Origin: a virus
Reading direction: 5' to 3' (one strand)
IMG/VR virus record: IMGVR_UViG_3300027917_000033
Location: 1-64,000 of that record
DNA: 64,000 bases
The position numbers were made by a program, and so were the translations under genes. Shown here one piece after another: positions 1-64,000 of this stretch. Every line of letters begins with the position of its first letter. Position 1 is the stretch's first letter. The notes under the pieces are model-generated. The model saw nothing but the letters and a program-made list of their open reading frames with translations. It was not told where the DNA came from and ran no database searches.

Positions 1-91
1 CGTCCGGGGGGGGGAGGGGGGGGGACCACGGGGAAGGGGGGAGGAGGCCCGGTGGGGGGTGGGCGATTTAATCTTTCGCGAGAGGAATATT

Positions 92-287
<196 letters not shown>

Positions 288-319
288 AAAAGTATTTTAA
301 AAGTATTTCGGAGGAGTTG

Positions 320-457
320 ATGGCTAGCTTCATAGAGGAAATGGCACCAATGTTCAGCTGGTGGTCACTCGTTTGGTTCATTACCGTGGTGGTTCTATTC
401 ATTCCAATAATCGTGACACATATCCTAACACGTGACTCATATGAGCATGAAGATTGA
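320..457 (+). CDS. Small single-pass membrane protein (45 aa)
   Basis: The start is fixed by a strong ribosome binding site, GGAGGAG at 310-316, followed by ATG at 320. The protein has a short acidic N-terminus, one hydrophobic segment at about residues 12-36 rich in Trp, Val and Ile, and a charged C-terminal tail. The family is not recognised; holin-like, superinfection-exclusion or regulatory roles cannot be told apart. Its TGA overlaps the ATG of the next gene by one base, so the two are probably translationally coupled. It heads the first cargo-like cluster. Confidence 0.7.
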   Translation: MASFIEEMAPMFSWWSLVWFITVVVLFIPIIVTHILTRDSYEHED

Positions 458-816
458 TGTACAAGACCTTCCTGACGAAGACCATCCTGACGATCAACCA
501 CGATCATTTAATGGGCGGCAACTTGGCGGCGTTATGCATGTATGAATTCTTAAAGAATGACGCCACAATCCACACCACCACCATATACGAGCATGAGCTC
601 AAGAAATCTCACTCGGTATTCCAGATATCGAAGGGTGGTAAGAATGCTGACATAGTAGTATATGAAGATGGCAGAGTATTGTGCAAAAAATGGCTTAGCA
701 GAGGCATCACTGGACTAAAGGACCTAAAGTTTTGTGACCAACTTGGTACGCTCAAGACTAATTTATACGACCCAGAATGCTTCGATAAGATAAAGAAGTT
801 CATCACTAATTCCTAG
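457..816 (+). CDS. DPxSF-domain protein, no leader
   Basis: This 119-aa protein ends with the hallmark of the repeated family, NLYDPECFDKIKKFI, preceded by strands containing VVYEDGRV. The N-terminal helix has YEFLKND in place of the usual YLxENGI. It lacks the MKLxxLYE leader seen in most paralogues. ATG at 457 overlaps the stop of the membrane-protein gene and is preferred over the in-frame TTG just before it. Function is unknown; family membership is clear from the C-terminal motif. Confidence 0.75.
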   Translation: MYKTFLTKTILTINHDHLMGGNLAALCMYEFLKNDATIHTTTIYEHELKKSHSVFQISKGGKNADIVVYEDGRVLCKKWLSRGITGLKDLKFCDQLGTLKTNLYDPECFDKIKKFITNS

Positions 817-848
817 AAAACCGATCCCCAGATAGCAAACATAACATA
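805..848. repeat. Intergenic repeat, copy 1 (contiguous)
   Basis: Two blocks are adjacent here: ACTAATTCCTAGAA (805-818) and a 32-base block with core GATAGCAAACATAACATA (817-848). Both recur near 3807-4007, with one C/T difference in the second block, but there they are separated by about 155 bases carrying a small basic gene. Both copies end immediately before a DPxSF-family start codon, so a promoter or leader role is likely. Confidence 0.8.
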
Positions 849-850
849 GG

Positions 851-1225
851 ATGGCGATCATGAAATGTCCGCGAAAAGCTGTATCGTATTCATTTCCGTA
901 CGATACGCACACGTACACCCAGCACATCCAGGATTACCAGTGCATCATAAGTCGCTACCTTCAAGAAATCTTCCCCTCCCTCATAATAGACGACGAAACT
1001 TGGTTGGACGTTATTACCATCAGCCACAAGAGAGTGGACACTTGGAAGCAGCTCAGCGATGGTCCATTTGTGGATATTATAATACGGCGGAACGGTAGAG
1101 TGGTGGTAAAGTACGTGGGAGATACGGATCATGAGGATGCCCAAGTGGAAGTGGAAGAGGTTGAGGTCTCCTTGTATGATCCAGAATCGTTGCCAAGGAT
1201 CTCAGAAATTGTGAGTAAGTTATGA
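851..1225 (+). CDS. DPxSF-domain protein
   Basis: This 124-aa protein has the C-terminal motif SLYDPESLPRISEIV and a central strand IIIRRNGRVVVKYV that matches the diversified middle of the family. The N-terminus is Tyr/His-rich and has no leader of the MKLxxLYE type. It starts at ATG 851 directly after the intergenic repeat; ATG 860 is an in-frame alternative. Its stop overlaps the next start as ATGA. Function unknown. Confidence 0.75.
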   Translation: MAIMKCPRKAVSYSFPYDTHTYTQHIQDYQCIISRYLQEIFPSLIIDDETWLDVITISHKRVDTWKQLSDGPFVDIIIRRNGRVVVKYVGDTDHEDAQVEVEEVEVSLYDPESLPRISEIVSKL

Positions 1226-1641
1226 AGCTTAAGAACCTGCACGAAGCGGTACACCATACGGGGCCTGACGACTACAACATGATCGATCTAATCGTGCAGT
1301 ATATCGAGAAGAATACGAAGGGGCTGCGTGCGCACATCGTGCCGTCCTCAATCATCGGGACCGGGGGTGAAAAAATAATCGTTTCCGCAAAGGGGGAAGA
1401 CTGGAAACATACCAATTATCCGCCATCGGAATATTTCCGTAAGCCCCGTACCTCTCGATTGCTGAGCACGGTCGTCCCTAAGACACCGTTCGTCTCTATC
1501 CTACTATATGGTGACGGCCAGGTATTCATGAATTATGTCTCGATGGTCGTCAGCCACAGTAAGACCGTCTCCATTTATGAACCGGATTCTTTACAGAGAA
1601 TCGTGAAATTCATTGTGCAGGCGTATGAATACCCTACATGA
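1222..1641 (+). CDS. DPxSF-domain protein with LHE leader
   Basis: This 139-aa protein starts MKLKNLHEAV. The LHE tripeptide followed by Ala matches the T4-type prohead protease consensus (L/I)-x-E before a small residue. Its C-terminal motif is SIYEPDSLQRIVKFI, and a strand reading VSILLYGDGQVFM lies in the middle. ATGA overlaps join it to both neighbours. I infer a packaged internal protein cut after residue 8; its biochemical role is unknown. Confidence 0.8.
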   Translation: MKLKNLHEAVHHTGPDDYNMIDLIVQYIEKNTKGLRAHIVPSSIIGTGGEKIIVSAKGEDWKHTNYPPSEYFRKPRTSRLLSTVVPKTPFVSILLYGDGQVFMNYVSMVVSHSKTVSIYEPDSLQRIVKFIVQAYEYPT

Positions 1642-1657
1642 GAGCGCTGGCCGTGAG
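1632..1657. repeat. 26-bp exact repeat, copy 1 (partner 2012-2037)
   Basis: A 26-bp stretch beginning CCCTACATGAGAGCGC is identical at 1632-1657 and 2012-2037. Here it spans the stop of one gene and the start of the next. In the second copy the same DNA is read as the SLHESAGRE leader of the next paralogue. This marks recombination between family members. Confidence 0.9.
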
Positions 1658-2009
1658 ACTTAAGACCTTATTTGAGAGCGCAGAGGCCTACGGTGATCTG
1701 CTCCTTGCCTATCTGAACGAAAGGGGTATAGAAGCCAAGACCCGTCACCCTAAAATGAGTCTTGGTAGCTCAGAATATAAAGACGGGACGATGAGGTGCA
1801 TGACTATTGTGGTCGATATGCCTCAGAGGCCAACTTCTGAGTTACCACCGATTATCAGGATTCGGACCTTTGAAGATGGCCACACATTGGCATGGTGGAT
1901 AGGGGGCCCACCTAGGCCCAAAAATTTGGGCCTTAAGACGAACATGCACGACCCGGATTCTTACCAGAAGATAGAAGCCTTCATTAGGGAGCATCTTGAT
2001 GAGGCTTAA
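1638..2009 (+). CDS. DPxSF-domain protein with LFE leader
   Basis: ATG 1638 overlaps the upstream stop, but the in-frame GTG at 1653 would give the family-type leader RLKTLFES with an LFE cleavage tripeptide, so 1653 may be the true start (118 aa). The first five residues come from a repeat shared with the next gene. Domain features are AYLNERGIEA in the first helix and NMHDPDSYQKIEAFI at the C-terminus. The stop overlaps the next gene out of frame. Inferred packaged protein; function unknown. Confidence 0.8.
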   Translation: MRALAVRLKTLFESAEAYGDLLLAYLNERGIEAKTRHPKMSLGSSEYKDGTMRCMTIVVDMPQRPTSELPPIIRIRTFEDGHTLAWWIGGPPRPKNLGLKTNMHDPDSYQKIEAFIREHLDEA

Positions 2010-2718
2010 ATCCCTACATGAGAGCGCTGGCCGTGAGGTGGCCAATCTCCTCAGGGCATACCTGGAGGAGAACGGGATAGAAGTATCTCAGTTTAGAGAA
2101 TGGTCTATCAACAGTTCTCTGGGGATACAGAGAGGAGATAGGTGGGCACGCATAATGGTGCACGACAGTGGTAGAATAGACATTTCGTTAACCAGGGACA
2201 GGGGACCGAGCTACTGGAAGTGGGGGACTCCGCATCTAGACAAGCATCGCGTATTCAACTTCCACGATCCTGACTCCTTCCAGAAAGTGGAAGCCTTAAT
2301 TAGGGATCACTTGGACGTAGATGCACCTGGGCCAAGATTGCCGAGCCTACCCATCCATGAGAGCCAAAGGGTAGCGGATCCGTATACGGTAGCCGAGCTA
2401 CTGGCGAAGTTTATACGCGATGCCAGGCTTCCTGGCTACCCTACTGTAGAGGAGCCCTACAAGAAGTATAAGTTCCGGAACCTTGTAGGTCACTGTGCGA
2501 CCATTATTGTCAGGCGGCTTGCGCCTTCTACATCTGGGTTCGACCAAATAGCCAACATAGTTGTACACGAGGATGGTGACCTCATATGGCGGGTAGGTTT
2601 GTGTATCTCGGGTTGTGAAAATCCGATAATTGGGGTCTCTCAATACAGGGACAATTTCCACCGCCCAGAGTCGTTTGAGAAGATAGTGAATACGCTACGG
2701 GATTGGTGGATGAGATAA
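1999..2718 (+). CDS. Two-module DPxSF protein with LHE and internal IHE motifs
   Basis: This protein of about 239 aa has two tandem family modules. The leader MRLKSLHESAG carries LHE before Ser. Module 1 contains AYLEENGIEV and ends FHDPDSFQKVEALI. A linker with PIHES follows at about residue 120, giving a second (L/I)-x-E site exactly between modules. Module 2 has YTVAELLAKFIRDARLPGYP and ends FHRPESFEKIVNTL. Module 2 closely resembles the gene at 49045, about 47 kb away. Cleavage at both sites would release two separate domains. ATG 1999 is preferred over TTG 1996. Confidence 0.8.
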   Translation: MRLKSLHESAGREVANLLRAYLEENGIEVSQFREWSINSSLGIQRGDRWARIMVHDSGRIDISLTRDRGPSYWKWGTPHLDKHRVFNFHDPDSFQKVEALIRDHLDVDAPGPRLPSLPIHESQRVADPYTVAELLAKFIRDARLPGYPTVEEPYKKYKFRNLVGHCATIIVRRLAPSTSGFDQIANIVVHEDGDLIWRVGLCISGCENPIIGVSQYRDNFHRPESFEKIVNTLRDWWMR

Positions 2719-2786
2719 TATGTTCAAACTCGACGACATCCGAGTGGACTGATCTGGGCCACCCACCACTTGAAAGGGGGAGCACG

Positions 2787-2867
2787 ATGAAATGTCCAAT
2801 GGGAGGCTGTTCTCGATGCGGGATCATGTGTGCTGGCGGGAAGCCAAAACCAAGACCCACCAAATGA
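2787..2867 (+). CDS. Cys-rich microprotein (26 aa)
   Basis: ATG 2787 is preceded by a strong GGGGGAG ribosome binding site. The 26-aa product is rich in Cys (C-x4-C-x2-C-x3-C) with a Lys/Pro tail, compatible with a small metal-binding knuckle. It fills most of the only sizeable gap in this part of the cluster. No family is recognised, and a random short frame cannot be excluded. Confidence 0.45.
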   Translation: MKCPMGGCSRCGIMCAGGKPKPRPTK

Positions 2868-2943
2868 ACTGCTTTGCAAGGATCCTGATGTCAGGGAAAC
2901 CTTGTAGGAAATATGCCAGAATCCGCGAAGTCGGAAACCAAAG

Positions 2944-3306
2944 ATGAAACTTAGTAACCTGTACGAGAGCGCGAGGGACTTCACGAGGATCATTTATGAG
3001 TTCCTGAATGGCACGGAGGTGGCCGGGTCGATGCAGCTGATAGGCGGTGAATTGGCCCATTTCGTCAGAATATACGACGATCATGAGGCTATTACAGACA
3101 TCAAGGCAAACAACGTCGGAGAAGCAACCATAAAAGTGCGCAGGAGGATTCCACGCATGAAGTGGCCTAATTATGAACGGGACACACTTGGCCGGTGGTG
3201 GGCCACTGGGGGTCTGGCATTGGTGTTCGAGGCGAAGATCGACCTGTACGAACCGGGGAGCCTGGAGAAACTATTGGATTACGTGAGATTCCGGAAGACC
3301 GTATGA
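2944..3306 (+). CDS. DPxSF-domain protein with LYE leader
   Basis: This 120-aa protein starts MKLSNLYESA (LYE before Ser). An N-terminal helix IIYEFLNGTEV and the C-terminal motif IDLYEPGSLEKLLDYV define the family. The middle is Arg/Trp-rich and unlike its neighbours, as expected for diversified cargo. ATGA overlap with the next gene. Inferred packaged protein of unknown function. Confidence 0.8.
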   Translation: MKLSNLYESARDFTRIIYEFLNGTEVAGSMQLIGGELAHFVRIYDDHEAITDIKANNVGEATIKVRRRIPRMKWPNYERDTLGRWWATGGLALVFEAKIDLYEPGSLEKLLDYVRFRKTV

Positions 3307-3632
3307 AGCTGTACGACCCTGATGAGTTACTGTCTTTTCTCTATAATTGCAAAATTACTGCCGATGATTTGTTGCTTGAGAAGATACTGGGGGAGTATCT
3401 AACAGAGAACGGAATTGAGGTGTACATGGACGGTGGGCTAGTTACGGTAAAGAAGGGGGTCTCTACTCAATTCTGCTTCGATTGCCTTTGCCTTCCTGGT
3501 ATTATCAGAGTGTTCTACATTGACAAAGTAAACTGGTCCCGTAGTGGGTTTGTTGATGAAGAGTTCTCGATATATGATCCGGAAGAATTGGAAAGGATGA
3601 TTAAATTTATTAAGGATTATCCTCGATCTTGA
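3303..3632 (+). CDS. DPxSF-domain protein
   Basis: This 109-aa protein uses ATG 3303, which overlaps the upstream stop as ATGA; the same frame is open further upstream, but that part overlaps the previous gene. The start MKLYDPDELLSFL itself resembles the DPxSF motif, as though a C-terminal fragment had become an N-terminus. The rest has EYLTENGIEV and ends SIYDPEELERMIKFI. There is no clear (L/I)-x-E leader. Function unknown. Confidence 0.75.
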   Translation: MKLYDPDELLSFLYNCKITADDLLLEKILGEYLTENGIEVYMDGGLVTVKKGVSTQFCFDCLCLPGIIRVFYIDKVNWSRSGFVDEEFSIYDPEELERMIKFIKDYPRS

Positions 3633-3637
3633 CGGCG

Positions 3638-3811
3638 ATGAACAGAAAGTATGCCTGGATGGCCAGAGAAACAGAGTGGTTCAAGAACATGACAGAACCA
3701 CTGGAGATATTGCGTAGGCCTTTGGGAAGCCCTCGAAGCGTACGAAAAGTATGGCCGTCTAGGTTCTCAATGCGAAATATCGCAAACCGAAAAATCCGAA
3801 AATACCACTAA
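3638..3811 (+). CDS. Small basic protein (57 aa), hypothetical
   Basis: A basic, Arg-rich open frame with several Trp and Met residues. It lies between two family genes and ends just before the first block of the split intergenic repeat. No ribosome binding site is obvious and no family is recognised. It may be a decayed paralogue or a spurious frame. Confidence 0.35.
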   Translation: MNRKYAWMARETEWFKNMTEPLEILRRPLGSPRSVRKVWPSRFSMRNIANRKIRKYH

Positions 3812-3841
3812 TTCCTAGAAGTATGGAATTCGAGGTACATA

Positions 3842-3994
3842 GTGGCAAAGAAGGCTAAGAAGCTTGGTAGCCTAAGTAAGCTGAAGATTCTTCGCGCTTA
3901 TAATCTAGCTACAGATTCACTTACAATCAAAAGCGCTAACAAGACCAAGCGTAAGGCATCTGCACGCCCTCGAAAAAAACCGATCCCTAGATAG
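3842..3994 (+). CDS. Very basic small protein (50 aa)
   Basis: GTG 3842 follows a GAGG ribosome binding site at 3832-3835. The product is about one third Lys/Arg, starting MAKKAKKLG and ending ARPRKKPIPR. It could bind nucleic acid or pack with DNA in the head. It occupies the DNA that separates the two halves of the intergenic repeat, and its last codons lie inside the second half. Whether it was inserted here or lost from the first copy is unclear. Confidence 0.5.
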   Translation: MAKKAKKLGSLSKLKILRAYNLATDSLTIKSANKTKRKASARPRKKPIPR

Positions 3995-4007
3995 CAAACA
4001 TAACATA
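3976..4007. repeat. Intergenic repeat, copy 2 (split from its first block)
   Basis: This block matches 817-848 with one C/T difference and ends at the start codon of the next family gene. Its companion block ACTAATTCCTAGAA lies upstream at 3807-3820. The intervening DNA carries the small basic gene at 3842. Confidence 0.85.
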
Positions 4008-4234
4008 TGGAAGTAGACCCGTCACAGTTAATTGTTTCCTACTTGCACGAGAACGGCATAAAAGCAACCAATAGACCGGTTCACCCAGGATTGATTGTAT
4101 TTGTTGCAAATGAGGGGTGGAGATACGTAGATGTGGAGGATCATTTAGTGACAATAGATAAGTTCAAGGGTGACCTACACGATCCCGCATGCCTACAGAG
4201 ATTAACAGAATACCTGTGGAAATTGGGTGCGTGA
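4007..4234 (+). CDS. Minimal DPxSF-domain protein (75 aa)
   Basis: This is the shortest clear family member: SYLHENGIKATN in helix 1, then about 35 residues of strands, then DLHDPACLQRLTEYL. It therefore outlines the minimal domain. There is no leader. The start lies directly behind the intergenic repeat, and the stop overlaps the next start as GTGA. Function unknown. Confidence 0.75.
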   Translation: MEVDPSQLIVSYLHENGIKATNRPVHPGLIVFVANEGWRYVDVEDHLVTIDKFKGDLHDPACLQRLTEYLWKLGA

Positions 4235-4608
4235 AACTAAAGACACTGCGTGAAACGACCGATGACGAAACTAAAATAGTGGTAGATTCCATCGTTGAAT
4301 ATTTCGTGGACAATGGAATTTTTGCTTGGAATCGCCACTACATGAACGGGGAAAAGACAAATGAAATATGTGTGAATGCTGGTGAGGGGCTGAAGATAAT
4401 TATGCTCTACCTTTTCCCACATAGGATACTGATAGGGTTTAATGCTATGCATCTGTCTTACAAACAGAAGAAAATACTACAATACGTGACACCCAGATTC
4501 TTAGGTGAAGTCAATATCAACGATCCGGATTCTTATTCAAAATTGCTGAAGATAGTTAAGAAGGCACTAAATGAAGTTAAAGATCTTATACAATTAGGAA
4601 CAACATGA
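4231..4608 (+). CDS. DPxSF-domain protein with LRE leader
   Basis: GTG 4231 overlaps the previous stop and restores the family leader MKLKTLRETT (LRE before Thr); the frame is open further upstream, but without such a leader. The 125-aa product has EYFVDNGIFAWN and ends NINDPDSYSKLLKIV plus a basic tail. Inferred packaged protein; function unknown. Confidence 0.8.
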   Translation: MKLKTLRETTDDETKIVVDSIVEYFVDNGIFAWNRHYMNGEKTNEICVNAGEGLKIIMLYLFPHRILIGFNAMHLSYKQKKILQYVTPRFLGEVNINDPDSYSKLLKIVKKALNEVKDLIQLGTT

Positions 4609-4967
4609 AATTAGAAAATTTATACGAACGGGAACATGATGATAGTGATGTTGTAACAGTTGCCAACGCACTCATGACGTACCTGTCTGATAATGGAATT
4701 ATGAGCGTCAAAATTGGACATCCATTCCCGAGTGTCTATGATGATGGTTCGTGGGCAAAAGTGCAACAAATAATGGTGGGTAATATAACGATAGTTGTGC
4801 GCAGTAACGGAGTGGTGCGTATATGGCCATCGACAAAAGATACAAGGTATTTAGCATTAGAAGTCGATATACACGATCCAGATTCTTTCCCAAAGGTACT
4901 TGAATTCGTCAAGGCACAAAGCAATGCACGTGAAGACGTAATCGGTAGACACCGTCTGGGCTATTAA
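4605..4967 (+). CDS. DPxSF-domain protein with LYE leader
   Basis: This 120-aa protein starts MKLENLYERE. It contains TYLSDNGIMSV and IVVRSNGVVRIWP, and ends DIHDPDSFPKVLEFVKA. The last 70 bp of the domain are identical at DNA level to part of the two-module gene at 5136, showing recent gene conversion or duplication. ATGA overlaps on its 5' side. Function unknown; packaged cargo inferred. Confidence 0.82.
   Translation: MKLENLYEREHDDSDVVTVANALMTYLSDNGIMSVKIGHPFPSVYDDGSWAKVQQIMVGNITIVVRSNGVVRIWPSTKDTRYLALEVDIHDPDSFPKVLEFVKAQSNAREDVIGRHRLGY
4848..4917. repeat. 70-bp perfect repeat, copy 1 (partner 5376-5445)
   Basis: Seventy consecutive identical bases encode the end of the DPxSF domain in two neighbouring paralogues (4848-4917 and 5376-5445). 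The surrounding sequences differ strongly, so the exchange is recent and limited to the C-terminal module. Confidence 0.95.
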
Positions 4968-4981
4968 TGAAGGAGGTGTCC

Positions 4982-5131
4982 GTGTGCCCACATGATGATT
5001 TCGACATCTTGTATGAAGATGAATTCTATGAAATTGTAGTAAGAAAATGTAAGGACTGTGGGCAAATCGAAGTAAACGCGGAGTGGGCTGATGTCGAGTG
5101 GCTCAGGTCCATTATAGCTGATATAGATTGA
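4982..5131 (+). CDS. Small zinc-ribbon-like protein (49 aa)
   Basis: GTG 4982 is placed by the near-perfect ribosome binding site AAGGAGG at 4970-4976; ATG 4967 in the same frame would include that site. The acidic product has Cys and His near the N-terminus (MCPHDD) and CKDCG at about residues 23-27, suggesting a single metal site. It sits between two family genes but shares none of their motifs. Function unknown. Confidence 0.6.
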   Translation: MCPHDDFDILYEDEFYEIVVRKCKDCGQIEVNAEWADVEWLRSIIADID

Positions 5132-5135
5132 TAAT

Positions 5136-5801
5136 ATGAAGCTTAATACACTATACGAAACGCTGGGTTCGGATTACCCAAGAGAAACAGTTATACGAGC
5201 ATTGTATAAATACCTTGTTGATAATGGTATCCCACGGTCGAAGATTGACGATGGTTTGTCCGCAGTCCTATATATTGGCGGAAGTCCTGGATCTTCGCCA
5301 CGTCGTAATTATATCAGGATTATCGACCCTGAAGATCACATTATTCATGTGGCGTATCATGGGGATCGTCCTCATTATTTAGCATTAGAAGTCGATATAC
5401 ACGATCCAGATTCTTTCCCAAAGGTACTTGAATTCGTCAAGGCACGTAAAGACGTGGTCGGTGAGTCGTTATATGAAGATCACCCATTACTGATCAACTT
5501 GATTGCCCAATATTTATTGGATAACGGAATCAGAAGCGAGAAGCTGGGTTCTTTTGGTAGCGCCCAGCTAGTCGTACCACCTGTATCACGCGCATCTCTG
5601 AAGTCTCCAGGTTTGCCATCTCGCCAGCAGATCAGGATTTGGGCTTTTGACAATGGGTTAATAGATGCCATCCATTATACCAATCCCAACATCGCCTCAC
5701 CTTTCAGGGTGCATTTGAACGTTCATGATCCAGGTAGTCTGGAAAAGTTGAAAGACTTCATCATGAAATTCGAAGATGTTTGGACGGCAGCTATAGCGTG
5801 A
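5136..5801 (+). CDS. Two-module DPxSF protein with two LYE motifs
   Basis: This 221-aa protein starts MKLNTLYETL. Module 1 has KYLVDNGIPRS and DIHDPDSFPKVLEFV. A linker with GESLYEDHP at about residue 112 gives a second LYE site, and module 2 has QYLLDNGIRSEK and NVHDPGSLEKLKDFI. Like the 1999 gene, the second (L/I)-x-E tripeptide lies precisely at the module border, as expected for a leader retained after gene fusion or kept for processing. Stop overlaps the next GTG. Confidence 0.83.
   Translation: MKLNTLYETLGSDYPRETVIRALYKYLVDNGIPRSKIDDGLSAVLYIGGSPGSSPRRNYIRIIDPEDHIIHVAYHGDRPHYLALEVDIHDPDSFPKVLEFVKARKDVVGESLYEDHPLLINLIAQYLLDNGIRSEKLGSFGSAQLVVPPVSRASLKSPGLPSRQQIRIWAFDNGLIDAIHYTNPNIASPFRVHLNVHDPGSLEKLKDFIMKFEDVWTAAIA
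5376..5445. repeat. 70-bp perfect repeat, copy 2
   Basis: Identical to 4848-4917. Here it encodes the end of the first module of the two-module gene. Confidence 0.95.
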
Positions 5802-6178
5802 AGCTATACACGCAGCTAATCTATGAATTTCTAAAAGAAAACGGAATCCAGTCTTATCATACGACAATTCTTAACTATGATTGCATTTTCATAACGATGG
5901 ACCCCCACTTCGCGGCAGAAGATTACCCTGGGGGATTCTTCAGGACCAACGAGTATAGTGCGATAGGGATATGGCCAAATGACAACGGTGTGGTGACGAT
6001 GGAATATGAAAATCCAGATTATAAGCCAGCTAGGACACTTCCATATGGCGGTGTCCGCCACATACACAAGTGGTATCCAGACACGATGGATGTCAACATA
6101 CATGATCCTAACAGCCTACAGGAAATACTGGCATTCATCAAGAAGTACCCAGACACATTTGATAGAAACTATACATGA
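5798..6178 (+). CDS. DPxSF-domain protein
   Basis: GTG 5798 overlaps the previous stop (GTGA). The product of about 126 aa begins MKLYTQLIYEFLKENGI, so the leader region runs straight into the first helix of the domain. An IYE tripeptide is present, but it lies inside that helix and may not be a processing site. It ends DVNIHDPNSLQEILAFIKK. Function unknown. Confidence 0.78.
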   Translation: MKLYTQLIYEFLKENGIQSYHTTILNYDCIFITMDPHFAAEDYPGGFFRTNEYSAIGIWPNDNGVVTMEYENPDYKPARTLPYGGVRHIHKWYPDTMDVNIHDPNSLQEILAFIKKYPDTFDRNYT

Positions 6179-6462
6179 AACTCAATAACTTGTCAGAATC
6201 AGACGCCGAAAGGGCAAACCTGACATTGAGGGTGATCTATATGTGGTTGTTAGAAAACGGATGGTATGCTAATGCCATCAATATGCATGATTGGGAGAAT
6301 GTAATATTGTTTGATAATATCAGCATAGAAATAGATTATGACGGGGATGTACAAGCTATAACTAATGAAGAACCACATCACAGTATATATATTGATTTAC
6401 ATGATCCACAATGTTTTGGCAAATTAGCTGAATTCCTTAATGAGTACGAGCCAAAGAAATGA
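6175..6462 (+). CDS. DPxSF-domain protein with LSE leader
   Basis: This 95-aa protein starts MKLNNLSESD (LSE before Ser). It has MWLLENGWYA in helix 1 and ends DLHDPQCFGKLAEFLNEY. It overlaps both neighbours by ATGA. Inferred packaged protein; function unknown. Confidence 0.8.
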   Translation: MKLNNLSESDAERANLTLRVIYMWLLENGWYANAINMHDWENVILFDNISIEIDYDGDVQAITNEEPHHSIYIDLHDPQCFGKLAEFLNEYEPKK

Positions 6463-6788
6463 ATATAATCGCCGGGCAACTAGATTTTAGGACAATTACG
6501 ACTTGCCTGAAAGAATATCTTAATGACAATGGCATCACGAGGGTAATAACAGTAGGTGAGAATCTGTTAACATGCGCAGACCTGACGATATCTCTTAACG
6601 GGTATAGCAAGGAGATACAAAACAGTTCTTGGGCAACCATAGAAATATTTGATGATGGAAAATATAAACTGGTCATAGTTGTACGCCGTAGAGACCGATA
6701 TAGTAATGAGATCAATTATGGCTCTGTTTATGATCCTGATAGCTTTCCTAAGATACTTGAATCTATAAAGAAGCGCTATGAAAATTAG
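6459..6788 (+). CDS. DPxSF-domain protein, no leader
   Basis: This 109-aa protein has EYLNDNGITRV, a strand region with IEIFDDGKYKLVI, and the ending SVYDPDSFPKILESI. Its N-terminus lacks an MKLxxLYE leader. It overlaps the next gene by 11 bases. Function unknown. Confidence 0.78.
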   Translation: MNIIAGQLDFRTITTCLKEYLNDNGITRVITVGENLLTCADLTISLNGYSKEIQNSSWATIEIFDDGKYKLVIVVRRRDRYSNEINYGSVYDPDSFPKILESIKKRYEN

Positions 6789-7488
6789 CGAGTTATACGA
6801 ATCGACACTACTATGGAGTACTCCCAATAATCGGAGAAAGGTGAACGCTTGGGCCAAAGCTATCAGTGAATACCTCAAGGAAGAAGGTTTCCCGGCGCAC
6901 CGCCCATGTATAGATGAGATAGTGGTCGCCAAAGAATATGGAACCCACCCCCACACTAGAATAGTTGTAAACACAGATGGGCAAATAAGTGTGTGGCACG
7001 TGGGGCCTACCACAAAGCCATTTGAAGTGTCTATTTACGATCCGGACAGCTTCGAGATAATAAAAGAGTTCGTTAGTCGCTACAAATATGACCTTATAAT
7101 AAGTCGTGACGACTGGGTACGAGGACGAGGGCCTGTCGCCGAAGATACATGGCAGACAATGGCGGCAAGTTCAGAAGCGCTCGCCGCTTTAGCGTCATAC
7201 CTAGAAGATGATGGTTTTTATATAAAATCTCTTGTGCCATGGCGCACTATCACTGGCAGCAAAGGTCACTATCTCAGTGTGTATATGTCACCAGAAGAAA
7301 GCCGACGGGCAGAGTTTTTTAGACTAGTAGTAAGTTTACCAGATGATTCGCTAAAAGCAAGAATATACAGGTTGGGACCTGCTGCTCAACATTTATACGG
7401 AGAAATGTCAAACATGTTATTTGACTTGGCAGAACCGGGTTCATTCCGAAAAATAGCAGCAAGAATGCGCGAGCTGGCCGGGTATTAG
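6778..7488 (+). CDS. Two-module DPxSF protein with LYE leader
   Basis: This 236-aa protein starts MKISELYEST. Module 1 has EYLKEEGFPAH and SIYDPDSFEIIKEFV; module 2 has SYLEDDGFYIK and ends DLAEPGSFRKIAARM. The module-2 variant AEPGSF links this cluster to the ADPN-type variants in the cluster at 44388-49425. No clear (L/I)-x-E tripeptide stands at the module border, unlike the two other tandem proteins. Function unknown. Confidence 0.8.
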   Translation: MKISELYESTLLWSTPNNRRKVNAWAKAISEYLKEEGFPAHRPCIDEIVVAKEYGTHPHTRIVVNTDGQISVWHVGPTTKPFEVSIYDPDSFEIIKEFVSRYKYDLIISRDDWVRGRGPVAEDTWQTMAASSEALAALASYLEDDGFYIKSLVPWRTITGSKGHYLSVYMSPEESRRAEFFRLVVSLPDDSLKARIYRLGPAAQHLYGEMSNMLFDLAEPGSFRKIAARMRELAGY

Positions 7489-7502
7489 TATTTTAAATCC
7501 TA

Positions 7503-7772
7503 ATGGGTTGTACTACTGCATCATGTATCCGTATGCTTGTAGAAGAACTGGGTTTACGGTGTTCAGAAATCCGTCCCCCCACGTTGCTTAACCCATGTCT
7601 ATATATCTATAAACGTGGCCAAGCTCCTATCATGTGCCACATAAGAGATAATGGCAACATTGACCTAAAGGCGACATATAGCAAAATAACCGTCAATATT
7701 TATGACCCAGAGTCGTTCCCTCGCATTAAAAAATTCATAGAAGCGGCGTTCTCCTCGCGCTACAAGTGGTGA
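7503..7772 (+). CDS. DPxSF-domain protein, no leader
   Basis: This 89-aa protein ends NIYDPESFPRIKKFIEAAF, a textbook family motif, preceded by IRDNGNIDLKA. The N-terminus is Cys-rich (MGCTTASC) and lacks the leader. ATG 7503 follows a 14-base spacer. Function unknown. Confidence 0.75.
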   Translation: MGCTTASCIRMLVEELGLRCSEIRPPTLLNPCLYIYKRGQAPIMCHIRDNGNIDLKATYSKITVNIYDPESFPRIKKFIEAAFSSRYKW

Positions 7773-8132
7773 TCCGATAAACACTTCATAGAAAAACTAA
7801 TCTCTGATAATAAACCAACAAAAATAGAGGATGGTAAAATTTGGAAGAATCTTGTGCTTCTTTGGCTTGCACGATTGGGTGGAGAGCAATTGCCCGATCC
7901 GCAAAAAGCTTGGTAGAGGATATTTTGTATACTGGGAATGTACCAGATGCTCTACTAGGGCTATTTCGTCTGGTGACAATACCAAAGTTATTGAGCACTA
8001 ACAATGATGTTACGCCAATATTCAGAAGAAGCAAATAAAGTTATTGAAGACGGATGCAAAACGAGGCCAGCGGCGAGGGCATGGAGTGCAAGATCGACAA
8101 GCATTCCCAAAAGCATTGAATTGGCTTAAGAG
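7773..8132. other. 360-bp stretch without a clear gene; possibly decayed
   Basis: Three short open stretches follow each other on the + strand in changing frames: one open from 7776 to an early stop without a usable start, one at 7841-8038, and one at 8004-8129 starting with two ATGs. None shows the DPxSF motif or another recognisable domain. The pattern suggests a degenerated gene or genes. An AAGAGGTGG ribosome binding site at the end belongs to the next gene. Confidence 0.45.
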
Positions 8133-8489
8133 GTGGATCACAAAGCCGTAGGTTTGTATCATTGTATGTCGCTATTGCATGATTATCTTGGGGAAAATGG
8201 GATAAAATGTAATTTATTTACACCAAGGGACATAATTGTTAATTTCAGCAAGAATGCCTCAGCGGTGGTACAAATTAGTAATAATGGAAAGATTTCTATA
8301 CACTCCACACATACTAAACTAATCCAACACTCCACACATACTAAACTAATCCAACACGGTAAATCGCGTCCACCAATCTGCGGCACCACCACCAGTATCG
8401 TATTAGCAGAGTTTGATATATACGATCCGGGAAGTTTCCCAGAAGTGTCTGCACAATTAAAGCTAATGGCTAGCATAATAAATGATTGA
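8133..8489 (+). CDS. DPxSF-domain protein with in-frame tandem duplication
   Basis: GTG 8133 overlaps the purine-rich AAGAGGTGG. The 118-aa product has DYLGENGIKCN and ends DIYDPGSFPEVSAQL. In its variable middle a 9-residue unit (HSTHTKLIQ) is exactly duplicated. There is no leader. It shares 8 bases with the next gene. Function unknown. Confidence 0.75.
   Translation: MDHKAVGLYHCMSLLHDYLGENGIKCNLFTPRDIIVNFSKNASAVVQISNNGKISIHSTHTKLIQHSTHTKLIQHGKSRPPICGTTTSIVLAEFDIYDPGSFPEVSAQLKLMASIIND
8301..8354. repeat. 27-bp perfect tandem duplication
   Basis: Two identical 27-bp units beginning CACTCCACACATAC (8301-8327 and 8328-8354) add nine residues to the variable part of the host gene without shifting its frame. 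Confidence 0.95.
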
Positions 8490-8796
8490 TGAAGTAGAAG
8501 CAGTATTGGAAAGCCTGTGTGCCTGGTTGGAAACGGAGGGGATTGCAGCTATTTATTCTAAAGTGTGGAAGCAGATCCACATAGTAGACGTCACAGGATC
8601 GGTGATTGTCGCAATAATTAGAATGAGTTACGGAGGCGACGGACCATGGCTGTCAATCAAAAATGATTCGGTAAGCTCGCTGATGCCTTTTGGCAACGCT
8701 CCATATACCAATCAGAGTATATCATTGTTTGAACCGGATGCTTTCGAAAAAGTGGCAAAATCATTAAAGATTTCTTTGAAATTTAATAGAAAATGA
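8482..8796 (+). CDS. DPxSF-domain protein, no leader
   Basis: This 104-aa protein has AWLETEGIAAIY in helix 1 and ends SLFEPDAFEKVAKSL. It starts directly in the helix without a leader. An 8-base overlap joins it to the upstream gene and ATGA to the downstream gene. Function unknown. Confidence 0.75.
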   Translation: MIDEVEAVLESLCAWLETEGIAAIYSKVWKQIHIVDVTGSVIVAIIRMSYGGDGPWLSIKNDSVSSLMPFGNAPYTNQSISLFEPDAFEKVAKSLKISLKFNRK

Positions 8797-9062
8797 AAGC
8801 GTACGACAGAATTATATCAAAGTCAGAGAAATTAGCAATGGTAGGCCAGTATGTGGAAGACCATGGTTACGTTGTTGAAGATTCTCCAATTGAAGGTTAC
8901 ATAAAAGTTACCTACGAGGACTACGTTGTTGCCATGATAGGCGACAAAACTGGTTCAGAAGTGCTTGTACTGGGTGATGGAGCGAGAACGTTCAATATCG
9001 CCAATCCAAAATCGTTACAGCAAATAATTAAACATATTAGCAAACTCAAACGTAAACTGTGA
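8793..9062 (+). CDS. Divergent DPxSF-domain protein
   Basis: This 89-aa protein has QYVEDHGYVVED in helix 1 and ends FNIANPKSLQQIIKHI, a variant with ANP in place of DPD. The opening resembles the 44388 protein, which has a related SEKLAMVGQYV/SERLAIVGQYL segment. No leader. Its stop overlaps the next GTG. Confidence 0.72.
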   Translation: MKAYDRIISKSEKLAMVGQYVEDHGYVVEDSPIEGYIKVTYEDYVVAMIGDKTGSEVLVLGDGARTFNIANPKSLQQIIKHISKLKRKL

Positions 9063-9439
9063 AATTAAAGCATTTACATGAAGACGTTTCCGACGTCCAG
9101 ATCGTAATACATACAATATATGAATACTTGAGTGAACGAACTGGCCGCCCAAGAGAAGTGCCATTGTATCCATCTAAACCAGATATTGAAGGTACAGGCA
9201 ATGCAACACTTAACGTTTATAGTCCTGAAGGTTGGCTAATCACAACATTTGTTGTGAAGGACGGGACTTTTGTCTATGCACGAGGGCCGTGGGGCAGCAG
9301 AGTTCCTGGGGGACATTTCAACCTAGCGGATCCAAATTCGTTAGAAGAAATGAGGGAATTATGCTATAATATATACAACGGAAAGAAAAAGCGATCTTAT
9401 GGAAGAACACGACTAAGGCCTAGGCAGGGAACTCCTTGA
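9059..9439 (+). CDS. DPxSF-domain protein with LHE leader
   Basis: GTG 9059 gives MKLKHLHEDV (LHE before Asp). The 126-aa product has YEYLSERTG, a strand TFVVKDGTFVYA, the variant motif FNLADPNSLEEMREL and a basic Arg-rich tail. It is the last gene of the first cluster. Its 3' end overlaps the convergent gene on the other strand by 20 bases. Confidence 0.78.
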   Translation: MKLKHLHEDVSDVQIVIHTIYEYLSERTGRPREVPLYPSKPDIEGTGNATLNVYSPEGWLITTFVVKDGTFVYARGPWGSRVPGGHFNLADPNSLEEMRELCYNIYNGKKKRSYGRTRLRPRQGTP

Positions 9440-9821
9440 TATATTTCCATCCGACTTCAGCTAACAATCCCTTATCAATAATTTCGTCCATTATATAAAA
9501 GCAATCTGGGTTCGCCAAACTGACTTTCACCATGCCCTTTACCTCTTGATATCTATCGCAATCATCAAAACAATCAAACGAAGTTCTTTCGAGCCTGTTG
9601 CATTCACTGCACGTGAACGATTGCGGTATACCTATCATTAATTCGACTTCGTGGTCTGCTAGGCGTGTAGTGTCAAATGACTTTTCTATGTTGATTTCTA
9701 TTTCGTTTTCTTCTGTTTGAACCCAGAATCTGACAGTTCTGTCATATTCACCATAAACTTCAACGAATATCCTTTTATTTGATTTTAACCACTGCCTCAA
9801 TATGTCTGCACTGCCATTCAT
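9420..9821 (-). CDS. Hypothetical protein with Cys cluster (133 aa)
   Basis: An acidic protein with a possible metal site at about residues 70-90 (CSECNRLERTSFDCFDDC). The N-terminal half looks strand-rich (FVEVYGEYDRTVRFWV). No family recognised. It is the last gene of the long minus-strand block and converges on the first cargo-like cluster. Confidence 0.65.
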   Translation of the reverse strand: MNGSADILRQWLKSNKRIFVEVYGEYDRTVRFWVQTEENEIEINIEKSFDTTRLADHEVELMIGIPQSFTCSECNRLERTSFDCFDDCDRYQEVKGMVKVSLANPDCFYIMDEIIDKGLLAEVGWKYIKEFPA

Positions 9822-9824
9822 ACA

Positions 9825-10085
9825 TTAGTCGATACGCCAGACTCTGAAACCTATCACTTCGTAGTCATCGTTTCTAACAGTTCTGGTGGTGTATTTCTGG
9901 TTCTTTCTTTTGCCCCAAATAGACGCCGCACTACTCACAACACTGAGCGGATCTTTCGAATGGGCAACATCTTCAAGCGGAACAAAGAATGAGTCGCCAA
10001 CCCTCATTTTGATGAATGGATATTTTCTGTTAGCGCCGTAGTCTATTTCTGGAATTTCCTGTCCTTGTTCTACTTCGTATTTCAT
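9825..10085 (-). CDS. Conserved-looking small phage protein (86 aa)
   Basis: The motif order, YPFIKMRVGDSFFVP followed by an Ala/Ser helix, then KYTTRTVRNDDY and a final FRVWRI, resembles small uncharacterised proteins common in T4-like environmental phages. This is from memory of the pattern only. The role is unknown. Confidence 0.6.
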   Translation of the reverse strand: MKYEVEQGQEIPEIDYGANRKYPFIKMRVGDSFFVPLEDVAHSKDPLSVVSSAASIWGKRKNQKYTTRTVRNDDYEVIGFRVWRID

Positions 10086-10091
10086 GCGTCC

Positions 10092-10700
10092 TCATTTCGG
10101 CGGTGGCCAGACTCCGTCTATTATATGATCCCTAATAGCCTCTTTTACAGTTAAGTATAATTCATCATTGATTTTGGCTGCCAATGATTTCGGTTTTTTG
10201 CGCATTATCTTGGCAAGCTTCTTAATAGTGTCATCCTCGATCTTATCATCCCACAATACCCTTGATTTCTGTTTTTTGGAGTCTGCTTCGCCATATTCCA
10301 TAGATGACGAATGGAACATAAAATAGGTATTTGGTGTAGCAAACCGTCTCTTCTTTGGACCAAATGCAACCAATTCTGCGGCTGCCGATTCAACTCTCCC
10401 AGTAGCAATTAAGTTGACTGGGCTCTTAGATCTGAATATAGCATCCAACATGACGTATGACTCATGTACTTCTCCGCCATCGGAGTTAATAAAAATGTTG
10501 ATATGCTCTCTGGAATCTTGATTCAATAGTACTAAGGACCAGATTAGCTTTGCTGCCATGCTGGCGTCTATTTCACCAGATAAATAAATTGTCCTTGTCT
10601 TCAGATTGTAAAACAATTCATCTCTGATATTGACAGATACCTTGGGTGCTGGAATTGTTACTTTAGTTTTCGGCTTAGTATCTGTCTTTTTGGGTGGCAT
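10092..10700 (-). CDS. ClpP-like serine protease
   Basis: About 202 aa. A Lys/Pro-rich N-terminal extension is followed by a ClpP/crotonase fold: IYLSGEIDASMAAKLIWSL, FINSDGGEV, GRVESAAAELVAFG with the expected nucleophilic Ser, and FMFHSSSMEYG with the His. The catalytic Asp region is less clear. Phage ClpP-like enzymes often act in capsid maturation or scaffold removal, but they can also be stand-alone Clp peptidases. ATG 10700 is chosen because the open frame upstream overlaps the neighbouring gene. It is not a T4 gp21-type enzyme, though it could conceivably be the maturation protease. Confidence 0.8.
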   Translation of the reverse strand: MPPKKTDTKPKTKVTIPAPKVSVNIRDELFYNLKTRTIYLSGEIDASMAAKLIWSLVLLNQDSREHINIFINSDGGEVHESYVMLDAIFRSKSPVNLIATGRVESAAAELVAFGPKKRRFATPNTYFMFHSSSMEYGEADSKKQKSRVLWDDKIEDDTIKKLAKIMRKKPKSLAAKINDELYLTVKEAIRDHIIDGVWPPPK

Positions 10701-10701
10701 C

Positions 10702-11697
10702 TTAATCCCAGTCTTTTTCGAGTGGCTCCGAATATGTAATATCATCCATTCTAATAGTCGGGATATACTGGCCTGCCACCTCAAGTTCCAGTATCCATCC
10801 ACCAATGACTGGGTGCAGCCCCAGCCGCTTCAAGAAAGTATTCTGTGATTCAAAGCACGGAACCATGTATGCTTTGACATCTAGATAATCGATGTAAAGC
10901 ATACTATGAAGATGCCCAGCGGCTAGAATCTTTGGTCTGGCTTCTGGCGTCAAACTCTCAATGAATTTCTGCAGCTTATAACTCAGGGCGTAGGATTTAC
11001 CGCCCATAGGGTGGTGCAGATACATCTTGATATCATCTGTCAGATTCACGTACGCACCTGCCTGACCTAAATACTTCATGTCGTTACGGGCATCGGCAAG
11101 AGCGTGGCCGATATCGGCCCCACCCCTCTGGTACCATGACAGATCGTGGTTGCCTGTTATGAAGTACGTCGTAATTCCGGCTTCATTTGGATAGTACTCG
11201 ACACCATACTCAAGAGCACTATCGAAACCGGCGATAAAAATTTCGTATTCTTGCCCCCGGTACACCTTGCCATCACCAGCAAAAATGTCACCTGAGTGGT
11301 ATACCTTGGTAACACCTGCATCAGAACATCTTTTATAAAAATCTTTTAGGTGTGTCAGTTGCTGGTTGTGGCTGCACAGATGTGTGTCACTTACCAGACC
11401 GATCCGATGCACGGTGCCGGATTTCAATTTGTGGTCGAAGATCTGGTCCTCTGGCCTGTCAAGATCAACCTTATGGATGAAATATCTTCCATCTTTGTCT
11501 TGTTCTACAGCGACGTTGATCTTAGCCAAATCCACCAACATGGCATTCAAGCCTTTAGGTGGCACATTCAGCTCGTTGCACAGGCCATTAAAATCGTGCT
11601 TTGGCTTTTCGAGAAGAGCAATGAGCTTTTCTCTTGGTGTCTGCCTCGACTTGGGCTTCGAGGCAGCTACGGCCTTCTTTCTTTTCTTGCTAGCCAT
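10702..11697 (-). CDS. Calcineurin-like metallophosphoesterase
   Basis: This 331-aa protein has a basic N-terminus, then a winged-helix-like stretch (residues about 20-75), then a metallophosphoesterase domain with the usual metal-binding motifs in order: SDTHL, SGDIF, TGNHDLSW and AGHLHS. The fusion of a putative DNA-binding helical domain to the phosphoesterase suggests a nucleic-acid substrate. It is distinct from the gp47-like nuclease at 53225. Confidence 0.85.
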   Translation of the reverse strand: MASKKRKKAVAASKPKSRQTPREKLIALLEKPKHDFNGLCNELNVPPKGLNAMLVDLAKINVAVEQDKDGRYFIHKVDLDRPEDQIFDHKLKSGTVHRIGLVSDTHLCSHNQQLTHLKDFYKRCSDAGVTKVYHSGDIFAGDGKVYRGQEYEIFIAGFDSALEYGVEYYPNEAGITTYFITGNHDLSWYQRGGADIGHALADARNDMKYLGQAGAYVNLTDDIKMYLHHPMGGKSYALSYKLQKFIESLTPEARPKILAAGHLHSMLYIDYLDVKAYMVPCFESQNTFLKRLGLHPVIGGWILELEVAGQYIPTIRMDDITYSEPLEKDWD

Positions 11698-12579
11698 TTA
11701 GTCCTCCGAGAGGAAAACATCGAACCTCTTCAACACGTCGCCCGGGAGTGCTAATCTTATTTTGCCACTTTTGCATATTTTCTTTATAATAGGTGCAGAC
11801 CTTAAAATCTCGCGTCTCATAAAAGTTATATCTCTTTCGTATTCAAGTATTTTCTGTTCGAGATCAGCGATGCTCATTCCGACGTTTCTGCCGTATGCTT
11901 TTCTTTCAACTTTTTTGTGATCTCTTGGTTTTTTACTCTGCGTGACTTTGCTTAATGATACCTTTATTAAGTGTGGATGCCTACGATGGATGTTCGATAC
12001 GGCTGTTTTTAATTCATTCATAGCGACTTTCGGCCTGTTCCTGAACTTGTCAACGATGAGCATCTGGCCTTGAGGTTTTAGTGACCTAAGCAACCCGCCA
12101 GCATCAACTGGAAACTTGCCGTCGTCAATGAACATCTGTACTTCTTCGCTACAGTCATTGACAGCCATCCAAATCCTAGCAGCTCTTTCTTTTACACCGC
12201 ACGCCTTTGCTATGTCTTTTACGGGTACGCCGTACTTGTCATTCAAGATCTTAAGATAATGAGCTCTTTGGCTTGGGTAAAACCCTTGGCGGTGGTGATT
12301 GATGGTCAACCTGAGGAAGCTCGCGTAAGCATCGGGGCCCATCCCGTTTTGTGGCTTCCTTACAGATGCTTTTATTTTGTTCCATTTCAACCTTCTGGCC
12401 GCTTGTACCCTTCTACTACCATCGGCTAATATGTATTCGTTGTCACTAGCTACAACAATTACGGGATCTTTCAAACCTTCTGTCTCTAATGAGCTAGTGA
12501 TGGTGCCATCGTCTTTTTCTATACGACGATGCTTTAAAGGCACCCTGATAGACGCTAGATCAATGTTTCTGATTCTCAT
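11698..12579 (-). CDS. ParB-like protein 1
   Basis: About 293 aa. The N-terminal ParB/sulfiredoxin-type domain shows LKDPVIVVASDNEYILADGS followed by an RRVQAARRL helix. The middle contains an HTH-like segment (VPVKDIAKACGVKERAARI). A basic region and a helical C-terminus follow. ATG 12579 is preferred to the upstream frame start, which overlaps the second ParB-like gene further. Phage ParB-like proteins act in partition, DNA cleavage or regulation; the role here is unknown. Confidence 0.75.
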   Translation of the reverse strand: MRIRNIDLASIRVPLKHRRIEKDDGTITSSLETEGLKDPVIVVASDNEYILADGSRRVQAARRLKWNKIKASVRKPQNGMGPDAYASFLRLTINHHRQGFYPSQRAHYLKILNDKYGVPVKDIAKACGVKERAARIWMAVNDCSEEVQMFIDDGKFPVDAGGLLRSLKPQGQMLIVDKFRNRPKVAMNELKTAVSNIHRRHPHLIKVSLSKVTQSKKPRDHKKVERKAYGRNVGMSIADLEQKILEYERDITFMRREILRSAPIIKKICKSGKIRLALPGDVLKRFDVFLSED

Positions 12580-13408
12580 TGTTTGTCCAAAAAGGAGAAT
12601 AATCAACAGATGCTTTGTCTAGTAGCCGCCTTACTTCCTTTACCACCAAAGCATCTTGTAATGCCATAACGCTATTTGTGTACTGTTTTGTTACAACCCT
12701 CTTTTCTTCGCTCATTGTCCTTAGCTCATCGTTCAAAGCCCGCTGCCTGGCTTGAACAGCCCTGGTGGAAATACTATCAATCTTGCGAATTGACCTGACT
12801 TCTTGCTTTAACGATCTACCCTTGAGCCCTTTTTCAATAGCACGGTTTATTATTAATACCTGCTCTCTCATATTTGTAAGTTGTGTAATCGCCAGGGCGT
12901 CGTCTAAGCTAAATCTGCCATTACCGAGATGCTTCCTTAGGGCTGGCGTAGCGTGTTCTAATGCCCTCAATATACCTCTGACGGTCTTGACGCGCATATT
13001 GTATTTCTCTGCTATTTCATTGATAGAAAGCAAACCACGGTCAGCTTCCATCAGCTGCGCGACTTCGTATGCCGTCAACTGCTTCCTTGCTTCATTTTCA
13101 ATGAAAAACCTTTTGACCCTTTCCTTATTGTCTATCATTACGATTTCGGCTGGTATAGTTTCAAGACCGACTTCTTTGGCCGCACGCAGCCTCCTATGGC
13201 CCCACACCAACTGATATTTCCAGTCCTTACCCTTGCCACGCTTGCGAGCTTTCCCGCGTTTTCTCTCTTTAATTGGTGTAACCTGGATTCTTACCAACAC
13301 ACCATACTGTCTGATACTATCCTTCAATTGCTCAAAATCATCTTTTCTGGATTGGCGATCGAGGAATGGCTTGATTTCATCAATTGGTATATCGATTTCT
13401 TGAACCAT
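12560..13408 (-). CDS. ParB-like protein 2
   Basis: About 282 aa. ParB-type features: IDEIKPF at the start, LVWGHRRLRAAKEVGLETIP (box II), then an HTH region with TAYEVAQLM and INEIAEKYNMRVKTVRGIL, and a coiled, basic C-terminal half. ATG 13408 is chosen; the open frame runs further upstream into a divergent gene. It lies upstream of, and overlaps, ParB-like protein 1, so the pair is probably co-expressed. Confidence 0.78.
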   Translation of the reverse strand: MVQEIDIPIDEIKPFLDRQSRKDDFEQLKDSIRQYGVLVRIQVTPIKERKRGKARKRGKGKDWKYQLVWGHRRLRAAKEVGLETIPAEIVMIDNKERVKRFFIENEARKQLTAYEVAQLMEADRGLLSINEIAEKYNMRVKTVRGILRALEHATPALRKHLGNGRFSLDDALAITQLTNMREQVLIINRAIEKGLKGRSLKQEVRSIRKIDSISTRAVQARQRALNDELRTMSEEKRVVTKQYTNSVMALQDALVVKEVRRLLDKASVDYSPFWTNNENQKH

Positions 13409-13434
13409 ATGATTCATCCATAATAGCAAATGAG

Positions 13435-13935
13435 ATGCCTTCCATTTATATATTTGGCTCAAAGTTTAAAGACGATATATCTTCTTGGCAAGAGAATACA
13501 ACAGAAACCATTCTTTGGTACCAAGGACGTATTTTAATTATTATGGATGAATTATTACTAATACAAGATGGAATTAATCATAACTTGGAGCGCGGAATAA
13601 TAATTAATTGGGAGTCTCCACCATATATAATATGGAATATGAGAAGATGCGCAGGAAGTGTAATAATTCGCATACCACACATAATTATTATAGATGACTA
13701 TCATGGACTAAATAATGGAAAATTTGACATTCACGAACCAGAATCACTACAGAAGTCTGCAGCACTCATATCACTAATATGTAAAAAACATAGGGCTAGG
13801 ATCAAGCACGAGAGAATCAAACAGAGGAAATTGGACCGCAAATGGATAGAACCCCAGAGTAAGGCGATGAAGAGCATCATGAGAGCGGAGAAATTCAACA
13901 ATAAAAATCTTATACACCCAAAGCGAGGAAGATAG
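13435..13935 (+). CDS. Isolated DPxSF-domain protein
   Basis: About 166 aa from ATG 13435; the frame is open upstream but overlaps the divergent ParB-like gene. The Ile/Trp-rich core and FDIHEPESLQKSAALI place it in the DPxSF family far from the main cluster. The C-terminus is long and strongly basic (Lys/Arg/His), unlike most paralogues. No leader. It is a + strand gene inserted in a minus-strand block, which hints at mobility of the family. Confidence 0.6.
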   Translation: MPSIYIFGSKFKDDISSWQENTTETILWYQGRILIIMDELLLIQDGINHNLERGIIINWESPPYIIWNMRRCAGSVIIRIPHIIIIDDYHGLNNGKFDIHEPESLQKSAALISLICKKHRARIKHERIKQRKLDRKWIEPQSKAMKSIMRAEKFNNKNLIHPKRGR

Positions 13936-14103
13936 AATACAAGATACAGCACTAGGTTAAATGGCTATTTTGATGCGATGACAAAAAGAGGAGCAAGCTG
14001 CAATTGCCGCAGCATGACGATTGGGATTGCTTGGATGATCTAGGGTCAGTTTGGTAAGGTAGCCAACCTCGCCAGGGCTAGAATCAGCTCACAAATATAA
14101 AAC

Positions 14104-14205
14104 ATGGATGAAAGAGAAAAAGTAAGCTGTTTCTGGTGCGCCGCAATAATCCTTTCCACCGTTATAGCATGCGTAGTCTTTGGTCTATTCGTCTATTACA
14201 ATTAG
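14104..14205 (+). CDS. Small single-pass membrane protein (33 aa)
   Basis: ATG 14104 opens a 33-aa product with a charged N-terminus, CFWC, and one hydrophobic segment (about residues 13-31). No strong ribosome binding site is visible. The 168 bases upstream (13936-14103) show no gene I can support. Confidence 0.45.
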   Translation: MDEREKVSCFWCAAIILSTVIACVVFGLFVYYN

Positions 14206-14217
14206 CAAAAATAATTT

Positions 14218-14466
14218 GTGGACGAAGCCAAAAACCGCTTTGTATGTTGCGCTTGCAGACGCATGCAGACCAGCCTAGATGAAGAAGCTGCAGAGCTTAT
14301 TGGCTGGCGCAAAATAGACAATAAATGGGAGTGCCCTTTTTGTACTGGTAACACAGGAATGCTAGAAAGAATATTTGAAAATCTCGAAGACATGGAAGAA
14401 GTCTTTGGCGAAGATAACGAAGAAGATGATGACGAAGATGAAACTAAGGATGATTTAGATGACTAA
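14218..14466 (+). CDS. Zinc-ribbon protein with acidic tail (82 aa)
   Basis: GTG 14218. Two metal half-sites, CCACRRM near the N-terminus and CPFC in the middle, form a probable zinc ribbon. The last 35 residues are almost entirely Asp/Glu. The acidic tail could mimic DNA or contact a basic partner; the following gene encodes a basic protein and overlaps by 8 bases. Function unknown. Confidence 0.65.
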   Translation: MDEAKNRFVCCACRRMQTSLDEEAAELIGWRKIDNKWECPFCTGNTGMLERIFENLEDMEEVFGEDNEEDDDEDETKDDLDD

Positions 14467-14773
14467 GCCATGGCCCAGATCAAAAACTGCAAATATTGGT
14501 GTTATTGCTGGTGCGCGCATAATTGATGGTAAGCCAAAAACCTCTTCAAGTACTATATCAAAGATATGCAATATGATGGATAAAATTGAAACCAAAAAGA
14601 AAGCATCAAAAGGTGATTATGAGTTGCCTAGATTGCCACCTAAAGGAATGCGGTTTGGACCGCCAAAGCCTCTCGGAAGCCACGGGGAGCCACAAAAGGC
14701 TCCGATTAATACCAGAATAGCCTCTAACCGACGAACGGGCAAGGGAAGCCAAAAGAAACACATCGAAGGTTAA
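14459..14773 (+). CDS. Basic Pro/Gly/Lys-rich protein (104 aa)
   Basis: A low-complexity basic protein with PPKGMRFGPPKPLG and a Lys/Arg-rich C-terminus, probably disordered. No family recognised. It overlaps the preceding acidic-tail gene and converges on the next minus-strand gene. Confidence 0.55.
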   Translation: MTKPWPRSKTANIGVIAGARIIDGKPKTSSSTISKICNMMDKIETKKKASKGDYELPRLPPKGMRFGPPKPLGSHGEPQKAPINTRIASNRRTGKGSQKKHIEG

Positions 14774-14985
14774 ACGGAGATATCATCCCTGGCTATCAGT
14801 AACCCCTCTGGTGTCTTTCCGATTATCAATCCATATGATACTCTGAATTTTCTCCGTATTTCGTATAATAATATTGTACATGTATCGCAGACCGGCATGT
14901 TTATGCCGTTGCGCGAGATATAAGTAAGATCCTCTGTCAATCGTTGTATTGGGCTGTTGCACAAAAAACAGCTGTCTGGTTTCAT
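14770..14985 (-). CDS. Small zinc-binding protein (71 aa)
   Basis: Two CxxC pairs, CFLC near residue 6 and CDTC near residue 33, flank a short strand region and indicate a treble-clef or ribbon-type zinc site. Function unknown. The stop overlaps the convergent basic-protein gene by 4 bases. Confidence 0.65.
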   Translation of the reverse strand: MKPDSCFLCNSPIQRLTEDLTYISRNGINMPVCDTCTILLYEIRRKFRVSYGLIIGKTPEGLLIARDDISV

Positions 14986-15380
14986 TCTTCTGGAATTGCC
15001 TGAATCAATTCTCCGAATTCTGCTTCTGGATCAAAATCAGCTTCATAGGCCATAGCAACCACACCTGGTTCGACACCTTTGGGTGTTGTCAAGCCCTGCA
15101 GTATGCACCTATCACTAACTTCCACTGCTTTAATGCACAGTTCTGTCCAATCTTTCATGTTTTTGTAATAGTACAACCCCTTATGGGGAACACCTTCTTC
15201 TACTATTGTCCTAACCTCAAGCACGCCGCTCTCGTTTGGCACCGCTTCGATGATATCGTATACGTTGACGTCTCCCATAATAATATTAAGAGATTTATAT
15301 AGATTATTCTTCCTGTCTATTACCTGGGCTATGATTAATTCATTGCCGCATAATATATTAGCCAGACCTGGATCCCTCAT
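14982..15380 (-). CDS. Hypothetical protein (132 aa)
   Basis: An acidic protein with the start MRDPGLANILCGNELI and Asp/Glu-rich C-terminus. No domain recognised. It is part of a run of overlapping small minus-strand genes. Confidence 0.6.
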   Translation of the reverse strand: MRDPGLANILCGNELIIAQVIDRKNNLYKSLNIIMGDVNVYDIIEAVPNESGVLEVRTIVEEGVPHKGLYYYKNMKDWTELCIKAVEVSDRCILQGLTTPKGVEPGVVAMAYEADFDPEAEFGELIQAIPEE

Positions 15381-15702
15381 CCGTGCTCTCCTTAATGATT
15401 GGGTTAAGCGTTATTCTCGCCATAAAAAGATCGCCATCAGTATAATCGATCGGATCGAGTTCTATTCTTCTGATCTCATCAATGTGTTTGCCGTCTATTT
15501 CGCATTTAAACTGAAATCTTCTGATATGTGATGGTTTTTGGGATTGGTCTATAGATCTTATCTTTAACGATCCGATTTCGGCATCAACAGATGACACTTT
15601 TGTCAATACTTCGATTCCAAATTCACGAATCAGACTCATGACGTCTTGGTATTTAGATCCTGCAGCTTCTCTAAGCTTGCTCTGAAACTCTAACGAGTTC
15701 AT
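15358..15702 (-). CDS. Hypothetical protein (114 aa)
   Basis: An N-terminal helix (EFQSKLREAAGSKYQDVMSL) is followed by strands with alternating charges (FQFKCEIDGKHI, FMARITLNPII). No family recognised. It overlaps its downstream neighbour by 23 bases. Confidence 0.6.
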   Translation of the reverse strand: MNSLEFQSKLREAAGSKYQDVMSLIREFGIEVLTKVSSVDAEIGSLKIRSIDQSQKPSHIRRFQFKCEIDGKHIDEIRRIELDPIDYTDGDLFMARITLNPIIKESTDEGSRSG

Positions 15703-15893
15703 TTAATCCTCCGCTTTTGTTTCCTATATATGTTAAGCACAACTAGCTTCCCATCTTTATCCTCGACCACTCTTGTAGTTAACCCCTGCTGCTTCGCGCC
15801 TTCGAAAGCTACCGTCTCTGGAGTCAATTTGAAGTCAAGCATTGGCATATCATGCCATTTGCCGCTATCGTCTTGGAATTGTGCTCTTTTCAT
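15699..15893 (-). CDS. Hypothetical small protein (64 aa)
   Basis: A short protein with a basic C-terminus (RKQKRRIK), coupled by 4-base overlaps to both neighbours. No motif recognised. Confidence 0.55.
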   Translation of the reverse strand: MKRAQFQDDSGKWHDMPMLDFKLTPETVAFEGAKQQGLTTRVVEDKDGKLVVLNIYRKQKRRIK

Positions 15894-16273
15894 ACTTTAC
15901 CCCGCTTTCTGTTTATTCTTTCTCTCGCCGCTTTCCTAGCGTGTTCTCGCTGGCACTTTACACATCTTTTTATTTGGCTCACGTTCTGTGGTCTTACCGA
16001 TCTATAATCACCACAATTTATACATTTTATACTGTATGTTTCGCCGTCAAATTCTAATTCAGTATCGTCTCCGATGTCTTTAACATATTCAATCGGGATT
16101 GTGCGCTGGTTACCTTCGTCATCATAAACATCAGCGAATAATCCACAATCGTTTTTGTATTCCCTTATGAAAATCCCAGTAAATCCTTCGACAAGCACCT
16201 CGATACCAACCACCTTTGTTTTAAATGTAGTTACTTTTATCGGATCACCTTTGGCATATGTATCAGTTGCCAA
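15890..16273 (-). CDS. Zinc-ribbon protein with basic tail (127 aa)
   Basis: A strand-rich N-terminal region resembles a small beta-barrel (VEGFTGIFIREY, FADVYDDEGNQRTI). A CINC/CVKC zinc ribbon at about residues 86-107 and a strongly basic C-terminus follow. A nucleic-acid-binding role is plausible but not established. Confidence 0.62.
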   Translation of the reverse strand: MATDTYAKGDPIKVTTFKTKVVGIEVLVEGFTGIFIREYKNDCGLFADVYDDEGNQRTIPIEYVKDIGDDTELEFDGETYSIKCINCGDYRSVRPQNVSQIKRCVKCQREHARKAARERINRKRGKV

Positions 16274-16889
16274 GCAGCTTCTCCATCAACATGGTGTCTA
16301 CCACTGATTTCCATAGCCTGCTCTTGCCAAATTTGTCTTTGATTCTTGATTCAAGGTATTCCAGGTCAGTGTCATTTAGAATGCCCTGCATGTCATTGAT
16401 TGCTTTTTCTATCATGGCCTTTGATGCAAATTTCATCCCAGTACCTTGTGTCTTTAGCAATGATACGCGTGTTCCTTTGATATCAACATAGATTTCAGAA
16501 TTTTCATTCTTTTCCTTGTTCCACTTGACACACAAGTCAATGTAGTTTATTTCCCTTTTAGCTACTTGCCCAGGCTTCCATGAAACTAATTCTTCTTTTG
16601 CTACGATTGGGACGTTAAGTCCAACATCGACCAACAAGTCCATTTTTTCCGCAAAATATGAGTCATCAAGATGTTCCATGCCTTCTGGTTTCTTAATTGG
16701 TGGCAACCCAAGATAATCTCTCAGAGTTTTATGCTCTTTGTATTTGAATTTATTGTCACAATGAGATTCCCAATGCTTCAAACATAATGGGTACCATCTA
16801 TAATACAAAATGGATGTTTGACCATTGCAATGGCCGACGCAACATCTTAATTTATTTTCTGGTATGCGCTTCTTTTTTCTCTTTTCCAT
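16263..16889 (-). CDS. Hypothetical zinc-binding protein (208 aa)
   Basis: ATG 16889 is chosen because the frame upstream overlaps a divergent gene. The basic start (MEKRKKKR) leads into CCVGHC and CLKHWESHC, a probable zinc site, then a helical C-terminal region. No family recognised. Confidence 0.62.
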   Translation of the reverse strand: MEKRKKKRIPENKLRCCVGHCNGQTSILYYRWYPLCLKHWESHCDNKFKYKEHKTLRDYLGLPPIKKPEGMEHLDDSYFAEKMDLLVDVGLNVPIVAKEELVSWKPGQVAKREINYIDLCVKWNKEKNENSEIYVDIKGTRVSLLKTQGTGMKFASKAMIEKAINDMQGILNDTDLEYLESRIKDKFGKSRLWKSVVDTMLMEKLLGN

Positions 16890-16913
16890 AAACGTTAAAT
16901 ACGGGTTACTGAC

Positions 16914-17261
16914 ATGAAGTGGCACGACGAAGAACTGGCATTGAATGGCACACCAAGCGATGTTTTGGCAAGTCTTATTGGCAAAGCTGATGTTAGCGAC
17001 GACAAAGTCGTTGTGTCACTGTGTGTGTATATTTCGCATATGCAAGAGACTGCATCAGTGGTATGGAAAAGTAAAACTATCAGATTGTGGAAACAGTTTG
17101 ATACTATCACAGCTGAAGACATATCAGATAAGTTCGCCATATGGGTTTCTAAGTTTCATAGCAGGACAAAAGATTTTCTTCAGCTCATTAGAAATTGTGC
17201 AATCAAAGCGAAACCAGATGCTATGAAATGGTTTATGGCTAAATACCAATTTTGGAAATGA
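16914..17261 (+). CDS. Hypothetical helical protein (115 aa)
   Basis: A Trp-rich, mostly helical protein starting MKWHDEELALNG. It is a + strand gene within the minus block, divergent from the zinc protein; the 24-bp spacer is AT-rich. No family recognised. Its 3' end overlaps the convergent glycosyltransferase gene. Confidence 0.6.
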   Translation: MKWHDEELALNGTPSDVLASLIGKADVSDDKVVVSLCVYISHMQETASVVWKSKTIRLWKQFDTITAEDISDKFAIWVSKFHSRTKDFLQLIRNCAIKAKPDAMKWFMAKYQFWK

Positions 17262-18234
17262 CTAAGTTACATTTATCTGCTTCGTTATAATACCCAAACG
17301 CTTCGAACATCGTCTGTATCCTGCTGAGGTAAGTATGCTTCCTTATCACCTCTGATCTTAATTTTATAGCCTGAGCCTGTCTTTCCTCTGGCGACATTTT
17401 AATATATGTATCACATAGGTCCATGTAGTTATCTGGGTCTGTTGCTAGCGGTAGAGCGTCGGACGAGAAAAATCTGTCGATACCATGCACTGGGTCTGAA
17501 ACTGCAAGTGCTCCACTAGCTGCAACTTTGAATATCCTTTCTGGAATATCTATACCATATTTCGTGGTGTGTGGTTCTACAACACATGGACATATTTTGG
17601 CAGAATTGAACAGTGACTGCACCTGGCCCTGTGAAGCCTTTCCTTTCCATAAATCCTTAGGGCCACTCCACCCAAGCCAAATCGTTTTGTATTTCCTCGC
17701 TACGGGCAATAAATACTTGTCCATATTTATTGCCTTATATCCCCAGTATCCGCCTACCCAACCGACATCACAGACTAAATTTGGAACGGTTGGGCCAGGA
17801 GCATACAGCGTTGTATCAGCCGCATTTGGCATCCCAACAATGTCTATGTCATGGTCCCTCTTCCATCTATACCACCACTGAACCATATCATCTTGTAGAC
17901 CATATCCAAAAACAAATATCGGATTCTGCGCCAAAGTCCATTTTATCGCATCAGCACTTTCGTTGATAACTGGACCACCTGGAACCTGCATAACTTCATC
18001 ACAATACGGGTTGACATGGATGGCTACTTTTGCCTTGTGTCCGCGTGGGAGTTGTTGACGCCACCCAGAACAACCAATATAAATATCAGGAGGATTCCTG
18101 TCCCAGGTGTTTTGGTCGCCGTCCCATAGCAACGGCTTGTGGCCCATTATTCTTAACGCATTACACCATCCCTTCGCTATTTCAAAAAATGCGCCGGACT
18201 TAGAATTGGTTACAAATACGGTGAGTTTAGACAT
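17239..18234 (-). CDS. Glycosyltransferase, CgeB/GT1-like
   Basis: This 331-aa protein has two Rossmann-like halves: VFVTNSKSGAFFEIAKGW at the start, VCDVGWVGGYWGYK and WLGWSG in the middle, and the donor-site signature DIPERIFKVAASGALAVSD followed by HTYLSRIQTMFEAFG, typical of CgeB-like glycosyltransferases. It pairs with the larger glycosyltransferase upstream by an 8-base overlap. Likely role: glycosylation of a virion component or modified base; substrate unknown. Confidence 0.75.
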   Translation of the reverse strand: MSKLTVFVTNSKSGAFFEIAKGWCNALRIMGHKPLLWDGDQNTWDRNPPDIYIGCSGWRQQLPRGHKAKVAIHVNPYCDEVMQVPGGPVINESADAIKWTLAQNPIFVFGYGLQDDMVQWWYRWKRDHDIDIVGMPNAADTTLYAPGPTVPNLVCDVGWVGGYWGYKAINMDKYLLPVARKYKTIWLGWSGPKDLWKGKASQGQVQSLFNSAKICPCVVEPHTTKYGIDIPERIFKVAASGALAVSDPVHGIDRFFSSDALPLATDPDNYMDLCDTYIKMSPEERQAQAIKLRSEVIRKHTYLSRIQTMFEAFGYYNEADKCNLVISKIGI

Positions 18235-20131
18235 ATTTCCCCGCTTCTGAATATTTTGCTTTAATTTGTGCCACTAAATGATTTAAATACTCTAGCCTAC
18301 TCATGTCCCTGTTTATAGCTTTTAGTAAGTCTTTGTTTCGTGCATGCCTATCATTCCACCCTGGAGTTCTTGAATGCCAGAGATGGAACATATCAACAGA
18401 ACGTGTATTGAAGAATCTGGTATTATCCTTCAGTCTTTCGAAGAAATCGCAGTCTTCTACACCATACCCCTCAAATGCTTCATTGAAACCACCAACTTTA
18501 TAATAAAACTCTTTCTTGAAGGCTATTGATCCGCCCTCAAAATACCCAACTGCCCTCTCGCAGTTATATCCTCTACTAAGATTGCCAATCTGGCACATAT
18601 GCAACGTAGATTGCCGATCAAGATACAGGACTTTAGATCCGATATGGCATGAATCAAATCTTATTAACACATCAACAATTCGTGCCACGTAATCTACTGG
18701 AACGATTATGTCAGCATCGTGTAAGATCACGTTTTCGTACGATGTAGCAGAAACTGCAGCGTTGAAAGCTTTTGATTTATTAAAATCCTGGTTTGGTCTC
18801 TGATTGGCAACAAACATGTAACGGAATGGTTCACCTTCTTTGCCATTAAATCTTCGTTCTTGATCTTGTTCTACCACAATGATTTCTATTTCTGGATATC
18901 TCTGTGCTTTAATGTTTCTGATCACCATATTGACGCAGTCTGATCTTCCAATATCTCTTACCGGTATGACTACTGATATGGCAGGAACATTGGCTTTTGA
19001 CGTAGCACTTATGTGAATTCTGCTTTTATCATTGCGCAGATTAGCATACTTGGCCTTGTTCTCCCTAAGGTGCTGCCCCTTTGTAATCAATGCAGATTTT
19101 TCTCTATGTATGGCAAAGAACCTGTCAGATCCTTCTACGTCGTGGAACCCGTATGGCTGTAACCCGGCAACACCAACCCTGTTTGACCAGTCCACATGTT
19201 CCATGCCATACTGGCTTAAAGCTTCATCGAAATAACCAACTGCATCAAACGCTTTGTCATCAAAAGCCATTACAGCACCATGCGGCTTGTCGGTTACTGA
19301 ATATATTATTTTGCCATTGACTGATTTCTTCTGGCTCTGCTGCCTTGACGCACCGTGCAATCCTTCTTGGCGATAACAGAAATGATGGTACCCAGTATTC
19401 TGCATTGCTTCAAAATAGAATCTCTCCCAAGCGTGTGATAGAATTTCGACATCGTCATTTAATATGATTTTGTATTTAAACCGTTTTAAACAATTCATTA
19501 GCCGGTTTGTGTTGCCAGCTATGCCAATATTTGTTGAATTCTTTAATACTATGATGTCTGGCTGTTTGTCCAACCAATCTTTTAAGCTTTCATTTGTTGA
19601 TCCATCGTCGCTTATAAATATAGTCGTCCTTGACAGATCTGTGTACTTCCTAATTGAGCCAATTAATCTCTGTAGCGGCTTTAACCTGTTAAAGCTTAGA
19701 ACACCGACACCTATTCCATCACTTATCGCCACCTGTACATCTTGAACAGCTTGATTGTAAAGATCCGCAGCGTGACCCAGTGCTTTACCAACTATTGGTT
19801 TATTGCCAACGTATCTGGACCTCCCGCTTCTTACCCCCCTGAATGATTTCTTGACAACCTGCCTAGCCCTTCTAACCGTCCTCATCGACTTCTGTTTTTC
19901 GCCCATCACCCTGATATTTGGTACCTCTTGGACGACATTCATCTGTGGTGGTGATAGATTGTCTTCACCAAGAATTCTGACGACTCTTAGAAATTTTGGT
20001 GTGTATCGATCGATGAACCAGTCTGATAGGACTATTTTAGAGAATTTTGATACCCTTACCTGTTCCCTGTTGGGACCGACGATTTGAATAGCGTGTGGAT
20101 TCGGATTAACATATTCTACTAGTCTAGCCAT
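18227..20131 (-). CDS. Tandem family-2 glycosyltransferase
   Basis: This 634-aa protein has a basic N-terminal region of about 150 residues, then two GT2-type domains. The first shows FISDDGSTNESL and IILNDDVEI (the DxD-like region). The second shows AISVVIPVRDIGRSDC, IIVVEQDQ and VILHDADIIVP, then FEGYGVEDCDFFERL typical of GT2 acceptor sites. Two catalytic domains in one chain suggest synthesis of a disaccharide or polymer. It sits upstream of, and overlaps, the CgeB-like gene. Confidence 0.85.
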   Translation of the reverse strand: MARLVEYVNPNPHAIQIVGPNREQVRVSKFSKIVLSDWFIDRYTPKFLRVVRILGEDNLSPPQMNVVQEVPNIRVMGEKQKSMRTVRRARQVVKKSFRGVRSGRSRYVGNKPIVGKALGHAADLYNQAVQDVQVAISDGIGVGVLSFNRLKPLQRLIGSIRKYTDLSRTTIFISDDGSTNESLKDWLDKQPDIIVLKNSTNIGIAGNTNRLMNCLKRFKYKIILNDDVEILSHAWERFYFEAMQNTGYHHFCYRQEGLHGASRQQSQKKSVNGKIIYSVTDKPHGAVMAFDDKAFDAVGYFDEALSQYGMEHVDWSNRVGVAGLQPYGFHDVEGSDRFFAIHREKSALITKGQHLRENKAKYANLRNDKSRIHISATSKANVPAISVVIPVRDIGRSDCVNMVIRNIKAQRYPEIEIIVVEQDQERRFNGKEGEPFRYMFVANQRPNQDFNKSKAFNAAVSATSYENVILHDADIIVPVDYVARIVDVLIRFDSCHIGSKVLYLDRQSTLHMCQIGNLSRGYNCERAVGYFEGGSIAFKKEFYYKVGGFNEAFEGYGVEDCDFFERLKDNTRFFNTRSVDMFHLWHSRTPGWNDRHARNKDLLKAINRDMSRLEYLNHLVAQIKAKYSEAGKYV

Positions 20132-20145
20132 TTCGCAATATATAC

Positions 20146-20523
20146 TTACTTAAGGATAAAGTCTGAATGGTCTTTATCTGGAGGTGGGTAGCTCGGAGAA
20201 GATTGTCTTGGTGGTTTAGCTTTGGCACTATAGCCATAGTACCATCTTTTCCTGTCTTGTGAATGTTTTTTATTCATTGGTTGCCAAACCAATTTTTTAG
20301 GTTGTGTCGTCTGATCTCCAAATTGTACCTGGGATTTGTTAAAGTTGTCTTCGTCGTCGTCTTCCATCAACCCGAATACCGGCCTGCTATTTGCAAACGA
20401 CAAGTACCAGCGCATGTGGCCGCGTGGTTTGGATACTTCAGCGTCTGCTTTGTTACTTAAAATCGATGGCTTGAATGCAATCGCGCCAACAAGAGTAGTT
20501 TCGTATATCAAGTCTAGTTTCAT
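20146..20523 (-). CDS. Possible packaged protein with IYE leader (125 aa)
   Basis: The start MKLDLIYETTLVGA has the same design as the cargo leaders (MKL, then IYE before Thr) but lies on the minus strand, away from both clusters. The rest is Lys/Asp/Pro-rich and probably disordered, without a DPxSF motif. A virion-internal protein is inferred from the leader only. Confidence 0.6.
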   Translation of the reverse strand: MKLDLIYETTLVGAIAFKPSILSNKADAEVSKPRGHMRWYLSFANSRPVFGLMEDDDEDNFNKSQVQFGDQTTQPKKLVWQPMNKKHSQDRKRWYYGYSAKAKPPRQSSPSYPPPDKDHSDFILK

Positions 20524-20862
20524 CTAATCTCCTGGGAAAAGATCGGCAACATCGGCTCCCTTTGCTGCGCTTCTTACAATCTTTTCGTTTAAACTATTGG
20601 CTATCGACATTAATTGGTCGGCAATTGCTGACAGATTTGATCTGGTCGAATGGTCGTCGTATCTGCTACCCAGAACTATCCCTACTTTGTTGACGTCTGA
20701 CGCTGTTTTAACGAGCCAATCCTGTGCTCTTGTGAGTAGATCGACGCCATCTTCGGTGGATTTTTGGGCAGCTTCGGATTCTTCTTGTGGTGCCTCTGGC
20801 GCTTCTTCCGCTCCCAGCCCAAGTAAGCTATCGTAGTTTTCTTCTGGTTTTTCTAGTGGCAT
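20524..20862 (-). CDS. Hypothetical acidic helical protein (112 aa)
   Basis: A Glu/Ala-rich N-terminus (about residues 15-40) is followed by helices with QDWLVKTASDVNKVG and LSAIADQLMSIANSLNEKI. It may be a structural or scaffold-type protein, but no family is recognised. Confidence 0.55.
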   Translation of the reverse strand: MPLEKPEENYDSLLGLGAEEAPEAPQEESEAAQKSTEDGVDLLTRAQDWLVKTASDVNKVGIVLGSRYDDHSTRSNLSAIADQLMSIANSLNEKIVRSAAKGADVADLFPGD

Positions 20863-21409
20863 CTGCTGTGCTCAATCCATAAAGCGGCAATATTTTACCA
20901 TCTCTAATAATAGTTTTGAACGAACTATGCTTTAAAATCACATATCCCAATTCAGGCAGCTTTTCCTTTAAATCATCGTCAAATTGCTTTATGTCTATGA
21001 TTTTCTGTGTTTGGACAACATTACCGCAAAGGTCTTTCAGCATTCCAGGGCCAGCCATTTTGTCTAGTGAAACTCTTATGTCGACCAACATATCATCTGA
21101 GAAGTAAAACTGCGCAAATTCAATTCTTCCAGCTTTCATTAATGGCAATAGTTTATCAACATGCTCGCGAGCGCCATCTGGAGGGTCTATCATATTGCCG
21201 TCAAAATCCCCGCACCTTATGCCGATATTGCCTTCGTGGTTGAAGACCAATATAGAATACCCACTCAATTTATATCCTTCAATGACGTATACCAGCCTAC
21301 CACTGAGCTCTGGTACTTCATCTATCGCCAGTATTGGTGGATAAGATTGTGGTATTGGTAGGTCAGATATACCAGACAATGGTGCTTTTGATGCTTTTGA
21401 TTGCGGCAT
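20828..21409 (-). CDS. Hypothetical protein (193 aa)
   Basis: The Pro/Ser-rich N-terminus leads into a mixed region (LVYVIEGYKLSGYSILVFN) and a longer helical part. ATG 21409 is taken; an upstream in-frame start exists. No family recognised. It overlaps both neighbours. Confidence 0.58.
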   Translation of the reverse strand: MPQSKASKAPLSGISDLPIPQSYPPILAIDEVPELSGRLVYVIEGYKLSGYSILVFNHEGNIGIRCGDFDGNMIDPPDGAREHVDKLLPLMKAGRIEFAQFYFSDDMLVDIRVSLDKMAGPGMLKDLCGNVVQTQKIIDIKQFDDDLKEKLPELGYVILKHSSFKTIIRDGKILPLYGLSTADATRKTRRKLR

Positions 21410-21665
21410 ACTTTCCACCTTTAGATGTATGTATATCGGCGATGTCTATGATCTTTTTGGCTTTCTCCATCTTTTTATTGCGGAGTAGCAGCAAAAGCAT
21501 TGGTAACCCTGCTGTAACTACTTCAATTGTTCCGTCACTGCCCAACTGGCTAACTACACCATACCAATGTGTTAACCAACCATGATGCACTAAGAAGTCA
21601 CCAATCGCAGGCTTCCATTCTGAAATAGTATTATAATGCGCTAGATCAACCTGCAAGTTTTTCAT
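21363..21665 (-). CDS. Conserved-looking small phage protein (100 aa)
   Basis: ATG 21665 gives a 4-base overlap with the upstream gene and is preferred over upstream in-frame starts. Motifs GDFLVHHGWLTHWYGVV, TAGLPMLLLLL and GGKYAAIKS resemble small uncharacterised proteins of environmental T4-like phages (a recollection of the pattern, not a search). It may be structural. Confidence 0.58.
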   Translation of the reverse strand: MKNLQVDLAHYNTISEWKPAIGDFLVHHGWLTHWYGVVSQLGSDGTIEVVTAGLPMLLLLLRNKKMEKAKKIIDIADIHTSKGGKYAAIKSIKSTIVWYI

Positions 21666-21847
21666 ATCCATCCCAAAATCCTCAACGCCCAAGCAATACA
21701 AATGCTGATTGGGATTATATTGATAGCCCATCTAGCCATCATTTTGGTTGGCGGATTGCCTATGAATAAGCTACGTATATAAAACCACGCAGAGGCAATT
21801 CCTACGCCGATGAATAATACTTCAATTATCTCTTTTAAGTTCGCCAT
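21662..21847 (-). CDS. Small two-helix membrane protein (61 aa)
   Basis: From ATG 21847 the product has two hydrophobic segments, about residues 8-28 and 40-60, separated by a short polar loop. Lysis or membrane-remodelling roles are possible but unsupported. The upstream part of the frame overlaps another gene and is excluded. Confidence 0.6.
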   Translation of the reverse strand: MANLKEIIEVLFIGVGIASAWFYIRSLFIGNPPTKMMARWAINIIPISICIAWALRILGWI

Positions 21848-22178
21848 TCCAAGGATTAAATACCCACTTGACATCATCGACCATCCACACAATGGACGTT
21901 CCCTCCCTGCGCCCACCCATTTTGTCTCTTATGAAAATATCAAGACCTGGGATCGAATCGTTTACAACCAATGGCGCTGGTTTATAGCCGCCAAATGCAT
22001 CTTCGTCTACGTTTTTGATATGCTCTTTCGAATCGATCCTAGTTTTTATTAAATTGAAACTATCAAGCAACGTCTTTCTCGCCTGCGATTCCACTCCTGG
22101 CTGGTATCTCTGCAGCATCTTTCTCAGTTCTATTTCGTTCCTGATAACCACTTTCTGTGGCTGCTCCTCCTTCTTCAT
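21822..22178 (-). CDS. Hypothetical protein (118 aa)
   Basis: A charged helical N-terminus is followed by a region with PGLDIFIRDKMGGRREG and a final VVWMVDDVKWVFNP-like strand pair. About 115 bases of its 5' end overlap the preceding gene in another frame, unusually long for this genome, so a later start such as ATG 22118 is possible. No family recognised. Confidence 0.5.
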   Translation of the reverse strand: MKKEEQPQKVVIRNEIELRKMLQRYQPGVESQARKTLLDSFNLIKTRIDSKEHIKNVDEDAFGGYKPAPLVVNDSIPGLDIFIRDKMGGRREGTSIVWMVDDVKWVFNPWNGELKRDN

Positions 22179-22584
22179 TCGTGCCTCCGAAAGCAATGAT
22201 AAACGGATCTTTATTCAACCATCTGTTTATCGGTTCATGGGTAATATTTGACAGTCTGTGTAGCACGAGTATCTTGACTATATAATTGGCCGAACCAAAT
22301 AATATAGCCTGAAATACCGAATCAGCCAATCCAATTTTGGCGAAAATCTGGCCTAACTGGTTGTTAGCTGTTATGATATCCCCGGGAACAAACAGAGCGG
22401 CGACTACACAAACCCAAACCGAAAGGCAATATCCACAACTTAGTAGTGTGTTTAAATACCACCCAAGGATCTTGGCCTGTGTAAGTTTGTCCCTCATGAT
22501 TATAAAAATTTCTGACTCTGTTTCTATTTCAACCGCTGCTTCTATAGCTATAACCGCAGCAGCCCATATCAGTATGTCGTTCAT
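22063..22584 (-). CDS. DUF1360-like membrane protein
   Basis: This 173-aa protein has an N-terminal hydrophobic helix and a second membrane segment carrying SCGYCLSVWVCVVAAL, the signature of DUF1360-type membrane proteins (CxYC followed by WV). Another hydrophobic stretch lies at about residues 85-110. The C-terminal tail is polar and overlaps the next gene. Function of the family is unknown. Confidence 0.65.
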   Translation of the reverse strand: MNDILIWAAAVIAIEAAVEIETESEIFIIMRDKLTQAKILGWYLNTLLSCGYCLSVWVCVVAALFVPGDIITANNQLGQIFAKIGLADSVFQAILFGSANYIVKILVLHRLSNITHEPINRWLNKDPFIIAFGGTNEEGGAATESGYQERNRTEKDAAEIPARSGIAGEKDVA

Positions 22585-22772
22585 TGTTTAGCCCTATATG
22601 CACAGGCCGGATTTGCGCATTTCAGAGTGACCCTTGGTTTTCTGGTGCCATAGTCATATGCATGTATTTTCCTTAAGATCGAACCACACATTGGGCACTT
22701 TTTCCCTCCTCTTCCGCTCCTCACTCTGATGCTTCTTGTTCCGACTTTTTTGGCCTTGCCGCAACATGCCAT
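22581..22772 (-). CDS. Small basic zinc-ribbon protein (63 aa)
   Basis: Two CxxC-type sites, CPMC at about residue 26 and CANPAC at about residue 52, in a basic context (RSIRVRSGRGGKK). Likely a nucleic-acid-binding ribbon. It overlaps the upstream nuclease gene by 52 bases and the downstream gene by 4. Confidence 0.6.
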   Translation of the reverse strand: MACCGKAKKVGTRSIRVRSGRGGKKCPMCGSILRKIHAYDYGTRKPRVTLKCANPACAYRAKQ

Positions 22773-23302
22773 TTTTTATCCCTTTGAAACATAAACTCCG
22801 GATTTACACTGGAAATCAGTGTCTTCCACCTAAATATTTTTGGGGTTGGTACATCATCATACACATCCAGAGTAAATCTTGGAGTATTGTTTGGTATTCC
22901 TAACGCTGACTCTCCTTCTTCCGTTAAAGCTACGAAATCTTCTTGGTAATCTGGCTTAAACATCATGAATGGCAGTTTGTGTATGGACACAGCATCCTCT
23001 ATGCATTGCTTCCACCAACCTGTGAAAGCCGCTATCTCTGGATTTTTCAGTATAGCGACGAAGCTAAATGATTTTCTGCTTTTGGCTTCAACTGAGAATA
23101 CGAAATGCTTATTGTCACAAATTATATCACCACAAAATACATAATCTGCGACTTTTACCCCTCCAGCTTTATTCCATCCGCCAGAGCCAGGAGTCTTGCG
23201 AAAATTTACTCCGGTAAAATCGGTAAGTAATTTGGCTGCTCTGGATTCATACCTCTTACCCTTTGCCTTTGATCTTTTCCCTATTTTGCTGTGATCAGCC
23301 AT
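22721..23302 (-). CDS. PD-(D/E)xK nuclease, Holliday-junction-resolvase-like
   Basis: This 193-aa protein has a basic N-terminus with GKRYESRAAKLL, then FRKTPGSGGWNK, CGDIICDNKHFVFSVEAKS and further residues typical of archaeal-type resolvase and VRR-NUC nucleases: a conserved Glu in the first helix, an Asp, then E-x-K. It may resolve recombination or replication intermediates. An alternative is a general DNA repair nuclease. Confidence 0.7.
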   Translation of the reverse strand: MADHSKIGKRSKAKGKRYESRAAKLLTDFTGVNFRKTPGSGGWNKAGGVKVADYVFCGDIICDNKHFVFSVEAKSRKSFSFVAILKNPEIAAFTGWWKQCIEDAVSIHKLPFMMFKPDYQEDFVALTEEGESALGIPNNTPRFTLDVYDDVPTPKIFRWKTLISSVNPEFMFQRDKKWHVAARPKKSEQEASE

Positions 23303-23332
23303 ACATTTTATTTACGGTTGGAATGGCAAAAG

Positions 23333-23343
23333 TAAATATAGAT
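23333..23343 (+). promoter_or_regulatory. Putative late promoter -10-like motif TAAATATAGAT
   Basis: The sequence AGTAAATATAGATAG lies just before the AGGAGG ribosome binding site of the + strand gene at 23358. The same core GTAAATATAGAT precedes the + strand gene at 30529. AAATATA also occurs in the same position before two minus-strand genes at 42776 and 43905. The arrangement resembles T4 late promoters, which have only a -10-type TATAAATA element. Confidence 0.45.
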
Positions 23344-23357
23344 AGAAGGAGGAAATT

Positions 23358-23603
23358 ATGGCTACAGCTCACGTCGTAACATATGGACCGAAGCGGATTG
23401 GGGCCGATGGAGAAGCACTTGGGCAGGGGGCCCTTATTTCAGAACATGCTACATCCAGCACGGAAATGAGGATATTTCCGAATAATAATGTACCAAATTC
23501 TGAAAATTATCCAACTATCGAAGCATATTTGACGAATGAAGCGACTGACGGATTTGAGCCCAAAATAATTACAAACACTATGATAGTTACGTATAAGCCG
23601 TAA
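23358..23603 (+). CDS. Small protein, possibly structural (81 aa)
   Basis: ATG 23358 follows a strong AGGAGG site. It is a single + strand gene isolated in the minus block behind a putative late promoter. The product is strand-rich and polar, without Cys (HVVTYGPKRIGADGEA). Late-type control and isolation suggest a virion protein, but no family is recognised. Confidence 0.65.
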   Translation: MATAHVVTYGPKRIGADGEALGQGALISEHATSSTEMRIFPNNNVPNSENYPTIEAYLTNEATDGFEPKIITNTMIVTYKP

Positions 23604-24492
23604 GATTCTGGAATGGTCCGAGATATCTCGGTAGGTCAACTTTAAGTCCCCGCACTTTATTATCCATAATTGTCTTTTCTATCCTGACACGGTTAAATTT
23701 AACTGGTGAAAATTGTTTCGCCTCAACATATGCGCTGTTGTCTGCTAGATATGGGCACAATGACAAATCAATTAATTTCCTATTGGTATTAAATAGTTCG
23801 TGCCCAACATGCACCAACTCCCCGTCGATCATGGCAACGGCTTTGTCCGAATCCAAAAACTTTTGTCTCTTCTTGGGGTCTTCTGCCATCTCTCTTGATC
23901 TGACTTCACCTACATTGTAATAACCAATTAGATTGTCGGACTTGTCGCCCATTAGTGCCTTAGTTACAATGACATCGATGGACGGCTTTGGCAACACTTG
24001 TTGGTCTTTTGATAACGGATTATATATTGAAACATGGCCGTATTTGTATGGAATCTGCTGGAAGTCCCCGTCACTTGATACAATTACAGTTTTTCCATTG
24101 TTTATCGAGCAGAATGCATATATTAAATCGTCTGCTTCCATAGCAGGCACGTAGTATTGTCTACAATTCATGTCCTGGAAAAACAGAATAGCTAAACTTA
24201 ATTGGCGTTTCAATTCTTCGCGTATATTGAACCCTAGATCCTTGTACTTATCAACCCTGTGCTCTTTATAATATGGCAGTATGCCTCTGCGCCATACTTC
24301 GTTTCTTGGGGCATCCCAAAAGACATGCACGGCTTTGGGTTTTAGTAGATTAATATAATTGCTTAGAAACCTTATCAGTATTACCGCATAATCATGCCCA
24401 GTACTCTTAAAATAAGAGTCGTAATAGCCAGCAAAAATTGCTCGATATATCGAGTTTTTGCCATCAATTAGTAGGTGTTCAACATCTTCCAT
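23587..24492 (-). CDS. 5'-3' exonuclease / flap endonuclease (T4 RNase H-like)
   Basis: About 301 aa from ATG 24492. Motifs in order: LLIDGKNSIYRAIFAG (first metal Asp), VFWDAPRNEVWRRGILPYYKEHR (helical arch region), AMEADDLIYAF (acidic cluster), VIVSSDGDFQQI, and VTKALMGDKSDNLIGYYNVG (helix-hairpin-helix-type region). These are hallmarks of the FEN1/PolI 5'-nuclease family. It would remove RNA primers and flaps. It lies directly downstream of the gp32-like gene. Confidence 0.88.
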   Translation of the reverse strand: MEDVEHLLIDGKNSIYRAIFAGYYDSYFKSTGHDYAVILIRFLSNYINLLKPKAVHVFWDAPRNEVWRRGILPYYKEHRVDKYKDLGFNIREELKRQLSLAILFFQDMNCRQYYVPAMEADDLIYAFCSINNGKTVIVSSDGDFQQIPYKYGHVSIYNPLSKDQQVLPKPSIDVIVTKALMGDKSDNLIGYYNVGEVRSREMAEDPKKRQKFLDSDKAVAMIDGELVHVGHELFNTNRKLIDLSLCPYLADNSAYVEAKQFSPVKFNRVRIEKTIMDNKVRGLKVDLPRYLGPFQNLTAYT

Positions 24493-24500
24493 ATAAGGAA

Positions 24501-24524
24501 TGGGGGCAGGTTTCCCTGCCCCCA
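24501..24524 (-). terminator. Strong hairpin between SSB and exonuclease genes
   Basis: A perfect 10-bp stem, TGGGGGCAGG pairing with CCTGCCCCCA, closes on a 4-base loop that reads GAAA (a GNRA tetraloop) on the coding strand. It is not followed by a T-run, so it may act as an mRNA stabiliser, partial terminator or attenuator that sets a high SSB to exonuclease ratio. Confidence 0.6.
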
Positions 24525-24551
24525 CCCGCACTACCATGAGCACCGGAGAGG

Positions 24552-25595
24552 TTAGATATTATCGTCCTTAATTTGCCCCATTAGTTTTTGTAACTCAGGA
24601 TCATCGATTTCACTAACTGAAGATTGTGGCTCTGGCGCTGATTTTGGTGCTGGCGCTGACGCCTTCTCTGGTTGCGTCGATTTGGTGCTGCTTGGCATAC
24701 ACTCCTCTTCGTCTTCGTCACTCTTTGGCGTGCTTTTCTTTGGTGCATCCTTAGGCGTTTCAAGGGCATCTGTGCTTCCGGTGCCGACTTTACTCAGCAT
24801 TTCGGTCAGAGCAGCAACATCTCTAGGTGGCACCTTATCCCAGATATCAAAACGCTGGTCAAGAATCGTTTGAATTTCATCGCTTGAATCTGCCAACTGG
24901 TATTTGCTGGTCAAAAACTTGGACTTTTCGTAGTTATTGTACCCGCCCTTGTGCGTTATTTCAAGCTGGAAGATCAAGCATTCGTGTGGATCATAGAAGA
25001 TGCCCCATGGAAGCGGATCCTCAGCATCTCCTGGTCCACTACGCATTAATACTTCTTCAGTCTTATCAAAGACTGTTTTTGGCATATTGTACCACATCAC
25101 CTTACCATGTAGGTCAGTTGGGTTAACTTTCGACGGTGGGAAGTAAATGTTGACATTGAATGATGGCCTCGGCAGATATAGCTTGCTGATCCTCCTGCGT
25201 TCTTCTTCAATGTCAGTCTGGTTTCTGAGCTCGAAGCCCAGCTCACACCATGGGCATTGCTCGTCGTCAAATAGCCTTGGGCATCCGTATGGCCTAGTAT
25301 TGATCCAATGCAGCCCGCCATTTACCGAGAAAGATACTTCTACAAGTCGTCTCTCTTCGATGGTTTCGGCTGATGGTTCTTGCCCGGCAACTTTATACAT
25401 GGTTTTTGTTACTGTGCCCCCAGCGCACTTCTCCCCCTTTATCAGCCCAGGCAATATGATAAATCTGAATTTAGCTGTTTCATCAGGTTTTACGTTAGGG
25501 GGCCTAAATTGATTTGGGTCTCTACTCCCACTTTTCTGTTCTTTCATTCCCTTTTGAATTTTAGCTAACAATTTTTGCCTCTGTTCTGAATCCAT
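24552..25595 (-). CDS. Single-stranded DNA-binding protein, gp32-like
   Basis: 347 aa, starting at ATG 25595 behind AGGAGG. The N-terminal basic/Gln region resembles the gp32 cooperativity domain. An OB-fold-like core includes a zinc module with HWINTRPYGC followed by CPWC, the H-C-C-C pattern of T4 gp32. The C-terminal 90 residues are a Pro/Ser/Lys-rich linker ending in an acidic tail (EIDDPELQKLMGQ), as gp32 uses to contact partners. Neighbours are the exonuclease and a UvsY-like gene. Confidence 0.85.
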   Translation of the reverse strand: MDSEQRQKLLAKIQKGMKEQKSGSRDPNQFRPPNVKPDETAKFRFIILPGLIKGEKCAGGTVTKTMYKVAGQEPSAETIEERRLVEVSFSVNGGLHWINTRPYGCPRLFDDEQCPWCELGFELRNQTDIEEERRRISKLYLPRPSFNVNIYFPPSKVNPTDLHGKVMWYNMPKTVFDKTEEVLMRSGPGDAEDPLPWGIFYDPHECLIFQLEITHKGGYNNYEKSKFLTSKYQLADSSDEIQTILDQRFDIWDKVPPRDVAALTEMLSKVGTGSTDALETPKDAPKKSTPKSDEDEEECMPSSTKSTQPEKASAPAPKSAPEPQSSVSEIDDPELQKLMGQIKDDNI

Positions 25596-25603
25596 CACTC
25601 CTC

Positions 25604-26089
25604 CTAAGTCGATTCTCTCTGCTCTTGGCGCTTAAATCCAGCTAATGACCGGAGATGGTCAGATTTCATCTTGATTGCGTCAACTATGTTGTATAACTTA
25701 CCCATAGTTCTATTCGCAAGGATAAGTTGAGTCTCTATCCTTAATAGCTCATCATCCTTTTCGACCAATTCCCTAAATACCTTTTCCGGGATTTTTGGCC
25801 AATCTTCTTTTCTCGATTCCTGTATGATCATTTCATAGGCTATAGCTCTTCTCCTTTTTGCTTTTCTATCTAAACTTGCTACTGTCGCTTTCTGTTCGCT
25901 ATATACAGCAGCCCAAAATGCAAACTCTTGCGGAGTTGTAGTTAGGTCTTCCTCCAATGTTTCGTAGTCAATCTTTAAATCGGGTCTGAAGTCTCTTTCT
26001 ACGATATTCTTTTCACCCATATCGACTCTGATTCTGATAACCCGCTTTATTAAATCTTCACTCAGATTCTCTGAGAACCAGTCCTTCAT
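25604..26089 (-). CDS. UvsY-like recombination mediator (tentative)
   Basis: This 161-aa helical protein has an order of features like T4 UvsY: an aromatic helix (EFAFWAAVYSEQKATVA), a long basic stretch (DRKAKRRRAIAYE), a middle LRIETQLILANRTMGKL and a C-terminal VDAIKMKSDHLRSLAGFKR. UvsY loads the recombinase on gp32-coated DNA, which fits the position next to the gp32-like gene. The similarity is judged by eye and is weak in places. Confidence 0.55.
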   Translation of the reverse strand: MKDWFSENLSEDLIKRVIRIRVDMGEKNIVERDFRPDLKIDYETLEEDLTTTPQEFAFWAAVYSEQKATVASLDRKAKRRRAIAYEMIIQESRKEDWPKIPEKVFRELVEKDDELLRIETQLILANRTMGKLYNIVDAIKMKSDHLRSLAGFKRQEQREST

Positions 26090-27195
26090 CTGAAATCCCT
26101 ATAAAATTTCCATTCTTTCCAAACCTTCCCGATATATACTCTCAACGGGAATCTTGGGAACTCATCTAGCGGCTTTATCATGATATCAGATGCGGCTTTT
26201 ATGATATGTGGAACCAATCCGGGCCTGCTAGCAAATACGACCGAATCATGTGTTTCAGTCACCAGATACTTCTTTAATTCAGGTGCCATGCGTATCAAGC
26301 TTGATTGCATAGCATGCGCAACCGTTCCCTGCAGCACAGCATTAAATACACTTTTTTCGTCTCTGTCACCAATTTTAAATCGTCTACCTAGCAAAGAACT
26401 CAGGTAGCCATCCTTTGCCAACTTTTGTGCCTGTTTGATCATCCACTCTCTTAATTCAGGAAATACTTCCAATATTGGTGACTCCAAATCTATCGAGTAT
26501 ATTGTTCTAAGATATAGTCTTTTGCATTCATCACGAGGTATGTCTAATGCTTCGCTCAGCATCGTGTGTGGGTCTGACTTCTGAAAGCTCTCATTTAGGT
26601 ATTCGTCATTAGAAAACGCTGCGGCAGCTCTAATGTCAGCTGCTATCCAATCAAGACAGACTAATACGTCTTCGTCATTGCCGGTGTTTATTGGCGTACC
26701 ATTCGTTATGCCTTGCATGTTATATCTAGTACATCTAGACCTACCTGTAAACGTATCCAATTCATAGCTAGGGTAGACACGTTGCTCATCTAGGTACAAT
26801 TCTCTGCTTTCCATAACCTTATAGACTTCAGCGCTTCTGCCAAGCAAGTTCCGCCATTTGGTCGGTTGTGGGTTGGCGCTGATGATTGTTTGGAATAACA
26901 TCGCAAGTTGCTTGTCGCTTGCTCCGTTCGGTACGTGAATATTTAACTGGTTAAGCTTGCTGGTATCGAGTATGTTGAAAGCGTAGAGATGTGCTTTAGG
27001 GTTGTTTAGTAGAACCTGTGTTTTGCTTGATGTAATTATTTCTGATATCTGACTGATAGTTTTGTTAACTTCATACAAAGTTTTCCCGGTCCCCTTAGCA
27101 TACAATGGGTATGTGCTATTGTGCTCGCCATCGTTTATAAATGTAACTAGCGGCTTTGGTGGCGTGTTGCTATCGAATGCCGTAAAGATGATCAT
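26086..27195 (-). CDS. Reduced family A DNA polymerase domain
   Basis: This 369-aa protein carries the family A palm and fingers: TGRSRCTRYNMQG, motif A as CLDWIAADIRAAAAFSND, the fingers helix as RDECKRLYLRTIYSI, SLLGRRFKIGDRDEKSVFNA followed by VLQGTVAHAMQSSLI, and motif C as THDSVVFAS. It lacks a recognisable 3'-5' exonuclease domain and is far shorter than usual polymerases of 600-900 aa. Motif C has HDS in place of HDE. It could be a repair polymerase, a primase-like enzyme or a specialised polymerase beside DnaE. Confidence 0.75.
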   Translation of the reverse strand: MIIFTAFDSNTPPKPLVTFINDGEHNSTYPLYAKGTGKTLYEVNKTISQISEIITSSKTQVLLNNPKAHLYAFNILDTSKLNQLNIHVPNGASDKQLAMLFQTIISANPQPTKWRNLLGRSAEVYKVMESRELYLDEQRVYPSYELDTFTGRSRCTRYNMQGITNGTPINTGNDEDVLVCLDWIAADIRAAAAFSNDEYLNESFQKSDPHTMLSEALDIPRDECKRLYLRTIYSIDLESPILEVFPELREWMIKQAQKLAKDGYLSSLLGRRFKIGDRDEKSVFNAVLQGTVAHAMQSSLIRMAPELKKYLVTETHDSVVFASRPGLVPHIIKAASDIMIKPLDEFPRFPLRVYIGKVWKEWKFYRDFR

Positions 27196-27584
27196 GTATA
27201 ATATTGGCGCTTCTTCTTCGGCTTTCGTAGATTGTTTTTTATCTCGTCAACTTCTCCGGGTTGCCTAAGACTTGCGTATGGGTCTTCTCCTTTGTCTAGC
27301 TTGTATAGATCCATGTCTCTTTGACAACCTTTTCTGTCGAGATAGCCATATCCACGAATGTAAGATACTGGTGCGCCAATGCCCTCAAGAGTTTTGATGG
27401 CTTCTCCGTTGCATAGAGGGCACTTGATAGGTGGGTCCAATAACATCCGATGTCTTTCTTCCCATACTAAATCACCGCTCTTTACAGCGACAATTGTATT
27501 TTTTATGGTATTCTTTTTGCCTGTTTGTTTCTTAAGATCATCAAATTTACACCCCTTAGCACATCTATAATGATATGTTGGCAT
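27192..27584 (-). CDS. FmdB-like zinc-ribbon protein (130 aa)
   Basis: The start MPTYHYRCAKGCKF and the CPLC pair at about residue 75 match the FmdB-type regulatory zinc ribbon, here enlarged by a central insertion and a basic C-terminal tail. It sits between the polymerase and helicase genes with 4-base or no spacing, so a replication-associated role is plausible but unproven. Confidence 0.65.
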   Translation of the reverse strand: MPTYHYRCAKGCKFDDLKKQTGKKNTIKNTIVAVKSGDLVWEERHRMLLDPPIKCPLCNGEAIKTLEGIGAPVSYIRGYGYLDRKGCQRDMDLYKLDKGEDPYASLRQPGEVDEIKNNLRKPKKKRQYYT

Positions 27585-28907
27585 TTAACCTCCTATGGCT
27601 TTGTATGGATCTACCTGGACAACCATTGTATCATAATTTACTTTAGCGCTCAATGTTCTGAATCTCGGCCCATTCCTGTTTTTGGCTATATAAAATCTGA
27701 TACGATTCTGCTTGTATTCGTCAGGAGTTTGGTTTAGACTAACCACATAATCTGAAGGCATCATTTTGCCATATGATTCTGCTGCGCGATTGACGTCGAT
27801 CAAATTGCCGCCATCACCAGGTCCGTTCTTGCCTTTGTCTTTCTTGACTTCCCTATTTGTCTGTGTTGCAGTAAACAGCAATACATTTTCCTTCTTGGCC
27901 AACCCACGCAACTCAGTAGATACGCTCTTTTGCTTTATATAATCTTCCTTATTATATGCGGACCGCCTTGAAACCATCAGCTCCAAATAATCGATGATAA
28001 CCACATCAGGGTTCCAGCCCTTCGTCCTCTTTAACCACTTTATGACCTGGTGTATAGTATCGACACTAATTTCATCTGGCGGAAACTCATAAATTATTAT
28101 ATCACCGCTAGACCCGGCACGTTCTCTATCAATTCGTTCAACCATTCTGTCTTTGTTTGAATATCTTTGTGAAATCGGCATTCTAGTAAAGACACCGCTG
28201 TACCTCAATTTAGTCTTGTGTGTTGAGATCTCCAATGTTATGTGCAGGACTTTCTGGTTTGCTCTGAAGCACATAGCACCGGTATTGACTAGTATCATAG
28301 TTTTCCCAATACCGGTTGGTGCCATCCAGACAAAAACATCGCCCTTTGTTGGCCCACCCTCATTGATCCATCTATCAAGATCTTTAAAGCCGGTCGTAAG
28401 TTTTACCTCTGTGCTTGTATCAAATATCGTTTGATATGTCTTAAAGAATTGATCACCAGTCTGTGATACATCTACTATCCTTTGGGCATTTTCTACTATG
28501 TCGCCCAATGAGTCAAAATCGCCTCTGTCATATGCATCCATTGCGTCTTTGCTGTATAGTAAACCGTAAGCTTTTTCTCTTGCCCATCCGATAAGAGTGT
28601 CTTTGACAACCGGGATCTCCCTTGGATCAGATTCGCGGTCGATTATGTCTATGACGTCCTGGTATTCGTCATCTACTGTAAGCCTTTTTAATGCTATATC
28701 TTTAACCATCTCCCGTGTTGGTACGATTTCGTGCTGCTCATACAACATATCTATGATTGCGAACACGTATTGTACGGCAGGATTGTTGAAATATTTTACG
28801 TCGAGGTGTTGGCCAACTGAACTATAAAATTCTGGTGAGGAGAATGCTAATGATATTATTGCTTTTTCTTCATTTGGTCCAAATGGTTGGTTAAGACTCT
28901 GATCCAT
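27585..28907 (-). CDS. Replicative DNA helicase, DnaB/gp41-like
   Basis: About 440 aa from ATG 28907. The N-terminal helical domain (EEKAIISLAFSSPEFYSSV) is followed by a RecA-like hexameric helicase domain with Walker A MAPTGIGKT (near residue 200), VVIIDYLELM as Walker B, and LLFTATQTNREV as motif 3. It unwinds DNA at the fork. The gene lies downstream of RecA and a small unknown gene, which it overlaps slightly. Confidence 0.88.
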   Translation of the reverse strand: MDQSLNQPFGPNEEKAIISLAFSSPEFYSSVGQHLDVKYFNNPAVQYVFAIIDMLYEQHEIVPTREMVKDIALKRLTVDDEYQDVIDIIDRESDPREIPVVKDTLIGWAREKAYGLLYSKDAMDAYDRGDFDSLGDIVENAQRIVDVSQTGDQFFKTYQTIFDTSTEVKLTTGFKDLDRWINEGGPTKGDVFVWMAPTGIGKTMILVNTGAMCFRANQKVLHITLEISTHKTKLRYSGVFTRMPISQRYSNKDRMVERIDRERAGSSGDIIIYEFPPDEISVDTIHQVIKWLKRTKGWNPDVVIIDYLELMVSRRSAYNKEDYIKQKSVSTELRGLAKKENVLLFTATQTNREVKKDKGKNGPGDGGNLIDVNRAAESYGKMMPSDYVVSLNQTPDEYKQNRIRFYIAKNRNGPRFRTLSAKVNYDTMVVQVDPYKAIGG

Positions 28908-29226
28908 TAGGAAAATGCTTATCAATCAGTTCATTGATTTTGTTTAGTTTTCTGGTTAGGGCAGCTCTAACCAGAAGAAAGGCTTCCTCCATGCCTATCA
29001 GTTCTCTTTCATCAAAATACATCGTCCTTGGGTTCTTGAGATCTACCATGTCCATGACAGTAGCTTCAGATGGCAATCTCTGAGCAACGTCTATTGTGTA
29101 AAGCCATTTGCCCCTTATCCTGGTGACCCCTGTAATTTGATACGCTTCTAAATGACCGATTTTGGCCGATGCTAGAAGATATACTATATCAGTTATGCTC
29201 CACGTCGGCGCAGGCGTCGTCGTCAT
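28891..29226 (-). CDS. Hypothetical protein between RecA and helicase (111 aa)
   Basis: A small barrel-like region ([20 protein letters not shown]) precedes a helical C-terminus. It overlaps both the RecA gene (38 bases) and the helicase gene. Location suggests an accessory replication or recombination role, but no family is recognised. Confidence 0.6.
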
Positions 29227-30238
29227 TCTTGATTCTCCTAAGCGGCATCATTTCATCTAGAACTGCTTCCATCAGCTCGTCATAGATTTCCTGGTTATTT
29301 TTGAGGAATTCTACAGCCGCTTGTTTTCCATTGCCGACTCTAAAATCATTGTAACTATACCATGATCCTGACTTGTCAAGCTTTTTGCTCTTCACGCCAA
29401 GATCAATAATTTCCGATTCCCTACATATTCCTTCACTAAAAACGATGTCGAATTCTGCTTTCCTGAATGGTGGTGCTACTTTATTCTTAATGACATTGGC
29501 TCTTACCCTGTTGCCTATTTTGTCTTTACCGTCTCCACTGTCTCCACCTCCCTTGGGTGCATCGATAGATGACACACGCCTCAAATCGATTCGCACGGAG
29601 GCATAAAATTTCAATGCACGCCCACCGGGAGTGGTTTCTGGGCTGCCAAACATCACGCCTATTTTCTCCCTCAATTGGTTGATAAAAACTAGCGCGGTCT
29701 TGCTTTTATTAACGATACCTTTAAGCCTACGACAGGCTTTCGACATCAATTTAGCCTGGGCACCGATATTCGCATCCTTGTACTCACCGTCTAATTCAGC
29801 CTGTGGAACCAATGCGGCCACCGAGTCAATTATTACAATGTCTATTTTGTTTGATTTACACAGGATCTCAGCTATTTCAAGAGCCTCTTCGCCACTATCT
29901 GGCTGTGAAATCATCAACTCATCGATATTAACGCCGATATTTCTGGCGTATTGAAAATCCAATGCGTGTTCTACGTCAACAAACGCTGCCGTACCACCTC
30001 GTTTTTGGGCTTGTGCTATGGTTTCTAGCGCGAGGGTCGTCTTGCCGCTTGCTTCTGGGCCGAATACCTCGCATATGCGCCCCCTCGGGATTCCGCCAAC
30101 GCCAAGAGCTATATCTAAATTAATAGACCCGCTTGGAATTGATTCAATGTTCTTGTTGACGACTGTATCACCACGGATAATTGCGCCTTCGCCAAATTTC
30201 TTGCGTATTTCTTCAAAAGGATCAATCTGATCTACCAC
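29189..30238 (-). CDS. recA: RecA recombinase, bacterial type
   Basis: 349 aa with full RecA architecture: [10 protein letters not shown] start, Walker [17 protein letters not shown] at about residues 59-74, VDVEHALD, Walker [13 protein letters not shown], loop L1 [36 protein letters not shown] (loop L2), and the C-terminal dimer region. A Gly/Asp-rich insertion ([11 protein letters not shown]) follows the DLRRVSSID segment. T4-like phages usually have UvsX; this bacterial-type RecA coexists here with gp32- and UvsY-like proteins. Confidence 0.95.
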
Positions 30239-30476
30239 TTTTGTGCTCCTTAATCTTCCGGTTTATATAGCTTTGTGGGCTGTAAGACGCGACTAGTCTT
30301 ATCGCGTTCAATGGCGCTCTCACTATTGTTTCGTCTTTGGCTATCATCACATCATATCCGACTATAGCTACTATTGACCAGTCGCCGTCTGGTGTGGCTG
30401 CTCTGCCACGTGGGCCAGATACGAATTTAATATTCTTAGCAGAGATAATTCTAACTATGTCAAATTGCTTTAGCAA
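30222..30476 (-). CDS. Small beta-rich protein (84 aa)
   Basis: A compact strand-rich protein starting [16 protein letters not shown], with [16 protein letters not shown], suggestive of an SH3-like or KOW-like barrel, and a basic tail. First gene of the RecA-helicase operon; it overlaps recA by 17 bases. Function unknown. Confidence 0.6.
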
Positions 30477-30498
30477 TTTCTCAGCATCCTAATCAAAT

Positions 30499-30510
30499 GT
30501 AAATATAGAT
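30499..30510 (+). promoter_or_regulatory. Putative late promoter -10-like motif GTAAATATAGAT
   Basis: The same GTAAATATAGAT core as at 23332-23343, again followed within 20 bases by AGGAGG and the ATG of an isolated + strand gene. No -35 element is obvious. Recurrence with constant spacing supports a gp55-type late promoter. Confidence 0.45.
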
Positions 30511-30528
30511 AAGGTATAGGAGGAAAGA

Positions 30529-31221
30529 ATGGCTCTCACCGATAAAGAAAAAGCTTTACTAGAAGCAATTTCTACCATGCTTAAGCAGGACGCAAAGCTT
30601 GGGTTGCCCATTTCTAGCGAGACCTCACATACTTCTCAGTTTAGGTGGGAAGGTATTGATGACGCTTTCGCGCTGAAAGTATCTAAGTCTCCATTTGCTG
30701 AATCTATCAGCTCGGCTTTCTTTGCTGTGCATAGCCACAAATATATTGACAATCCGACGTTCAAATTATCTTTTGACAGAGAGATGTCCGCCAGGGCTGT
30801 ACCGACGCCAGAGAAAGAACGTGCATTCAAATACTTAGAAGAAATGACAAAGGAACTATCCGGCACCAAACTATCTGAACATGATGCTGGATGGAATCCT
30901 AATATAGCAGATATTGCCGATATGACAAGGAATGCTGATAATAGGGATTCAGAACAGAGCAAGCCATTCACTGGTGGTGGGCCCGCCCCAGATGGTGAAA
31001 GGGGCGGGAAGGGTGGAATCTACATGGAAGGATTCGAAGACGAAATCAAACACGACGGCTGGACGATAACATATAAGGTCACACCGGCTGATGATTCCAT
31101 GAAACTCACGTTGGTAGAGGCCAAAAACGAGTCTGAATCGGTGGTTGATCAAGAAGAGATCCTCAAAAAACTCGATATGGCTGAAGAAGAATTCTGGAAA
31201 TTAATTGCTAATGGTAATTGA
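30529..31221 (+). CDS. Hypothetical protein, possibly virion-associated (230 aa)
   Basis: A strong AGGAGG site and a putative late promoter precede ATG 30529. The N-terminal helix (ALTDKEKALLEAISTML) leads into a mixed region, a Gly/Pro-rich linker at about residues 148-165 (TGGGPAPDGERGGKGG), and a small acidic C-terminal domain with WTITYKVTPADDSMKLTLV. No family recognised. Confidence 0.65.
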   Translation: MALTDKEKALLEAISTMLKQDAKLGLPISSETSHTSQFRWEGIDDAFALKVSKSPFAESISSAFFAVHSHKYIDNPTFKLSFDREMSARAVPTPEKERAFKYLEEMTKELSGTKLSEHDAGWNPNIADIADMTRNADNRDSEQSKPFTGGGPAPDGERGGKGGIYMEGFEDEIKHDGWTITYKVTPADDSMKLTLVEAKNESESVVDQEEILKKLDMAEEEFWKLIANGN

Positions 31222-31528
31222 TGAGCAATCACTCCAAACAATATCTAGCAGGCTAAGAAACCCGCTCGAAAGAATATGTCTAACCGGTATTGATGAATGG
31301 AATCCCATATTCTCAAATGGATATGGGTTTGGCAGTGATAAATTAGTCATACGGATGAAACCTGTCCACGATATCGACACAGATATAATTGGAATAGATA
31401 CCAATCACATATTAGAAGTATTGCGTATAATGATCGGTGACATATGCTCCATTGAAGATCTAGAAGTTGTGCAGAGAGATGGATGCACAGGATTCTTTAT
31501 TGTAGTAGATCTTAATGAACTTATCTAA
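31211..31528 (+). CDS. Hypothetical protein (105 aa)
   Basis: ATG 31211 overlaps the end of the upstream gene. The product is Ile/Asp-rich with a central DKLVIRMKPVHDIDTDIIG and looks like a small alpha/beta domain. No family recognised; it does not carry the DPxSF motif. Confidence 0.58.
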   Translation: MVIDEQSLQTISSRLRNPLERICLTGIDEWNPIFSNGYGFGSDKLVIRMKPVHDIDTDIIGIDTNHILEVLRIMIGDICSIEDLEVVQRDGCTGFFIVVDLNELI

Positions 31529-31832
31529 TTTACACACGATGAGAATAGCTTTTGACAAATACAAAGCTTTGCTAACTAAAGAACTAGACCCCAATAGCCC
31601 AGAATTAACCGGGCAGCCAGCAGAGCCAACACTAGGCCTGCCATCACAACCAGCTAGAAGTGGTGTACAGGACACCCCGCTTAAAACGCGCCACAGGAAA
31701 TATTTCGGCGCATATACAAATCAACCAGCCACTGATAAGATTGGGTACCCAGATCAGGTGTGGAGCAACATCAAATCATTAAGCCCTAGCAGCAAGAAAA
31801 TCAGACCATACAACGTCAACAGCCATCATTGA
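31515..31832 (+). CDS. Pro-rich basic protein (105 aa)
   Basis: A disordered-looking protein rich in Pro, Gln, Ser and Thr with a basic C-terminus. The start MNLSNLHTMRI resembles the cargo leaders but has LHT in place of LHE, so the cleavage residue is missing; ATG 31539 is an alternative start. Function unknown. Confidence 0.5.
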   Translation: MNLSNLHTMRIAFDKYKALLTKELDPNSPELTGQPAEPTLGLPSQPARSGVQDTPLKTRHRKYFGAYTNQPATDKIGYPDQVWSNIKSLSPSSKKIRPYNVNSHH

Positions 31833-32590
31833 CGTTCAAAAATACCGCCACCATTACACTTTGGGCATGTTTGCTTTGGGTCTGTGCGAGCCTTGCCGCT
31901 GCCGCCGCATGCAGGGCAATCATTGATATTGTATCCACTTTTGCCGAAATGGTGAGAGTTGTCATTGGCCTTCGATGCTGCTGCCATAGATTCAAACCTT
32001 CTCTGTAGTTCGCGATTTCCAGTCTTAACAATTCTTATGTCGGTATTTCCGCCTTCGTTGTCAAATATCCTCTTTGGTAGCGGAATTGGTCCTCTGGTTG
32101 ATGTCTCGACTACTTGATTCTCTTTGGCAGTAGTTTGTATTTTGCAATATGCGAGATCCTTTTGGCTGTATCCTGAGTGGCTTTCGACGCCGCTTGGCGG
32201 TTGTGTTGTTGGCTCTACTGGTGTGGGGCTCTCTGCTATCGGCTCAGCAATTGGCTGCTTTGTTTGCCTGTTTTTCTGGGGCACCAGCTTATGTGGTTTT
32301 GTGCTTATTGGTGCTGGTTTATGAACTGGTGGTTGCTTGCTTATAACTGGTATATTGTTGATATCAACCCCAAGCTCAGCAGCAAGTTCCTGGAGCTGTT
32401 TCATTTTCTGCTGTCGCTTCTGTTCTTCAAGCCTATTCTTACTATCTCTTTCGAGTTGCTGTCTGATAGACTTTGGGGTCTGGTCTTCGCAATTCTCACA
32501 CAAAGCTACAGTATGTGGTTGTCCATCAACTTTAACGGTCAGGGTAGTATTTAAATTGACAGAACCACAAAACAAACATTTACCGGCCAT
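31826..32590 (-). CDS. Two-zinc-finger protein with DnaJ-type motif (254 aa)
   Basis: The N-terminal ribbon CLFCGSVNL with CENC is followed by a helical stretch, a long Pro/Thr/Gln-rich linker (about residues 85-160), and a C-terminal DnaJ-like zinc module CPACGGSGKA with CPKCNGGG. DnaJ-type CxxCxGxG modules often bind unfolded protein. No J domain is present. Function unknown. Confidence 0.65.
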   Translation of the reverse strand: MAGKCLFCGSVNLNTTLTVKVDGQPHTVALCENCEDQTPKSIRQQLERDSKNRLEEQKRQQKMKQLQELAAELGVDINNIPVISKQPPVHKPAPISTKPHKLVPQKNRQTKQPIAEPIAESPTPVEPTTQPPSGVESHSGYSQKDLAYCKIQTTAKENQVVETSTRGPIPLPKRIFDNEGGNTDIRIVKTGNRELQRRFESMAAASKANDNSHHFGKSGYNINDCPACGGSGKARTDPKQTCPKCNGGGIFERQ

Positions 32591-32601
32591 GGAGACCTCC
32601 G

Positions 32602-33003
32602 ATGGAAGATAAGATAGAAATCATCGAACTTGGATTGGACGAAGATCTTAAGAAGGATATTGAGGATTCGGCTAAATTGTCAGACGACATACAAATTAAA
32701 TTGAAAAACCAAGTACAAGGTATGACCAAACAAATGATAAATAAGAAAGCCCAAGAAAAGAAAAAATGGGAAGGAAAGTTAGATATTATATATGAAATTC
32801 TGTTAGAATCATACGAACGTGATCCACAGAAGCATGTTCCCAAAACTACCATAATAGAAGCCATATCGTGTAGTGACAAAGAACTATCAAGTACGATCTT
32901 GCGGTTTAAGCGTTATTTAAGAACCACCAAGGAAGACAAGTGGACATTGATGCGTAAAAAGGTTAGGGGCATAACTAGTTACGCACTTGCTCCCTTTGCC
33001 TAA
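32602..33003 (+). CDS. Helical Lys/Glu-rich protein (133 aa)
   Basis: A highly charged N-terminal helix, probably a coiled coil (residues 5-60), precedes a winged-helix-like C-terminal region with KTTIIEAISCSDKELSSTI and RFKRYLRTTKEDKWTL. It could be DNA-binding. It diverges from the zinc-finger gene with an 11-base gap and its 3' end overlaps the uracil glycosylase gene. Confidence 0.58.
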   Translation: MEDKIEIIELGLDEDLKKDIEDSAKLSDDIQIKLKNQVQGMTKQMINKKAQEKKKWEGKLDIIYEILLESYERDPQKHVPKTTIIEAISCSDKELSSTILRFKRYLRTTKEDKWTLMRKKVRGITSYALAPFA

Positions 33004-33637
33004 GCCCAACAATCAATCTGCACAGCAAGCTAACCTGTCTACTAAAAGCCTCTTTTCTAACTTTGTCGGCTAAATTTCTAGGAGATGGATGATATATTGC
33101 AAATATTTTCTTGCCAGCCAATTCTGAGTGAGTTAGCTTCCCAAGGGCTTTTGCGTATATTGCGTCCGGGCAGAAATGGTTGAATGAAATAGCTCCAAGC
33201 GTAATCAAAAAATCTGGGTTTAATATGGCAAGTTCCATTTGCAAGAACGGGTGGCATTTCTGGATACTATCATACTCTGGCTTAGCATTATTTTCTGTAT
33301 AGCATTTGCAAATGTTGGTTATGTAAAAATCCTTCCGTTCTAAACCATTCTTTTCTATTTCTCTGTTGAAATTTATGCCAGCTTGCCCCACGAATGGTTC
33401 ATCCTGATGGCACTCATTGACTCCTGGATTTTGCCCGACTATCATATACTTACTAGGTGTCATAGTGCTAAATACATGCTGGTCATACCCGTAGTGTTTT
33501 CTGCCGAGATGGCACATGATGCAATCTTTACAAGTGTCTCTTAGCGATCTCAGCATTGTTATTCTGTCGTCGTTCACTGGTTTCCAATCGAAGTGTCTGA
33601 TCTCCCTAACAATTCTATCTTCTTCACTGTTGTACAC
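32975..33637 (-). CDS. Uracil-DNA glycosylase, family 4-like
   Basis: About 220 aa from GTG 33637; ATG 33670 and ATG 33556 are alternatives. The features are CKDCIMC (iron-sulfur ligands), MIVGQNPGVNECHQDEPFVG, TNICKCYTEN, FLITLGAISFNHF and IYHPSPRNL. These match iron-sulfur family 4 uracil glycosylases. It excises uracil from DNA and may guard the phage genome or attack modified DNA. Confidence 0.85.
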   Translation of the reverse strand: MYNSEEDRIVREIRHFDWKPVNDDRITMLRSLRDTCKDCIMCHLGRKHYGYDQHVFSTMTPSKYMIVGQNPGVNECHQDEPFVGQAGINFNREIEKNGLERKDFYITNICKCYTENNAKPEYDSIQKCHPFLQMELAILNPDFLITLGAISFNHFCPDAIYAKALGKLTHSELAGKKIFAIYHPSPRNLADKVRKEAFSRQVSLLCRLIVGLRQREQVRN

Positions 33638-34526
33638 TAAATAATTTCCGAATCGAAGTGGCAATATCATAAAAATAATCCCATCTAGCATTACTACCAA
33701 TACATGTTATGCCATCTTCTTCTAAGCGCGATAGGATTCCAGCCGGTGGAGCGCCAAGTGGGAAAGCTTCCTTGATGCTTGTTTCGGCTATTATTTTATA
33801 TCTATTCTTCGTCATACGTGAAAATAACTCTTCGGCGAATGGGACCGATTCATTTGAAAAGAATTGATATAGCCCATCACCAATCATATTAACTTTCCAA
33901 AATGGGATTTGTTTGTCACCTATGAATACTCTTTGAGCGCCTTCTAAATTGAAGAAATTAGTATTTATCAAGAATAAGTAGTAATCGGAGGATTCCAGAT
34001 CAGCCTGCATTCCACAGATATTCATCAAAGCGTTTAGTGGTATAGTGCTGATGATAGAGTCGTACTGGGTTGGTTTGTCATTTATTACGATGTAATGGTC
34101 TTTAATTGACGATACAACGGTATTAATATTTCTTTTAATTTCGTCGCTATACTTGTCAAGCAGCAAATCGTGCAAGAATTTTGCGGCAATGAACGCAGAA
34201 CCCTCATTGCAAAGAAGGTGCGATGCTAACGGGTGTGGATTGTCACCATAAATCTTATCTATAACCGGCCCAATCCAGGCTTTCTTGTTAAATAGTAACT
34301 CCCCACCGAGCGACACCGCCACTGGGAAATACAGTGGGATTGCATTGATGGCCAAGTCGTCTAATAGTTTTGTTGTCTCATCAGTGCGTTTTATTTCAGC
34401 GTCTGCTGTCGGTATGTTGAACGAATAGTATCGTGACTTTTTAAATGGAATAATCTTATAACTCGGCCCAAGAACATGGCGAGCTATAAGGCCGTTTATA
34501 CCGCTGCCCAATACGAACTTATTCAA
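33624..34526 (-). CDS. FAD/NAD(P)-binding flavoprotein, GlfT/Glf-like
   Basis: This 300-aa protein starts with a dinucleotide-binding motif FVLGSGINGLIARHVLG. The C-terminal motif TCIGSNARWDYFYDIATSI resembles the FAD-binding end of UDP-galactopyranose mutase and related amine-oxidase-like proteins. It is shorter than most such enzymes. A sugar-nucleotide role would fit the glycosyltransferases, sulfotransferase and epimerase in the window, but the substrate is unknown. Confidence 0.65.
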   Translation of the reverse strand: MNKFVLGSGINGLIARHVLGPSYKIIPFKKSRYYSFNIPTADAEIKRTDETTKLLDDLAINAIPLYFPVAVSLGGELLFNKKAWIGPVIDKIYGDNPHPLASHLLCNEGSAFIAAKFLHDLLLDKYSDEIKRNINTVVSSIKDHYIVINDKPTQYDSIISTIPLNALMNICGMQADLESSDYYLFLINTNFFNLEGAQRVFIGDKQIPFWKVNMIGDGLYQFFSNESVPFAEELFSRMTKNRYKIIAETSIKEAFPLGAPPAGILSRLEEDGITCIGSNARWDYFYDIATSIRKLFSVQQ

Positions 34527-35040
34527 CCTTCATTTCCCCGGATGCGATTGGATCTTCAAACCAATCAATGTCATCGCCTTCAATCTTTGGTTCGATTGTC
34601 TTTGGTTCTGGCTCTGGTGGCTCTGGTGGCTCTACAATTTCTGGCACTTCCTTTGCCTCTTCCAGTTTTTGCTTTTGCGGCACATCGAGATATGCGTTTT
34701 CTATTTCCTTCTTCAACCCTTCTGCTCGCTTCAACTGTTCAACAGCACTAAGTTTAATCATTTCAATTTCTTTTTCACCAGCCCTGCAATTCGTACATAT
34801 TACCCTTTCTTTGTCCTCTTCCTTGATTATGTCCTTGACGGTAAATTGAATCATTTGGGCGCATTTTGGACACACTGTAATGTACACTGTTGGCAATATC
34901 AAATTGCCATCTTTATCGCGTCCTTGACCAGTATAATCCTTCCCATCCCATTGGGTCGGCCTAGCGTCAACAAATTCATCGCCTATACAAATGTTGCGCA
35001 GCTCAAAGGCTGGAATCGAATTTTCTCCTTTCACGACCAT
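34519..35040 (-). CDS. Zinc-ribbon protein with Pro/Glu-rich tail (173 aa)
   Basis: A CPKC/CTNC zinc ribbon (about residues 57-86) follows a beta-rich start. A coiled helix and a long Pro/Glu tail (VEPPEPPEPEPK) then end in an acidic DDIDWFEDP motif of the kind used to bind a partner. Function unknown; the gene overlaps the flavoprotein gene by 8 bases. Confidence 0.6.
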   Translation of the reverse strand: MVVKGENSIPAFELRNICIGDEFVDARPTQWDGKDYTGQGRDKDGNLILPTVYITVCPKCAQMIQFTVKDIIKEEDKERVICTNCRAGEKEIEMIKLSAVEQLKRAEGLKKEIENAYLDVPQKQKLEEAKEVPEIVEPPEPPEPEPKTIEPKIEGDDIDWFEDPIASGEMKVE

Positions 35041-35474
35041 CCCCCTTTCTTATCGCGGTTTTGTCTAGATTCAAGAAGGTGCTTCTTCCATTTTTCGCCA
35101 CATTCGAAACACATATTGAAGTCCATATGCTTGGGAATTACTTCAGATGGTCCCTCTTCTTTTTTGTTTTTATCTACTACCACCTTGGTTACAATTAATT
35201 GGTAGTACGTGAAAGACGCTCCCTTGCTGTACTTCGGGCACGAATCACATTTTATCTGTAAAGGGGTGATAGGGCCAAGGTTTTCAATACACTTATTCTT
35301 GATGTTAGCAAAGCATGATTCACATATATCACATGAATCAATCATTTTGGGCGGCGATGAAAACCCACCGTTAACTGAAATTTCTACTCTGTCGAACGAA
35401 TAATACGTGAAATCATTTCTATATGCCGACGTACAGATATCACACTCTATACCATCCTTTGATTTAAGAAGCAT
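35031..35474 (-). CDS. Multi-CxxC zinc protein (147 aa)
   Basis: Four Cys pairs (CDICTS, CDICESC, CDSC, CFEC) indicate at least two zinc sites in a repeated arrangement; each half has a FTYYxF/QLI-type strand, suggesting internal duplication. It lies directly downstream of the DnaE C-terminal half and overlaps it by 11 bases. Function unknown. Confidence 0.6.
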   Translation of the reverse strand: MLLKSKDGIECDICTSAYRNDFTYYSFDRVEISVNGGFSSPPKMIDSCDICESCFANIKNKCIENLGPITPLQIKCDSCPKYSKGASFTYYQLIVTKVVVDKNKKEEGPSEVIPKHMDFNMCFECGEKWKKHLLESRQNRDKKGGWS

Positions 35475-37827
35475 CTTTCATCTCCAGTGGAAGGATAATC
35501 GACCCAGGCCTTATGTTGAAACTAGAGTATTCTTCCTTCCATGCAACCCTGATTCGTATTCCGACTCCTTCCTGAAACAAAGATGGGTCATTAATTGACA
35601 ATTCGCTATTCCAGACCATGATTTTGGCCAGTTCTACACCATCAGTCACCATCATTTGCATGAATTCACCACTAGCGCCTCTGCGCATTTCTAAACTTTC
35701 TATTACAGCTTCCAGTATTCCATGTGTTTTGGCGTCTGTTACAGTGTGGCCTTCGCAATTGTAGGCATCAAGCGGCGAGTTCCAATAATACCCAAGATAC
35801 TGTTTCTCAAACGCGAGTTTTTCGGTAAACTTGTAATCGTCATATAGTTCTTCTATCTTAGTTAATGTTGGGTTTGGTTTTGGTTTCCAATTTTCTATGC
35901 TCTTAGGCACCTTTTTTCTGTTTGGGTATTGCACAAGATACTCAGCTTTTCTACGCTGTCGTTCCTTTATTATATCAGATTCTTGCCATGCAAGTTTTTC
36001 GTTGACTTCTTTCTTGATTTCCTTGTGTTCTTGGCCGGAAGTAGTATATTTGTAAAGGTACCAATGCCACAAAGCTCGCCGGTTTGGGCATATTTCGTTA
36101 AATGCGCCTAGCTTTATTAATCTCTCAAAAACTGTTTTATTCTTACCCGCTTGGACTATGAACTCATCTATTGAATCTGTGCTTCTTTCGCCAGCTATTT
36201 TCTGGGCAGCTTTGATACCTATACCTTTTATGCTTTCAAGCCCAGGCGTAACCATGTCTCCGTCAACAGAGAAAGTCGGCCCAAGCTTGCGAAAATTAAT
36301 AGCACCAAACTTAACACCTTCGGCTCTGGCTATACCCATATATCTAACTAATTTGTCGTGTTTACAATTAGACATCACCGCAGCCCACCATTCTGCTGGG
36401 TAATGTGATTTGAGCCACAAACACCTGTACGAAATAATTACGTAGGCTATCGCATGGCTAAGGTTGAAACAATACCTAGCAAATGATTCGATTTTGCTCC
36501 ACCATTCAATTGCCTTTGCGCCCCCTATTGTCTTGGTTGCGCCATCTATTACTTTGTCTTTAACCTTGGCAAGCTTGTCGGCCCACTTTTTGGCAACGGC
36601 TTTGCGTGCTGCTTCAGCTTCTGGGATTGAGAATCCACATATGTCGGTGAAGAATCTACTTAATTGTTCTTGGAACACTATAATATTGTATGTGTCTTTT
36701 AATATCGCTGTAATCCTTGGGTCCTCGTCGTCCTTCCATGATTGGCTGCTTGAATCTCTGCGTTTGATATATTCATCAACTAGAGGCAATGGCCCTGGTC
36801 TGCCAAGAGACGTATAAATCACCAGATCATTAAAGTTTTTAACACCGCCCTTTTGCAGAATGCTCTTGGCGAGGTCTGTCTCAAACTGAAAAATTGTTTC
36901 TACTCGTTTCTGGTCAGCCATTTTGATGGCCAGTGGATCACTAAACCTTATCGGTTCTCGTTTCCCATCGGCAAATACTTCCCATCCAGCTCGATCTTCT
37001 TCCGGGTCCATATTATCCCAATCTATGACCACCCCCCTATTGCCTTCAATTAATTTCTTGCAGTTCCAAATGTGTAACAAATTGGTTAGGCCAAGTATAT
37101 CGAATTTGACGAATCCAAATTTTGATAGCTGCGTGCTCCTGCCTTCTGTCCATGAAGAGGTCCATTGGCCGCCGCTTATTGTCAATGGAATATGGTCTTT
37201 GACAGGAACACTAGAGATAATCAGCCCACCAGCATGCCTACCCTGCGTTTTGATAAGTTTCACAAGTTTGTACGCCAGTGAGACTACGTTCTGGTTTCTG
37301 TCGGCATAATCTTTAAATGCCGGATAAGCATCCGCTGCCTCATCATAATCCATGTCATCAAACTCATCCGGGAGTGTCTTTGTAAGCTTTTGTATTTCGT
37401 CTATGTCTATCCCAAGAGTCCTGCATGTGTCGATTAATGCTAACTTTGGCTTGTACGTCTGCCATAAGCCGACACTGCACACCTTATCGACTCCGTATGT
37501 ATCGGCAGCATACTTCTTAATGTGGTCTCTAGCGATTGGGAGGAAATCAGAATCAATATCTGGATAATCAGGATGATATTGAATGTTTGGTTTTATGCCA
37601 GCTTCTACCGGATCGATATCGGTCAGGCCAAGTAGATGCAGCAAAACAAGACCGTTTGGATTGTCGTCGAGTTTCTCATTCTTTTCATATAATTCAACCC
37701 AGTAATCGGCCATTCCTTGCAATTCTATCTGTTCAAACTCGTATGATAGGCGTTTAGAATATGGCTTTGTGTCCGGTTTCTTAGTTAATGCAACGAGTGC
37801 AATCTTTTTGAGCTCATTCCAAGTCAT
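35464..37827 (-). CDS. dnaE: DNA polymerase III alpha, C-terminal part (split DnaE)
   Basis: 787 aa. Catalytic palm motif YPDIDSDF (Asp90, Asp92) and KFDILGLTNL (Asp243) supply the three acidic residues. Other DnaE features are RHAGGLIISSVPV, IFQFETDLAKSILQKGG, FARYCFNLSHAIAYVIISYRCLWLKSHYP and the helix-hairpin-helix GLESIKGIGIKAAQKI. The PHP domain and the GRGS loop are missing and lie in the separate gene at 38942. Residues about 25-80 look like a second, degenerate copy of the segment that ends that gene. Confidence 0.9.
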   Translation of the reverse strand: MTWNELKKIALVALTKKPDTKPYSKRLSYEFEQIELQGMADYWVELYEKNEKLDDNPNGLVLLHLLGLTDIDPVEAGIKPNIQYHPDYPDIDSDFLPIARDHIKKYAADTYGVDKVCSVGLWQTYKPKLALIDTCRTLGIDIDEIQKLTKTLPDEFDDMDYDEAADAYPAFKDYADRNQNVVSLAYKLVKLIKTQGRHAGGLIISSVPVKDHIPLTISGGQWTSSWTEGRSTQLSKFGFVKFDILGLTNLLHIWNCKKLIEGNRGVVIDWDNMDPEEDRAGWEVFADGKREPIRFSDPLAIKMADQKRVETIFQFETDLAKSILQKGGVKNFNDLVIYTSLGRPGPLPLVDEYIKRRDSSSQSWKDDEDPRITAILKDTYNIIVFQEQLSRFFTDICGFSIPEAEAARKAVAKKWADKLAKVKDKVIDGATKTIGGAKAIEWWSKIESFARYCFNLSHAIAYVIISYRCLWLKSHYPAEWWAAVMSNCKHDKLVRYMGIARAEGVKFGAINFRKLGPTFSVDGDMVTPGLESIKGIGIKAAQKIAGERSTDSIDEFIVQAGKNKTVFERLIKLGAFNEICPNRRALWHWYLYKYTTSGQEHKEIKKEVNEKLAWQESDIIKERQRRKAEYLVQYPNRKKVPKSIENWKPKPNPTLTKIEELYDDYKFTEKLAFEKQYLGYYWNSPLDAYNCEGHTVTDAKTHGILEAVIESLEMRRGASGEFMQMMVTDGVELAKIMVWNSELSINDPSLFQEGVGIRIRVAWKEEYSSFNIRPGSIILPLEMKDAS

Positions 37828-38198
37828 TCTTCCCTACATAATTGTCTAGCCTCGTCGCTTTTATCAAATACCACCTGTATATCTTTATCAATAATCAGAT
37901 CTCTTATTTCTTCAACTAGCTCTCTGTTGGATTTCGGCGTAAGGTCCCATGTAATTTCCTTTCCGTCTGTTTTATATTTCGTCATATTTGCTACATATTG
38001 GTTCGGCGTAGTTACTGTGACGTTCTCAATCTTGACACCCATTGCGGCAAATTTCATAGCTAATAGTTCAACACTATTAACTGTTGCGTTATCTCCGCCA
38101 TCATACACAAATGTCTTCTTTTTGTCCTTGTCTTTAACGATCACACAGAACTTAGTACCGTATTTGCCACTGACGATACCAGCCGTTTCAATCTTCAT
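37824..38198 (-). CDS. Degenerate RNase HI-like protein (tentative)
   Basis: This 124-aa protein follows the RNase H order: a first strand pair, DGGDNATVNSVELLAMKFA (like the NxxMELxA helix), NVTVTTPNQYV (position of the TDSxYV strand), then ITWDLTPKSNRELVEEI (like W..PVKNxDLW). Of the catalytic residues only the Glu of VEL is evident; the first Asp and the TDS Asp are missing, so it is probably inactive. It may be a structural or RNA/DNA-binding accessory of the split polymerase. Judged by eye. Confidence 0.45.
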   Translation of the reverse strand: MKIETAGIVSGKYGTKFCVIVKDKDKKKTFVYDGGDNATVNSVELLAMKFAAMGVKIENVTVTTPNQYVANMTKYKTDGKEITWDLTPKSNRELVEEIRDLIIDKDIQVVFDKSDEARQLCREE

Positions 38199-38611
38199 GA
38201 AAGCATCTCCAAGTGTGGTATCCCAACAGACTTTGCTAATCTTTTGGCCGTTTTTAATGATGATTTGTGCCAGTCCAGAATGGCATCAACGTCGCCTTTG
38301 TCTACATCTGGCATAGTTTTCCCAATTGTCGATATTTCTTCGGGCCTAAGATTCAATATTTCGCAGAATCCAAACACTAGTGCGCGTAACGTGTGTATGA
38401 TCATGGCACCAACGTCTTCGACAATTCTTGACTCGTCTCCATTTTCATATGCTGCTGCAATCAATGATTCAACAACATCCGGCCATTTAAACATTGAATG
38501 TACAGCTATGAATTGGGTTCTACCAGCGCCTACAATCGATATATAGGCTGCTTCTAATTGCTTGGTTTTATTGATTAACTCTTTTAACTGATTTAATTTC
38601 GTTGGCGTCAT
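38195..38611 (-). CDS. Helical protein between the DnaE halves (138 aa)
   Basis: Mostly helical, with KWPDVVESLIAAAYENG and VGAMIIHTLRALVFGFCEIL. No family recognised. It sits inside the split DnaE operon with ATGA-type overlaps, so a polymerase-associated role is possible. Confidence 0.58.
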   Translation of the reverse strand: MTPTKLNQLKELINKTKQLEAAYISIVGAGRTQFIAVHSMFKWPDVVESLIAAAYENGDESRIVEDVGAMIIHTLRALVFGFCEILNLRPEEISTIGKTMPDVDKGDVDAILDWHKSSLKTAKRLAKSVGIPHLEMLS

Positions 38612-38945
38612 ATATGTCTAACTTTAATTCTCCTTCGGCTATTCTTATGCCCGATTCAGTACCTTGTATCAGTAGGTGATTGTAAGGTAAGATATTCAAA
38701 GCTATTCTCTTATTCGATGGTATCCGCCACACCCTACCTATTTTGTTATCATAAATATTTACAATTGTGGATATCATTTCCTTTAGTTTCGATATGTTGT
38801 CCAACCTGGCAAAAAACCTCAATTCGTTTGTGAAGTTTTTGTGCGTTGTATTCAAATAGCAATCATCACTGTTTCCAGTCGGATCTATCATTATACTAAT
38901 AGCGCAGAACCCTCTCGACCTTAGTAACTCTATTGCATCGATCAT
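38568..38945 (-). CDS. Hypothetical protein between the DnaE halves (125 aa)
   Basis: An alpha/beta-looking protein starting MIDAIELLRSRGFCAISIMI. No family recognised. It overlaps DnaE-N by 4 bases and the next gene by 44 bases. No intein or homing-endonuclease motif is seen in it. Confidence 0.55.
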   Translation of the reverse strand: MIDAIELLRSRGFCAISIMIDPTGNSDDCYLNTTHKNFTNELRFFARLDNISKLKEMISTIVNIYDNKIGRVWRIPSNKRIALNILPYNHLLIQGTESGIRIAEGELKLDIYDANEIKSVKRVNQ

Positions 38946-40318
38946 TCTGCTTTTACATTCAACAGATAACCACCCCTGCTTGGTGACAAAAACCTATTAA
39001 ACGACAGCTTCCATTTTAGTGGATTGAGGCTATGAATTCCTAGCAGATAACATAGCAGTGAGCCGCCCGCTGATCCTCGCGCTGGGCCAACGTCCCATCC
39101 ATTATCTCTTGAATATTGTACTAAATCCATCATTATCAGGAAGTATGATGCAAAACCTTTTGATATTATTCTCTTAAGCTCCTTTTCTACCTGTTGTTTG
39201 TGAGTTACCATTTCGCCGTCCATATGGTATTTAGTCTCGTCGTTGAATAAATTGTGCTTTTTTAGTCTGTCAAATGCAAGCAATGTCAGTTTTCTGTCGG
39301 CATCTGGTATAGACGGCAATTTTGGCGATAGGTCCGGATCGAATCCGTCGCACTTATCTGCTGCGATAATTGTATTGTCACATATCTCTTCGAATTTGTC
39401 GATTGTTACACCATTGCTGTAGCCTTCATCATAAAATGTGGTCCTTAAGTCCGCTCTCGTCTTAAAGAACTGTTCATCCGAATTGACTATAAATAATTCC
39501 GGGTTATCCATCGTGGTGTTCTGGTCTATTGCCATCATGCATTTTTGAACTTCGAAGTCCTCTCTCTTGATGTAGTGACTATCGTTGGTCAACACACCCT
39601 TTATCCTGAATTTATCAGACCAGCCAGCACACATCGCGAACGCCTCTATAGATCCTTCTAGGTCTTTGCCTGGCATTTGCATTTCAATGTACAAGTCATC
39701 TCCGAATATTTCATACATTTTGTGCAACCAATCTTTGGCGATGTCCAAATACCTCTTGGCCGCCGATCTGTTTTTTTCTTTCATGGCCAAGTATGCTAAC
39801 CTGATTTCGTGGCATAGCGGGCCGTTTAGGCAGCCAGTTAATACAAGCAAGCCTTCCCTATGCTTGTCCAGTCTATCGAGCCAAACCCTTGGTTTGTAAT
39901 AGAATCCTATATCCCACGCAGTTGATGTCATATGAATTAGGTTACGATACCCAACTTTGTTTTTGGCCAGTACTGTCAAATGTCTTTGCCTCCTCAAGCG
40001 TTCATATCTCTCAGGGTCAACCAGCTTCAAGGAGGCCCATTTTTGTCCACTAGCCTGGAATTCTTTTAATTCATTGTGATAATCATTGTAGTACACTTCG
40101 CAACCTGCGATGAATTTCACCTTATGCTTTTTGGCGGCAAAATATGCGTCTGGAAATGATGCTAGACTACCATGGTCTGTGATTGCTACGGCTGGCATTC
40201 CAAGTTCAACGCATCTTTCCATATAATCGTTTGGTGATGCTATTCCGTCCAATGGTGAAAATATTGAATGGGTGTGTAGATGGACGAAATTAGTTGGACC
40301 TGGATATTTATCTGCCAT
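38942..40318 (-). CDS. dnaE: DNA polymerase III alpha, N-terminal part (split DnaE, PHP domain)
   Basis: About 458 aa from ATG 40318. The PHP domain has FVHLHTHSIFSPLDG, AVAITDHGSLASF, FIAGCEVYYN and VLTNDSHYI. It continues through KGFASYFLIMMDLV and the GPARGSAGGS loop (about residues 411-420) to FNRFLSPSRGGYLL and stops, just before the position where PDIDIDF would follow in an intact DnaE. The catalytic Asp residues are in the gene at 35464, so both parts are needed. Confidence 0.9.
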   Translation of the reverse strand: MADKYPGPTNFVHLHTHSIFSPLDGIASPNDYMERCVELGMPAVAITDHGSLASFPDAYFAAKKHKVKFIAGCEVYYNDYHNELKEFQASGQKWASLKLVDPERYERLRRQRHLTVLAKNKVGYRNLIHMTSTAWDIGFYYKPRVWLDRLDKHREGLLVLTGCLNGPLCHEIRLAYLAMKEKNRSAAKRYLDIAKDWLHKMYEIFGDDLYIEMQMPGKDLEGSIEAFAMCAGWSDKFRIKGVLTNDSHYIKREDFEVQKCMMAIDQNTTMDNPELFIVNSDEQFFKTRADLRTTFYDEGYSNGVTIDKFEEICDNTIIAADKCDGFDPDLSPKLPSIPDADRKLTLLAFDRLKKHNLFNDETKYHMDGEMVTHKQQVEKELKRIISKGFASYFLIMMDLVQYSRDNGWDVGPARGSAGGSLLCYLLGIHSLNPLKWKLSFNRFLSPSRGGYLLNVKAE

Positions 40319-40610
40319 CTGGCTCGACGTCACTGACTCTTCTTAGTCTTTTCCTAGCGGCTAGCAATTTATTTTTTATCTCGTGGAGCAAGTCGTAACG
40401 CCCATCAGAATCGTCACTTTCACACAATTCAATGACTTCGCCAATCATTTCAATTGCATTCTGGACGAGGACGACAACTGCCTGTTTCTTTTTGAACACC
40501 TCAGCAGTCTTTAATTTTGGATCGCCAATTATTTTTAGGAATATCTGGCGTTTTGCAAATTTTGCTTCAGTAGCAAGCTCTTCCATGTCCATATTCACCA
40601 CATCCTCCAT
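40308..40610 (-). CDS. Helical protein upstream of DnaE-N (100 aa)
   Basis: A charged, helical protein (EELATEAKFAKRQIFLKII, LLHEIKNKLLAARKRLRRV) that overlaps the start of the DnaE-N gene. No family recognised. First gene of the polymerase operon. Confidence 0.58.
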   Translation of the reverse strand: MEDVVNMDMEELATEAKFAKRQIFLKIIGDPKLKTAEVFKKKQAVVVLVQNAIEMIGEVIELCESDDSDGRYDLLHEIKNKLLAARKRLRRVSDVEPDGR

Positions 40611-40637
40611 TCACCACATATTAAATACTATATATAC

Positions 40638-40672
40638 GCAACGAGGCGGAGTCGTCATCTCCGCCTCGTTGC
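40638..40672. terminator. Perfect 14-bp hairpin
   Basis: GCAACGAGGCGGAG (40638-40651) pairs completely with CTCCGCCTCGTTGC (40659-40672) around a 7-base loop. No T-run follows on either strand. It lies between two minus-strand genes and may end the upstream transcript or form part of an RNA leader of the polymerase operon. Confidence 0.7.
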
Positions 40673-40700
40673 AGAAGGAGCTGCCCGAGTGGACTAAAGG

Positions 40701-40958
40701 CTATTCATAGGCGAATTCAGTCGCCAAATCATACAAATCCTCATCACTTTGGTCGATTAATGTTGGGATTAAATAATTCCACCATCTTACTAATATAGAA
40801 CATTCGCTTCCATTTAAAATGATTGGGCGTCCCGATCTTAATTTCCTCGCAATTGTTTTATCGGCTTCTATCGTATCCCCTACGAACTGATACCACGTGA
40901 TGGCTGTCATCACGAGGTTTGGTGGCAATACCACCAATCTTTTCGTAGTCTCTGCCAT
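40701..40958 (-). CDS. Hypothetical protein (85 aa)
   Basis: A small protein with hydrophobic and Trp-rich patches (LVMTAITWYQFVGDTI, ILVRWWNYLIPTLI) and an acidic C-terminus. No family recognised. The frame overlaps none of its neighbours. Confidence 0.55.
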   Translation of the reverse strand: MAETTKRLVVLPPNLVMTAITWYQFVGDTIEADKTIARKLRSGRPIILNGSECSILVRWWNYLIPTLIDQSDEDLYDLATEFAYE

Positions 40959-41021
40959 GTTAAATCTCCGTTTACGCCTATTTACTAAAATACATCTGTA
41001 ACCACAAGTATATAAGCGAAA

Positions 41022-42776
41022 TTAAGCCGCGACATATGACTCCACGAATCTAACCGAGCAGGTCCAATCCCATGTCTCTGAATTGTTTCCAGTTATCCTA
41101 ACCCTTATGCTATCGCCACTAGTATCAAGTGCGGCTTGTAACGTAGAGCCAGTTCCAGCCGATTGATTATTTCCAAGCGGCCCGCCAGCAGGAACCAAGA
41201 CAGCACCGTCAAGAGCTGCATCCAAATACGCCAGTTGATCATCATGCCCAAAAGACGCAGCGTCATCTGATGTTCTCTTTTTGGCTGCAATTAGGATCAA
41301 TAGTGAATATGCCTTCCACGGTTCAAGAGGCATATCCAATATTGTCTGTGTTGTATTGGTGGTAGTTTGCAAGTACTTTATGATTTCGCAACTTTGCGAA
41401 TGGCCAAGACCAGAAGTCCTGTTCGAGCCGAAAGCTTTCTGGTCAGCTCTGTAAGCATCGGCGTAATATCCCTGGGCGAAGCCACGTGCGGCATATGAAC
41501 GGCAGTTTTCGCCTTGGCAGAACGACCATTCTGCGTTGTTAACTACTGTATTGCTGGAGCCCTGCAGAAATGAGTTGTTCTCATCGGCAGTATTACCATA
41601 TCCCTGCAACAAATTATAGTCGTTGTTACTCGCTTGTACTGTATTAGTATCGCCTTGTATGAAATTGAAATTGTTTCCAGCGCCAGAACAAGTATTATCT
41701 GTCCCTTGCATGAAGTTGCCAGAATTGCCAGTGCCAGTGATGTTGTTACTTAAGCCCTGCAGGAAACAATAGTCGGCCCCGGCAATGCCATTACTCTTAC
41801 CTTGTATGAAATTGTAATTGTAATACCCATACTCACCGAACACACCACCAGTGTAATTGCCATACCCTTGTGTCATACACCCATAACTTTTTCTAGATAC
41901 AGCATTGCCCTCGCCCTGTGCAAAACTATTCTTGCCACGACCTGCACCATATGGTCCAACAGCGGCGGCTATGTTGTTTGTGTCACCTTGTGCGAAAGAA
42001 GACGCAGAATTGCCGTAGATGGTATTGTTATAACCCTGTGCCATACTATTCGGCGATGATGCGTATATTATGTTCGTGTCGCCCTGTGCAAAGCAGTTGT
42101 CTGAATATACATCGTTGTCGCTGCCGATTGCAGAGCTATTCGATACTGCTGTCGGATAAGCTCCAACTGTATTGCCAGTGCCTTGGGCTATGCCTTGAGA
42201 AGCATATACAGAAATCGAGGAGCCCTGCACAAGCATGTCATAGGTATTAGCACCATAATATCCGACTACCAGGGTTGCGCCTTGAGCGAACGCACGCTGC
42301 GTGTAGTTGACGACGACGTTGCCTTGTACCATGGCTATCTGACCGTAGCTAAGAGCGCCTTTACCTTGCGCAAACACGTAAGCCGCACCAACTGACCCGG
42401 CCCCATAGCCCTGTCCCATCACACAATTTGAATTAGCTATAATACCACGCCCCTGCGCTAACGAATAGTTGCCGTTTGCAGACGATGACCAACCTTGGGC
42501 AAACGAGCCAACGCCGCTCGCGGATGCAGAGTTGCCTTGCGCGAACGAATGGTTACCACCGGCAGCCGAAGAGTTTCCCTGAGCAAGCGCGTTGTCACCA
42601 GCTGCCGTGGGGGCCACTGCACCCTTACCAATGCCAGCATTCGTGCCAGCGCCATCAGTGAAGAAGCCTGTGCCATCTGGTGCTGGGATTTCGATAGCAC
42701 CAATCATCTCCGTGATCATTTCCCATTCACGCTGCATCCCAGCCCATTTGTCAGGGAATGTGTCTAATACGCTCAT
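41022..42776 (-). CDS. Repeat-rich adhesin-like fibre protein
   Basis: 584 aa. After a 40-residue N-terminal segment with a helix (DKWAGMQREWEMITEMIGAI), about 390 residues consist of degenerate 14-18-residue repeats of the type SFAQGxxNxxxG, with hydrophobic, Gln-Gly and Asn/Ser positions recurring more than 20 times. This resembles the left-handed beta-roll heads of trimeric autotransporter adhesins. A C-terminal domain of about 110 residues ends ETWDWTCSVRFVESYV. Likely a tail fibre or head decoration contacting host or surfaces. Confidence 0.78.
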   Translation of the reverse strand: MSVLDTFPDKWAGMQREWEMITEMIGAIEIPAPDGTGFFTDGAGTNAGIGKGAVAPTAAGDNALAQGNSSAAGGNHSFAQGNSASASGVGSFAQGWSSSANGNYSLAQGRGIIANSNCVMGQGYGAGSVGAAYVFAQGKGALSYGQIAMVQGNVVVNYTQRAFAQGATLVVGYYGANTYDMLVQGSSISVYASQGIAQGTGNTVGAYPTAVSNSSAIGSDNDVYSDNCFAQGDTNIIYASSPNSMAQGYNNTIYGNSASSFAQGDTNNIAAAVGPYGAGRGKNSFAQGEGNAVSRKSYGCMTQGYGNYTGGVFGEYGYYNYNFIQGKSNGIAGADYCFLQGLSNNITGTGNSGNFMQGTDNTCSGAGNNFNFIQGDTNTVQASNNDYNLLQGYGNTADENNSFLQGSSNTVVNNAEWSFCQGENCRSYAARGFAQGYYADAYRADQKAFGSNRTSGLGHSQSCEIIKYLQTTTNTTQTILDMPLEPWKAYSLLILIAAKKRTSDDAASFGHDDQLAYLDAALDGAVLVPAGGPLGNNQSAGTGSTLQAALDTSGDSIRVRITGNNSETWDWTCSVRFVESYVAA

Positions 42777-42800
42777 ATCTCACCTTGTTATCTGGCCTAT

Positions 42801-42810
42801 GTTATATTTG
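42801..42810 (-). promoter_or_regulatory. Putative late promoter motif CAAATATAAC (minus strand)
   Basis: CAAATATAAC on the coding strand lies about 25 bases upstream of the fibre gene's ATG. It shares the AAATATA core with the motifs at 23333, 30499 and 43931. Confidence 0.4.
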
Positions 42811-42814
42811 AATA

Positions 42815-43618
42815 TTATCTGTATCCGAAGAACTGGTTAAAGAATGAATGCGATCTCATAATGTGCATTACTACTGTTGGGTTGATTATATTCTTCCATT
42901 CGTCCATAGGTGGAGCCTTGACTTCTCCGCATCCCTCGTGCGGGAATTTATGCAAATAATACGCATCTGGGTCGGTTGAGGTATTTTCTACGTTTTTGAA
43001 ATCATGTTCGTAGTAGTCTTCTTCCAATATGTCATAAATTTCGCGCATCATTGCGTCCGGTCGATCTACCAATCTTTCATACCTTACAAAATTAACTGGC
43101 AATTTACGATTTATGATATCGTAAATGCCGTTCAGGGGTCCGCCGACGATCCCCTGATTGCTAAACGCAAATTCTGCCCTTCCCATCATCGTCTTGCGTT
43201 CGCTGTTTTGTGCATAATCGAATAGTGGATTTTTACGATGCTGTTTTTCTATAGACGCGAATACCTCACGTAAATCTCTTATCATAACTAATATTTTGCT
43301 GTTTGGGTACACCCGTCTCAGCGGCATAACTAAATGAGTCCACCCACGGCTTTTGTCAAATATTACAGCCCTGTCGTCGTTTCTCGCGTGCCAATTATCC
43401 GAGAATGCGCGCAAAGAACGTTCGAGGCGATCTTCTGTGCCTTTACGATCAGCGTCTAGATCACCTTTAACTTCGAAAGCGTTGCTCCACGTGTTTATTA
43501 TGTTGTTCCATATAAGTGGCAACGCACTGGTGCTAGTCGCCCAGAATTTTGGGTTTTGGTTCAAGATATTACACAGGAGTGTGCTTCCACTCCTAGGCAG
43601 GCCGGTTATGACGTGCAT
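42815..43618 (-). CDS. Sulfotransferase
   Basis: 267 aa. The PAPS-binding loop is ITGLPRSGSTLLCNIL at the N-terminus; the 3'-phosphate site region is KILVMIRDLREVFASIEKQ; FVRYERLVDRPDAMMREIYDIL is typical of the family. It would transfer sulfate from PAPS to a sugar, protein or lipid. Its position next to the fibre gene and the presence of glycosyltransferases suggest modification of virion glycans, or interference with a host target. Substrate unknown. Confidence 0.85.
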   Translation of the reverse strand: MHVITGLPRSGSTLLCNILNQNPKFWATSTSALPLIWNNIINTWSNAFEVKGDLDADRKGTEDRLERSLRAFSDNWHARNDDRAVIFDKSRGWTHLVMPLRRVYPNSKILVMIRDLREVFASIEKQHRKNPLFDYAQNSERKTMMGRAEFAFSNQGIVGGPLNGIYDIINRKLPVNFVRYERLVDRPDAMMREIYDILEEDYYEHDFKNVENTSTDPDAYYLHKFPHEGCGEVKAPPMDEWKNIINPTVVMHIMRSHSFFNQFFGYR

Positions 43619-43905
43619 CAGACGTTAATATCCTCGTCGCCAGACATTTTGTGGGTATTGACAAAGGCTCTCATGTTATTTATCATTGAGACAGCTTCGT
43701 CTTTGTCAGCCCCCAGCAAATCAAGTATTGCAGCTTTGTTGCCTGGCGCGGCGGCGACGATGCCTTTGATGTTTTTCAATATTTGCCGTTGAATCCTTAC
43801 CGAACGACCAAGCGCCCTCCTGATGGTGATTGCTGCTTGTTCGTTTTTCTGTGTGTTTGTTAGAGAGATTTGGCCCCGTGCTTTTGCGTTGTCTGCTAGG
43901 CCCAT
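43618..43905 (-). CDS. Small helical protein (95 aa)
   Basis: ATG 43905 follows AGGAGAC at good spacing. The product is helical with an Ala/Arg/Lys-rich middle (RRALGRSVRIQRQILKNIKG). Its stop overlaps the sulfotransferase start. It may be a virion protein given the putative late promoter upstream. No family recognised. Confidence 0.6.
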   Translation of the reverse strand: MGLADNAKARGQISLTNTQKNEQAAITIRRALGRSVRIQRQILKNIKGIVAAAPGNKAAILDLLGADKDEAVSMINNMRAFVNTHKMSGDEDINV

Positions 43906-43930
43906 CGTGTTGTCTCCTGCATAATTTTTA

Positions 43931-43940
43931 TTATATTTGA
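43931..43940 (-). promoter_or_regulatory. Putative late promoter motif TCAAATATAA (minus strand)
   Basis: TCAAATATAA on the coding strand lies about 26 bases upstream of ATG 43905, matching the spacing of the other AAATATA sites before isolated or structural-like genes. Confidence 0.42.
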
Positions 43941-43950
43941 ATAGGCTGTT

Positions 43951-44360
43951 TCCCACCAACCGCATCCCACTAACTAAAGAGTTGGTGGTTAGAAGGGCGA
44001 CTCTAAAAGTTTGGAAGACCGAAATGAAGGTCGGAAAACCAATTTCTTAAAGATGCTACCTTCGCGGCGGTACCTAAACGGGTCTACGATTGTTTCCTTC
44101 GCTTTCCCGACCCATTGGAGGCTCAACCGCCGGGTGCCTTCACACCCGAAGCCCAGAGGCCATCTCACGATGCTGACTGGTCCCAGTTATGAACAGCGAA
44201 ATTCACTGGGGAGCACTCGGTCCCAATAGGATTTTACGACATCTTTTGATGAAGGCCCGACGTGAACTGGTTGTTTAAAGCCTAACCCGCACAAGCGTCC
44301 GTGGGTCAAGCGGGCACCACGGAAGAACGTTTTGAACGGCTTCAACTTAGATACATTTGA
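43951..44360 (+). ncRNA. Candidate large structured RNA with pseudoknot, family unknown
   Basis: About 420 bases between divergent genes lack a credible protein. Stems seen: 43967-43975/43980-43988 (one U-G pair on this strand), with a competing perfect 8-bp pairing 43953-43960/43981-43988; 44066-44071/44126-44131 enclosing 44080-44084/44109-44113; hairpin 44131-44136/44143-44148; 44182-44187/44205-44210; and 44298-44304/44317-44323 interleaved with 44286-44290/44310-44314, a possible H-type pseudoknot. Open frames on both strands overlap it but look spurious. tmRNA, RNase P and group I or II intron hallmarks were not found. The strand choice rests mainly on the U-G pair. Confidence 0.45.
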
Positions 44361-44387
44361 CTGACGAACGCGCAAAAATAGCGTAGA

Positions 44388-44876
44388 ATGAAACTAAAAT
44401 CATTGTATGAATCTGAGTCTGATGAATCTCGCATAAAACGACTTCGGGATTCTGTAACAATACCATCATCTAAAAATATTTATAATGACATGATCGGAGT
44501 GTCGGAAAGACTGGCGATAGTTGGGCAATATTTAAGTGATTGGGGCTTTCCAGTTGACCCAGTAAGTAAACCATCAACTGGTCATCCCCCATTCATACGG
44601 GTATGGAATAATGAACACAAAACCGGTGTCGTTGCAATATCTGTTAGAGCATTGGTATCGGGTTATAAAGTATTTGGGATTCCTACAATTGGCCCATCTG
44701 AAGTGTTTATAGAAAAACTTGGTAGCAATATGCGAAGAAAGTCAGCGAATCTGTGGGCCAAAAAAGTCGATTTGGCTAAACCTAATGCACTGCAAACAAT
44801 AAAACAAATAGTCGAAGAAATGGTTTTTCTGCCAAACCAAAGACGTGATCATTTAGTGGACCCAGATGAATCCTGA
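44388..44876 (+). CDS. DPxSF-family protein with LYE leader, second cluster
   Basis: 162 aa, starting MKLKSLYESES, so the first-cluster type of leader opens the second cluster. A helix SERLAIVGQYLSDWGFP resembles the 8793 protein, and the C-terminal motif is the variant VDLAKPNALQTIKQIV. The gene follows the structured-RNA region directly and overlaps the next gene by 11 bases. Inferred packaged protein; function unknown. Confidence 0.75.
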   Translation: MKLKSLYESESDESRIKRLRDSVTIPSSKNIYNDMIGVSERLAIVGQYLSDWGFPVDPVSKPSTGHPPFIRVWNNEHKTGVVAISVRALVSGYKVFGIPTIGPSEVFIEKLGSNMRRKSANLWAKKVDLAKPNALQTIKQIVEEMVFLPNQRRDHLVDPDES

Positions 44877-45390
44877 AGAAATAGCCAAGTTGATCACGGA
44901 AGATCCCGACGTCTTCGAAGACTGGGATGAAGCTGATATAGGATTGGTGGAAACGATGAATCCAGAGGATATAGCCAAGTTGATCACGGAAGATCCGGAC
45001 ACTCCGGACATTCTGGATCTCGTAAGTCAAAAATTATTCGAATTAGGCTATAGCCACGAGAACAGGTGGGGCGGATTATTGATTCGCCCTGAGCAGCTGA
45101 ACATCGAAGGCGTAGAAGACTGCGAAGGGCTTTATATCGAAGATAAAGGCCAAGCCAACATTAACATGATCATGATAGACAAGAACGCGCCTGAGGCTTT
45201 CGGTCCTGGAGACTTCACGCCATGGTGGTCGGGGACCTTCCTGAAGAACATCTGGCGTCGACCAACAGGTTACTTTGACTATTGGTATCCATTGAATTTG
45301 GCTGATCCCGAAGAATATGAAGAATTTGAAGAAATTCTTAAATGGTCGATGGAAGATTGGAGAGGCTATTGGAGACTGGGTCAACTGTGA
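44866..45390 (+). CDS. Cargo-like protein with duplicated ITE leader
   Basis: This 174-aa protein begins MNPEEIAKLITEDPD, and the same leader recurs as MNPEDIAKLITEDPD from residue 31 (ATG 44956 is a possible internal start). A 26-bp core is identical in both copies. Each has ITE before Asp; an LVE also lies between them. The body is Trp-rich and has NLADPEEYEEFEEIL, a variant of the DPxSF motif. Inferred packaged protein; function unknown. Confidence 0.78.
   Translation: MNPEEIAKLITEDPDVFEDWDEADIGLVETMNPEDIAKLITEDPDTPDILDLVSQKLFELGYSHENRWGGLLIRPEQLNIEGVEDCEGLYIEDKGQANINMIMIDKNAPEAFGPGDFTPWWSGTFLKNIWRRPTGYFDYWYPLNLADPEEYEEFEEILKWSMEDWRGYWRLGQL
44881..44996. repeat. 26-bp leader repeat (44881-44906 and 44971-44996)
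   Basis: Two exact 26-bp copies, starting ATAGCCAAGTTGATC, encode the IAKLITEDP part of the duplicated leader. Nucleotide identity, not only protein identity, shows a recent leader duplication. Confidence 0.92.
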
Positions 45391-46229
45391 ACCCTAAAGA
45401 TATAGCCCGGATGATTACTGAAGACCCGGATATGACGGAAGATATAGACGACCTGACAATATTGGGGTGGTTCAAAGAATATCTTGAAAATAGCCCGATT
45501 ATTGCGAAGGCTTTTGAACACGGTCGCTTTGGCAAGTTCATCAGGTACGATTTTGAAAACTTTGGGCCTGTCCAGAGCAAACCGTGGGTGCGTCTCAATA
45601 TAACGACATCTGCACACAGTGGCGCTGTAATTGTACACAATGGCAAACTTGAATTATTTAATTATTTCATGCCAAAAACGCGCATCGTAGACTTGGCTGA
45701 TCCGAACGCATTTGAACGTGCTACAGAGATTATAGTAGAGCTATTGTTCGCTGGTCCTGCTCGTCGGGCTTTCCAGACAGAGGAAATGAATCGCCCTGAC
45801 CCAGAAAATACAATCAGGTTGGTCGAAGAAGACCCGAACGCTAAGTCTATAGAAGAAATAGCGAGTGAGGTGCGTTTAAAGGCAAGCCAACTAGGGATTG
45901 ATCTTCCACCGACATCGGTCATGTGGACAGATAAAGACACTAGTCATTATGATTTTAAAGATATCTATATAAGCCAAAGGGATGCTGATGATGCATTTGC
46001 GATTGTGGCGCACGAATATGGACACGTTTTGTATGATATGCTGTCAAAAGAACAGCAAGACATGTGGTTTGAGTTGGTGAATAAAGAAGTCTTCAATGGC
46101 AAATTATATCCTGCCCATGGTGACGAAGTTTTTGCTAGAAGTTTCCAACACGTGATCGCAAATGAGTCAGAACCAGCTTATGAAGCTGCTAGAGATGCAT
46201 TTTTTAAAATAATGTCATATGAATCCTAA
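45387..46229 (+). CDS. HExxH metalloprotease with two predicted processing sites
   Basis: GTG 45387 gives 280 aa. The leader MNPKDIARMITEDPD has ITE. Residues 20-120 form a domain ending VDLADPNAFERATEII (DPxSF variant). A second site, LVEEDPN at about residues 145-151, mirrors the leader. The C-terminal domain has the zinc protease motif AHEYGH (His209, Glu210, His213) and a possible third ligand in GDEVFA (Glu247). Cleavage at both sites would free the protease from its carrier domain. I infer an injected effector or a head-processing enzyme; the substrate is unknown. Confidence 0.8.
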   Translation: MNPKDIARMITEDPDMTEDIDDLTILGWFKEYLENSPIIAKAFEHGRFGKFIRYDFENFGPVQSKPWVRLNITTSAHSGAVIVHNGKLELFNYFMPKTRIVDLADPNAFERATEIIVELLFAGPARRAFQTEEMNRPDPENTIRLVEEDPNAKSIEEIASEVRLKASQLGIDLPPTSVMWTDKDTSHYDFKDIYISQRDADDAFAIVAHEYGHVLYDMLSKEQQDMWFELVNKEVFNGKLYPAHGDEVFARSFQHVIANESEPAYEAARDAFFKIMSYES

Positions 46230-46953
46230 AGACATAGCTCGGCTGATCACTGAAGATCCTGATATCTTTAACGAAGACTGGGAAGAATTAGGCATCGAAG
46301 ATCCATTTGCTATTGATGAAGACGAAATTAAAAAGAAATGGACTGCGGCATTAATGGATGCGATGGGCCAAGAATGGGCGTCAATACTAAATGAGAATGA
46401 TAAGGAGCAGATCCTTGCTGATCAAGATAAGTTCGTAGAGATATTAAAATATGCTAAGGAGGTGGCAGAGAAAAGATACCCGCAGTATACTGTAGACGAG
46501 TATTTGCGTAATGCCGCCATATCTGTGGTGGCTTTCCAGGTGAACATGAGAACGCCCAAGAAGGCTCCTCCAGAAACTCCGCCAGAGACGAAGTATACGG
46601 TTTTCCTCTCAGACCCAGAAATGATGCTGGAATTAACCACCAACCCGCAAAACTGGAAGAATTACATAGCGATTATCAAAAGAGAGCTAGGAGACGGTCC
46701 TTATTATTGGCAGCAATTTGATTCTGATACTGGAATGTTATACAATGGACTTTATGCTTACCCAGTGCCAGACGAGCACGTGCTGGAATATTATGACGTA
46801 TGGTGGATGTATGTAAATATTATCGAAAAAATAACAGACCCTGAAGAGATTGCCAATACCATACCAGCAATGGGCGACTATAACCTAGGTGGCATCGTGG
46901 TATTCAAAAACATGAATGATTTGCTTACTAGGTGGGAGCCACTTAGTTTATAA
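46219..46953 (+). CDS. Cargo-like protein with ITE leader (244 aa)
   Basis: The leader MNPKDIARLITEDPD is followed by a helical acidic domain (residues 25-110), a Pro-rich linker PPETPPETKYTV, and an aromatic-rich C-terminal domain (PYYWQQFDSDTG, EYYDVWWMYVNII). No known fold is recognised. It is followed by an intrinsic terminator. Inferred packaged protein. Confidence 0.75.
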   Translation: MNPKDIARLITEDPDIFNEDWEELGIEDPFAIDEDEIKKKWTAALMDAMGQEWASILNENDKEQILADQDKFVEILKYAKEVAEKRYPQYTVDEYLRNAAISVVAFQVNMRTPKKAPPETPPETKYTVFLSDPEMMLELTTNPQNWKNYIAIIKRELGDGPYYWQQFDSDTGMLYNGLYAYPVPDEHVLEYYDVWWMYVNIIEKITDPEEIANTIPAMGDYNLGGIVVFKNMNDLLTRWEPLSL

Positions 46954-46976
46954 AGGCCGGGTTATCTGGCCTTTTT
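46952..46976 (+). terminator. Intrinsic terminator
   Basis: AAAGGCC (46952-46958) pairs with GGCCTTT (46968-46974) around a 9-base loop, and the stem runs into a short T-run. It separates the upstream leader-bearing genes from the one starting at 46987. Confidence 0.75.
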
Positions 46977-46986
46977 ATGAGAGAAT

Positions 46987-47712
46987 ATGGAACCGATAGA
47001 CATAGCTCGGCTGATTACGGAAGACCCGGATATTGCAGCCGATTTCTTTCATGGATACAGATCGTATGGCGACAGAACCAATATGTTGAGGATTTTGGAA
47101 AATGGCATAGCCGTCCCAGATACTATGGAAACATATTGGAGTTGGGATCCTATTCTTTATTATTGGTATAACAAAGACGCAACGCCGGGATATAAGAAAG
47201 GGAGACTTGTTGGTAATATCGTAGAGGTAAGGTTCACAGAAAATGATCCGAACGTGGGTGGTTTTGGGGATGGCCAGCCTCTATATGCGTATATGGTGGC
47301 TAGAGACAAAGAGTGGGTTGACAAACATCATATGGCTAAAGCGGAAAATCTACTAGACGAATTACCACCTGCAATGAAAAAATCATTCCTAGACCTGCAG
47401 CAGCAAATTACAGGAGATCCAAAATGGCGTGGTGATTGGATGTTTGCTGGCATTTTGCCTGACTACCACAAACAGGCAGCTGTTGATTGGTTTAGAGATG
47501 CAAGACGATACTTGTCGGCAGTTGGTACGGCATCTAGTCATGAATTTAATTATGTTGGCCCTATCATTTCGTTTGGTGACCCAAATAATACTTCAATAGT
47601 TGGTATTTACGAATTATACAAAGATACCGGAGAAATCTACAAGGCATATTATACTTGTGGATTGTCGAAAATCGGATCGGACCTTTTCGCGTCACACAGA
47701 AAAACAACATGA
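46987..47712 (+). CDS. Cargo-like protein with ITE leader, possible ADP-ribosyltransferase fold
   Basis: 241 aa, starting MEPIDIARLITEDPD. Directly after the leader, FFHGYRSYGDRTNMLRILENG resembles the HGxR/S...NL..IL..G opening of PARP/ART-like folds, with Tyr-rich strands (YWSWDPILYYWY) and GNIVEVRF further on. T4 Alt, a packaged ADP-ribosyltransferase with a cleaved leader, is the precedent. The fold assignment is a weak hypothesis; packaging by leader is better supported. Confidence 0.68.
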   Translation: MEPIDIARLITEDPDIAADFFHGYRSYGDRTNMLRILENGIAVPDTMETYWSWDPILYYWYNKDATPGYKKGRLVGNIVEVRFTENDPNVGGFGDGQPLYAYMVARDKEWVDKHHMAKAENLLDELPPAMKKSFLDLQQQITGDPKWRGDWMFAGILPDYHKQAAVDWFRDARRYLSAVGTASSHEFNYVGPIISFGDPNNTSIVGIYELYKDTGEIYKAYYTCGLSKIGSDLFASHRKTT

Positions 47713-47819
47713 AGAAGCCAATTGAAGTTAAGCCGCAGCCAATTAGTTATGGCTGTGTAGGATTGGCTTTATTTGCACTGGCGGTTATCATCACAATTGT
47801 TATTGGGATTTATCTATGA
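47709..47819 (+). CDS. Small single-pass membrane protein (36 aa)
   Basis: ATG 47709 and the stop at 47819 overlap both neighbours as ATGA, supporting real translation. A Lys/Pro-rich start precedes one hydrophobic helix (about residues 15-36). No leader. It might help an injected protein reach the membrane, but that is speculation. Confidence 0.6.
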   Translation: MKKPIEVKPQPISYGCVGLALFALAVIITIVIGIYL

Positions 47820-48247
47820 ATACAAAAGACATAGCCATGTTAATCACTGAGGATCCAGATGTGGCCGAATCGCTAAGAATACTCATTTTAGATGATGATC
47901 CACATCCTGATGACCCAGACAACTTTTCAAAAGCTGGCCAATTCAGAATTAAGGCATTCAAGAAGAAGTTTATCGGGCATGTTGTTAAATGGGTTAGAAC
48001 CGCTGAACAGGCTATAGATGAACTAGCAAACAACGACTGGGATGTGTTGTTCCTGGATCACGATCTTGGTGGCGAAATATATGTAGATTCTGGGCCTGGT
48101 ACAGGTTACGAAGTGGCCGTGTGGCTTGAGAAAAACCCAGACAGACAGCCACCGCAGATATTCTTACACAGCCTAAATTCTGTTGGTAGGCAAAATATGC
48201 AAGCGGCCTTACCAAATGCAACGCAAACGCCGTTCGCGTGGAAATAG
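47816..48247 (+). CDS. Cargo-like cREC-type receiver protein with ITE leader
   Basis: 143 aa. The leader MNTKDIAMLITEDPD is followed by a complete receiver-like domain: LRILILDDDP (Asp26-28), AEQAIDEL, DVLFLDHDLGGE (Asp81, His82, Asp83), GTGYEVAVWL, IFLHSLNSVGRQNM (His118). The LDHDLG and HSxNxxG pattern is that of cREC, described as cyclic-phosphate-processing receiver domains. Delivery with the phage could serve to degrade a cyclic-nucleotide alarm or process RNA ends. Function inferred from family pattern only. Confidence 0.75.
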   Translation: MNTKDIAMLITEDPDVAESLRILILDDDPHPDDPDNFSKAGQFRIKAFKKKFIGHVVKWVRTAEQAIDELANNDWDVLFLDHDLGGEIYVDSGPGTGYEVAVWLEKNPDRQPPQIFLHSLNSVGRQNMQAALPNATQTPFAWK

Positions 48248-48284
48248 AGGCAAAGATAATTTATGAATACATTGTGTGCGAAAC

Positions 48285-48692
48285 ATGAATGATATTAAGA
48301 AAATAGCAGGCCTGATCACTGAAGATCCTGATGTGATACAGGAAACCGGTTTATCAGATTTGTATGAACAAGAAGCAGAATTATTAAAAGCATTATGGGG
48401 ATACCTTGAGGAAGAAGGGATCCAAATGGAGGCCGGGTCTCATCTAACTCGTGGTGTGCCAAAAGGTATGACCAGGCATCCTGAAACTGGGCCGCAATTG
48501 TGGAGAAGATCTCCAAATGGTAGGATTGATATCTGGAAAACACCAGGGCGACTGGCAAAGAGTGACCACGATTACACTGCATCTTACGATGCCGGGTGGT
48601 CATCTAAAGGGCGTTTATATTTTAGATTCAATGTATGTGACCCGGAATCGTTCCCAAAGGTTAGGGATTTCATTTTAAAGCATACAACATGA
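48285..48692 (+). CDS. DPxSF-domain protein with both leader types
   Basis: 135 aa from ATG 48285. It starts MNDIKKIAGLITEDPD (ITE leader), continues with GLSDLYEQEAELL (LYE leader), then a typical first-cluster domain with GYLEEEGIQME and CDPESFPKVRDFI. It therefore joins the two leader types and the DPxSF domain in one gene. A 28-bp stretch of the leader is identical to the next gene. Function unknown. Confidence 0.82.
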   Translation: MNDIKKIAGLITEDPDVIQETGLSDLYEQEAELLKALWGYLEEEGIQMEAGSHLTRGVPKGMTRHPETGPQLWRRSPNGRIDIWKTPGRLAKSDHDYTASYDAGWSSKGRLYFRFNVCDPESFPKVRDFILKHTT

Positions 48693-49048
48693 AACCAGAA
48701 GACATAGCGAAAAGAATCACTGAAGATCCTGATGTGATACAGGGAATGCCAGATTTGGTTGTGCCATACACCCTGTTTGACGATGATGATTATGAAGTTG
48801 CGGTGTCTGTCGGTGGCGATTTAGACGATACAATGCTCCAGGACATACTGTTTGCCAAAGAAAAACGTACTGGCAGACTATTGGATGGTGACGAATTTGC
48901 CAGTTTGAACGCTGCTGAGGGCATAGATTATATAGGACAACTTGAAGATCGGATTAACGAATATTATGCAGATGCTGGGATGATAGACGACGTCGATGCT
49001 TATAAACGCACTAAGGAAGACGAATTACTTGGAAGACACGGATATTGA
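48689..49048 (+). CDS. Cargo-like acidic protein with ITE leader (119 aa)
   Basis: The leader MKPEDIAKRITEDPD is followed by an acidic body (TLFDDDDYEVAVSVGGDLDD) that lacks the DPxSF motif. The leader shares 28 identical bases with the preceding gene although the rest differs, as if leaders move between genes. Overlaps both neighbours by 4 bases. Function unknown. Confidence 0.75.
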   Translation: MKPEDIAKRITEDPDVIQGMPDLVVPYTLFDDDDYEVAVSVGGDLDDTMLQDILFAKEKRTGRLLDGDEFASLNAAEGIDYIGQLEDRINEYYADAGMIDDVDAYKRTKEDELLGRHGY

Positions 49049-49425
49049 AATTGCCGGTGTTATATGAAGAAATAGACAAGGCTAGTTATGATGTAGCAGA
49101 ACTGCTCGTAAAATTTTTGCAAGATGTTAAACTTCCTGGCAACCCTGAAATAGACAGCCACTCTCCCCCGTGGCGGGCTGGCCGATCGAGTGCTGCTGCT
49201 GTAATTACAGTTAGAGCACGTATTGCATGGCGTTTTCAATTTCAAGCACTTGCTAGAATAATTGTGTATGATGATGGAACGATTGACCTGGCAACTGGAT
49301 TGTGTAAAAAGGGCGATATGGTACCAAGGATTGGCGCGAGTCATTGGCAATATAATTATTATGACCCAAAATCATTTGGGAACATAGAGAGACGTCTTAA
49401 AGAGTTGTTCGGTAAATATTTTTAA
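49045..49425 (+). CDS. DPxSF-domain protein with LYE leader
   Basis: TTG 49045 overlaps the previous stop (TTGA) and gives MKLPVLYEEI. The 126-aa product closely resembles the second module of the 1999 protein (VAELLVKFLQDVKLPGNP, IIVYDDGTIDLATGLC) and ends YYDPKSFGNIERRL. The link between the clusters across 47 kb suggests one ancestral gene spread in the genome. Followed by tandem hairpins. Confidence 0.78.
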   Translation: MKLPVLYEEIDKASYDVAELLVKFLQDVKLPGNPEIDSHSPPWRAGRSSAAAVITVRARIAWRFQFQALARIIVYDDGTIDLATGLCKKGDMVPRIGASHWQYNYYDPKSFGNIERRLKELFGKYF

Positions 49426-49432
49426 TATAGCA

Positions 49433-49459
49433 GGGGCGAAGCTCACGAAGCTTCGCCCC
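49433..49459 (+). terminator. Terminator-like hairpin 1 of a tandem pair
   Basis: GGGGCGAAGC (49433-49442) pairs perfectly with GCTTCGCCCC (49450-49459) around a 7-base loop. It closes the second cargo-like cluster together with the next hairpin. Confidence 0.75.
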
Positions 49460-49461
49460 CT

Positions 49462-49487
49462 GGTGTTGATCTCCGACGATCAACACC
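49462..49487 (+). terminator. Terminator-like hairpin 2 of a tandem pair
   Basis: GGTGTTGATC (49462-49471) pairs perfectly with GATCAACACC (49478-49487) around a 6-base loop, followed by TTT. Two stems within 55 bases imply an efficient transcription stop or RNA-processing site. Confidence 0.75.
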
Positions 49488-49515
49488 TTTAGCACCCCGT
49501 TTTAATTTTGATGTT

Positions 49516-49728
49516 ATGATATTATGGGTACTGATGGATCCGAAGAATATGTCTCCGGTACTTCCGGGCTCAACTTGGATATATCGCGGTCTGATGATCT
49601 TTGTTGTCGAAAGTTATGCAATAGATGACGAATGGATCATTACTGCGGTAACTAGGGATGGAGATTCGATGGTTATTTCTACAAATATAGAGAAATGGCT
49701 TGAAGATGCCGATTATCTGGAGACATAA
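49516..49728 (+). CDS. Small hypothetical protein (70 aa)
   Basis: A strand-rich protein with PGSTWIYRGLMIFVVESY and VTRDGDSMVIS, like a small barrel, and an acidic end. ATG 49534 is an alternative start (64 aa). It follows the tandem hairpins. No family recognised and no leader. Confidence 0.5.
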   Translation: MILWVLMDPKNMSPVLPGSTWIYRGLMIFVVESYAIDDEWIITAVTRDGDSMVISTNIEKWLEDADYLET

Positions 49729-49729
49729 G

Positions 49730-50083
49730 ATGGTTGACTTTGTGCATCCGTTCCCAGGCAAGAAACCAGGTGACAAAATCACGAAGCAAGAGCTGATTAG
49801 TGCTCTTCGCCTGTCACTATGTGCTGAAGAAGAAGCAACTCATCTTTACGACACAATAGCCGAATATACAGATGACGAAAGAGTCAAAAAAGTCATGAAG
49901 GATGTGGCCAATGAAGAACAGGTACACGTTGGCGAATTCCAAAAATTATTAGATCTCATGGAAGATGACGAAGAGGAGAAAGTAGGGGAGGGTAAGAAAG
50001 AAGCCGAAGAGAAAATAGAATCTATACAGAAACAGATAGCAGATTTTATCACAGAGGACCCGGATTGGTCCGTTAGTAAATAA
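49730..50083 (+). CDS. Ferritin-like protein with C-terminal ITEDPD tag
   Basis: 117 aa from ATG 49730. The core (residues 18-75) is a ferritin/rubrerythrin-like helical pair with candidate di-iron ligands in CAEEEATHLY and NEEQVHVGEF (ExxH patterns). After a Glu/Lys-rich linker the C-terminus ends ADFITEDPDWSVSK, carrying at the C-terminal end the ITEDPD motif that other genes carry at the N-terminus. Related ferritin-like proteins are cargos of encapsulins, shells with the phage capsid fold, which supports packaging in the head. Confidence 0.8.
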   Translation: MVDFVHPFPGKKPGDKITKQELISALRLSLCAEEEATHLYDTIAEYTDDERVKKVMKDVANEEQVHVGEFQKLLDLMEDDEEEKVGEGKKEAEEKIESIQKQIADFITEDPDWSVSK

Positions 50084-50087
50084 TTAT

Positions 50088-50684
50088 GTGGATCGTACGC
50101 TACATATAGTATGCGGCGGACATAACGCCGGTAAATCGGTCTTTTCAAGATACTTGCAGATAGGTAAGAAAAATATCTATAGGCTGTGTTTTGAAGAAGT
50201 TGCATATAGTATAGGTGTTGGCCCAAATCAAGACAAGATTTTCTATCAAATGCTTATGCTGTTTTTGAACAGTGGTGATGCAATTGTAGAGGGCATCAGA
50301 TTCAACGACAGGGAAATGAGGGAAAGAGTGATAACAATAGCTGGTGCGATGTCGCCCAGAATTGTTGCATATGTGATGAAACGACCAGTAGAAGATTGTT
50401 ACGATGAGTATTATTCCAATGATGAAGTAGAAATTAGCCACACACTAGATTACCCTAAATTAGACGAGGGTGTCAATAGAGTTATTTCTGTGTCATGGGT
50501 AGACTCAACAGAGCCAGTAGTATACGGTGATGAAGTATTGATGGTAAAACCAAAACTGACCACTGTTTATGAAATTGACGACAAAAGCCCAATTGTTGTT
50601 AAGCCAAAGAAGAATATAATCAAACGTAAATTGGAACGCAATAAACGCAGTTATATTATTGAGAAGCCAAAAAAGAATGGTTGA
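50088..50684 (+). CDS. P-loop kinase-like protein (198 aa)
   Basis: GTG 50088. The N-terminus has IVCGGHNAGKSVFSRYL, a Walker A motif GxxxxGKS, followed by SGDAIVEGIRF and VAYVMKRPVEDCYDEYY, as in small nucleotide or polynucleotide kinases. The C-terminal 60 residues are basic and extended (KPKKNIIKRKLERNKRSYI). The substrate is unknown; it precedes and overlaps the structural gene. Confidence 0.65.
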   Translation: MDRTLHIVCGGHNAGKSVFSRYLQIGKKNIYRLCFEEVAYSIGVGPNQDKIFYQMLMLFLNSGDAIVEGIRFNDREMRERVITIAGAMSPRIVAYVMKRPVEDCYDEYYSNDEVEISHTLDYPKLDEGVNRVISVSWVDSTEPVVYGDEVLMVKPKLTTVYEIDDKSPIVVKPKKNIIKRKLERNKRSYIIEKPKKNG

Positions 50685-52824
50685 AATTCCGTCACCACCA
50701 AGATTGCCTACATATGGTATGACAGATGGCGACCAGGTAATGGATGGTAATGGAAATATTTATGAATACAATGCTGAGAAAAACGAATGGATTTATCGAG
50801 GGCAGATAGAAGTCCCCGCACAGGTATCGTACGAAAATGATGGTGTGATATATCCGGAAGTATATCGAAGATTGGCTTTAATCCAGGAACTATTAGATCG
50901 TGGCATAGACTTTGGGCTATTTAAACTTGATACACCTGGCAGGATTCCATATTACTACTACTTTTATTCGTCTGACGATTTGATCAGGTTTTACCCACAA
51001 TCGAACAGCAGGCTTGGTATTGAAATTGATCGCCCCAGGTTGTATCAGAAACTGCTGAGAAACTGCTGTGTCGGTCCTAAGGGTGAGACTGGAGCAAAAG
51101 GCACAACTGGTCGTGCTGGGATACCGGCAGCCGATGAAGAATTTAAATCACCGACGACCGTTACGTCTGGTAGTTTCGAATTTTCTACGACAGTTAATAC
51201 ACCAATAGACACTGATATTTCTATTAGGTTGTTCAGGGGCAACACGGTCCTTGTTGAATACCTGGTCTCAATTGCCAGTAGCTCTGACATCATCACTGCT
51301 GGAGGGGCTCAAAATTTAACAGATATTGAGAAGCAAGCGGCAGAATTAGAATTTGAAGCGAGAGGTAAAGTTGAAGAAGGCAAAATTGAAGACGCTATCG
51401 ATAAGTATCAACAAATTGTTGGTTTGGGGGTTGGTGTAGAACGCGTACAACTGATAATCGATTCTCTACAAGAGACGAACCAAGTGCCAGATGAGCAGAT
51501 ACCATTGACTATCATTATTTATGATGATGACATAAATGTAGACATAACGAACACTGAAATTAATTTTGATCCTGACAATAACAGATTGTGGGGGATGCTA
51601 TCGTTTACAGCTGGCGACGGTGATATCGCTAGCTGGCAGTATAAGGCAAGACAGAGAGGACCAAAGGGGTCAGCTGGCAGTGATGGGTCGGCCTTTCTTG
51701 AAGTTACCTCTCAGACGATAGGCGATTCATCAGTCACTAGTGGTTCTGCGGTAGTGTCGGTCAGGAAATCTGATTTAACAAATAACATAGTATATCTATC
51801 AAGCGATTTACCAACGGATGTATGTGTTAGTAATCTGGCACTAAGTGCGAGCACTTTGCCAATCGGAGACATTCTGTCATCAAAATATGTTTCGGCCAAA
51901 GTGACTACTAGGCGTTGTAAAGACATTGGATCATATGAATATAAGCAGCCTGAATACAGCACACCACCATTAGAACTACCTGCATGGGAGCCAACACCAG
52001 ATTGTGTTTCGGCAGCTAGGTATAGTTCTTACAAATTTGAATGGTGGGACTCGACAGATCCTAAGTATCCATTTAGGATAGTAACTCCGCCGAGGCCAAA
52101 TGACCAATGTTGTCAAGAACCGTTCTTCTGGTGTCCAAATGTAGGAGATAACCCCTGTGGCGTCAACCATTGGAGGTGTGGTGGTCTTGAGAAACTTCCA
52201 AGTGGTGCTGCAAATGCGCAGGGCCTGTCCTGTGATGGGACTGCTATGGAGCCAATCATAAAAGCTCCACAACCACACCCACCTGATTGTGATTGCGACT
52301 GTGACAGCCCTATTGCTTTTGAATTGCAAGATGGTGGTTTGTTAATAGGGACTGTTATTCTGGGGCCAACTGGCGAAGACAGCCATTCGCTCGTCGAATA
52401 TAGTGTAATAGATGGTAGAACTGACACCTACAAAATCAATTTTAAATCGTCTGGATCAATGCAGGCGACTATTAGTTTAGATTGGAAGCCGGAAATTTGT
52501 GGGGGTAAAGATAAAGAAGAAAAGAATTGTCAATTTATTGAAGAATGTGAAGTTCATACTACGGTGGTGTTTGAAGACAATAATCAGAATGCAGAAATAG
52601 ATGGTGGAGGTGCTTCTGAAATCACGACTCTTCCTGGCTATGCTACATTTAATATTACACCATTGTCAGGGACTGAAGTCGATGTGAACATGAGCATCAT
52701 GGTTAATGATACTAGATCGCAGTGCTGCAGAGGCTATTCGATCAGGATTGGCGGTAGTTATACAGGAACGCCAGTTCAGAGTACTGGTGATGTTCAAATT
52801 GTTGATATGAACTGGACACCATGA
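50677..52824 (+). CDS. Large virion structural protein with collagen-like segments
   Basis: 715 aa from ATG 50677. The N-terminal region is Tyr-rich. A short collagen-like run GPKGETGAKGTTGRAG lies near residue 133 and a second, GPKGSAGSDG, near residue 329. Between them is a helical segment, and the C-terminal half is Cys-rich (CCQEPFFWCPN, DCDCDCDS), suggesting a stable, disulfide-rich or metal-binding fibre or collar protein. Typical of phage appendage proteins; exact role unknown. Confidence 0.72.
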   Translation: MVEIPSPPRLPTYGMTDGDQVMDGNGNIYEYNAEKNEWIYRGQIEVPAQVSYENDGVIYPEVYRRLALIQELLDRGIDFGLFKLDTPGRIPYYYYFYSSDDLIRFYPQSNSRLGIEIDRPRLYQKLLRNCCVGPKGETGAKGTTGRAGIPAADEEFKSPTTVTSGSFEFSTTVNTPIDTDISIRLFRGNTVLVEYLVSIASSSDIITAGGAQNLTDIEKQAAELEFEARGKVEEGKIEDAIDKYQQIVGLGVGVERVQLIIDSLQETNQVPDEQIPLTIIIYDDDINVDITNTEINFDPDNNRLWGMLSFTAGDGDIASWQYKARQRGPKGSAGSDGSAFLEVTSQTIGDSSVTSGSAVVSVRKSDLTNNIVYLSSDLPTDVCVSNLALSASTLPIGDILSSKYVSAKVTTRRCKDIGSYEYKQPEYSTPPLELPAWEPTPDCVSAARYSSYKFEWWDSTDPKYPFRIVTPPRPNDQCCQEPFFWCPNVGDNPCGVNHWRCGGLEKLPSGAANAQGLSCDGTAMEPIIKAPQPHPPDCDCDCDSPIAFELQDGGLLIGTVILGPTGEDSHSLVEYSVIDGRTDTYKINFKSSGSMQATISLDWKPEICGGKDKEEKNCQFIEECEVHTTVVFEDNNQNAEIDGGGASEITTLPGYATFNITPLSGTEVDVNMSIMVNDTRSQCCRGYSIRIGGSYTGTPVQSTGDVQIVDMNWTP

Positions 52825-53177
52825 GACTGTGCGACCTACATGAAGCAGCCGATAAAATGGCTGCTATAAAGAGAAAAGTTAGAAAAAGAATAATGAAGGG
52901 CGATAGTAGGCTCAAGAAGTTATTAAAATCCACAAATTATAGTATTGACAATGTGATTTACGCAATCAAGAAGGGTGAATGTATGAGCAACCCGGCTTCC
53001 GATGCGAAAGCATTGGGACCAACTTATTTAGAGCAAACCATCTCTAATATCTTACGTGACATGCTTCAAGATAGAGAATTCCCAATCATGAAGCTAAACA
53101 GCATCAGGAAATACTTTGGGTTAGTTAGATTGAACCACAAGGAATTAAGACTTATATCCTATAAAACTTCTGTTTAA
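52821..53177 (+). CDS. Basic protein with LHE leader (118 aa)
   Basis: The start MRLCDLHEAADKM carries LHE before Ala, the leader design of the first cluster, but the body is Lys/Arg-rich (IKRKVRKRIMKGDSRLKKLL), mostly helical and without DPxSF. It resembles the design of T4 internal proteins: a short leader followed by a basic DNA-associated body. ATGA overlap with the structural gene. Confidence 0.68.
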   Translation: MRLCDLHEAADKMAAIKRKVRKRIMKGDSRLKKLLKSTNYSIDNVIYAIKKGECMSNPASDAKALGPTYLEQTISNILRDMLQDREFPIMKLNSIRKYFGLVRLNHKELRLISYKTSV

Positions 53178-53224
53178 TTCTCCCACCCTGTTACGTATCG
53201 GTATTTGACCTGTATATAAAGCGT

Positions 53225-54283
53225 ATGGACAAGATTATCATAGCTGCGGACATACACTGTGGTGTCAGAGGCAAGCTTGATGACTGCCTGTGGGCTTTAA
53301 AGACCATAAGACAATATGCTAGCGATAATAGCATCGATGTGGTAGTGATCTTGGGCGACTTATTCCATGACAGGGTTAATTTAAACATCAAAGTGATATC
53401 TGGTGTTGCAGATTTTCTCGATGAAGCGAAGTACAAGTACAACCAGGAATGGTTGTTATTTCCTGGCAACCATGACATGTTCATGAGGCATTCGTGGAAC
53501 GTTAATTCGCTCCGTCCGATAAAAAGGCTAGTTACCCTTATTGATGATGTAGCATTAGTCCGTATAGAAGACAGAAAATTCAGAATTGTGCCATTTATAC
53601 AAAAAGAAGAAGTGTTCAGCCGTGTTCTAGACAGGATGGAAGAGAAAATAAGCGGAGATGAGGTATTGTTGACCCATGCCGGTATTTCCGGTGCGAAATA
53701 TAATTCATGTTTTTTGATGCAGCATTGGGGCATTATAGATTTCACAAACACCAATTTCTCAAAGGTGTTTGCTGGTCATTTCCACTGCATGCAAGAATAT
53801 GGGAATGTACACATACCTGGTAGTCCTATTCCATTTAGATTCGATGAAGGCATGGTTGACCACGGGTTCTTTGAATTTGATCTTAATACTAACCAGACGA
53901 AATTCGTTAATATAAATGTCGGCAGAGAGCTGGTAGGCGGTTCGTTGCCACCAGATTATGTGACTATTCCGATAAATGATTTAAGTGATGTTGATGTATC
54001 GAACAACAACATAAGAGTATTTCTTGATCAGGAGAACAAATCGAGGGATGAATTAGACAGAATCAGGAAAGATTTGATGGATCGTGGCGCTATTAAAGTA
54101 GCATGGATGAAGACGAAAGAAGAAGACAGAGAGGTTCCTAGCGGTACAGCATCTCTGGAGCCATCGTCGTTATTAGAAAAATTCATCGAGTTTGATAAGC
54201 CTAAAGGTCTCAATAAGCAATTGCTTCTTTCATTAAACAAGCAGATTATGGAAGAAGCGTTCGACGCGAACCCAAATGAATAA
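53225..54283 (+). CDS. SbcD/Mre11-like nuclease subunit, gp47-like
   Basis: 352 aa. Phosphoesterase motifs in order: IIIAADIHCG, VILGDLFHDRV, FPGNHDMFMRH, LLTHAGISG and FAGHFHC. The C-terminal region would bind the ATPase partner. Together with the following gp46-like protein it forms the recombination and repair nuclease that processes DNA ends. The genes overlap by 8 bases. Confidence 0.92.
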   Translation: MDKIIIAADIHCGVRGKLDDCLWALKTIRQYASDNSIDVVVILGDLFHDRVNLNIKVISGVADFLDEAKYKYNQEWLLFPGNHDMFMRHSWNVNSLRPIKRLVTLIDDVALVRIEDRKFRIVPFIQKEEVFSRVLDRMEEKISGDEVLLTHAGISGAKYNSCFLMQHWGIIDFTNTNFSKVFAGHFHCMQEYGNVHIPGSPIPFRFDEGMVDHGFFEFDLNTNQTKFVNINVGRELVGGSLPPDYVTIPINDLSDVDVSNNNIRVFLDQENKSRDELDRIRKDLMDRGAIKVAWMKTKEEDREVPSGTASLEPSSLLEKFIEFDKPKGLNKQLLLSLNKQIMEEAFDANPNE

Positions 54284-56432
54284 GTTGATCATATCAAGTG
54301 TTGAATTCAAAAATTTTCTCAGTTATGGAGACTATGAAACCCAAGTACGCTTGGAGGATAGCGGCCCAGTCCTGATAGTTGGTGACAAATCAGAAAATGG
54401 TTCGAGAGATTTTGGCAATAGTAATGGCGCTGGGAAATCGACAATAACGACAGCCATCCTATGGTGTTTGTTTGGCAGGACATTTAACAAGGCGAAGCCA
54501 GGCGACAAGGTAGTAAATTGGTATACTGGGAAAAATTGTTATGTCACGATTAGAACAGCCGATGGTTGGAAGATCACGAGGACCAGGAAATCTGATAACG
54601 ATAATGAACTGGCTATAAATTATAACGGCGAAGACAAGACATTATCGACACCGACCAATACACAAAAATTTTTAGATAGACAATTTGGGCTTGATTTCGA
54701 TATATTCACGTCTAGTATGTTCTTCGGGCAGTTTTCAGCACCATTCTTAGGGTTGGGCGATCAAAAGAGGAAAGCTGCCCTGGAGAGGTTGTTAAACTTA
54801 GATAAACTCAATTTATGGTCATTAATTTCGAAAGATAAGGCTAAGAAATCAGAATCAGCGATTGGGAAATGTACGATAAAGATAAACGGGTATGAATCTG
54901 AGTTAGCTAAGCACCAAGAGCATAAAGACGCCATGGAGAAACTTGCCGATGATTATGAAAAAGTCAAAGCTGGTAAACTTGCGCAACTGCGCAAAAATGT
55001 AAATCTTAAAGAAAAAGAACGTGATTCAATAATAGTTCCAGACGTTGACAGACTTAGGATCAGGTGGGATGCTATCAACAAAATCCACGAGAAATTAAAG
55101 GATTATGAAACCAGGAGGAATACTACTTCAAATCAAATTGCACAATTGAAATCAAGTATACAGAGAAACATTCAAACGATAGAAAAGCATCAAGATCAAC
55201 TAAAAGGGTTTGAAAGTTATGATATTGACTCCATACGCTTGCAGAATGCTGAAAATAATAAGAACGATGACGAGAGAGCTAGGATTAAGTCGGTTATAGA
55301 TAACCTTAGAAGAAACTTGATAATGAGGCAGGCCACAAAGGACGCCAAACTATCATCTATAACCGAATGGGAATCTCAATCTGGCAAAATATGTCCAAAC
55401 TGTAAACAAAACATAGATCCAGATCATACCAGCCACATCTGTGACCCCATACAAAAGGAAATCAATGAGATTTCCGAACAAATTGAAAGACTAAACAGAG
55501 AAATCGATGAATGGAATGAAAAATTCGGTCAAATAGCAGAAAACATCAGGCTTATATCTGTTGAGGAAGCCATTAAAATAAATTCATCATCAACAATGAT
55601 GAAAGAAGAAGTAAACAGGATGAAGTCTGAGAATGAGGCGTCTATCGAAACAATAGATAAACTGAGTTCAGAAGTTTCGTCAATCAATGTGTTAATAAGT
55701 AAAGTTGGTGAACAAATACAAAAGTCTATCCCGGATATGACAATTGACGAAGCTCTTGAAATAAAGCACAGTAGGAAATTGGTTGAGAATGAAATATTAG
55801 AACTGAACAACAAAATCAATGAGCTCAACAGGGAAAACAATCCGCATGAAGCATCATTGAATTTGATAAAGAACCAAATAAAATCAACGACTGATAATAT
55901 GAACAAAGCGATTGAAGCCAGAGACAGGTTGCAATTGCTATATTCGCACCTAACTTATATCCAATCTGCCTATGGCGACAGGAAGAAAATCAAGAAATTT
56001 ATATTGACTAACCTCATTCCGTCATTGAATCAGAGAGTACAATATTACTTGGAATCATTCGAATGTGATTTTGGCATCGAATTTACACCAACATTGTCCA
56101 TATTGCCGTCTAAATGGGATTATGAATTCTGTTCGGGTGGCGAACAGAAGAGGATAGATATGGCGATAATGTTCGCGCTGTATGACTTGTACGTTGATAT
56201 GTATGGTCAGCAGTGTAACGTTATGGTTCTTGACGAAGTAGATGGTAGATTAGATAGCACAGGTATCGAATCATTTATATCAATTATAATGAATGACTTC
56301 TGCAAGAAGGATGGGATACATCCTGACACAATAATGGTCATTAGCCACAGACAAGAGATGCTCGATGTGTTTCCATCGAAACTGTTGGTGAGGATGGAAG
56401 AGGGATTCTCTTTTATAGAACCTATTATTTAG
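54276..56432 (+). CDS. SbcC/Rad50-like ATPase, gp46-like
   Basis: 718 aa. Walker A FGNSNGAGKSTITTA at about residues 46-60; long coiled-coil arms; zinc hook CPNCKQ near residue 374; ABC signature FCSGGEQKRIDMA; Walker B CNVMVLDEVDGRL. It supplies ATP-driven DNA tethering for the gp47-like nuclease. Length is slightly above T4 gp46. Confidence 0.93.
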   Translation: MNKLIISSVEFKNFLSYGDYETQVRLEDSGPVLIVGDKSENGSRDFGNSNGAGKSTITTAILWCLFGRTFNKAKPGDKVVNWYTGKNCYVTIRTADGWKITRTRKSDNDNELAINYNGEDKTLSTPTNTQKFLDRQFGLDFDIFTSSMFFGQFSAPFLGLGDQKRKAALERLLNLDKLNLWSLISKDKAKKSESAIGKCTIKINGYESELAKHQEHKDAMEKLADDYEKVKAGKLAQLRKNVNLKEKERDSIIVPDVDRLRIRWDAINKIHEKLKDYETRRNTTSNQIAQLKSSIQRNIQTIEKHQDQLKGFESYDIDSIRLQNAENNKNDDERARIKSVIDNLRRNLIMRQATKDAKLSSITEWESQSGKICPNCKQNIDPDHTSHICDPIQKEINEISEQIERLNREIDEWNEKFGQIAENIRLISVEEAIKINSSSTMMKEEVNRMKSENEASIETIDKLSSEVSSINVLISKVGEQIQKSIPDMTIDEALEIKHSRKLVENEILELNNKINELNRENNPHEASLNLIKNQIKSTTDNMNKAIEARDRLQLLYSHLTYIQSAYGDRKKIKKFILTNLIPSLNQRVQYYLESFECDFGIEFTPTLSILPSKWDYEFCSGGEQKRIDMAIMFALYDLYVDMYGQQCNVMVLDEVDGRLDSTGIESFISIIMNDFCKKDGIHPDTIMVISHRQEMLDVFPSKLLVRMEEGFSFIEPII

Positions 56433-56444
56433 CAAATATAAACT

Positions 56445-56990
56445 ATGATTAATCCCAAAACACAGAACCGTATTAGAAGATCCATCCAAGAAGAGCTGAT
56501 AAAGAGATTGCTTGTTAAATATTTTAAAGATAAAGGATTCTCTGAATCATTCGATAAAATGATATTTCCGCCGATGATATTCGATATGCCATATATGATT
56601 CCAGAGTTATTAAATAGTGTCGAAGTTGTTCCGTTTGTCGAACAAATGGATCCAATAACTAATGTAGTGACGATAGGATGGAATTTATTTGTACTAGGCA
56701 CAAACAGGATGTTTCTTGGTACTTCTACGCATCCCAATCTGATGGAATTCCGCAGAAGTTTGATGGGTCAGCACGGGCAGAAATTGCCAAGCGAAATGAA
56801 AAAGACACCGAAGGCGATTATTGAATTTGTAATGAATATAGTTGGTCGTAACAAGAATGCAATTACGGAATTCCCACCAAATACTAGGATGCCAACCATA
56901 AACAATATGATACCGCCAATTGGTGCTAACAGGCCTAGGATTGGCCCATCGATGTCTGGTGGGTGGTATGAAAGAAATAGGCCGGTTTAA
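56445..56990 (+). CDS. Hypothetical protein (181 aa)
   Basis: A basic N-terminal helix (NPKTQNRIRRSIQEELIKRLL) is followed by a Met/Pro-rich hydrophobic region (MIFPPMIFDMPYMIPELL) and a Pro/Asn-rich C-terminus. It is not recognised, but composition suggests a virion or head-tail protein. It sits 12 bases behind the gp46-like gene. Confidence 0.58.
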   Translation: MINPKTQNRIRRSIQEELIKRLLVKYFKDKGFSESFDKMIFPPMIFDMPYMIPELLNSVEVVPFVEQMDPITNVVTIGWNLFVLGTNRMFLGTSTHPNLMEFRRSLMGQHGQKLPSEMKKTPKAIIEFVMNIVGRNKNAITEFPPNTRMPTINNMIPPIGANRPRIGPSMSGGWYERNRPV

Positions 56991-57328
56991 CTAAAATCCA
57001 TAAGATCTGCTACCTGATCTGCTTCTTTCCCGAATTTTTCTCTGGGCACTTCTCCGTCGTCTGTATATTCTAAGGTTAGCTGATAAGCACCGCTGTAGCC
57101 TTCTGCTGCTGATACTTTATCCATTAGCTCTGAGCGAACGTGGTCGTCCATTTGCGTCTCTGGCACCCAAACTTTTCTGACTATTTTAACTTTTTTGGCG
57201 ACCGGACCAGCATGAATATTAATTATGTCGCCAACTCTTATTTTGTCTTGTAGCTGGAATGTATATGTCTTCTTGCCAGATTTAATATCTTCCGCGTATT
57301 TGTCGGGCAATTCGATAGCTAAGCTCAT
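56987..57328 (-). CDS. ASCH/PUA-like domain protein (113 aa)
   Basis: IELPDKYAEDIKSGKKTYTF with RVGDIINIHAGP resembles the ASCH superfamily (substrate-binding barrel with GxKxxxxR and GD). Such proteins bind RNA or modified nucleotides. Alone it may be an RNA-binding regulator. The 3' end overlaps the convergent gene by 4 bases. Confidence 0.6.
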   Translation of the reverse strand: MSLAIELPDKYAEDIKSGKKTYTFQLQDKIRVGDIINIHAGPVAKKVKIVRKVWVPETQMDDHVRSELMDKVSAAEGYSGAYQLTLEYTDDGEVPREKFGKEADQVADLMDFS

Positions 57329-57344
57329 TGGTCAATCCTCCGTT

Positions 57345-58940
57345 TTACATTTGAGGAGAATCTGGCCCCATTCCGAGAGCAAGCATTTGGATTTTAATCA
57401 TTGATTCGTATCTCTTAACTTGATTGGCGCTGATTCCTAAATAGTCAGCAATATCAGCCTTTTTGGGGTTGCTGCCATAGGTCTTCTTGAAGTCGGCTGG
57501 CGGGTCCACTTTGATGGCAATATATTTTATGGCCAGATCTGGCAGTTTTTCAAGTAGTGTACGCATAGCATCCCTACTAAGTAAGGAGTTAAAACTTGCG
57601 GACAACATATCCTTGTCTGCTATTTGCGACTCTAGCACATCCCTAACAGTCTTATCGCTATCATTGCTGTGTGGCTCATCAAACGATCTCGTCTGGTTGA
57701 ACCTCGTTTCGACAATCTTTCTTGATATTATTGGCTGATCGCCGTTTGGATATACGTAGATTCCTTCATTTTCTACGGCTTTGACACTAACGTTATAACC
57801 AAGAAACTCGCGTTTGATTTCTGCAATTTTGATTGTCATTGCCCGGGGGAGCAAATTGGTTTCAGTTTTGATCAAATTGTTATCGATTTCAAATTTGATC
57901 GAATCTTTGGAGTTTTGTAGCATTGAGGCGATGAGCTGCAAAGCCACATCCTGGGCTTCACCCTTAACCACTCTCGTTATTTTAGTCATTGGTCTCTTAT
58001 TCTCCTTTAGTATCTGGCCAAAGAATTCCCACCCGAAAGTCTTCATCAACTTGAACATCTGTTTATCGTCAAAGATGACCGACAGGTTGGGCGTCTTGGC
58101 CCTGATGATCAGATGGATCGGACTAAGGCCTTGGATGACGATATAGTGCGGCTTACCTTGTGACACAGTGAACTTGTCTTTTAATTTGTCATAAGCCAGC
58201 TGCATCATTTTGAGATCTGAGCCGATTATTGCTGGTCTAGAACCATAACCAAGTTTGATCCCAGATGGGAAGGCTTGTGTTATGGTTACTTTTTTGCCTA
58301 AATCTGGTCCGGATACAATTTCGACAACATCGCCTGGCCTAATTGGTGTTTTGTCAAACGTCCCGAACGGACCACTAAAAATTTGTCTGTGGCTGTTCCA
58401 CCATGGCGTCATCGGCCCCAATATTGTGCGACCATCCCTGCTTATGGTAAACTTGGTCTGATCGTTTGGGTTACATAACAAACCACGATCACTAATAGAG
58501 ACTGTTTTGGTGCTGTCCGGTGTACAAATATGAATTGTGTGCTCTGGCGGGATTGGCAAATTTTCGTTAATCAATATCGAGACGTTACCAATCTCGATGA
58601 TGTTGTTATCATAAATGATCCCCTTTTTCCTGGATTTTTTGCCATTGACTAAGCATTCACCATATGCACGGTATTCTAGTGGGGTATGGTATGTTACTGA
58701 GAGGACTGCTCTCCATGCAGCGATCCAGAATTCAGTTTCTGCGGCATCTGAAAGATCTCGGTATTCACCCTTTATTGTTCTGGCTAGCTGCTTTTTGAAT
58801 TCGCTTTTGTGCGGGGCCATTTCCGGGTCATCGATCAGTCTTTTGGTAATTTGATCGATGTTTATGCTTTGGTCCCGGTTGAGGTTCTTGGAGGTGAAGT
58901 TGACGAGACTTCCCCTTACGCAAAGACGGGCTACTTGCAT
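57345..58940 (-). CDS. Large HTH protein, possibly transcription-related (531 aa)
   Basis: ATG 58940 follows AAGGAG. The N-terminal third is helical, a KOW-like barrel lies near residues 215-235 (RPGDVVEIVSGPDLGKKVTI), and the C-terminus has LLEKLPDLAIKYIAI, then KKADIADYLGISANQVKRYESMI, an HTH like sigma region 4. It is divergent from the gp55-like gene. It may be a sigma-associated or late-transcription factor; the evidence is limited to these motifs. Confidence 0.6.
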   Translation of the reverse strand: MQVARLCVRGSLVNFTSKNLNRDQSINIDQITKRLIDDPEMAPHKSEFKKQLARTIKGEYRDLSDAAETEFWIAAWRAVLSVTYHTPLEYRAYGECLVNGKKSRKKGIIYDNNIIEIGNVSILINENLPIPPEHTIHICTPDSTKTVSISDRGLLCNPNDQTKFTISRDGRTILGPMTPWWNSHRQIFSGPFGTFDKTPIRPGDVVEIVSGPDLGKKVTITQAFPSGIKLGYGSRPAIIGSDLKMMQLAYDKLKDKFTVSQGKPHYIVIQGLSPIHLIIRAKTPNLSVIFDDKQMFKLMKTFGWEFFGQILKENKRPMTKITRVVKGEAQDVALQLIASMLQNSKDSIKFEIDNNLIKTETNLLPRAMTIKIAEIKREFLGYNVSVKAVENEGIYVYPNGDQPIISRKIVETRFNQTRSFDEPHSNDSDKTVRDVLESQIADKDMLSASFNSLLSRDAMRTLLEKLPDLAIKYIAIKVDPPADFKKTYGSNPKKADIADYLGISANQVKRYESMIKIQMLALGMGPDSPQM

Positions 58941-59032
58941 CTTCTGCTCCTTCTTTTTTTCTTCCCGAAATGTCAAAATATTTGGCCATTTATCTGGAGT
59001 GTATTTTACGCAATAACCTTAAGGAGACAAAA

Positions 59033-59461
59033 ATGTACGTGATATCAGAAGAACTGGAATTTGATTGGACACAATGGCAGCAAGATGGTAATCTCTATGC
59101 CTGGGAGAGGTTGCAAGAACAAATTTACAAGATGTGCATGGGTATCGCAATTAAATTTCGCCCCATAAATGAAGAAGAGCACCGAGAACTGGCACACGAA
59201 TCATTTGTGCTTACTATGGCCAAAATAAGGGATGGACGGCTTACTTTCGACGACAGGGCTCCAGTGTTTAATCTGCTGACAACTACAATTTTCAGGCACC
59301 TGTACAGCCTAAAGAACAAAGACAGCAGGCGGCGTAACGCGATGAATAAATACGCTAAGAAAATCTTGAATAAGTCTCAAACCAAAGAACAATTATCAAC
59401 CTCGCAATTAAATCACATTTGGGACTCTCTGTCAAGTATTGGCGTTACATCGCAAAAATAA
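59033..59461 (+). CDS. gp55-like short sigma factor
   Basis: 142 aa; ATG 59033 follows AAGGAG. The body matches sigma region 2: LQEQIYKMCMGIAIKFRP, ELAHESFVLTMAKIRDGRLTF, VFNLLTTTIFRHLYSLKNKDSRRR. Region 4 is absent, as in T4 gp55, which recognises a -10-only late promoter. That fits the putative AAATATA late motifs seen here. Confidence 0.72.
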   Translation: MYVISEELEFDWTQWQQDGNLYAWERLQEQIYKMCMGIAIKFRPINEEEHRELAHESFVLTMAKIRDGRLTFDDRAPVFNLLTTTIFRHLYSLKNKDSRRRNAMNKYAKKILNKSQTKEQLSTSQLNHIWDSLSSIGVTSQK

Positions 59462-59465
59462 TTAT

Positions 59466-60458
59466 ATGAAACTGAAACCAAATTTACGCCCAAGACCTAA
59501 TCTACTCAAGACCCCGAAGATACCGGCATCTATATCCGTACAACCTAAGAACGCGGTTAAAATACCTACGATTCATTCGAAGCCAATATCTGTTGTTAGA
59601 GCTGTTACAAGAAATAGGCCAAAACCGGTGGCTAGGCCAAAACCAAGTGGCGTCCAAACAGTTTCGAAGAAAGCTTATGTTGTCAGGAAGCGGTCACTAA
59701 CTAATGTCCGCCCCAGCCATCTGAGGAAAGCACACGATGCTCTTCTTGGGAAGCATACCGACAAGATAAGAGAATTGATCGGCTCCGGACATGGTAGAAT
59801 ATTAATTATTATTGCGTGTGGGCCGTCCGTAAATCAAGCAGATTTCGAAAAGCTGAAAGAGCATTCAAAAATTGACTTTTTATGTGTGAACAAGCCAGAC
59901 ATGAGGGTTTGGCCATCTAAATATTGGGTATTCTGTGACCAGTCCCAATACAATAGGAACCAAGAATATTGGCCAGGGTATAAAGGCACCATTATCAATG
60001 CATCGTCGGTAAGGGCAAACCACCCAAAGCAGATCCTAATAAGAACATTGGCTGGTAAAGGATTTTCTAGAGATATGACTAAGGGGTTTCACATAGGTAG
60101 ATCTACTACATATGCGTCAATGCAAGTGGCACTGTATATGGGATACAACAAAATCTACATTTATGGTTGTGACATGAGTGCTGTTGATGGCCAAATGCAT
60201 AGGTATGGGCAAAACCCTGACGTTTCAAACGAAAATAGGCTGAAGAGATTCGATAAAGAAGCTGAAAATTATGATTGGGCTCTTCGCGGCATGAAGCAGC
60301 ATGAAATAGACAAGTTCTTTTTTTGCTCATCACATAATCCTTATGGTTTTGCCGATATGTTTGGTAGGCTTGACCAAATAGATGCGCATATAACTATTTT
60401 GCGAGAAGCCAATGAATTAATGACCAAGAAAGAAGAATCTGAGCTAGCAAAAATATAA
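59466..60458 (+). CDS. MptE/DUF115-like enzyme with basic N-terminus
   Basis: 330 aa from ATG 59466. Residues 1-95 are a Pro/Arg/Lys-rich, probably disordered tail. The domain that follows has IIIACGPSVNQADFEKL, FLCVNKPDM, YWVFCDQSQY, HIGRSTTYASMQVALYMG and KIYIYGCDMSAVDG, the pattern of DUF115/MptE and sialyltransferase-like (CST-type) folds. It probably transfers a sugar or phosphate group; the acceptor is unknown. Confidence 0.7.
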   Translation: MKLKPNLRPRPNLLKTPKIPASISVQPKNAVKIPTIHSKPISVVRAVTRNRPKPVARPKPSGVQTVSKKAYVVRKRSLTNVRPSHLRKAHDALLGKHTDKIRELIGSGHGRILIIIACGPSVNQADFEKLKEHSKIDFLCVNKPDMRVWPSKYWVFCDQSQYNRNQEYWPGYKGTIINASSVRANHPKQILIRTLAGKGFSRDMTKGFHIGRSTTYASMQVALYMGYNKIYIYGCDMSAVDGQMHRYGQNPDVSNENRLKRFDKEAENYDWALRGMKQHEIDKFFFCSSHNPYGFADMFGRLDQIDAHITILREANELMTKKEESELAKI

Positions 60459-60480
60459 TGGATTTTTAAGGGAACGCATT

Positions 60481-60993
60481 ATGGCCAAAAAGGGTGCGCC
60501 AATGGGCAAGGGAAATGTTGGTAAAACTTCTTCAAAGACTTCGGCCAAGGGTGCCCACGGAGGCGGCATTAAATTTGGCCAGGTTGTGCTTGGCAGTGGA
60601 TTCAAGACTATTAACAAGGGAATCAATAAAGCAAAATCTGCAGCAAAGCTACCAAAACCAAAGAATAACATTTCTGAAAGCACAAGCCCGCTAACTAGGC
60701 CTCCAGTGTCGCTTGGGAATGGATTTGGAACAAATCCGTATCTTAGAGCTGAGGCCAAAGCCGTCAGCAAGAAATGGGGGCAGTCTGCGTTAAAGAAAGC
60801 TGCCAAGCCGCCCTCGAAAGGTGGTACCAAAGGCTCTCTGCGCCGCATGATGGGCAAGGGTGAAGGTGAGAAAATAACTAGATCTGAACTTAAGGCGGTG
60901 ATTGATAACCCAAGAAGTTCTGCCAAAAAGAAGCAAAAAGCATTAGCAATATATAATCTTGGTGGTGGGGCGAAGGGCAAAAATGGGAAATAA
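60481..60993 (+). CDS. Basic Gly/Lys-rich protein (170 aa)
   Basis: A low-complexity basic protein, rich in Lys, Gly, Ser and Ala, without hydrophobic core until a short helix region near the end (SELKAVIDNPRSSAKKKQKAL). Likely DNA- or RNA-binding or virion-internal. It starts with MAKKGAPMGKG and has no (L/I)-x-E leader. Confidence 0.6.
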   Translation: MAKKGAPMGKGNVGKTSSKTSAKGAHGGGIKFGQVVLGSGFKTINKGINKAKSAAKLPKPKNNISESTSPLTRPPVSLGNGFGTNPYLRAEAKAVSKKWGQSALKKAAKPPSKGGTKGSLRRMMGKGEGEKITRSELKAVIDNPRSSAKKKQKALAIYNLGGGAKGKNGK

Positions 60994-61027
60994 ACATTAT
61001 TTGCCTGTTCATGCGTAGTCGTATTTA

Positions 61028-61651
61028 ATGTGCATGAACCTATTAAAAAACACCAGTTGCTATTTGGCAGGCCCGGTTGAGCACGACAAGAAAGCCACAT
61101 CTTGGAGACAGGATGTGGCTTCTTTCTTATCGGCCAGAAGCGTCAGATCGTACGACCCGCTAATTAAACCACCATGGTTGGACGACATATGCCATGTTGA
61201 TCCGTCTTTATATAAAAAAGCACTAGACGGCGAAACGCAGGTAGACGAAATAAACGGCAAAACGATCGAAATAAAGCCGAGCGACGTTATCGAAGCAAAT
61301 CATATGATGCGTGTTGCTTGCATGCGTATCGTACACGCGGTTGATTGGGTGATCTGTTATTTGCCCATCAAATTCACTGTTGGAACGTTCGAAGAAATAT
61401 TCGAAGCAATCCGAGTCGGCAAACCTGTGTTCTTCTGCTGTCCTAATGGCATACCGTCAACATGGATCTTGTCTGCTGTTGCACGGAATATGAACGAACG
61501 AGAGCGCTATTTCTTTGAAGATTGGGATTCACTAAAAGAGCATATTGTTAGCATAGATATGGGTCTTGTAAAGTTGGACCCAGTTAAGTGGATGTTTTTG
61601 GCGTGGCTCGACTGGGACAAGTACCCGATAGAAACACCGGCATGGAGGTGA
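61028..61651 (+). CDS. Nucleoside 2-deoxyribosyltransferase-like protein
   Basis: 207 aa; ATG 61034 is an alternative. SCYLAGPVEHDKKATSWRQDV and VDWVICYLPIKFTVGTFEEIFEAIRVGKPVF give the Rossmann-like pattern of nucleoside 2-deoxyribosyltransferases and related nucleotide hydrolases (YLAGP, then GTxxE, then GKPV). It may act on modified deoxynucleotides together with the next two genes. Confidence 0.7.
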   Translation: MCMNLLKNTSCYLAGPVEHDKKATSWRQDVASFLSARSVRSYDPLIKPPWLDDICHVDPSLYKKALDGETQVDEINGKTIEIKPSDVIEANHMMRVACMRIVHAVDWVICYLPIKFTVGTFEEIFEAIRVGKPVFFCCPNGIPSTWILSAVARNMNERERYFFEDWDSLKEHIVSIDMGLVKLDPVKWMFLAWLDWDKYPIETPAWR

Positions 61652-61654
61652 AAA

Positions 61655-62323
61655 ATGTATAATATAACCGGGAAAATGGAAATCAACATGATCACTCCGG
61701 AGATTGATCCCGCCGCAACATCGAACTTTGCCATGAAATATAGATGCCCGGCAATTGTAATGAAGCCAGAATTTGTTCCGGCCATGATTGTTGATAGGTC
61801 AGCGAAGAGCGGGCAGTATAAAATTATTTCCGCAATCGATTTCCCAAACGGTAAGAATTTTGCCCTAGATAAGCTCAAGAACATTGATCCGATGGGGTTG
61901 GAAGTTGATGGTATGGATATCCTACTGTCGCAGAGGGCCGAAATAGATGTGATGAATGAGCTGAAGACTCTGAAAGAGTTGATCAGGCAGACGATAAACC
62001 CGGCCATGAGCATCAGGGTTGTTCTTAGATGTCATAGTTCTGAATGGAGTAACGTTAAGAACTGTTTTGAAGCAATCAAGAAGCACGCCCCCGATATGAT
62101 TCGTGTAGACCCACATCTTGAATTGCCTAAAGTCGGTTTGGAAGAACATATTGAGTGTTATAGGAAACTGCGCGAAGTGATTGCCAAGCCAGTTAAAATC
62201 TCTGGTAATGTTGATCTAAAGACCATCGAAGAGATTAGTAAAATAGATAAGAATGCCAGATTCGACGTCAATCCGAAGCAGGCATATAATATCGTGAACG
62301 AATTAAACAAAAGAGAGGAATAA
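61655..62323 (+). CDS. DeoC-like TIM-barrel protein (tentative)
   Basis: 222 aa; ATG follows GGAGGTG. The opening TPEIDPAATSNFAMKY, the segment CPAIVMKPEFVPAMIV and ISAIDFPNGKNFALDKL, followed by SIRVVLRCHSSEW and VKISGNVDLKTIEEI, resemble deoxyribose-phosphate aldolases. The Schiff-base lysine cannot be fixed by eye. The neighbours suggest a nucleotide- or sugar-related reaction. Confidence 0.5.
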   Translation: MYNITGKMEINMITPEIDPAATSNFAMKYRCPAIVMKPEFVPAMIVDRSAKSGQYKIISAIDFPNGKNFALDKLKNIDPMGLEVDGMDILLSQRAEIDVMNELKTLKELIRQTINPAMSIRVVLRCHSSEWSNVKNCFEAIKKHAPDMIRVDPHLELPKVGLEEHIECYRKLREVIAKPVKISGNVDLKTIEEISKIDKNARFDVNPKQAYNIVNELNKREE

Positions 62324-63580
62324 ATGTTTAATACTAACGACATCTTCCATCCAGGCAAATTGACTATCTGCATGGATGCCAGTGCAGGGAGTTCTGGCAA
62401 GGGAAAAGTAGCATCATTCATCTGCGAACACGCAGACAATTGGCAATTTTGTTGCAACACGTTCTCGGCTCAGGCTGGACATTGGGTGAAATTCGAAGAT
62501 AAAACATACTTTTATCAGACCTTCAATAGCTGTGCATATTCTGATAAGTATGAAAAGATGTACATAGGGCCCGGCGCTTCTATGGAATACGAGGCCTTTT
62601 TCAACGAGATGGAAGAGAACAATATTGCGCCGGAAAGAATAGGCATCCACCCGCTATGCGCAATCATTCAAGGCAAAGACGCCGCTTTTGAACGCGGAGA
62701 AGTGGATCTGGATGGAAATCCGGCCAAACACACGGGAACTATGGAGAAAGGTTCTACTTGCCACGGGGTGGGAGTCTGTCGTGCCAGGCGCGTCCTGCGC
62801 AGATCAGATGTCTTGTTGGCCAAAGACGTGCCAGAATTGCAAAGGTTTGTATGCGATACGACCGAGGAGATCACAGGCCGTTTGGAAGCTGGTCAGGCTG
62901 GGCTCCTTGAGATAGCACAAGGATTCCAGTTAAGTCTAATGTTGGAGAAAATGTACCCGTTTACAACAAGTAGGAATGTTACCGTTGCCGCTGGCTTCGA
63001 TGATATGATGCTGCCAATAAAGTACGCTGGTGATATCGTCATGAATTGCCGCACATATCCGATTAGGATTAACAGCAACAAATACCTTGACCCAGATGAC
63101 GGCCACCATCTGGTATGGGATGAAATAGAGCAATATAAGAAAGAGGGCAGGGAGATTACGATATACAAAGGCGATTCAGGACCTGGATACAGTGACCAAA
63201 AGGAAATCAGTTGGGATCATCTGACCGAAATCAGCGGGTCGCCAGAACCCATAATGGAAATGACATCCGTAACCAAGCTTCCTAGGAGGGTGTTCACATT
63301 CAGCCAAGAAAATATCAAGCAAGCGATCAAGTACAATGACACTGGTTGCACGATTTATTTGTCGGTGAATTTTGCTAACTATGTCGATCATGAAATTACA
63401 GGCAAACGTGGCGTGGTGGAACAGCCAGCGCTAATTGGTGATAATCTTACTAGCAAATTTAAGGTATGGATACAGCGTAACATATTACCGCTGCTGGGCG
63501 ATAATGTCAAGTTGCGGTTTGTTGGCACCGGACCCCTTACTGATGACATGATTGTGGTTGGCGAAACATGGCCGGAATGA
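62324..63580 (+). CDS. Adenylosuccinate synthetase family, PurZ-like
   Basis: 418 aa. The P-loop region reads SAGSSGKGKVASF where PurA has GDEGKGK, so the catalytic Asp is replaced by Ser (residue 23), the change described for PurZ, the 2-aminodeoxyadenylosuccinate synthetase of Z-DNA phages. QAGHWV keeps the conserved His, LEIAQGFQLSL and YPFTTSRNVTVAAG match PurA, and FVGTGPLTDDM matches the C-terminal nucleotide site. The length is nearer to PurA than to most PurZ. It may make diaminopurine precursors or another purine adduct. Confidence 0.75.
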   Translation: MFNTNDIFHPGKLTICMDASAGSSGKGKVASFICEHADNWQFCCNTFSAQAGHWVKFEDKTYFYQTFNSCAYSDKYEKMYIGPGASMEYEAFFNEMEENNIAPERIGIHPLCAIIQGKDAAFERGEVDLDGNPAKHTGTMEKGSTCHGVGVCRARRVLRRSDVLLAKDVPELQRFVCDTTEEITGRLEAGQAGLLEIAQGFQLSLMLEKMYPFTTSRNVTVAAGFDDMMLPIKYAGDIVMNCRTYPIRINSNKYLDPDDGHHLVWDEIEQYKKEGREITIYKGDSGPGYSDQKEISWDHLTEISGSPEPIMEMTSVTKLPRRVFTFSQENIKQAIKYNDTGCTIYLSVNFANYVDHEITGKRGVVEQPALIGDNLTSKFKVWIQRNILPLLGDNVKLRFVGTGPLTDDMIVVGETWPE

Positions 63581-64000
63581 AGAAAATTGTGATCACTGGC
63601 GGTGCGGGCTACATCGGGTCGCTTCTCACTGGCAAGTTTATAGACAGTGGGTATGAAGTCGCGGTCATTGATAAGTTATTGTTCGGTGGCGATCATATGC
63701 TGTGCTATAATCGTGACCAATTTTCTTTGCACCCATATGATATAATGGATATGCCAGATGGTCTGCTTAGCTCGATATGCAGTGGTGCCGATGCAGTTGT
63801 ACATTTGGCAGCATTGGTTGGCTTCCCGGCCTGTCAGCAAGTAGGCCCTTCCGTGTCTAAACGTTACAATGTTGATACCACAAAGAAAATGTTTGATATT
63901 GCGAATGCCGAAGGAGTGGAGAGATTCGTTTTTGCATCTACATACAGCAATTATGGTAAATCATCAGATGGTAAGCCTGTAACTGAGGAATCGCCTCTAA
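63577..64000 (+). CDS. NAD-dependent epimerase/dehydratase, truncated by window end
   Basis: The start MKKIVITGGAGYIGSLL overlaps the previous stop as ATGA. The Rossmann motif GxxGYIG, ADAVVHLAALVGFP and RFVFASTYSNYGK (the serine/tyrosine region) place it in the extended SDR family of NDP-sugar epimerases and dehydratases. The frame is open to the end of the window. It probably supplies a sugar for the glycosyltransferases. Confidence 0.88.
   Translation, partial: MKKIVITGGAGYIGSLLTGKFIDSGYEVAVIDKLLFGGDHMLCYNRDQFSLHPYDIMDMPDGLLSSICSGADAVVHLAALVGFPACQQVGPSVSKRYNVDTTKKMFDIANAEGVERFVFASTYSNYGKSSDGKPVTEESPL

What the first reader, a model, noticed from the sequence alone, without database searches (positions are those of the whole stretch)
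457..9439. About 20 adjacent paralogues of one small domain, with at least six more elsewhere
Nearly 9 kb are filled by genes sharing a helix with YLxENGI and a C-terminal hYDPDSFxKIxxFI helix but with almost unrelated middles. Outlying copies are at 13435, 44388, 44866, 45387, 48285 and 49045. Strong conservation of both ends with free variation between them suggests a common carrier or docking fold with diversified surfaces, as in an arms race with host targets.
Basis: partly seen in the sequence, partly recalled or inferred. Interest (0 to 1): 0.85.

Follow-up and report, generated by a model that had tools for sequence, protein, structure and literature searches.

The report
Phage cargo proteins with head-packaging tags
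A large uncultured phage carries a row of about 20 related small proteins, and about half of them, together with many unrelated proteins, begin with a short tag that looks like the 'pack me into the virus head, then cut me off' signal of phage T4, so they are probably injected into the bacterium with the viral DNA.

Summary
In detail: 20 adjacent genes (454-9439) carry 23 copies of one small domain; 33 copies in the 87.8-kb phage record form one family (32/33 by leave-one-out). AlphaFold gives a confident helix / five-strand / helix fold with no significant match among solved structures or sequence families. About half of the copies start with MKLxxLxE or ..DIAxLITEDPD, and both tags also sit on unrelated proteins (NUDIX, kinase, ADP-ribosyltransferase-like, cREC) in related jumbo phages. 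Both end in [LI]xE, the cleavage motif of T4 prohead protease gp21. Relatives encode that protease (45 of 48 informative capsid loci), and their gp23-type capsid precursors carry [IL]xE|D where T4 gp23 is matured. At a hotspot shared by two syntenic phages only the tags align; the bodies differ. Best explanation: T4-type capsid-targeting sequences; the tagged paralogues are packaged, cleaved and injected, probably as diversified binders of host targets, like T4 Ip1-3. Packaging, cleavage, injection and targets are inferred, not shown. The rest of the family, including an array in one relative, is untagged, so the domain is not only cargo. New variant of a known kind.

The parts
454..1225 (+). 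two untagged family members (454-816, 851-1225)
   Evidence: leave-one-out E 5e-9 and 2e-9
1222..1641 (+). family member, tag MKLKNLHE|A
1653..2009 (+). family member, tag (V/M)RLKTLFE|S (GTG start inside ORF 1638-2009)
1999..2718 (+). two-domain member, tag MRLKSLHE|S; second [LI]xE site IHE|S at residue 121 before domain 2
2944..3306 (+). family member, tag MKLSNLYE|S
3303..4234 (+). members 3303-3632 (MKL start without the E) and 4007-4234 (untagged)
4231..4608 (+). family member, tag (V/M)KLKTLRE|T
4605..4967 (+). family member, tag MKLENLYE|R; the modelled domain (H-E-E-E-E-E-E-H)
   Evidence: AlphaFold2 pLDDT 87.7, tag residues 54
5136..5801 (+). two-domain member, tag MKLNTLYE|T; its only other [LI]xE site is LYE|D at residue 114, just before domain 2
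5798..6178 (+). family member, no clear tag
6175..6462 (+). family member, tag MKLNNLSE|S
6459..6788 (+). family member, untagged
6778..7488 (+). two-domain member, tag MKISELYE|S
   Evidence: model of both domains, pLDDT 76
7503..9062 (+). four untagged members (7503-7772, 8133-8489, 8482-8796, 8793-9062)
9059..9439 (+). family member, tag (V/M)KLKHLHE|D
9420..9821 (-). untagged member on the other strand
   Evidence: leave-one-out E 1.6e-4
13384..13935 (+). doubtful member, C-terminal half of the profile only
   Evidence: E 4e-5
20146..20523 (-). unrelated protein with tag MKLDLIYE|T, tag kept in the G002 orthologue (40% identity)
44388..44876 (+). family member, tag MKLKSLYE|S, in the hotspot shared with G002
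44866..45390 (+). two ITEDPD tags in series, then a marginal family domain
45387..46229 (+). ITEDPD tag, family domain, then M78-like metallopeptidase (sub-threshold, E 0.022); GTG start inside ORF 45342-46229
46219..46953 (+). MNPKDIARLITE|DPD tag on a protein without family match
46987..47712 (+). MEPIDIARLITE|DPD tag on a protein without family match
47816..48247 (+). MNTKDIAMLITE|DPD tag on a cREC receiver domain
   Evidence: PF20274 E 3e-19
48276..48692 (+). family member with ITE|DPD followed by DLYE|Q
48689..49048 (+). MKPEDIAKRITE|DPD tag on an unknown protein
   Evidence: sequence
49045..49425 (+). family member, tag (L/M)KLPVLYE|E
49700..50083 (+). rubrerythrin-like protein with the ITEDPD motif at its C-terminus
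   Evidence: PF02915 E 2.6e-7
52821..53177 (+). unrelated protein with tag MRLCDLHE|A; a similar tagged protein is in G006 (67654-68061)

Best explanation
MKLxxLxE and ..DIAxLITEDPD are capsid-targeting sequences of the T4 type in a clade of jumbo phages with a gp23/gp21-type head. Tagged proteins enter the prohead core. The S77 prohead protease cuts after [LI]xE, probably also between the two domains of 5136-5801 and 1999-2718. The mature bodies stay in the head and are injected with the DNA. The small helix-sheet-helix domain has been multiplied and diversified, in large part as cargo of this route, most likely as binders or inhibitors of different host proteins, the way T4 Ip1, Ip2 and Ip3 each block a different GmrSD enzyme. 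Shown: one family, its predicted fold, tags on unrelated proteins, the [LI]xE motif, the protease and the same motif in the capsid precursors of relatives, and turnover of bodies behind conserved tags. Inferred: packaging, cleavage, injection, target binding, and that the window's own phage has the same head module.
For: Tag MKLxxLxE at the first start codon of 24/1443 genes versus 6/9991 internal start codons in five phages, on unrelated proteins. Both tags end in L/I-X-E, the gp21 motif (PMC9026906). S77 protease in G006, G008, G013 and in 45/48 informative capsid loci. MCP precursors carry [IL][LF]E ahead of the gp23 core in the capsid loci examined. Tagged genes directly after the MCP in G008 and L117. 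About 16 IMG/VR contigs hit by the ITEDPD DNA pattern, 8 of which carry the clade MCP. Tag residues poorly ordered outside a confident fold. Syntenic hotspot where only tags align; 3/34 tagged or family genes versus 56/108 others have a counterpart. Precedent: T4 Ip1-3 share only the leader and block distinct GmrSDs (PMC12373910, PMC3012670).
Against: No virion or cleavage data. The window's record holds no head genes, so the protease is inferred from relatives. About half of the family, and the G013 array, has no tag. Tag enrichment next to the capsid gene is weak overall (20/330 down, 7/265 up, p 0.049). [LI]xE is a short motif, and the tag regex was taken from the window. No host target is known.
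Confidence: 0.62

Rival explanations
1. The domain acts inside the infected cell as ordinary accessory proteins (anti-defence, regulation, binding); the tag marks a subset that is packaged, and packaging is incidental to what the domain does.
For: About half of the copies in this record and all eleven accepted domains in G013, many in one tandem array at 176-184 kb, are untagged.
Against: In the main cluster and the 44-49 kb hotspot more than half of the members are tagged; tagged and untagged genes interleave.
Confidence: 0.22
2. The tags are not for the head but are docking or localisation peptides for another phage compartment or complex.
For: Packaging is not shown; the tag is linear and at the end of the chain.
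Against: Both independent tags end in the prohead-protease motif, the capsid precursor has the same motif, and some tagged genes lie beside the capsid gene.
Confidence: 0.1
3. Tagged members are structural filler or DNA-condensing core proteins without a host target.
For: Some T4 and phiKZ-type internal proteins are abundant core components (PMC9026906).
Against: Mature forms are mostly neutral to acidic (charge -25 to +3), bodies turn over fast, and other tagged proteins are enzymes.
Confidence: 0.04
4. Neutral gene duplication and decay with no function.
For: Tandem arrangement; gaps of 170-370 bases between some members.
Against: 20 open, mostly overlapping genes; saturated synonymous sites with conserved residues; well-predicted fold; a similar array in G013.
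Confidence: 0.02

Closest known systems
T4 internal head proteins IPI, IPII, IPIII and Alt with their capsid-targeting sequence, processed by gp21
   Same: Short N-terminal leader shared by otherwise unrelated small proteins, ending in L/I-X-E; variable loci; gp21/gp23-type head in the relatives; Alt is also processed at its C-terminus, as would be the C-terminal tag of 49700-50083 (PMC9026906).
   Different: Leader sequence differs (IPIII leader versus MKLxxLxE and DIAxLITEDPD); two leader types; many more cargoes; one large paralogous domain family with tandem and two-domain copies; no virion data.
T4 IPI* (injected GmrSD inhibitor)
   Same: Described as beta sheets flanked by N- and C-terminal helices, about 76 residues after cleavage (PMC3012670).
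   Different: No homology found: not among the best Foldseek PDB matches, none with E<0.001; no sequence match.
phiKZ / SPN3US ejection (inner-body) proteins
   Same: Jumbo phages, cleavage after Glu by a gp21-type protease, paralogues with a conserved N-terminus (gp53/gp54, PMC5694885).
   Different: Motif there is S/A-X-E or A-X-E with mostly long propeptides; here L/I-X-E with 8-16 residues.
Polyvalent proteins and P1 Dar-type injected anti-restriction proteins (from memory and paper titles only)
   Same: Virion-borne anti-host proteins with mixed enzymatic domains; one tagged protein weakly matches ART-PolyVal.
   Different: Those are long multidomain proteins; here there are many short separate ones. 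Not tested further.

Membership tests
T4-type capsid-targeted internal head proteins | short N-terminal leader shared by otherwise unrelated proteins | tested here: met
T4-type capsid-targeted internal head proteins | leader ends in the prohead-protease motif L/I-X-E | tested here: met
   sequence; motif from PMC9026906
T4-type capsid-targeted internal head proteins | phage encodes a gp21-type (S77) prohead protease | tested here: inconclusive
   present in relatives; the window's record is a fragment without head genes
T4-type capsid-targeted internal head proteins | capsid precursor matured at the same motif | tested here: met
   sequence only, in relatives
T4-type capsid-targeted internal head proteins | protein is in the virion, cleaved, and injected | not testable with these tools
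   needs virion proteomics
T4-type capsid-targeted internal head proteins | inhibits a host defence enzyme | not testable with these tools
   needs expression and plating assays
T4 IPI* fold or homologue | detectable sequence or structure homology to solved IPI* | tested here: not met
phiKZ/SPN3US ejection proteins | S/A-X-E cleavage motif | tested here: not met
   tags and MCP sites have L/I at P3
any Pfam, PHROG or NCBIfam family | recognised above cut-off or consistently across members | tested here: not met
   only scattered single-member weak matches

The most novel reading that the evidence does not exclude
This jumbo-phage clade runs a general protein-delivery system: two interchangeable cleavable head-targeting tags, usable at either end of a protein, on dozens of unrelated cargoes, with bodies swapped behind conserved tags at hotspots, and two-domain precursors cut by the prohead protease into separate effectors of a fold without known relatives.
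Probability: 0.35. Interest if true: 0.8.

Novelty: new variant of a known kind. Interest (0 to 1): 0.64.

Why it matters
If true, a simple sequence rule lists the probable injected proteins of an uncultured jumbo-phage clade, and this one phage supplies about 20 candidates, many of one family with no known relative. T4 carries three injected inhibitors against three GmrSD restriction enzymes (PMC12373910); an array of diversified copies would be a ready catalogue of candidate anti-defence proteins, each testable in laboratory strains.

Tried and rejected
A collection search with the family alignment failed for lack of a conserved stretch, and a scan with one member found no relative in IMG/VR. 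tblastn of a two-domain member in cultured phages gave only chance-level hits. Pfam, PHROG, NCBIfam and PDB sequence searches gave no family. Foldseek gave only weak similarity to uncharacterised phage proteins in BFVD (best E 0.0057, TM about 0.5) and nothing significant in PDB; the T4 MotA double-wing domain appeared at E 0.94 and was not pursued. An encapsulin-cargo reading of the C-terminal tag on the rubrerythrin-like protein (weak EncFtn match) was dropped because the same motif is N-terminal on other proteins. Neutral decay was rejected and a DNA-condensing role is disfavoured by charge. Strain-level dN/dS was not possible: the contigs nearest to G002 are nearly identical to it, and the window's phage has no closer relative than about 65% identity. 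The best cultured and uncultured capsid relative, LR756511, has different N-termini next to its capsid gene, so these exact tags are not universal.

Full report
WHAT IS THERE. The window is bases 1-64000 of an 87,842-base virus record, called G000 here. With outlying copies the record holds 33 domains that recruit each other. Each was re-scored with a model built without it: 33 of 33 beat 300 shuffles and 32 of 33 have E below 0.01. The weak cases are 44866-45390 (E 0.052) and 13384-13935 (C-terminal half only). Mean pairwise identity is 23% in the first helix, 21% at the C-terminus and 14% in the middle. So 'strong conservation of both ends' rests on a few positions (YL, ENG, DP.SF), and the middle keeps a strand pattern with a [DN]G turn.

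FOLD AND SELECTION. AlphaFold2 with the paralogues as alignment gives helix - strands - helix for 4605-4934, mean pLDDT 87.7, with residues 1-10 at 54. Both halves of 6778-7488 show the same order of elements (mean pLDDT 76). No PDB match reaches E 0.001; in BFVD only uncharacterised phage proteins come near (best E 0.0057). There is no Pfam, PHROG, NCBIfam or PDB sequence family. Where the amino acid is kept, synonymous codons are nearly as different as random draws (2655 same-codon pairs, 2566 expected): old duplicates under purifying selection.

THE TAGS. Twelve of the family genes in the window start with M[KR][LI]xxLxE (three with GTG or TTG starts inside or at the ORF), and three more with the second tag..DIAxLITEDPD. 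The first tag is at the first start codon of 24 of 1443 genes in five phages against 6 of 9991 internal start codons. The pattern was drawn from the window, so that p-value is post hoc; but 21 tagged genes were then found in the four relatives G002, G006, G008 and G013, where the pattern is rare at internal start codons (6 of 8447). The tagged bodies are unrelated to one another: NUDIX, AAA_33 kinase, KptA/DarT-like and PARP/KptA-like (both below cut-off), cREC, M78-like (below cut-off), and a rubrerythrin-like protein with the tag at its C-terminus. In the window the replication genes (DnaE, RecA, DnaB, SbcC and SbcD) carry no tag.

WHY CAPSID TARGETING. Relatives were found through the DnaB helicase. 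Three long ones (370,804, 274,625 and 185,177 bases) have the T4 gp21-type protease, Peptidase_S77, and a gp23-type major capsid protein. In IMG/VR capsid loci of this clade the protease is present in 45 of 48 loci with enough upstream sequence, 44 of them with the DHP and G[IV]S[SA]RG motifs. The capsid precursors carry [IL][LF]E followed by D, E or N just ahead of the gp23 core, the place where T4 gp23 is matured (T4 position from general knowledge). T4 gp21 cuts after L/I-X-E, the first ten residues of IPIII suffice as capsid-targeting sequence, and Alt is cut at both ends (PMC9026906). Both tags here end in that motif: MKLxxLxE| and LITE|DPD. In G008 five genes with such N-termini follow the capsid gene; in L117 the first gene after it carries DIAKLITEDPDV. 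Over all capsid loci the enrichment is weak (20 of 330 downstream, 7 of 265 upstream, p 0.049). A scan of all IMG/VR contigs for DNA encoding the ITEDPD tag hit about 16 contigs, of which 8 also carry the clade's capsid gene. In 5136-5801 the only two [LI]xE sites are at residue 8 and at residue 114, right before the second domain.

TURNOVER. G002 is collinear with G000 over the core (about 40-80% protein identity). Of 108 other genes 56 have a counterpart; of 34 tagged or family genes only 3 do (p 6e-6). The 'other' set includes many unconserved small genes outside the core, so the contrast is not exclusive to tagged genes. Both phages fill the same syntenic interval (G000 41.0-50.1 kb, G002 34.5-42.4 kb) with tagged genes whose bodies do not match; only the tags align (74% over 8% of 46219-46953; 68% over 18% of 48276-48692). 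Between nearly identical contigs, both large indels found (1.5 and 0.5 kb) remove or trim ITEDPD-tagged genes; these are two events, and assembly error is not excluded. This is the pattern described for T-even internal-protein loci, where the proteins share only the leader (PMC3012670, PMC12373910).

LIMITS. There are no virion data. The record lacks its head genes, so its protease is inferred from relatives. About half of the family is untagged, and the eleven domains accepted in G013 are untagged, so the domain is a general-purpose module used in part as cargo. Target binding is inference from T4 Ip1-3, each of which blocks one GmrSD enzyme (PMC12373910).

VERDICT. Observation confirmed; interpretation partly supported: there is a common fold, but the likely carrier is the cleavable tag. 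New variant of a known kind (T4-type injected internal proteins), with a domain family new to the libraries searched.

Noticed in passing
G000 80602-81096 minus (L002:2603-3097) and G002 8580-9044 (L059): Short proteins whose N-terminal part resembles the N-arm of the gp23-type major capsid protein (FTKFALPVIKAVMPSLISTNLVNVQPMSQP in G002) followed by an unrelated C-terminal half; conserved between the two phages (44% identity). Possibly a capsid-derived decoy or minor head protein.
   Followed up: partly
G002 17684-19209 and 34513-35032: Two indels against nearly identical contigs G003 and G012, both at ITEDPD-tagged genes; the first leaves in G003 a clean short gene that starts with the tag. 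No homology at the junctions.
   Followed up: partly
G013 176101-183663: Second tandem array of the same domain in a 185-kb relative, about 100 residues each and untagged (EWLxENGW ... DPxFFxKL).
   Followed up: partly
window 38942-40333 and 35464-37827: DNA polymerase III alpha appears split into a PHP-domain half and a polymerase half, separated by three small genes.
   Followed up: no
window 41022-42776: Protein of many GNxSFAQG-like repeats (YadA-head-like), without counterpart in G002, at the edge of the tagged-gene hotspot.
   Followed up: no
LR756511.1 516906-525000 (L114): In the 595-kb megaphage with the best capsid match, genes after the capsid gene start with aromatic-rich N-termini (MLTWTEFLEA, VDFKEWYFINE) that look like another version of a head-targeting tag.
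   Followed up: partly
window 49700-50083 and G006 101289-101783: The TEDP(D) tag occurs at the C-terminus of two proteins, recalling T4 Alt, which is cut at both ends.
   Followed up: no
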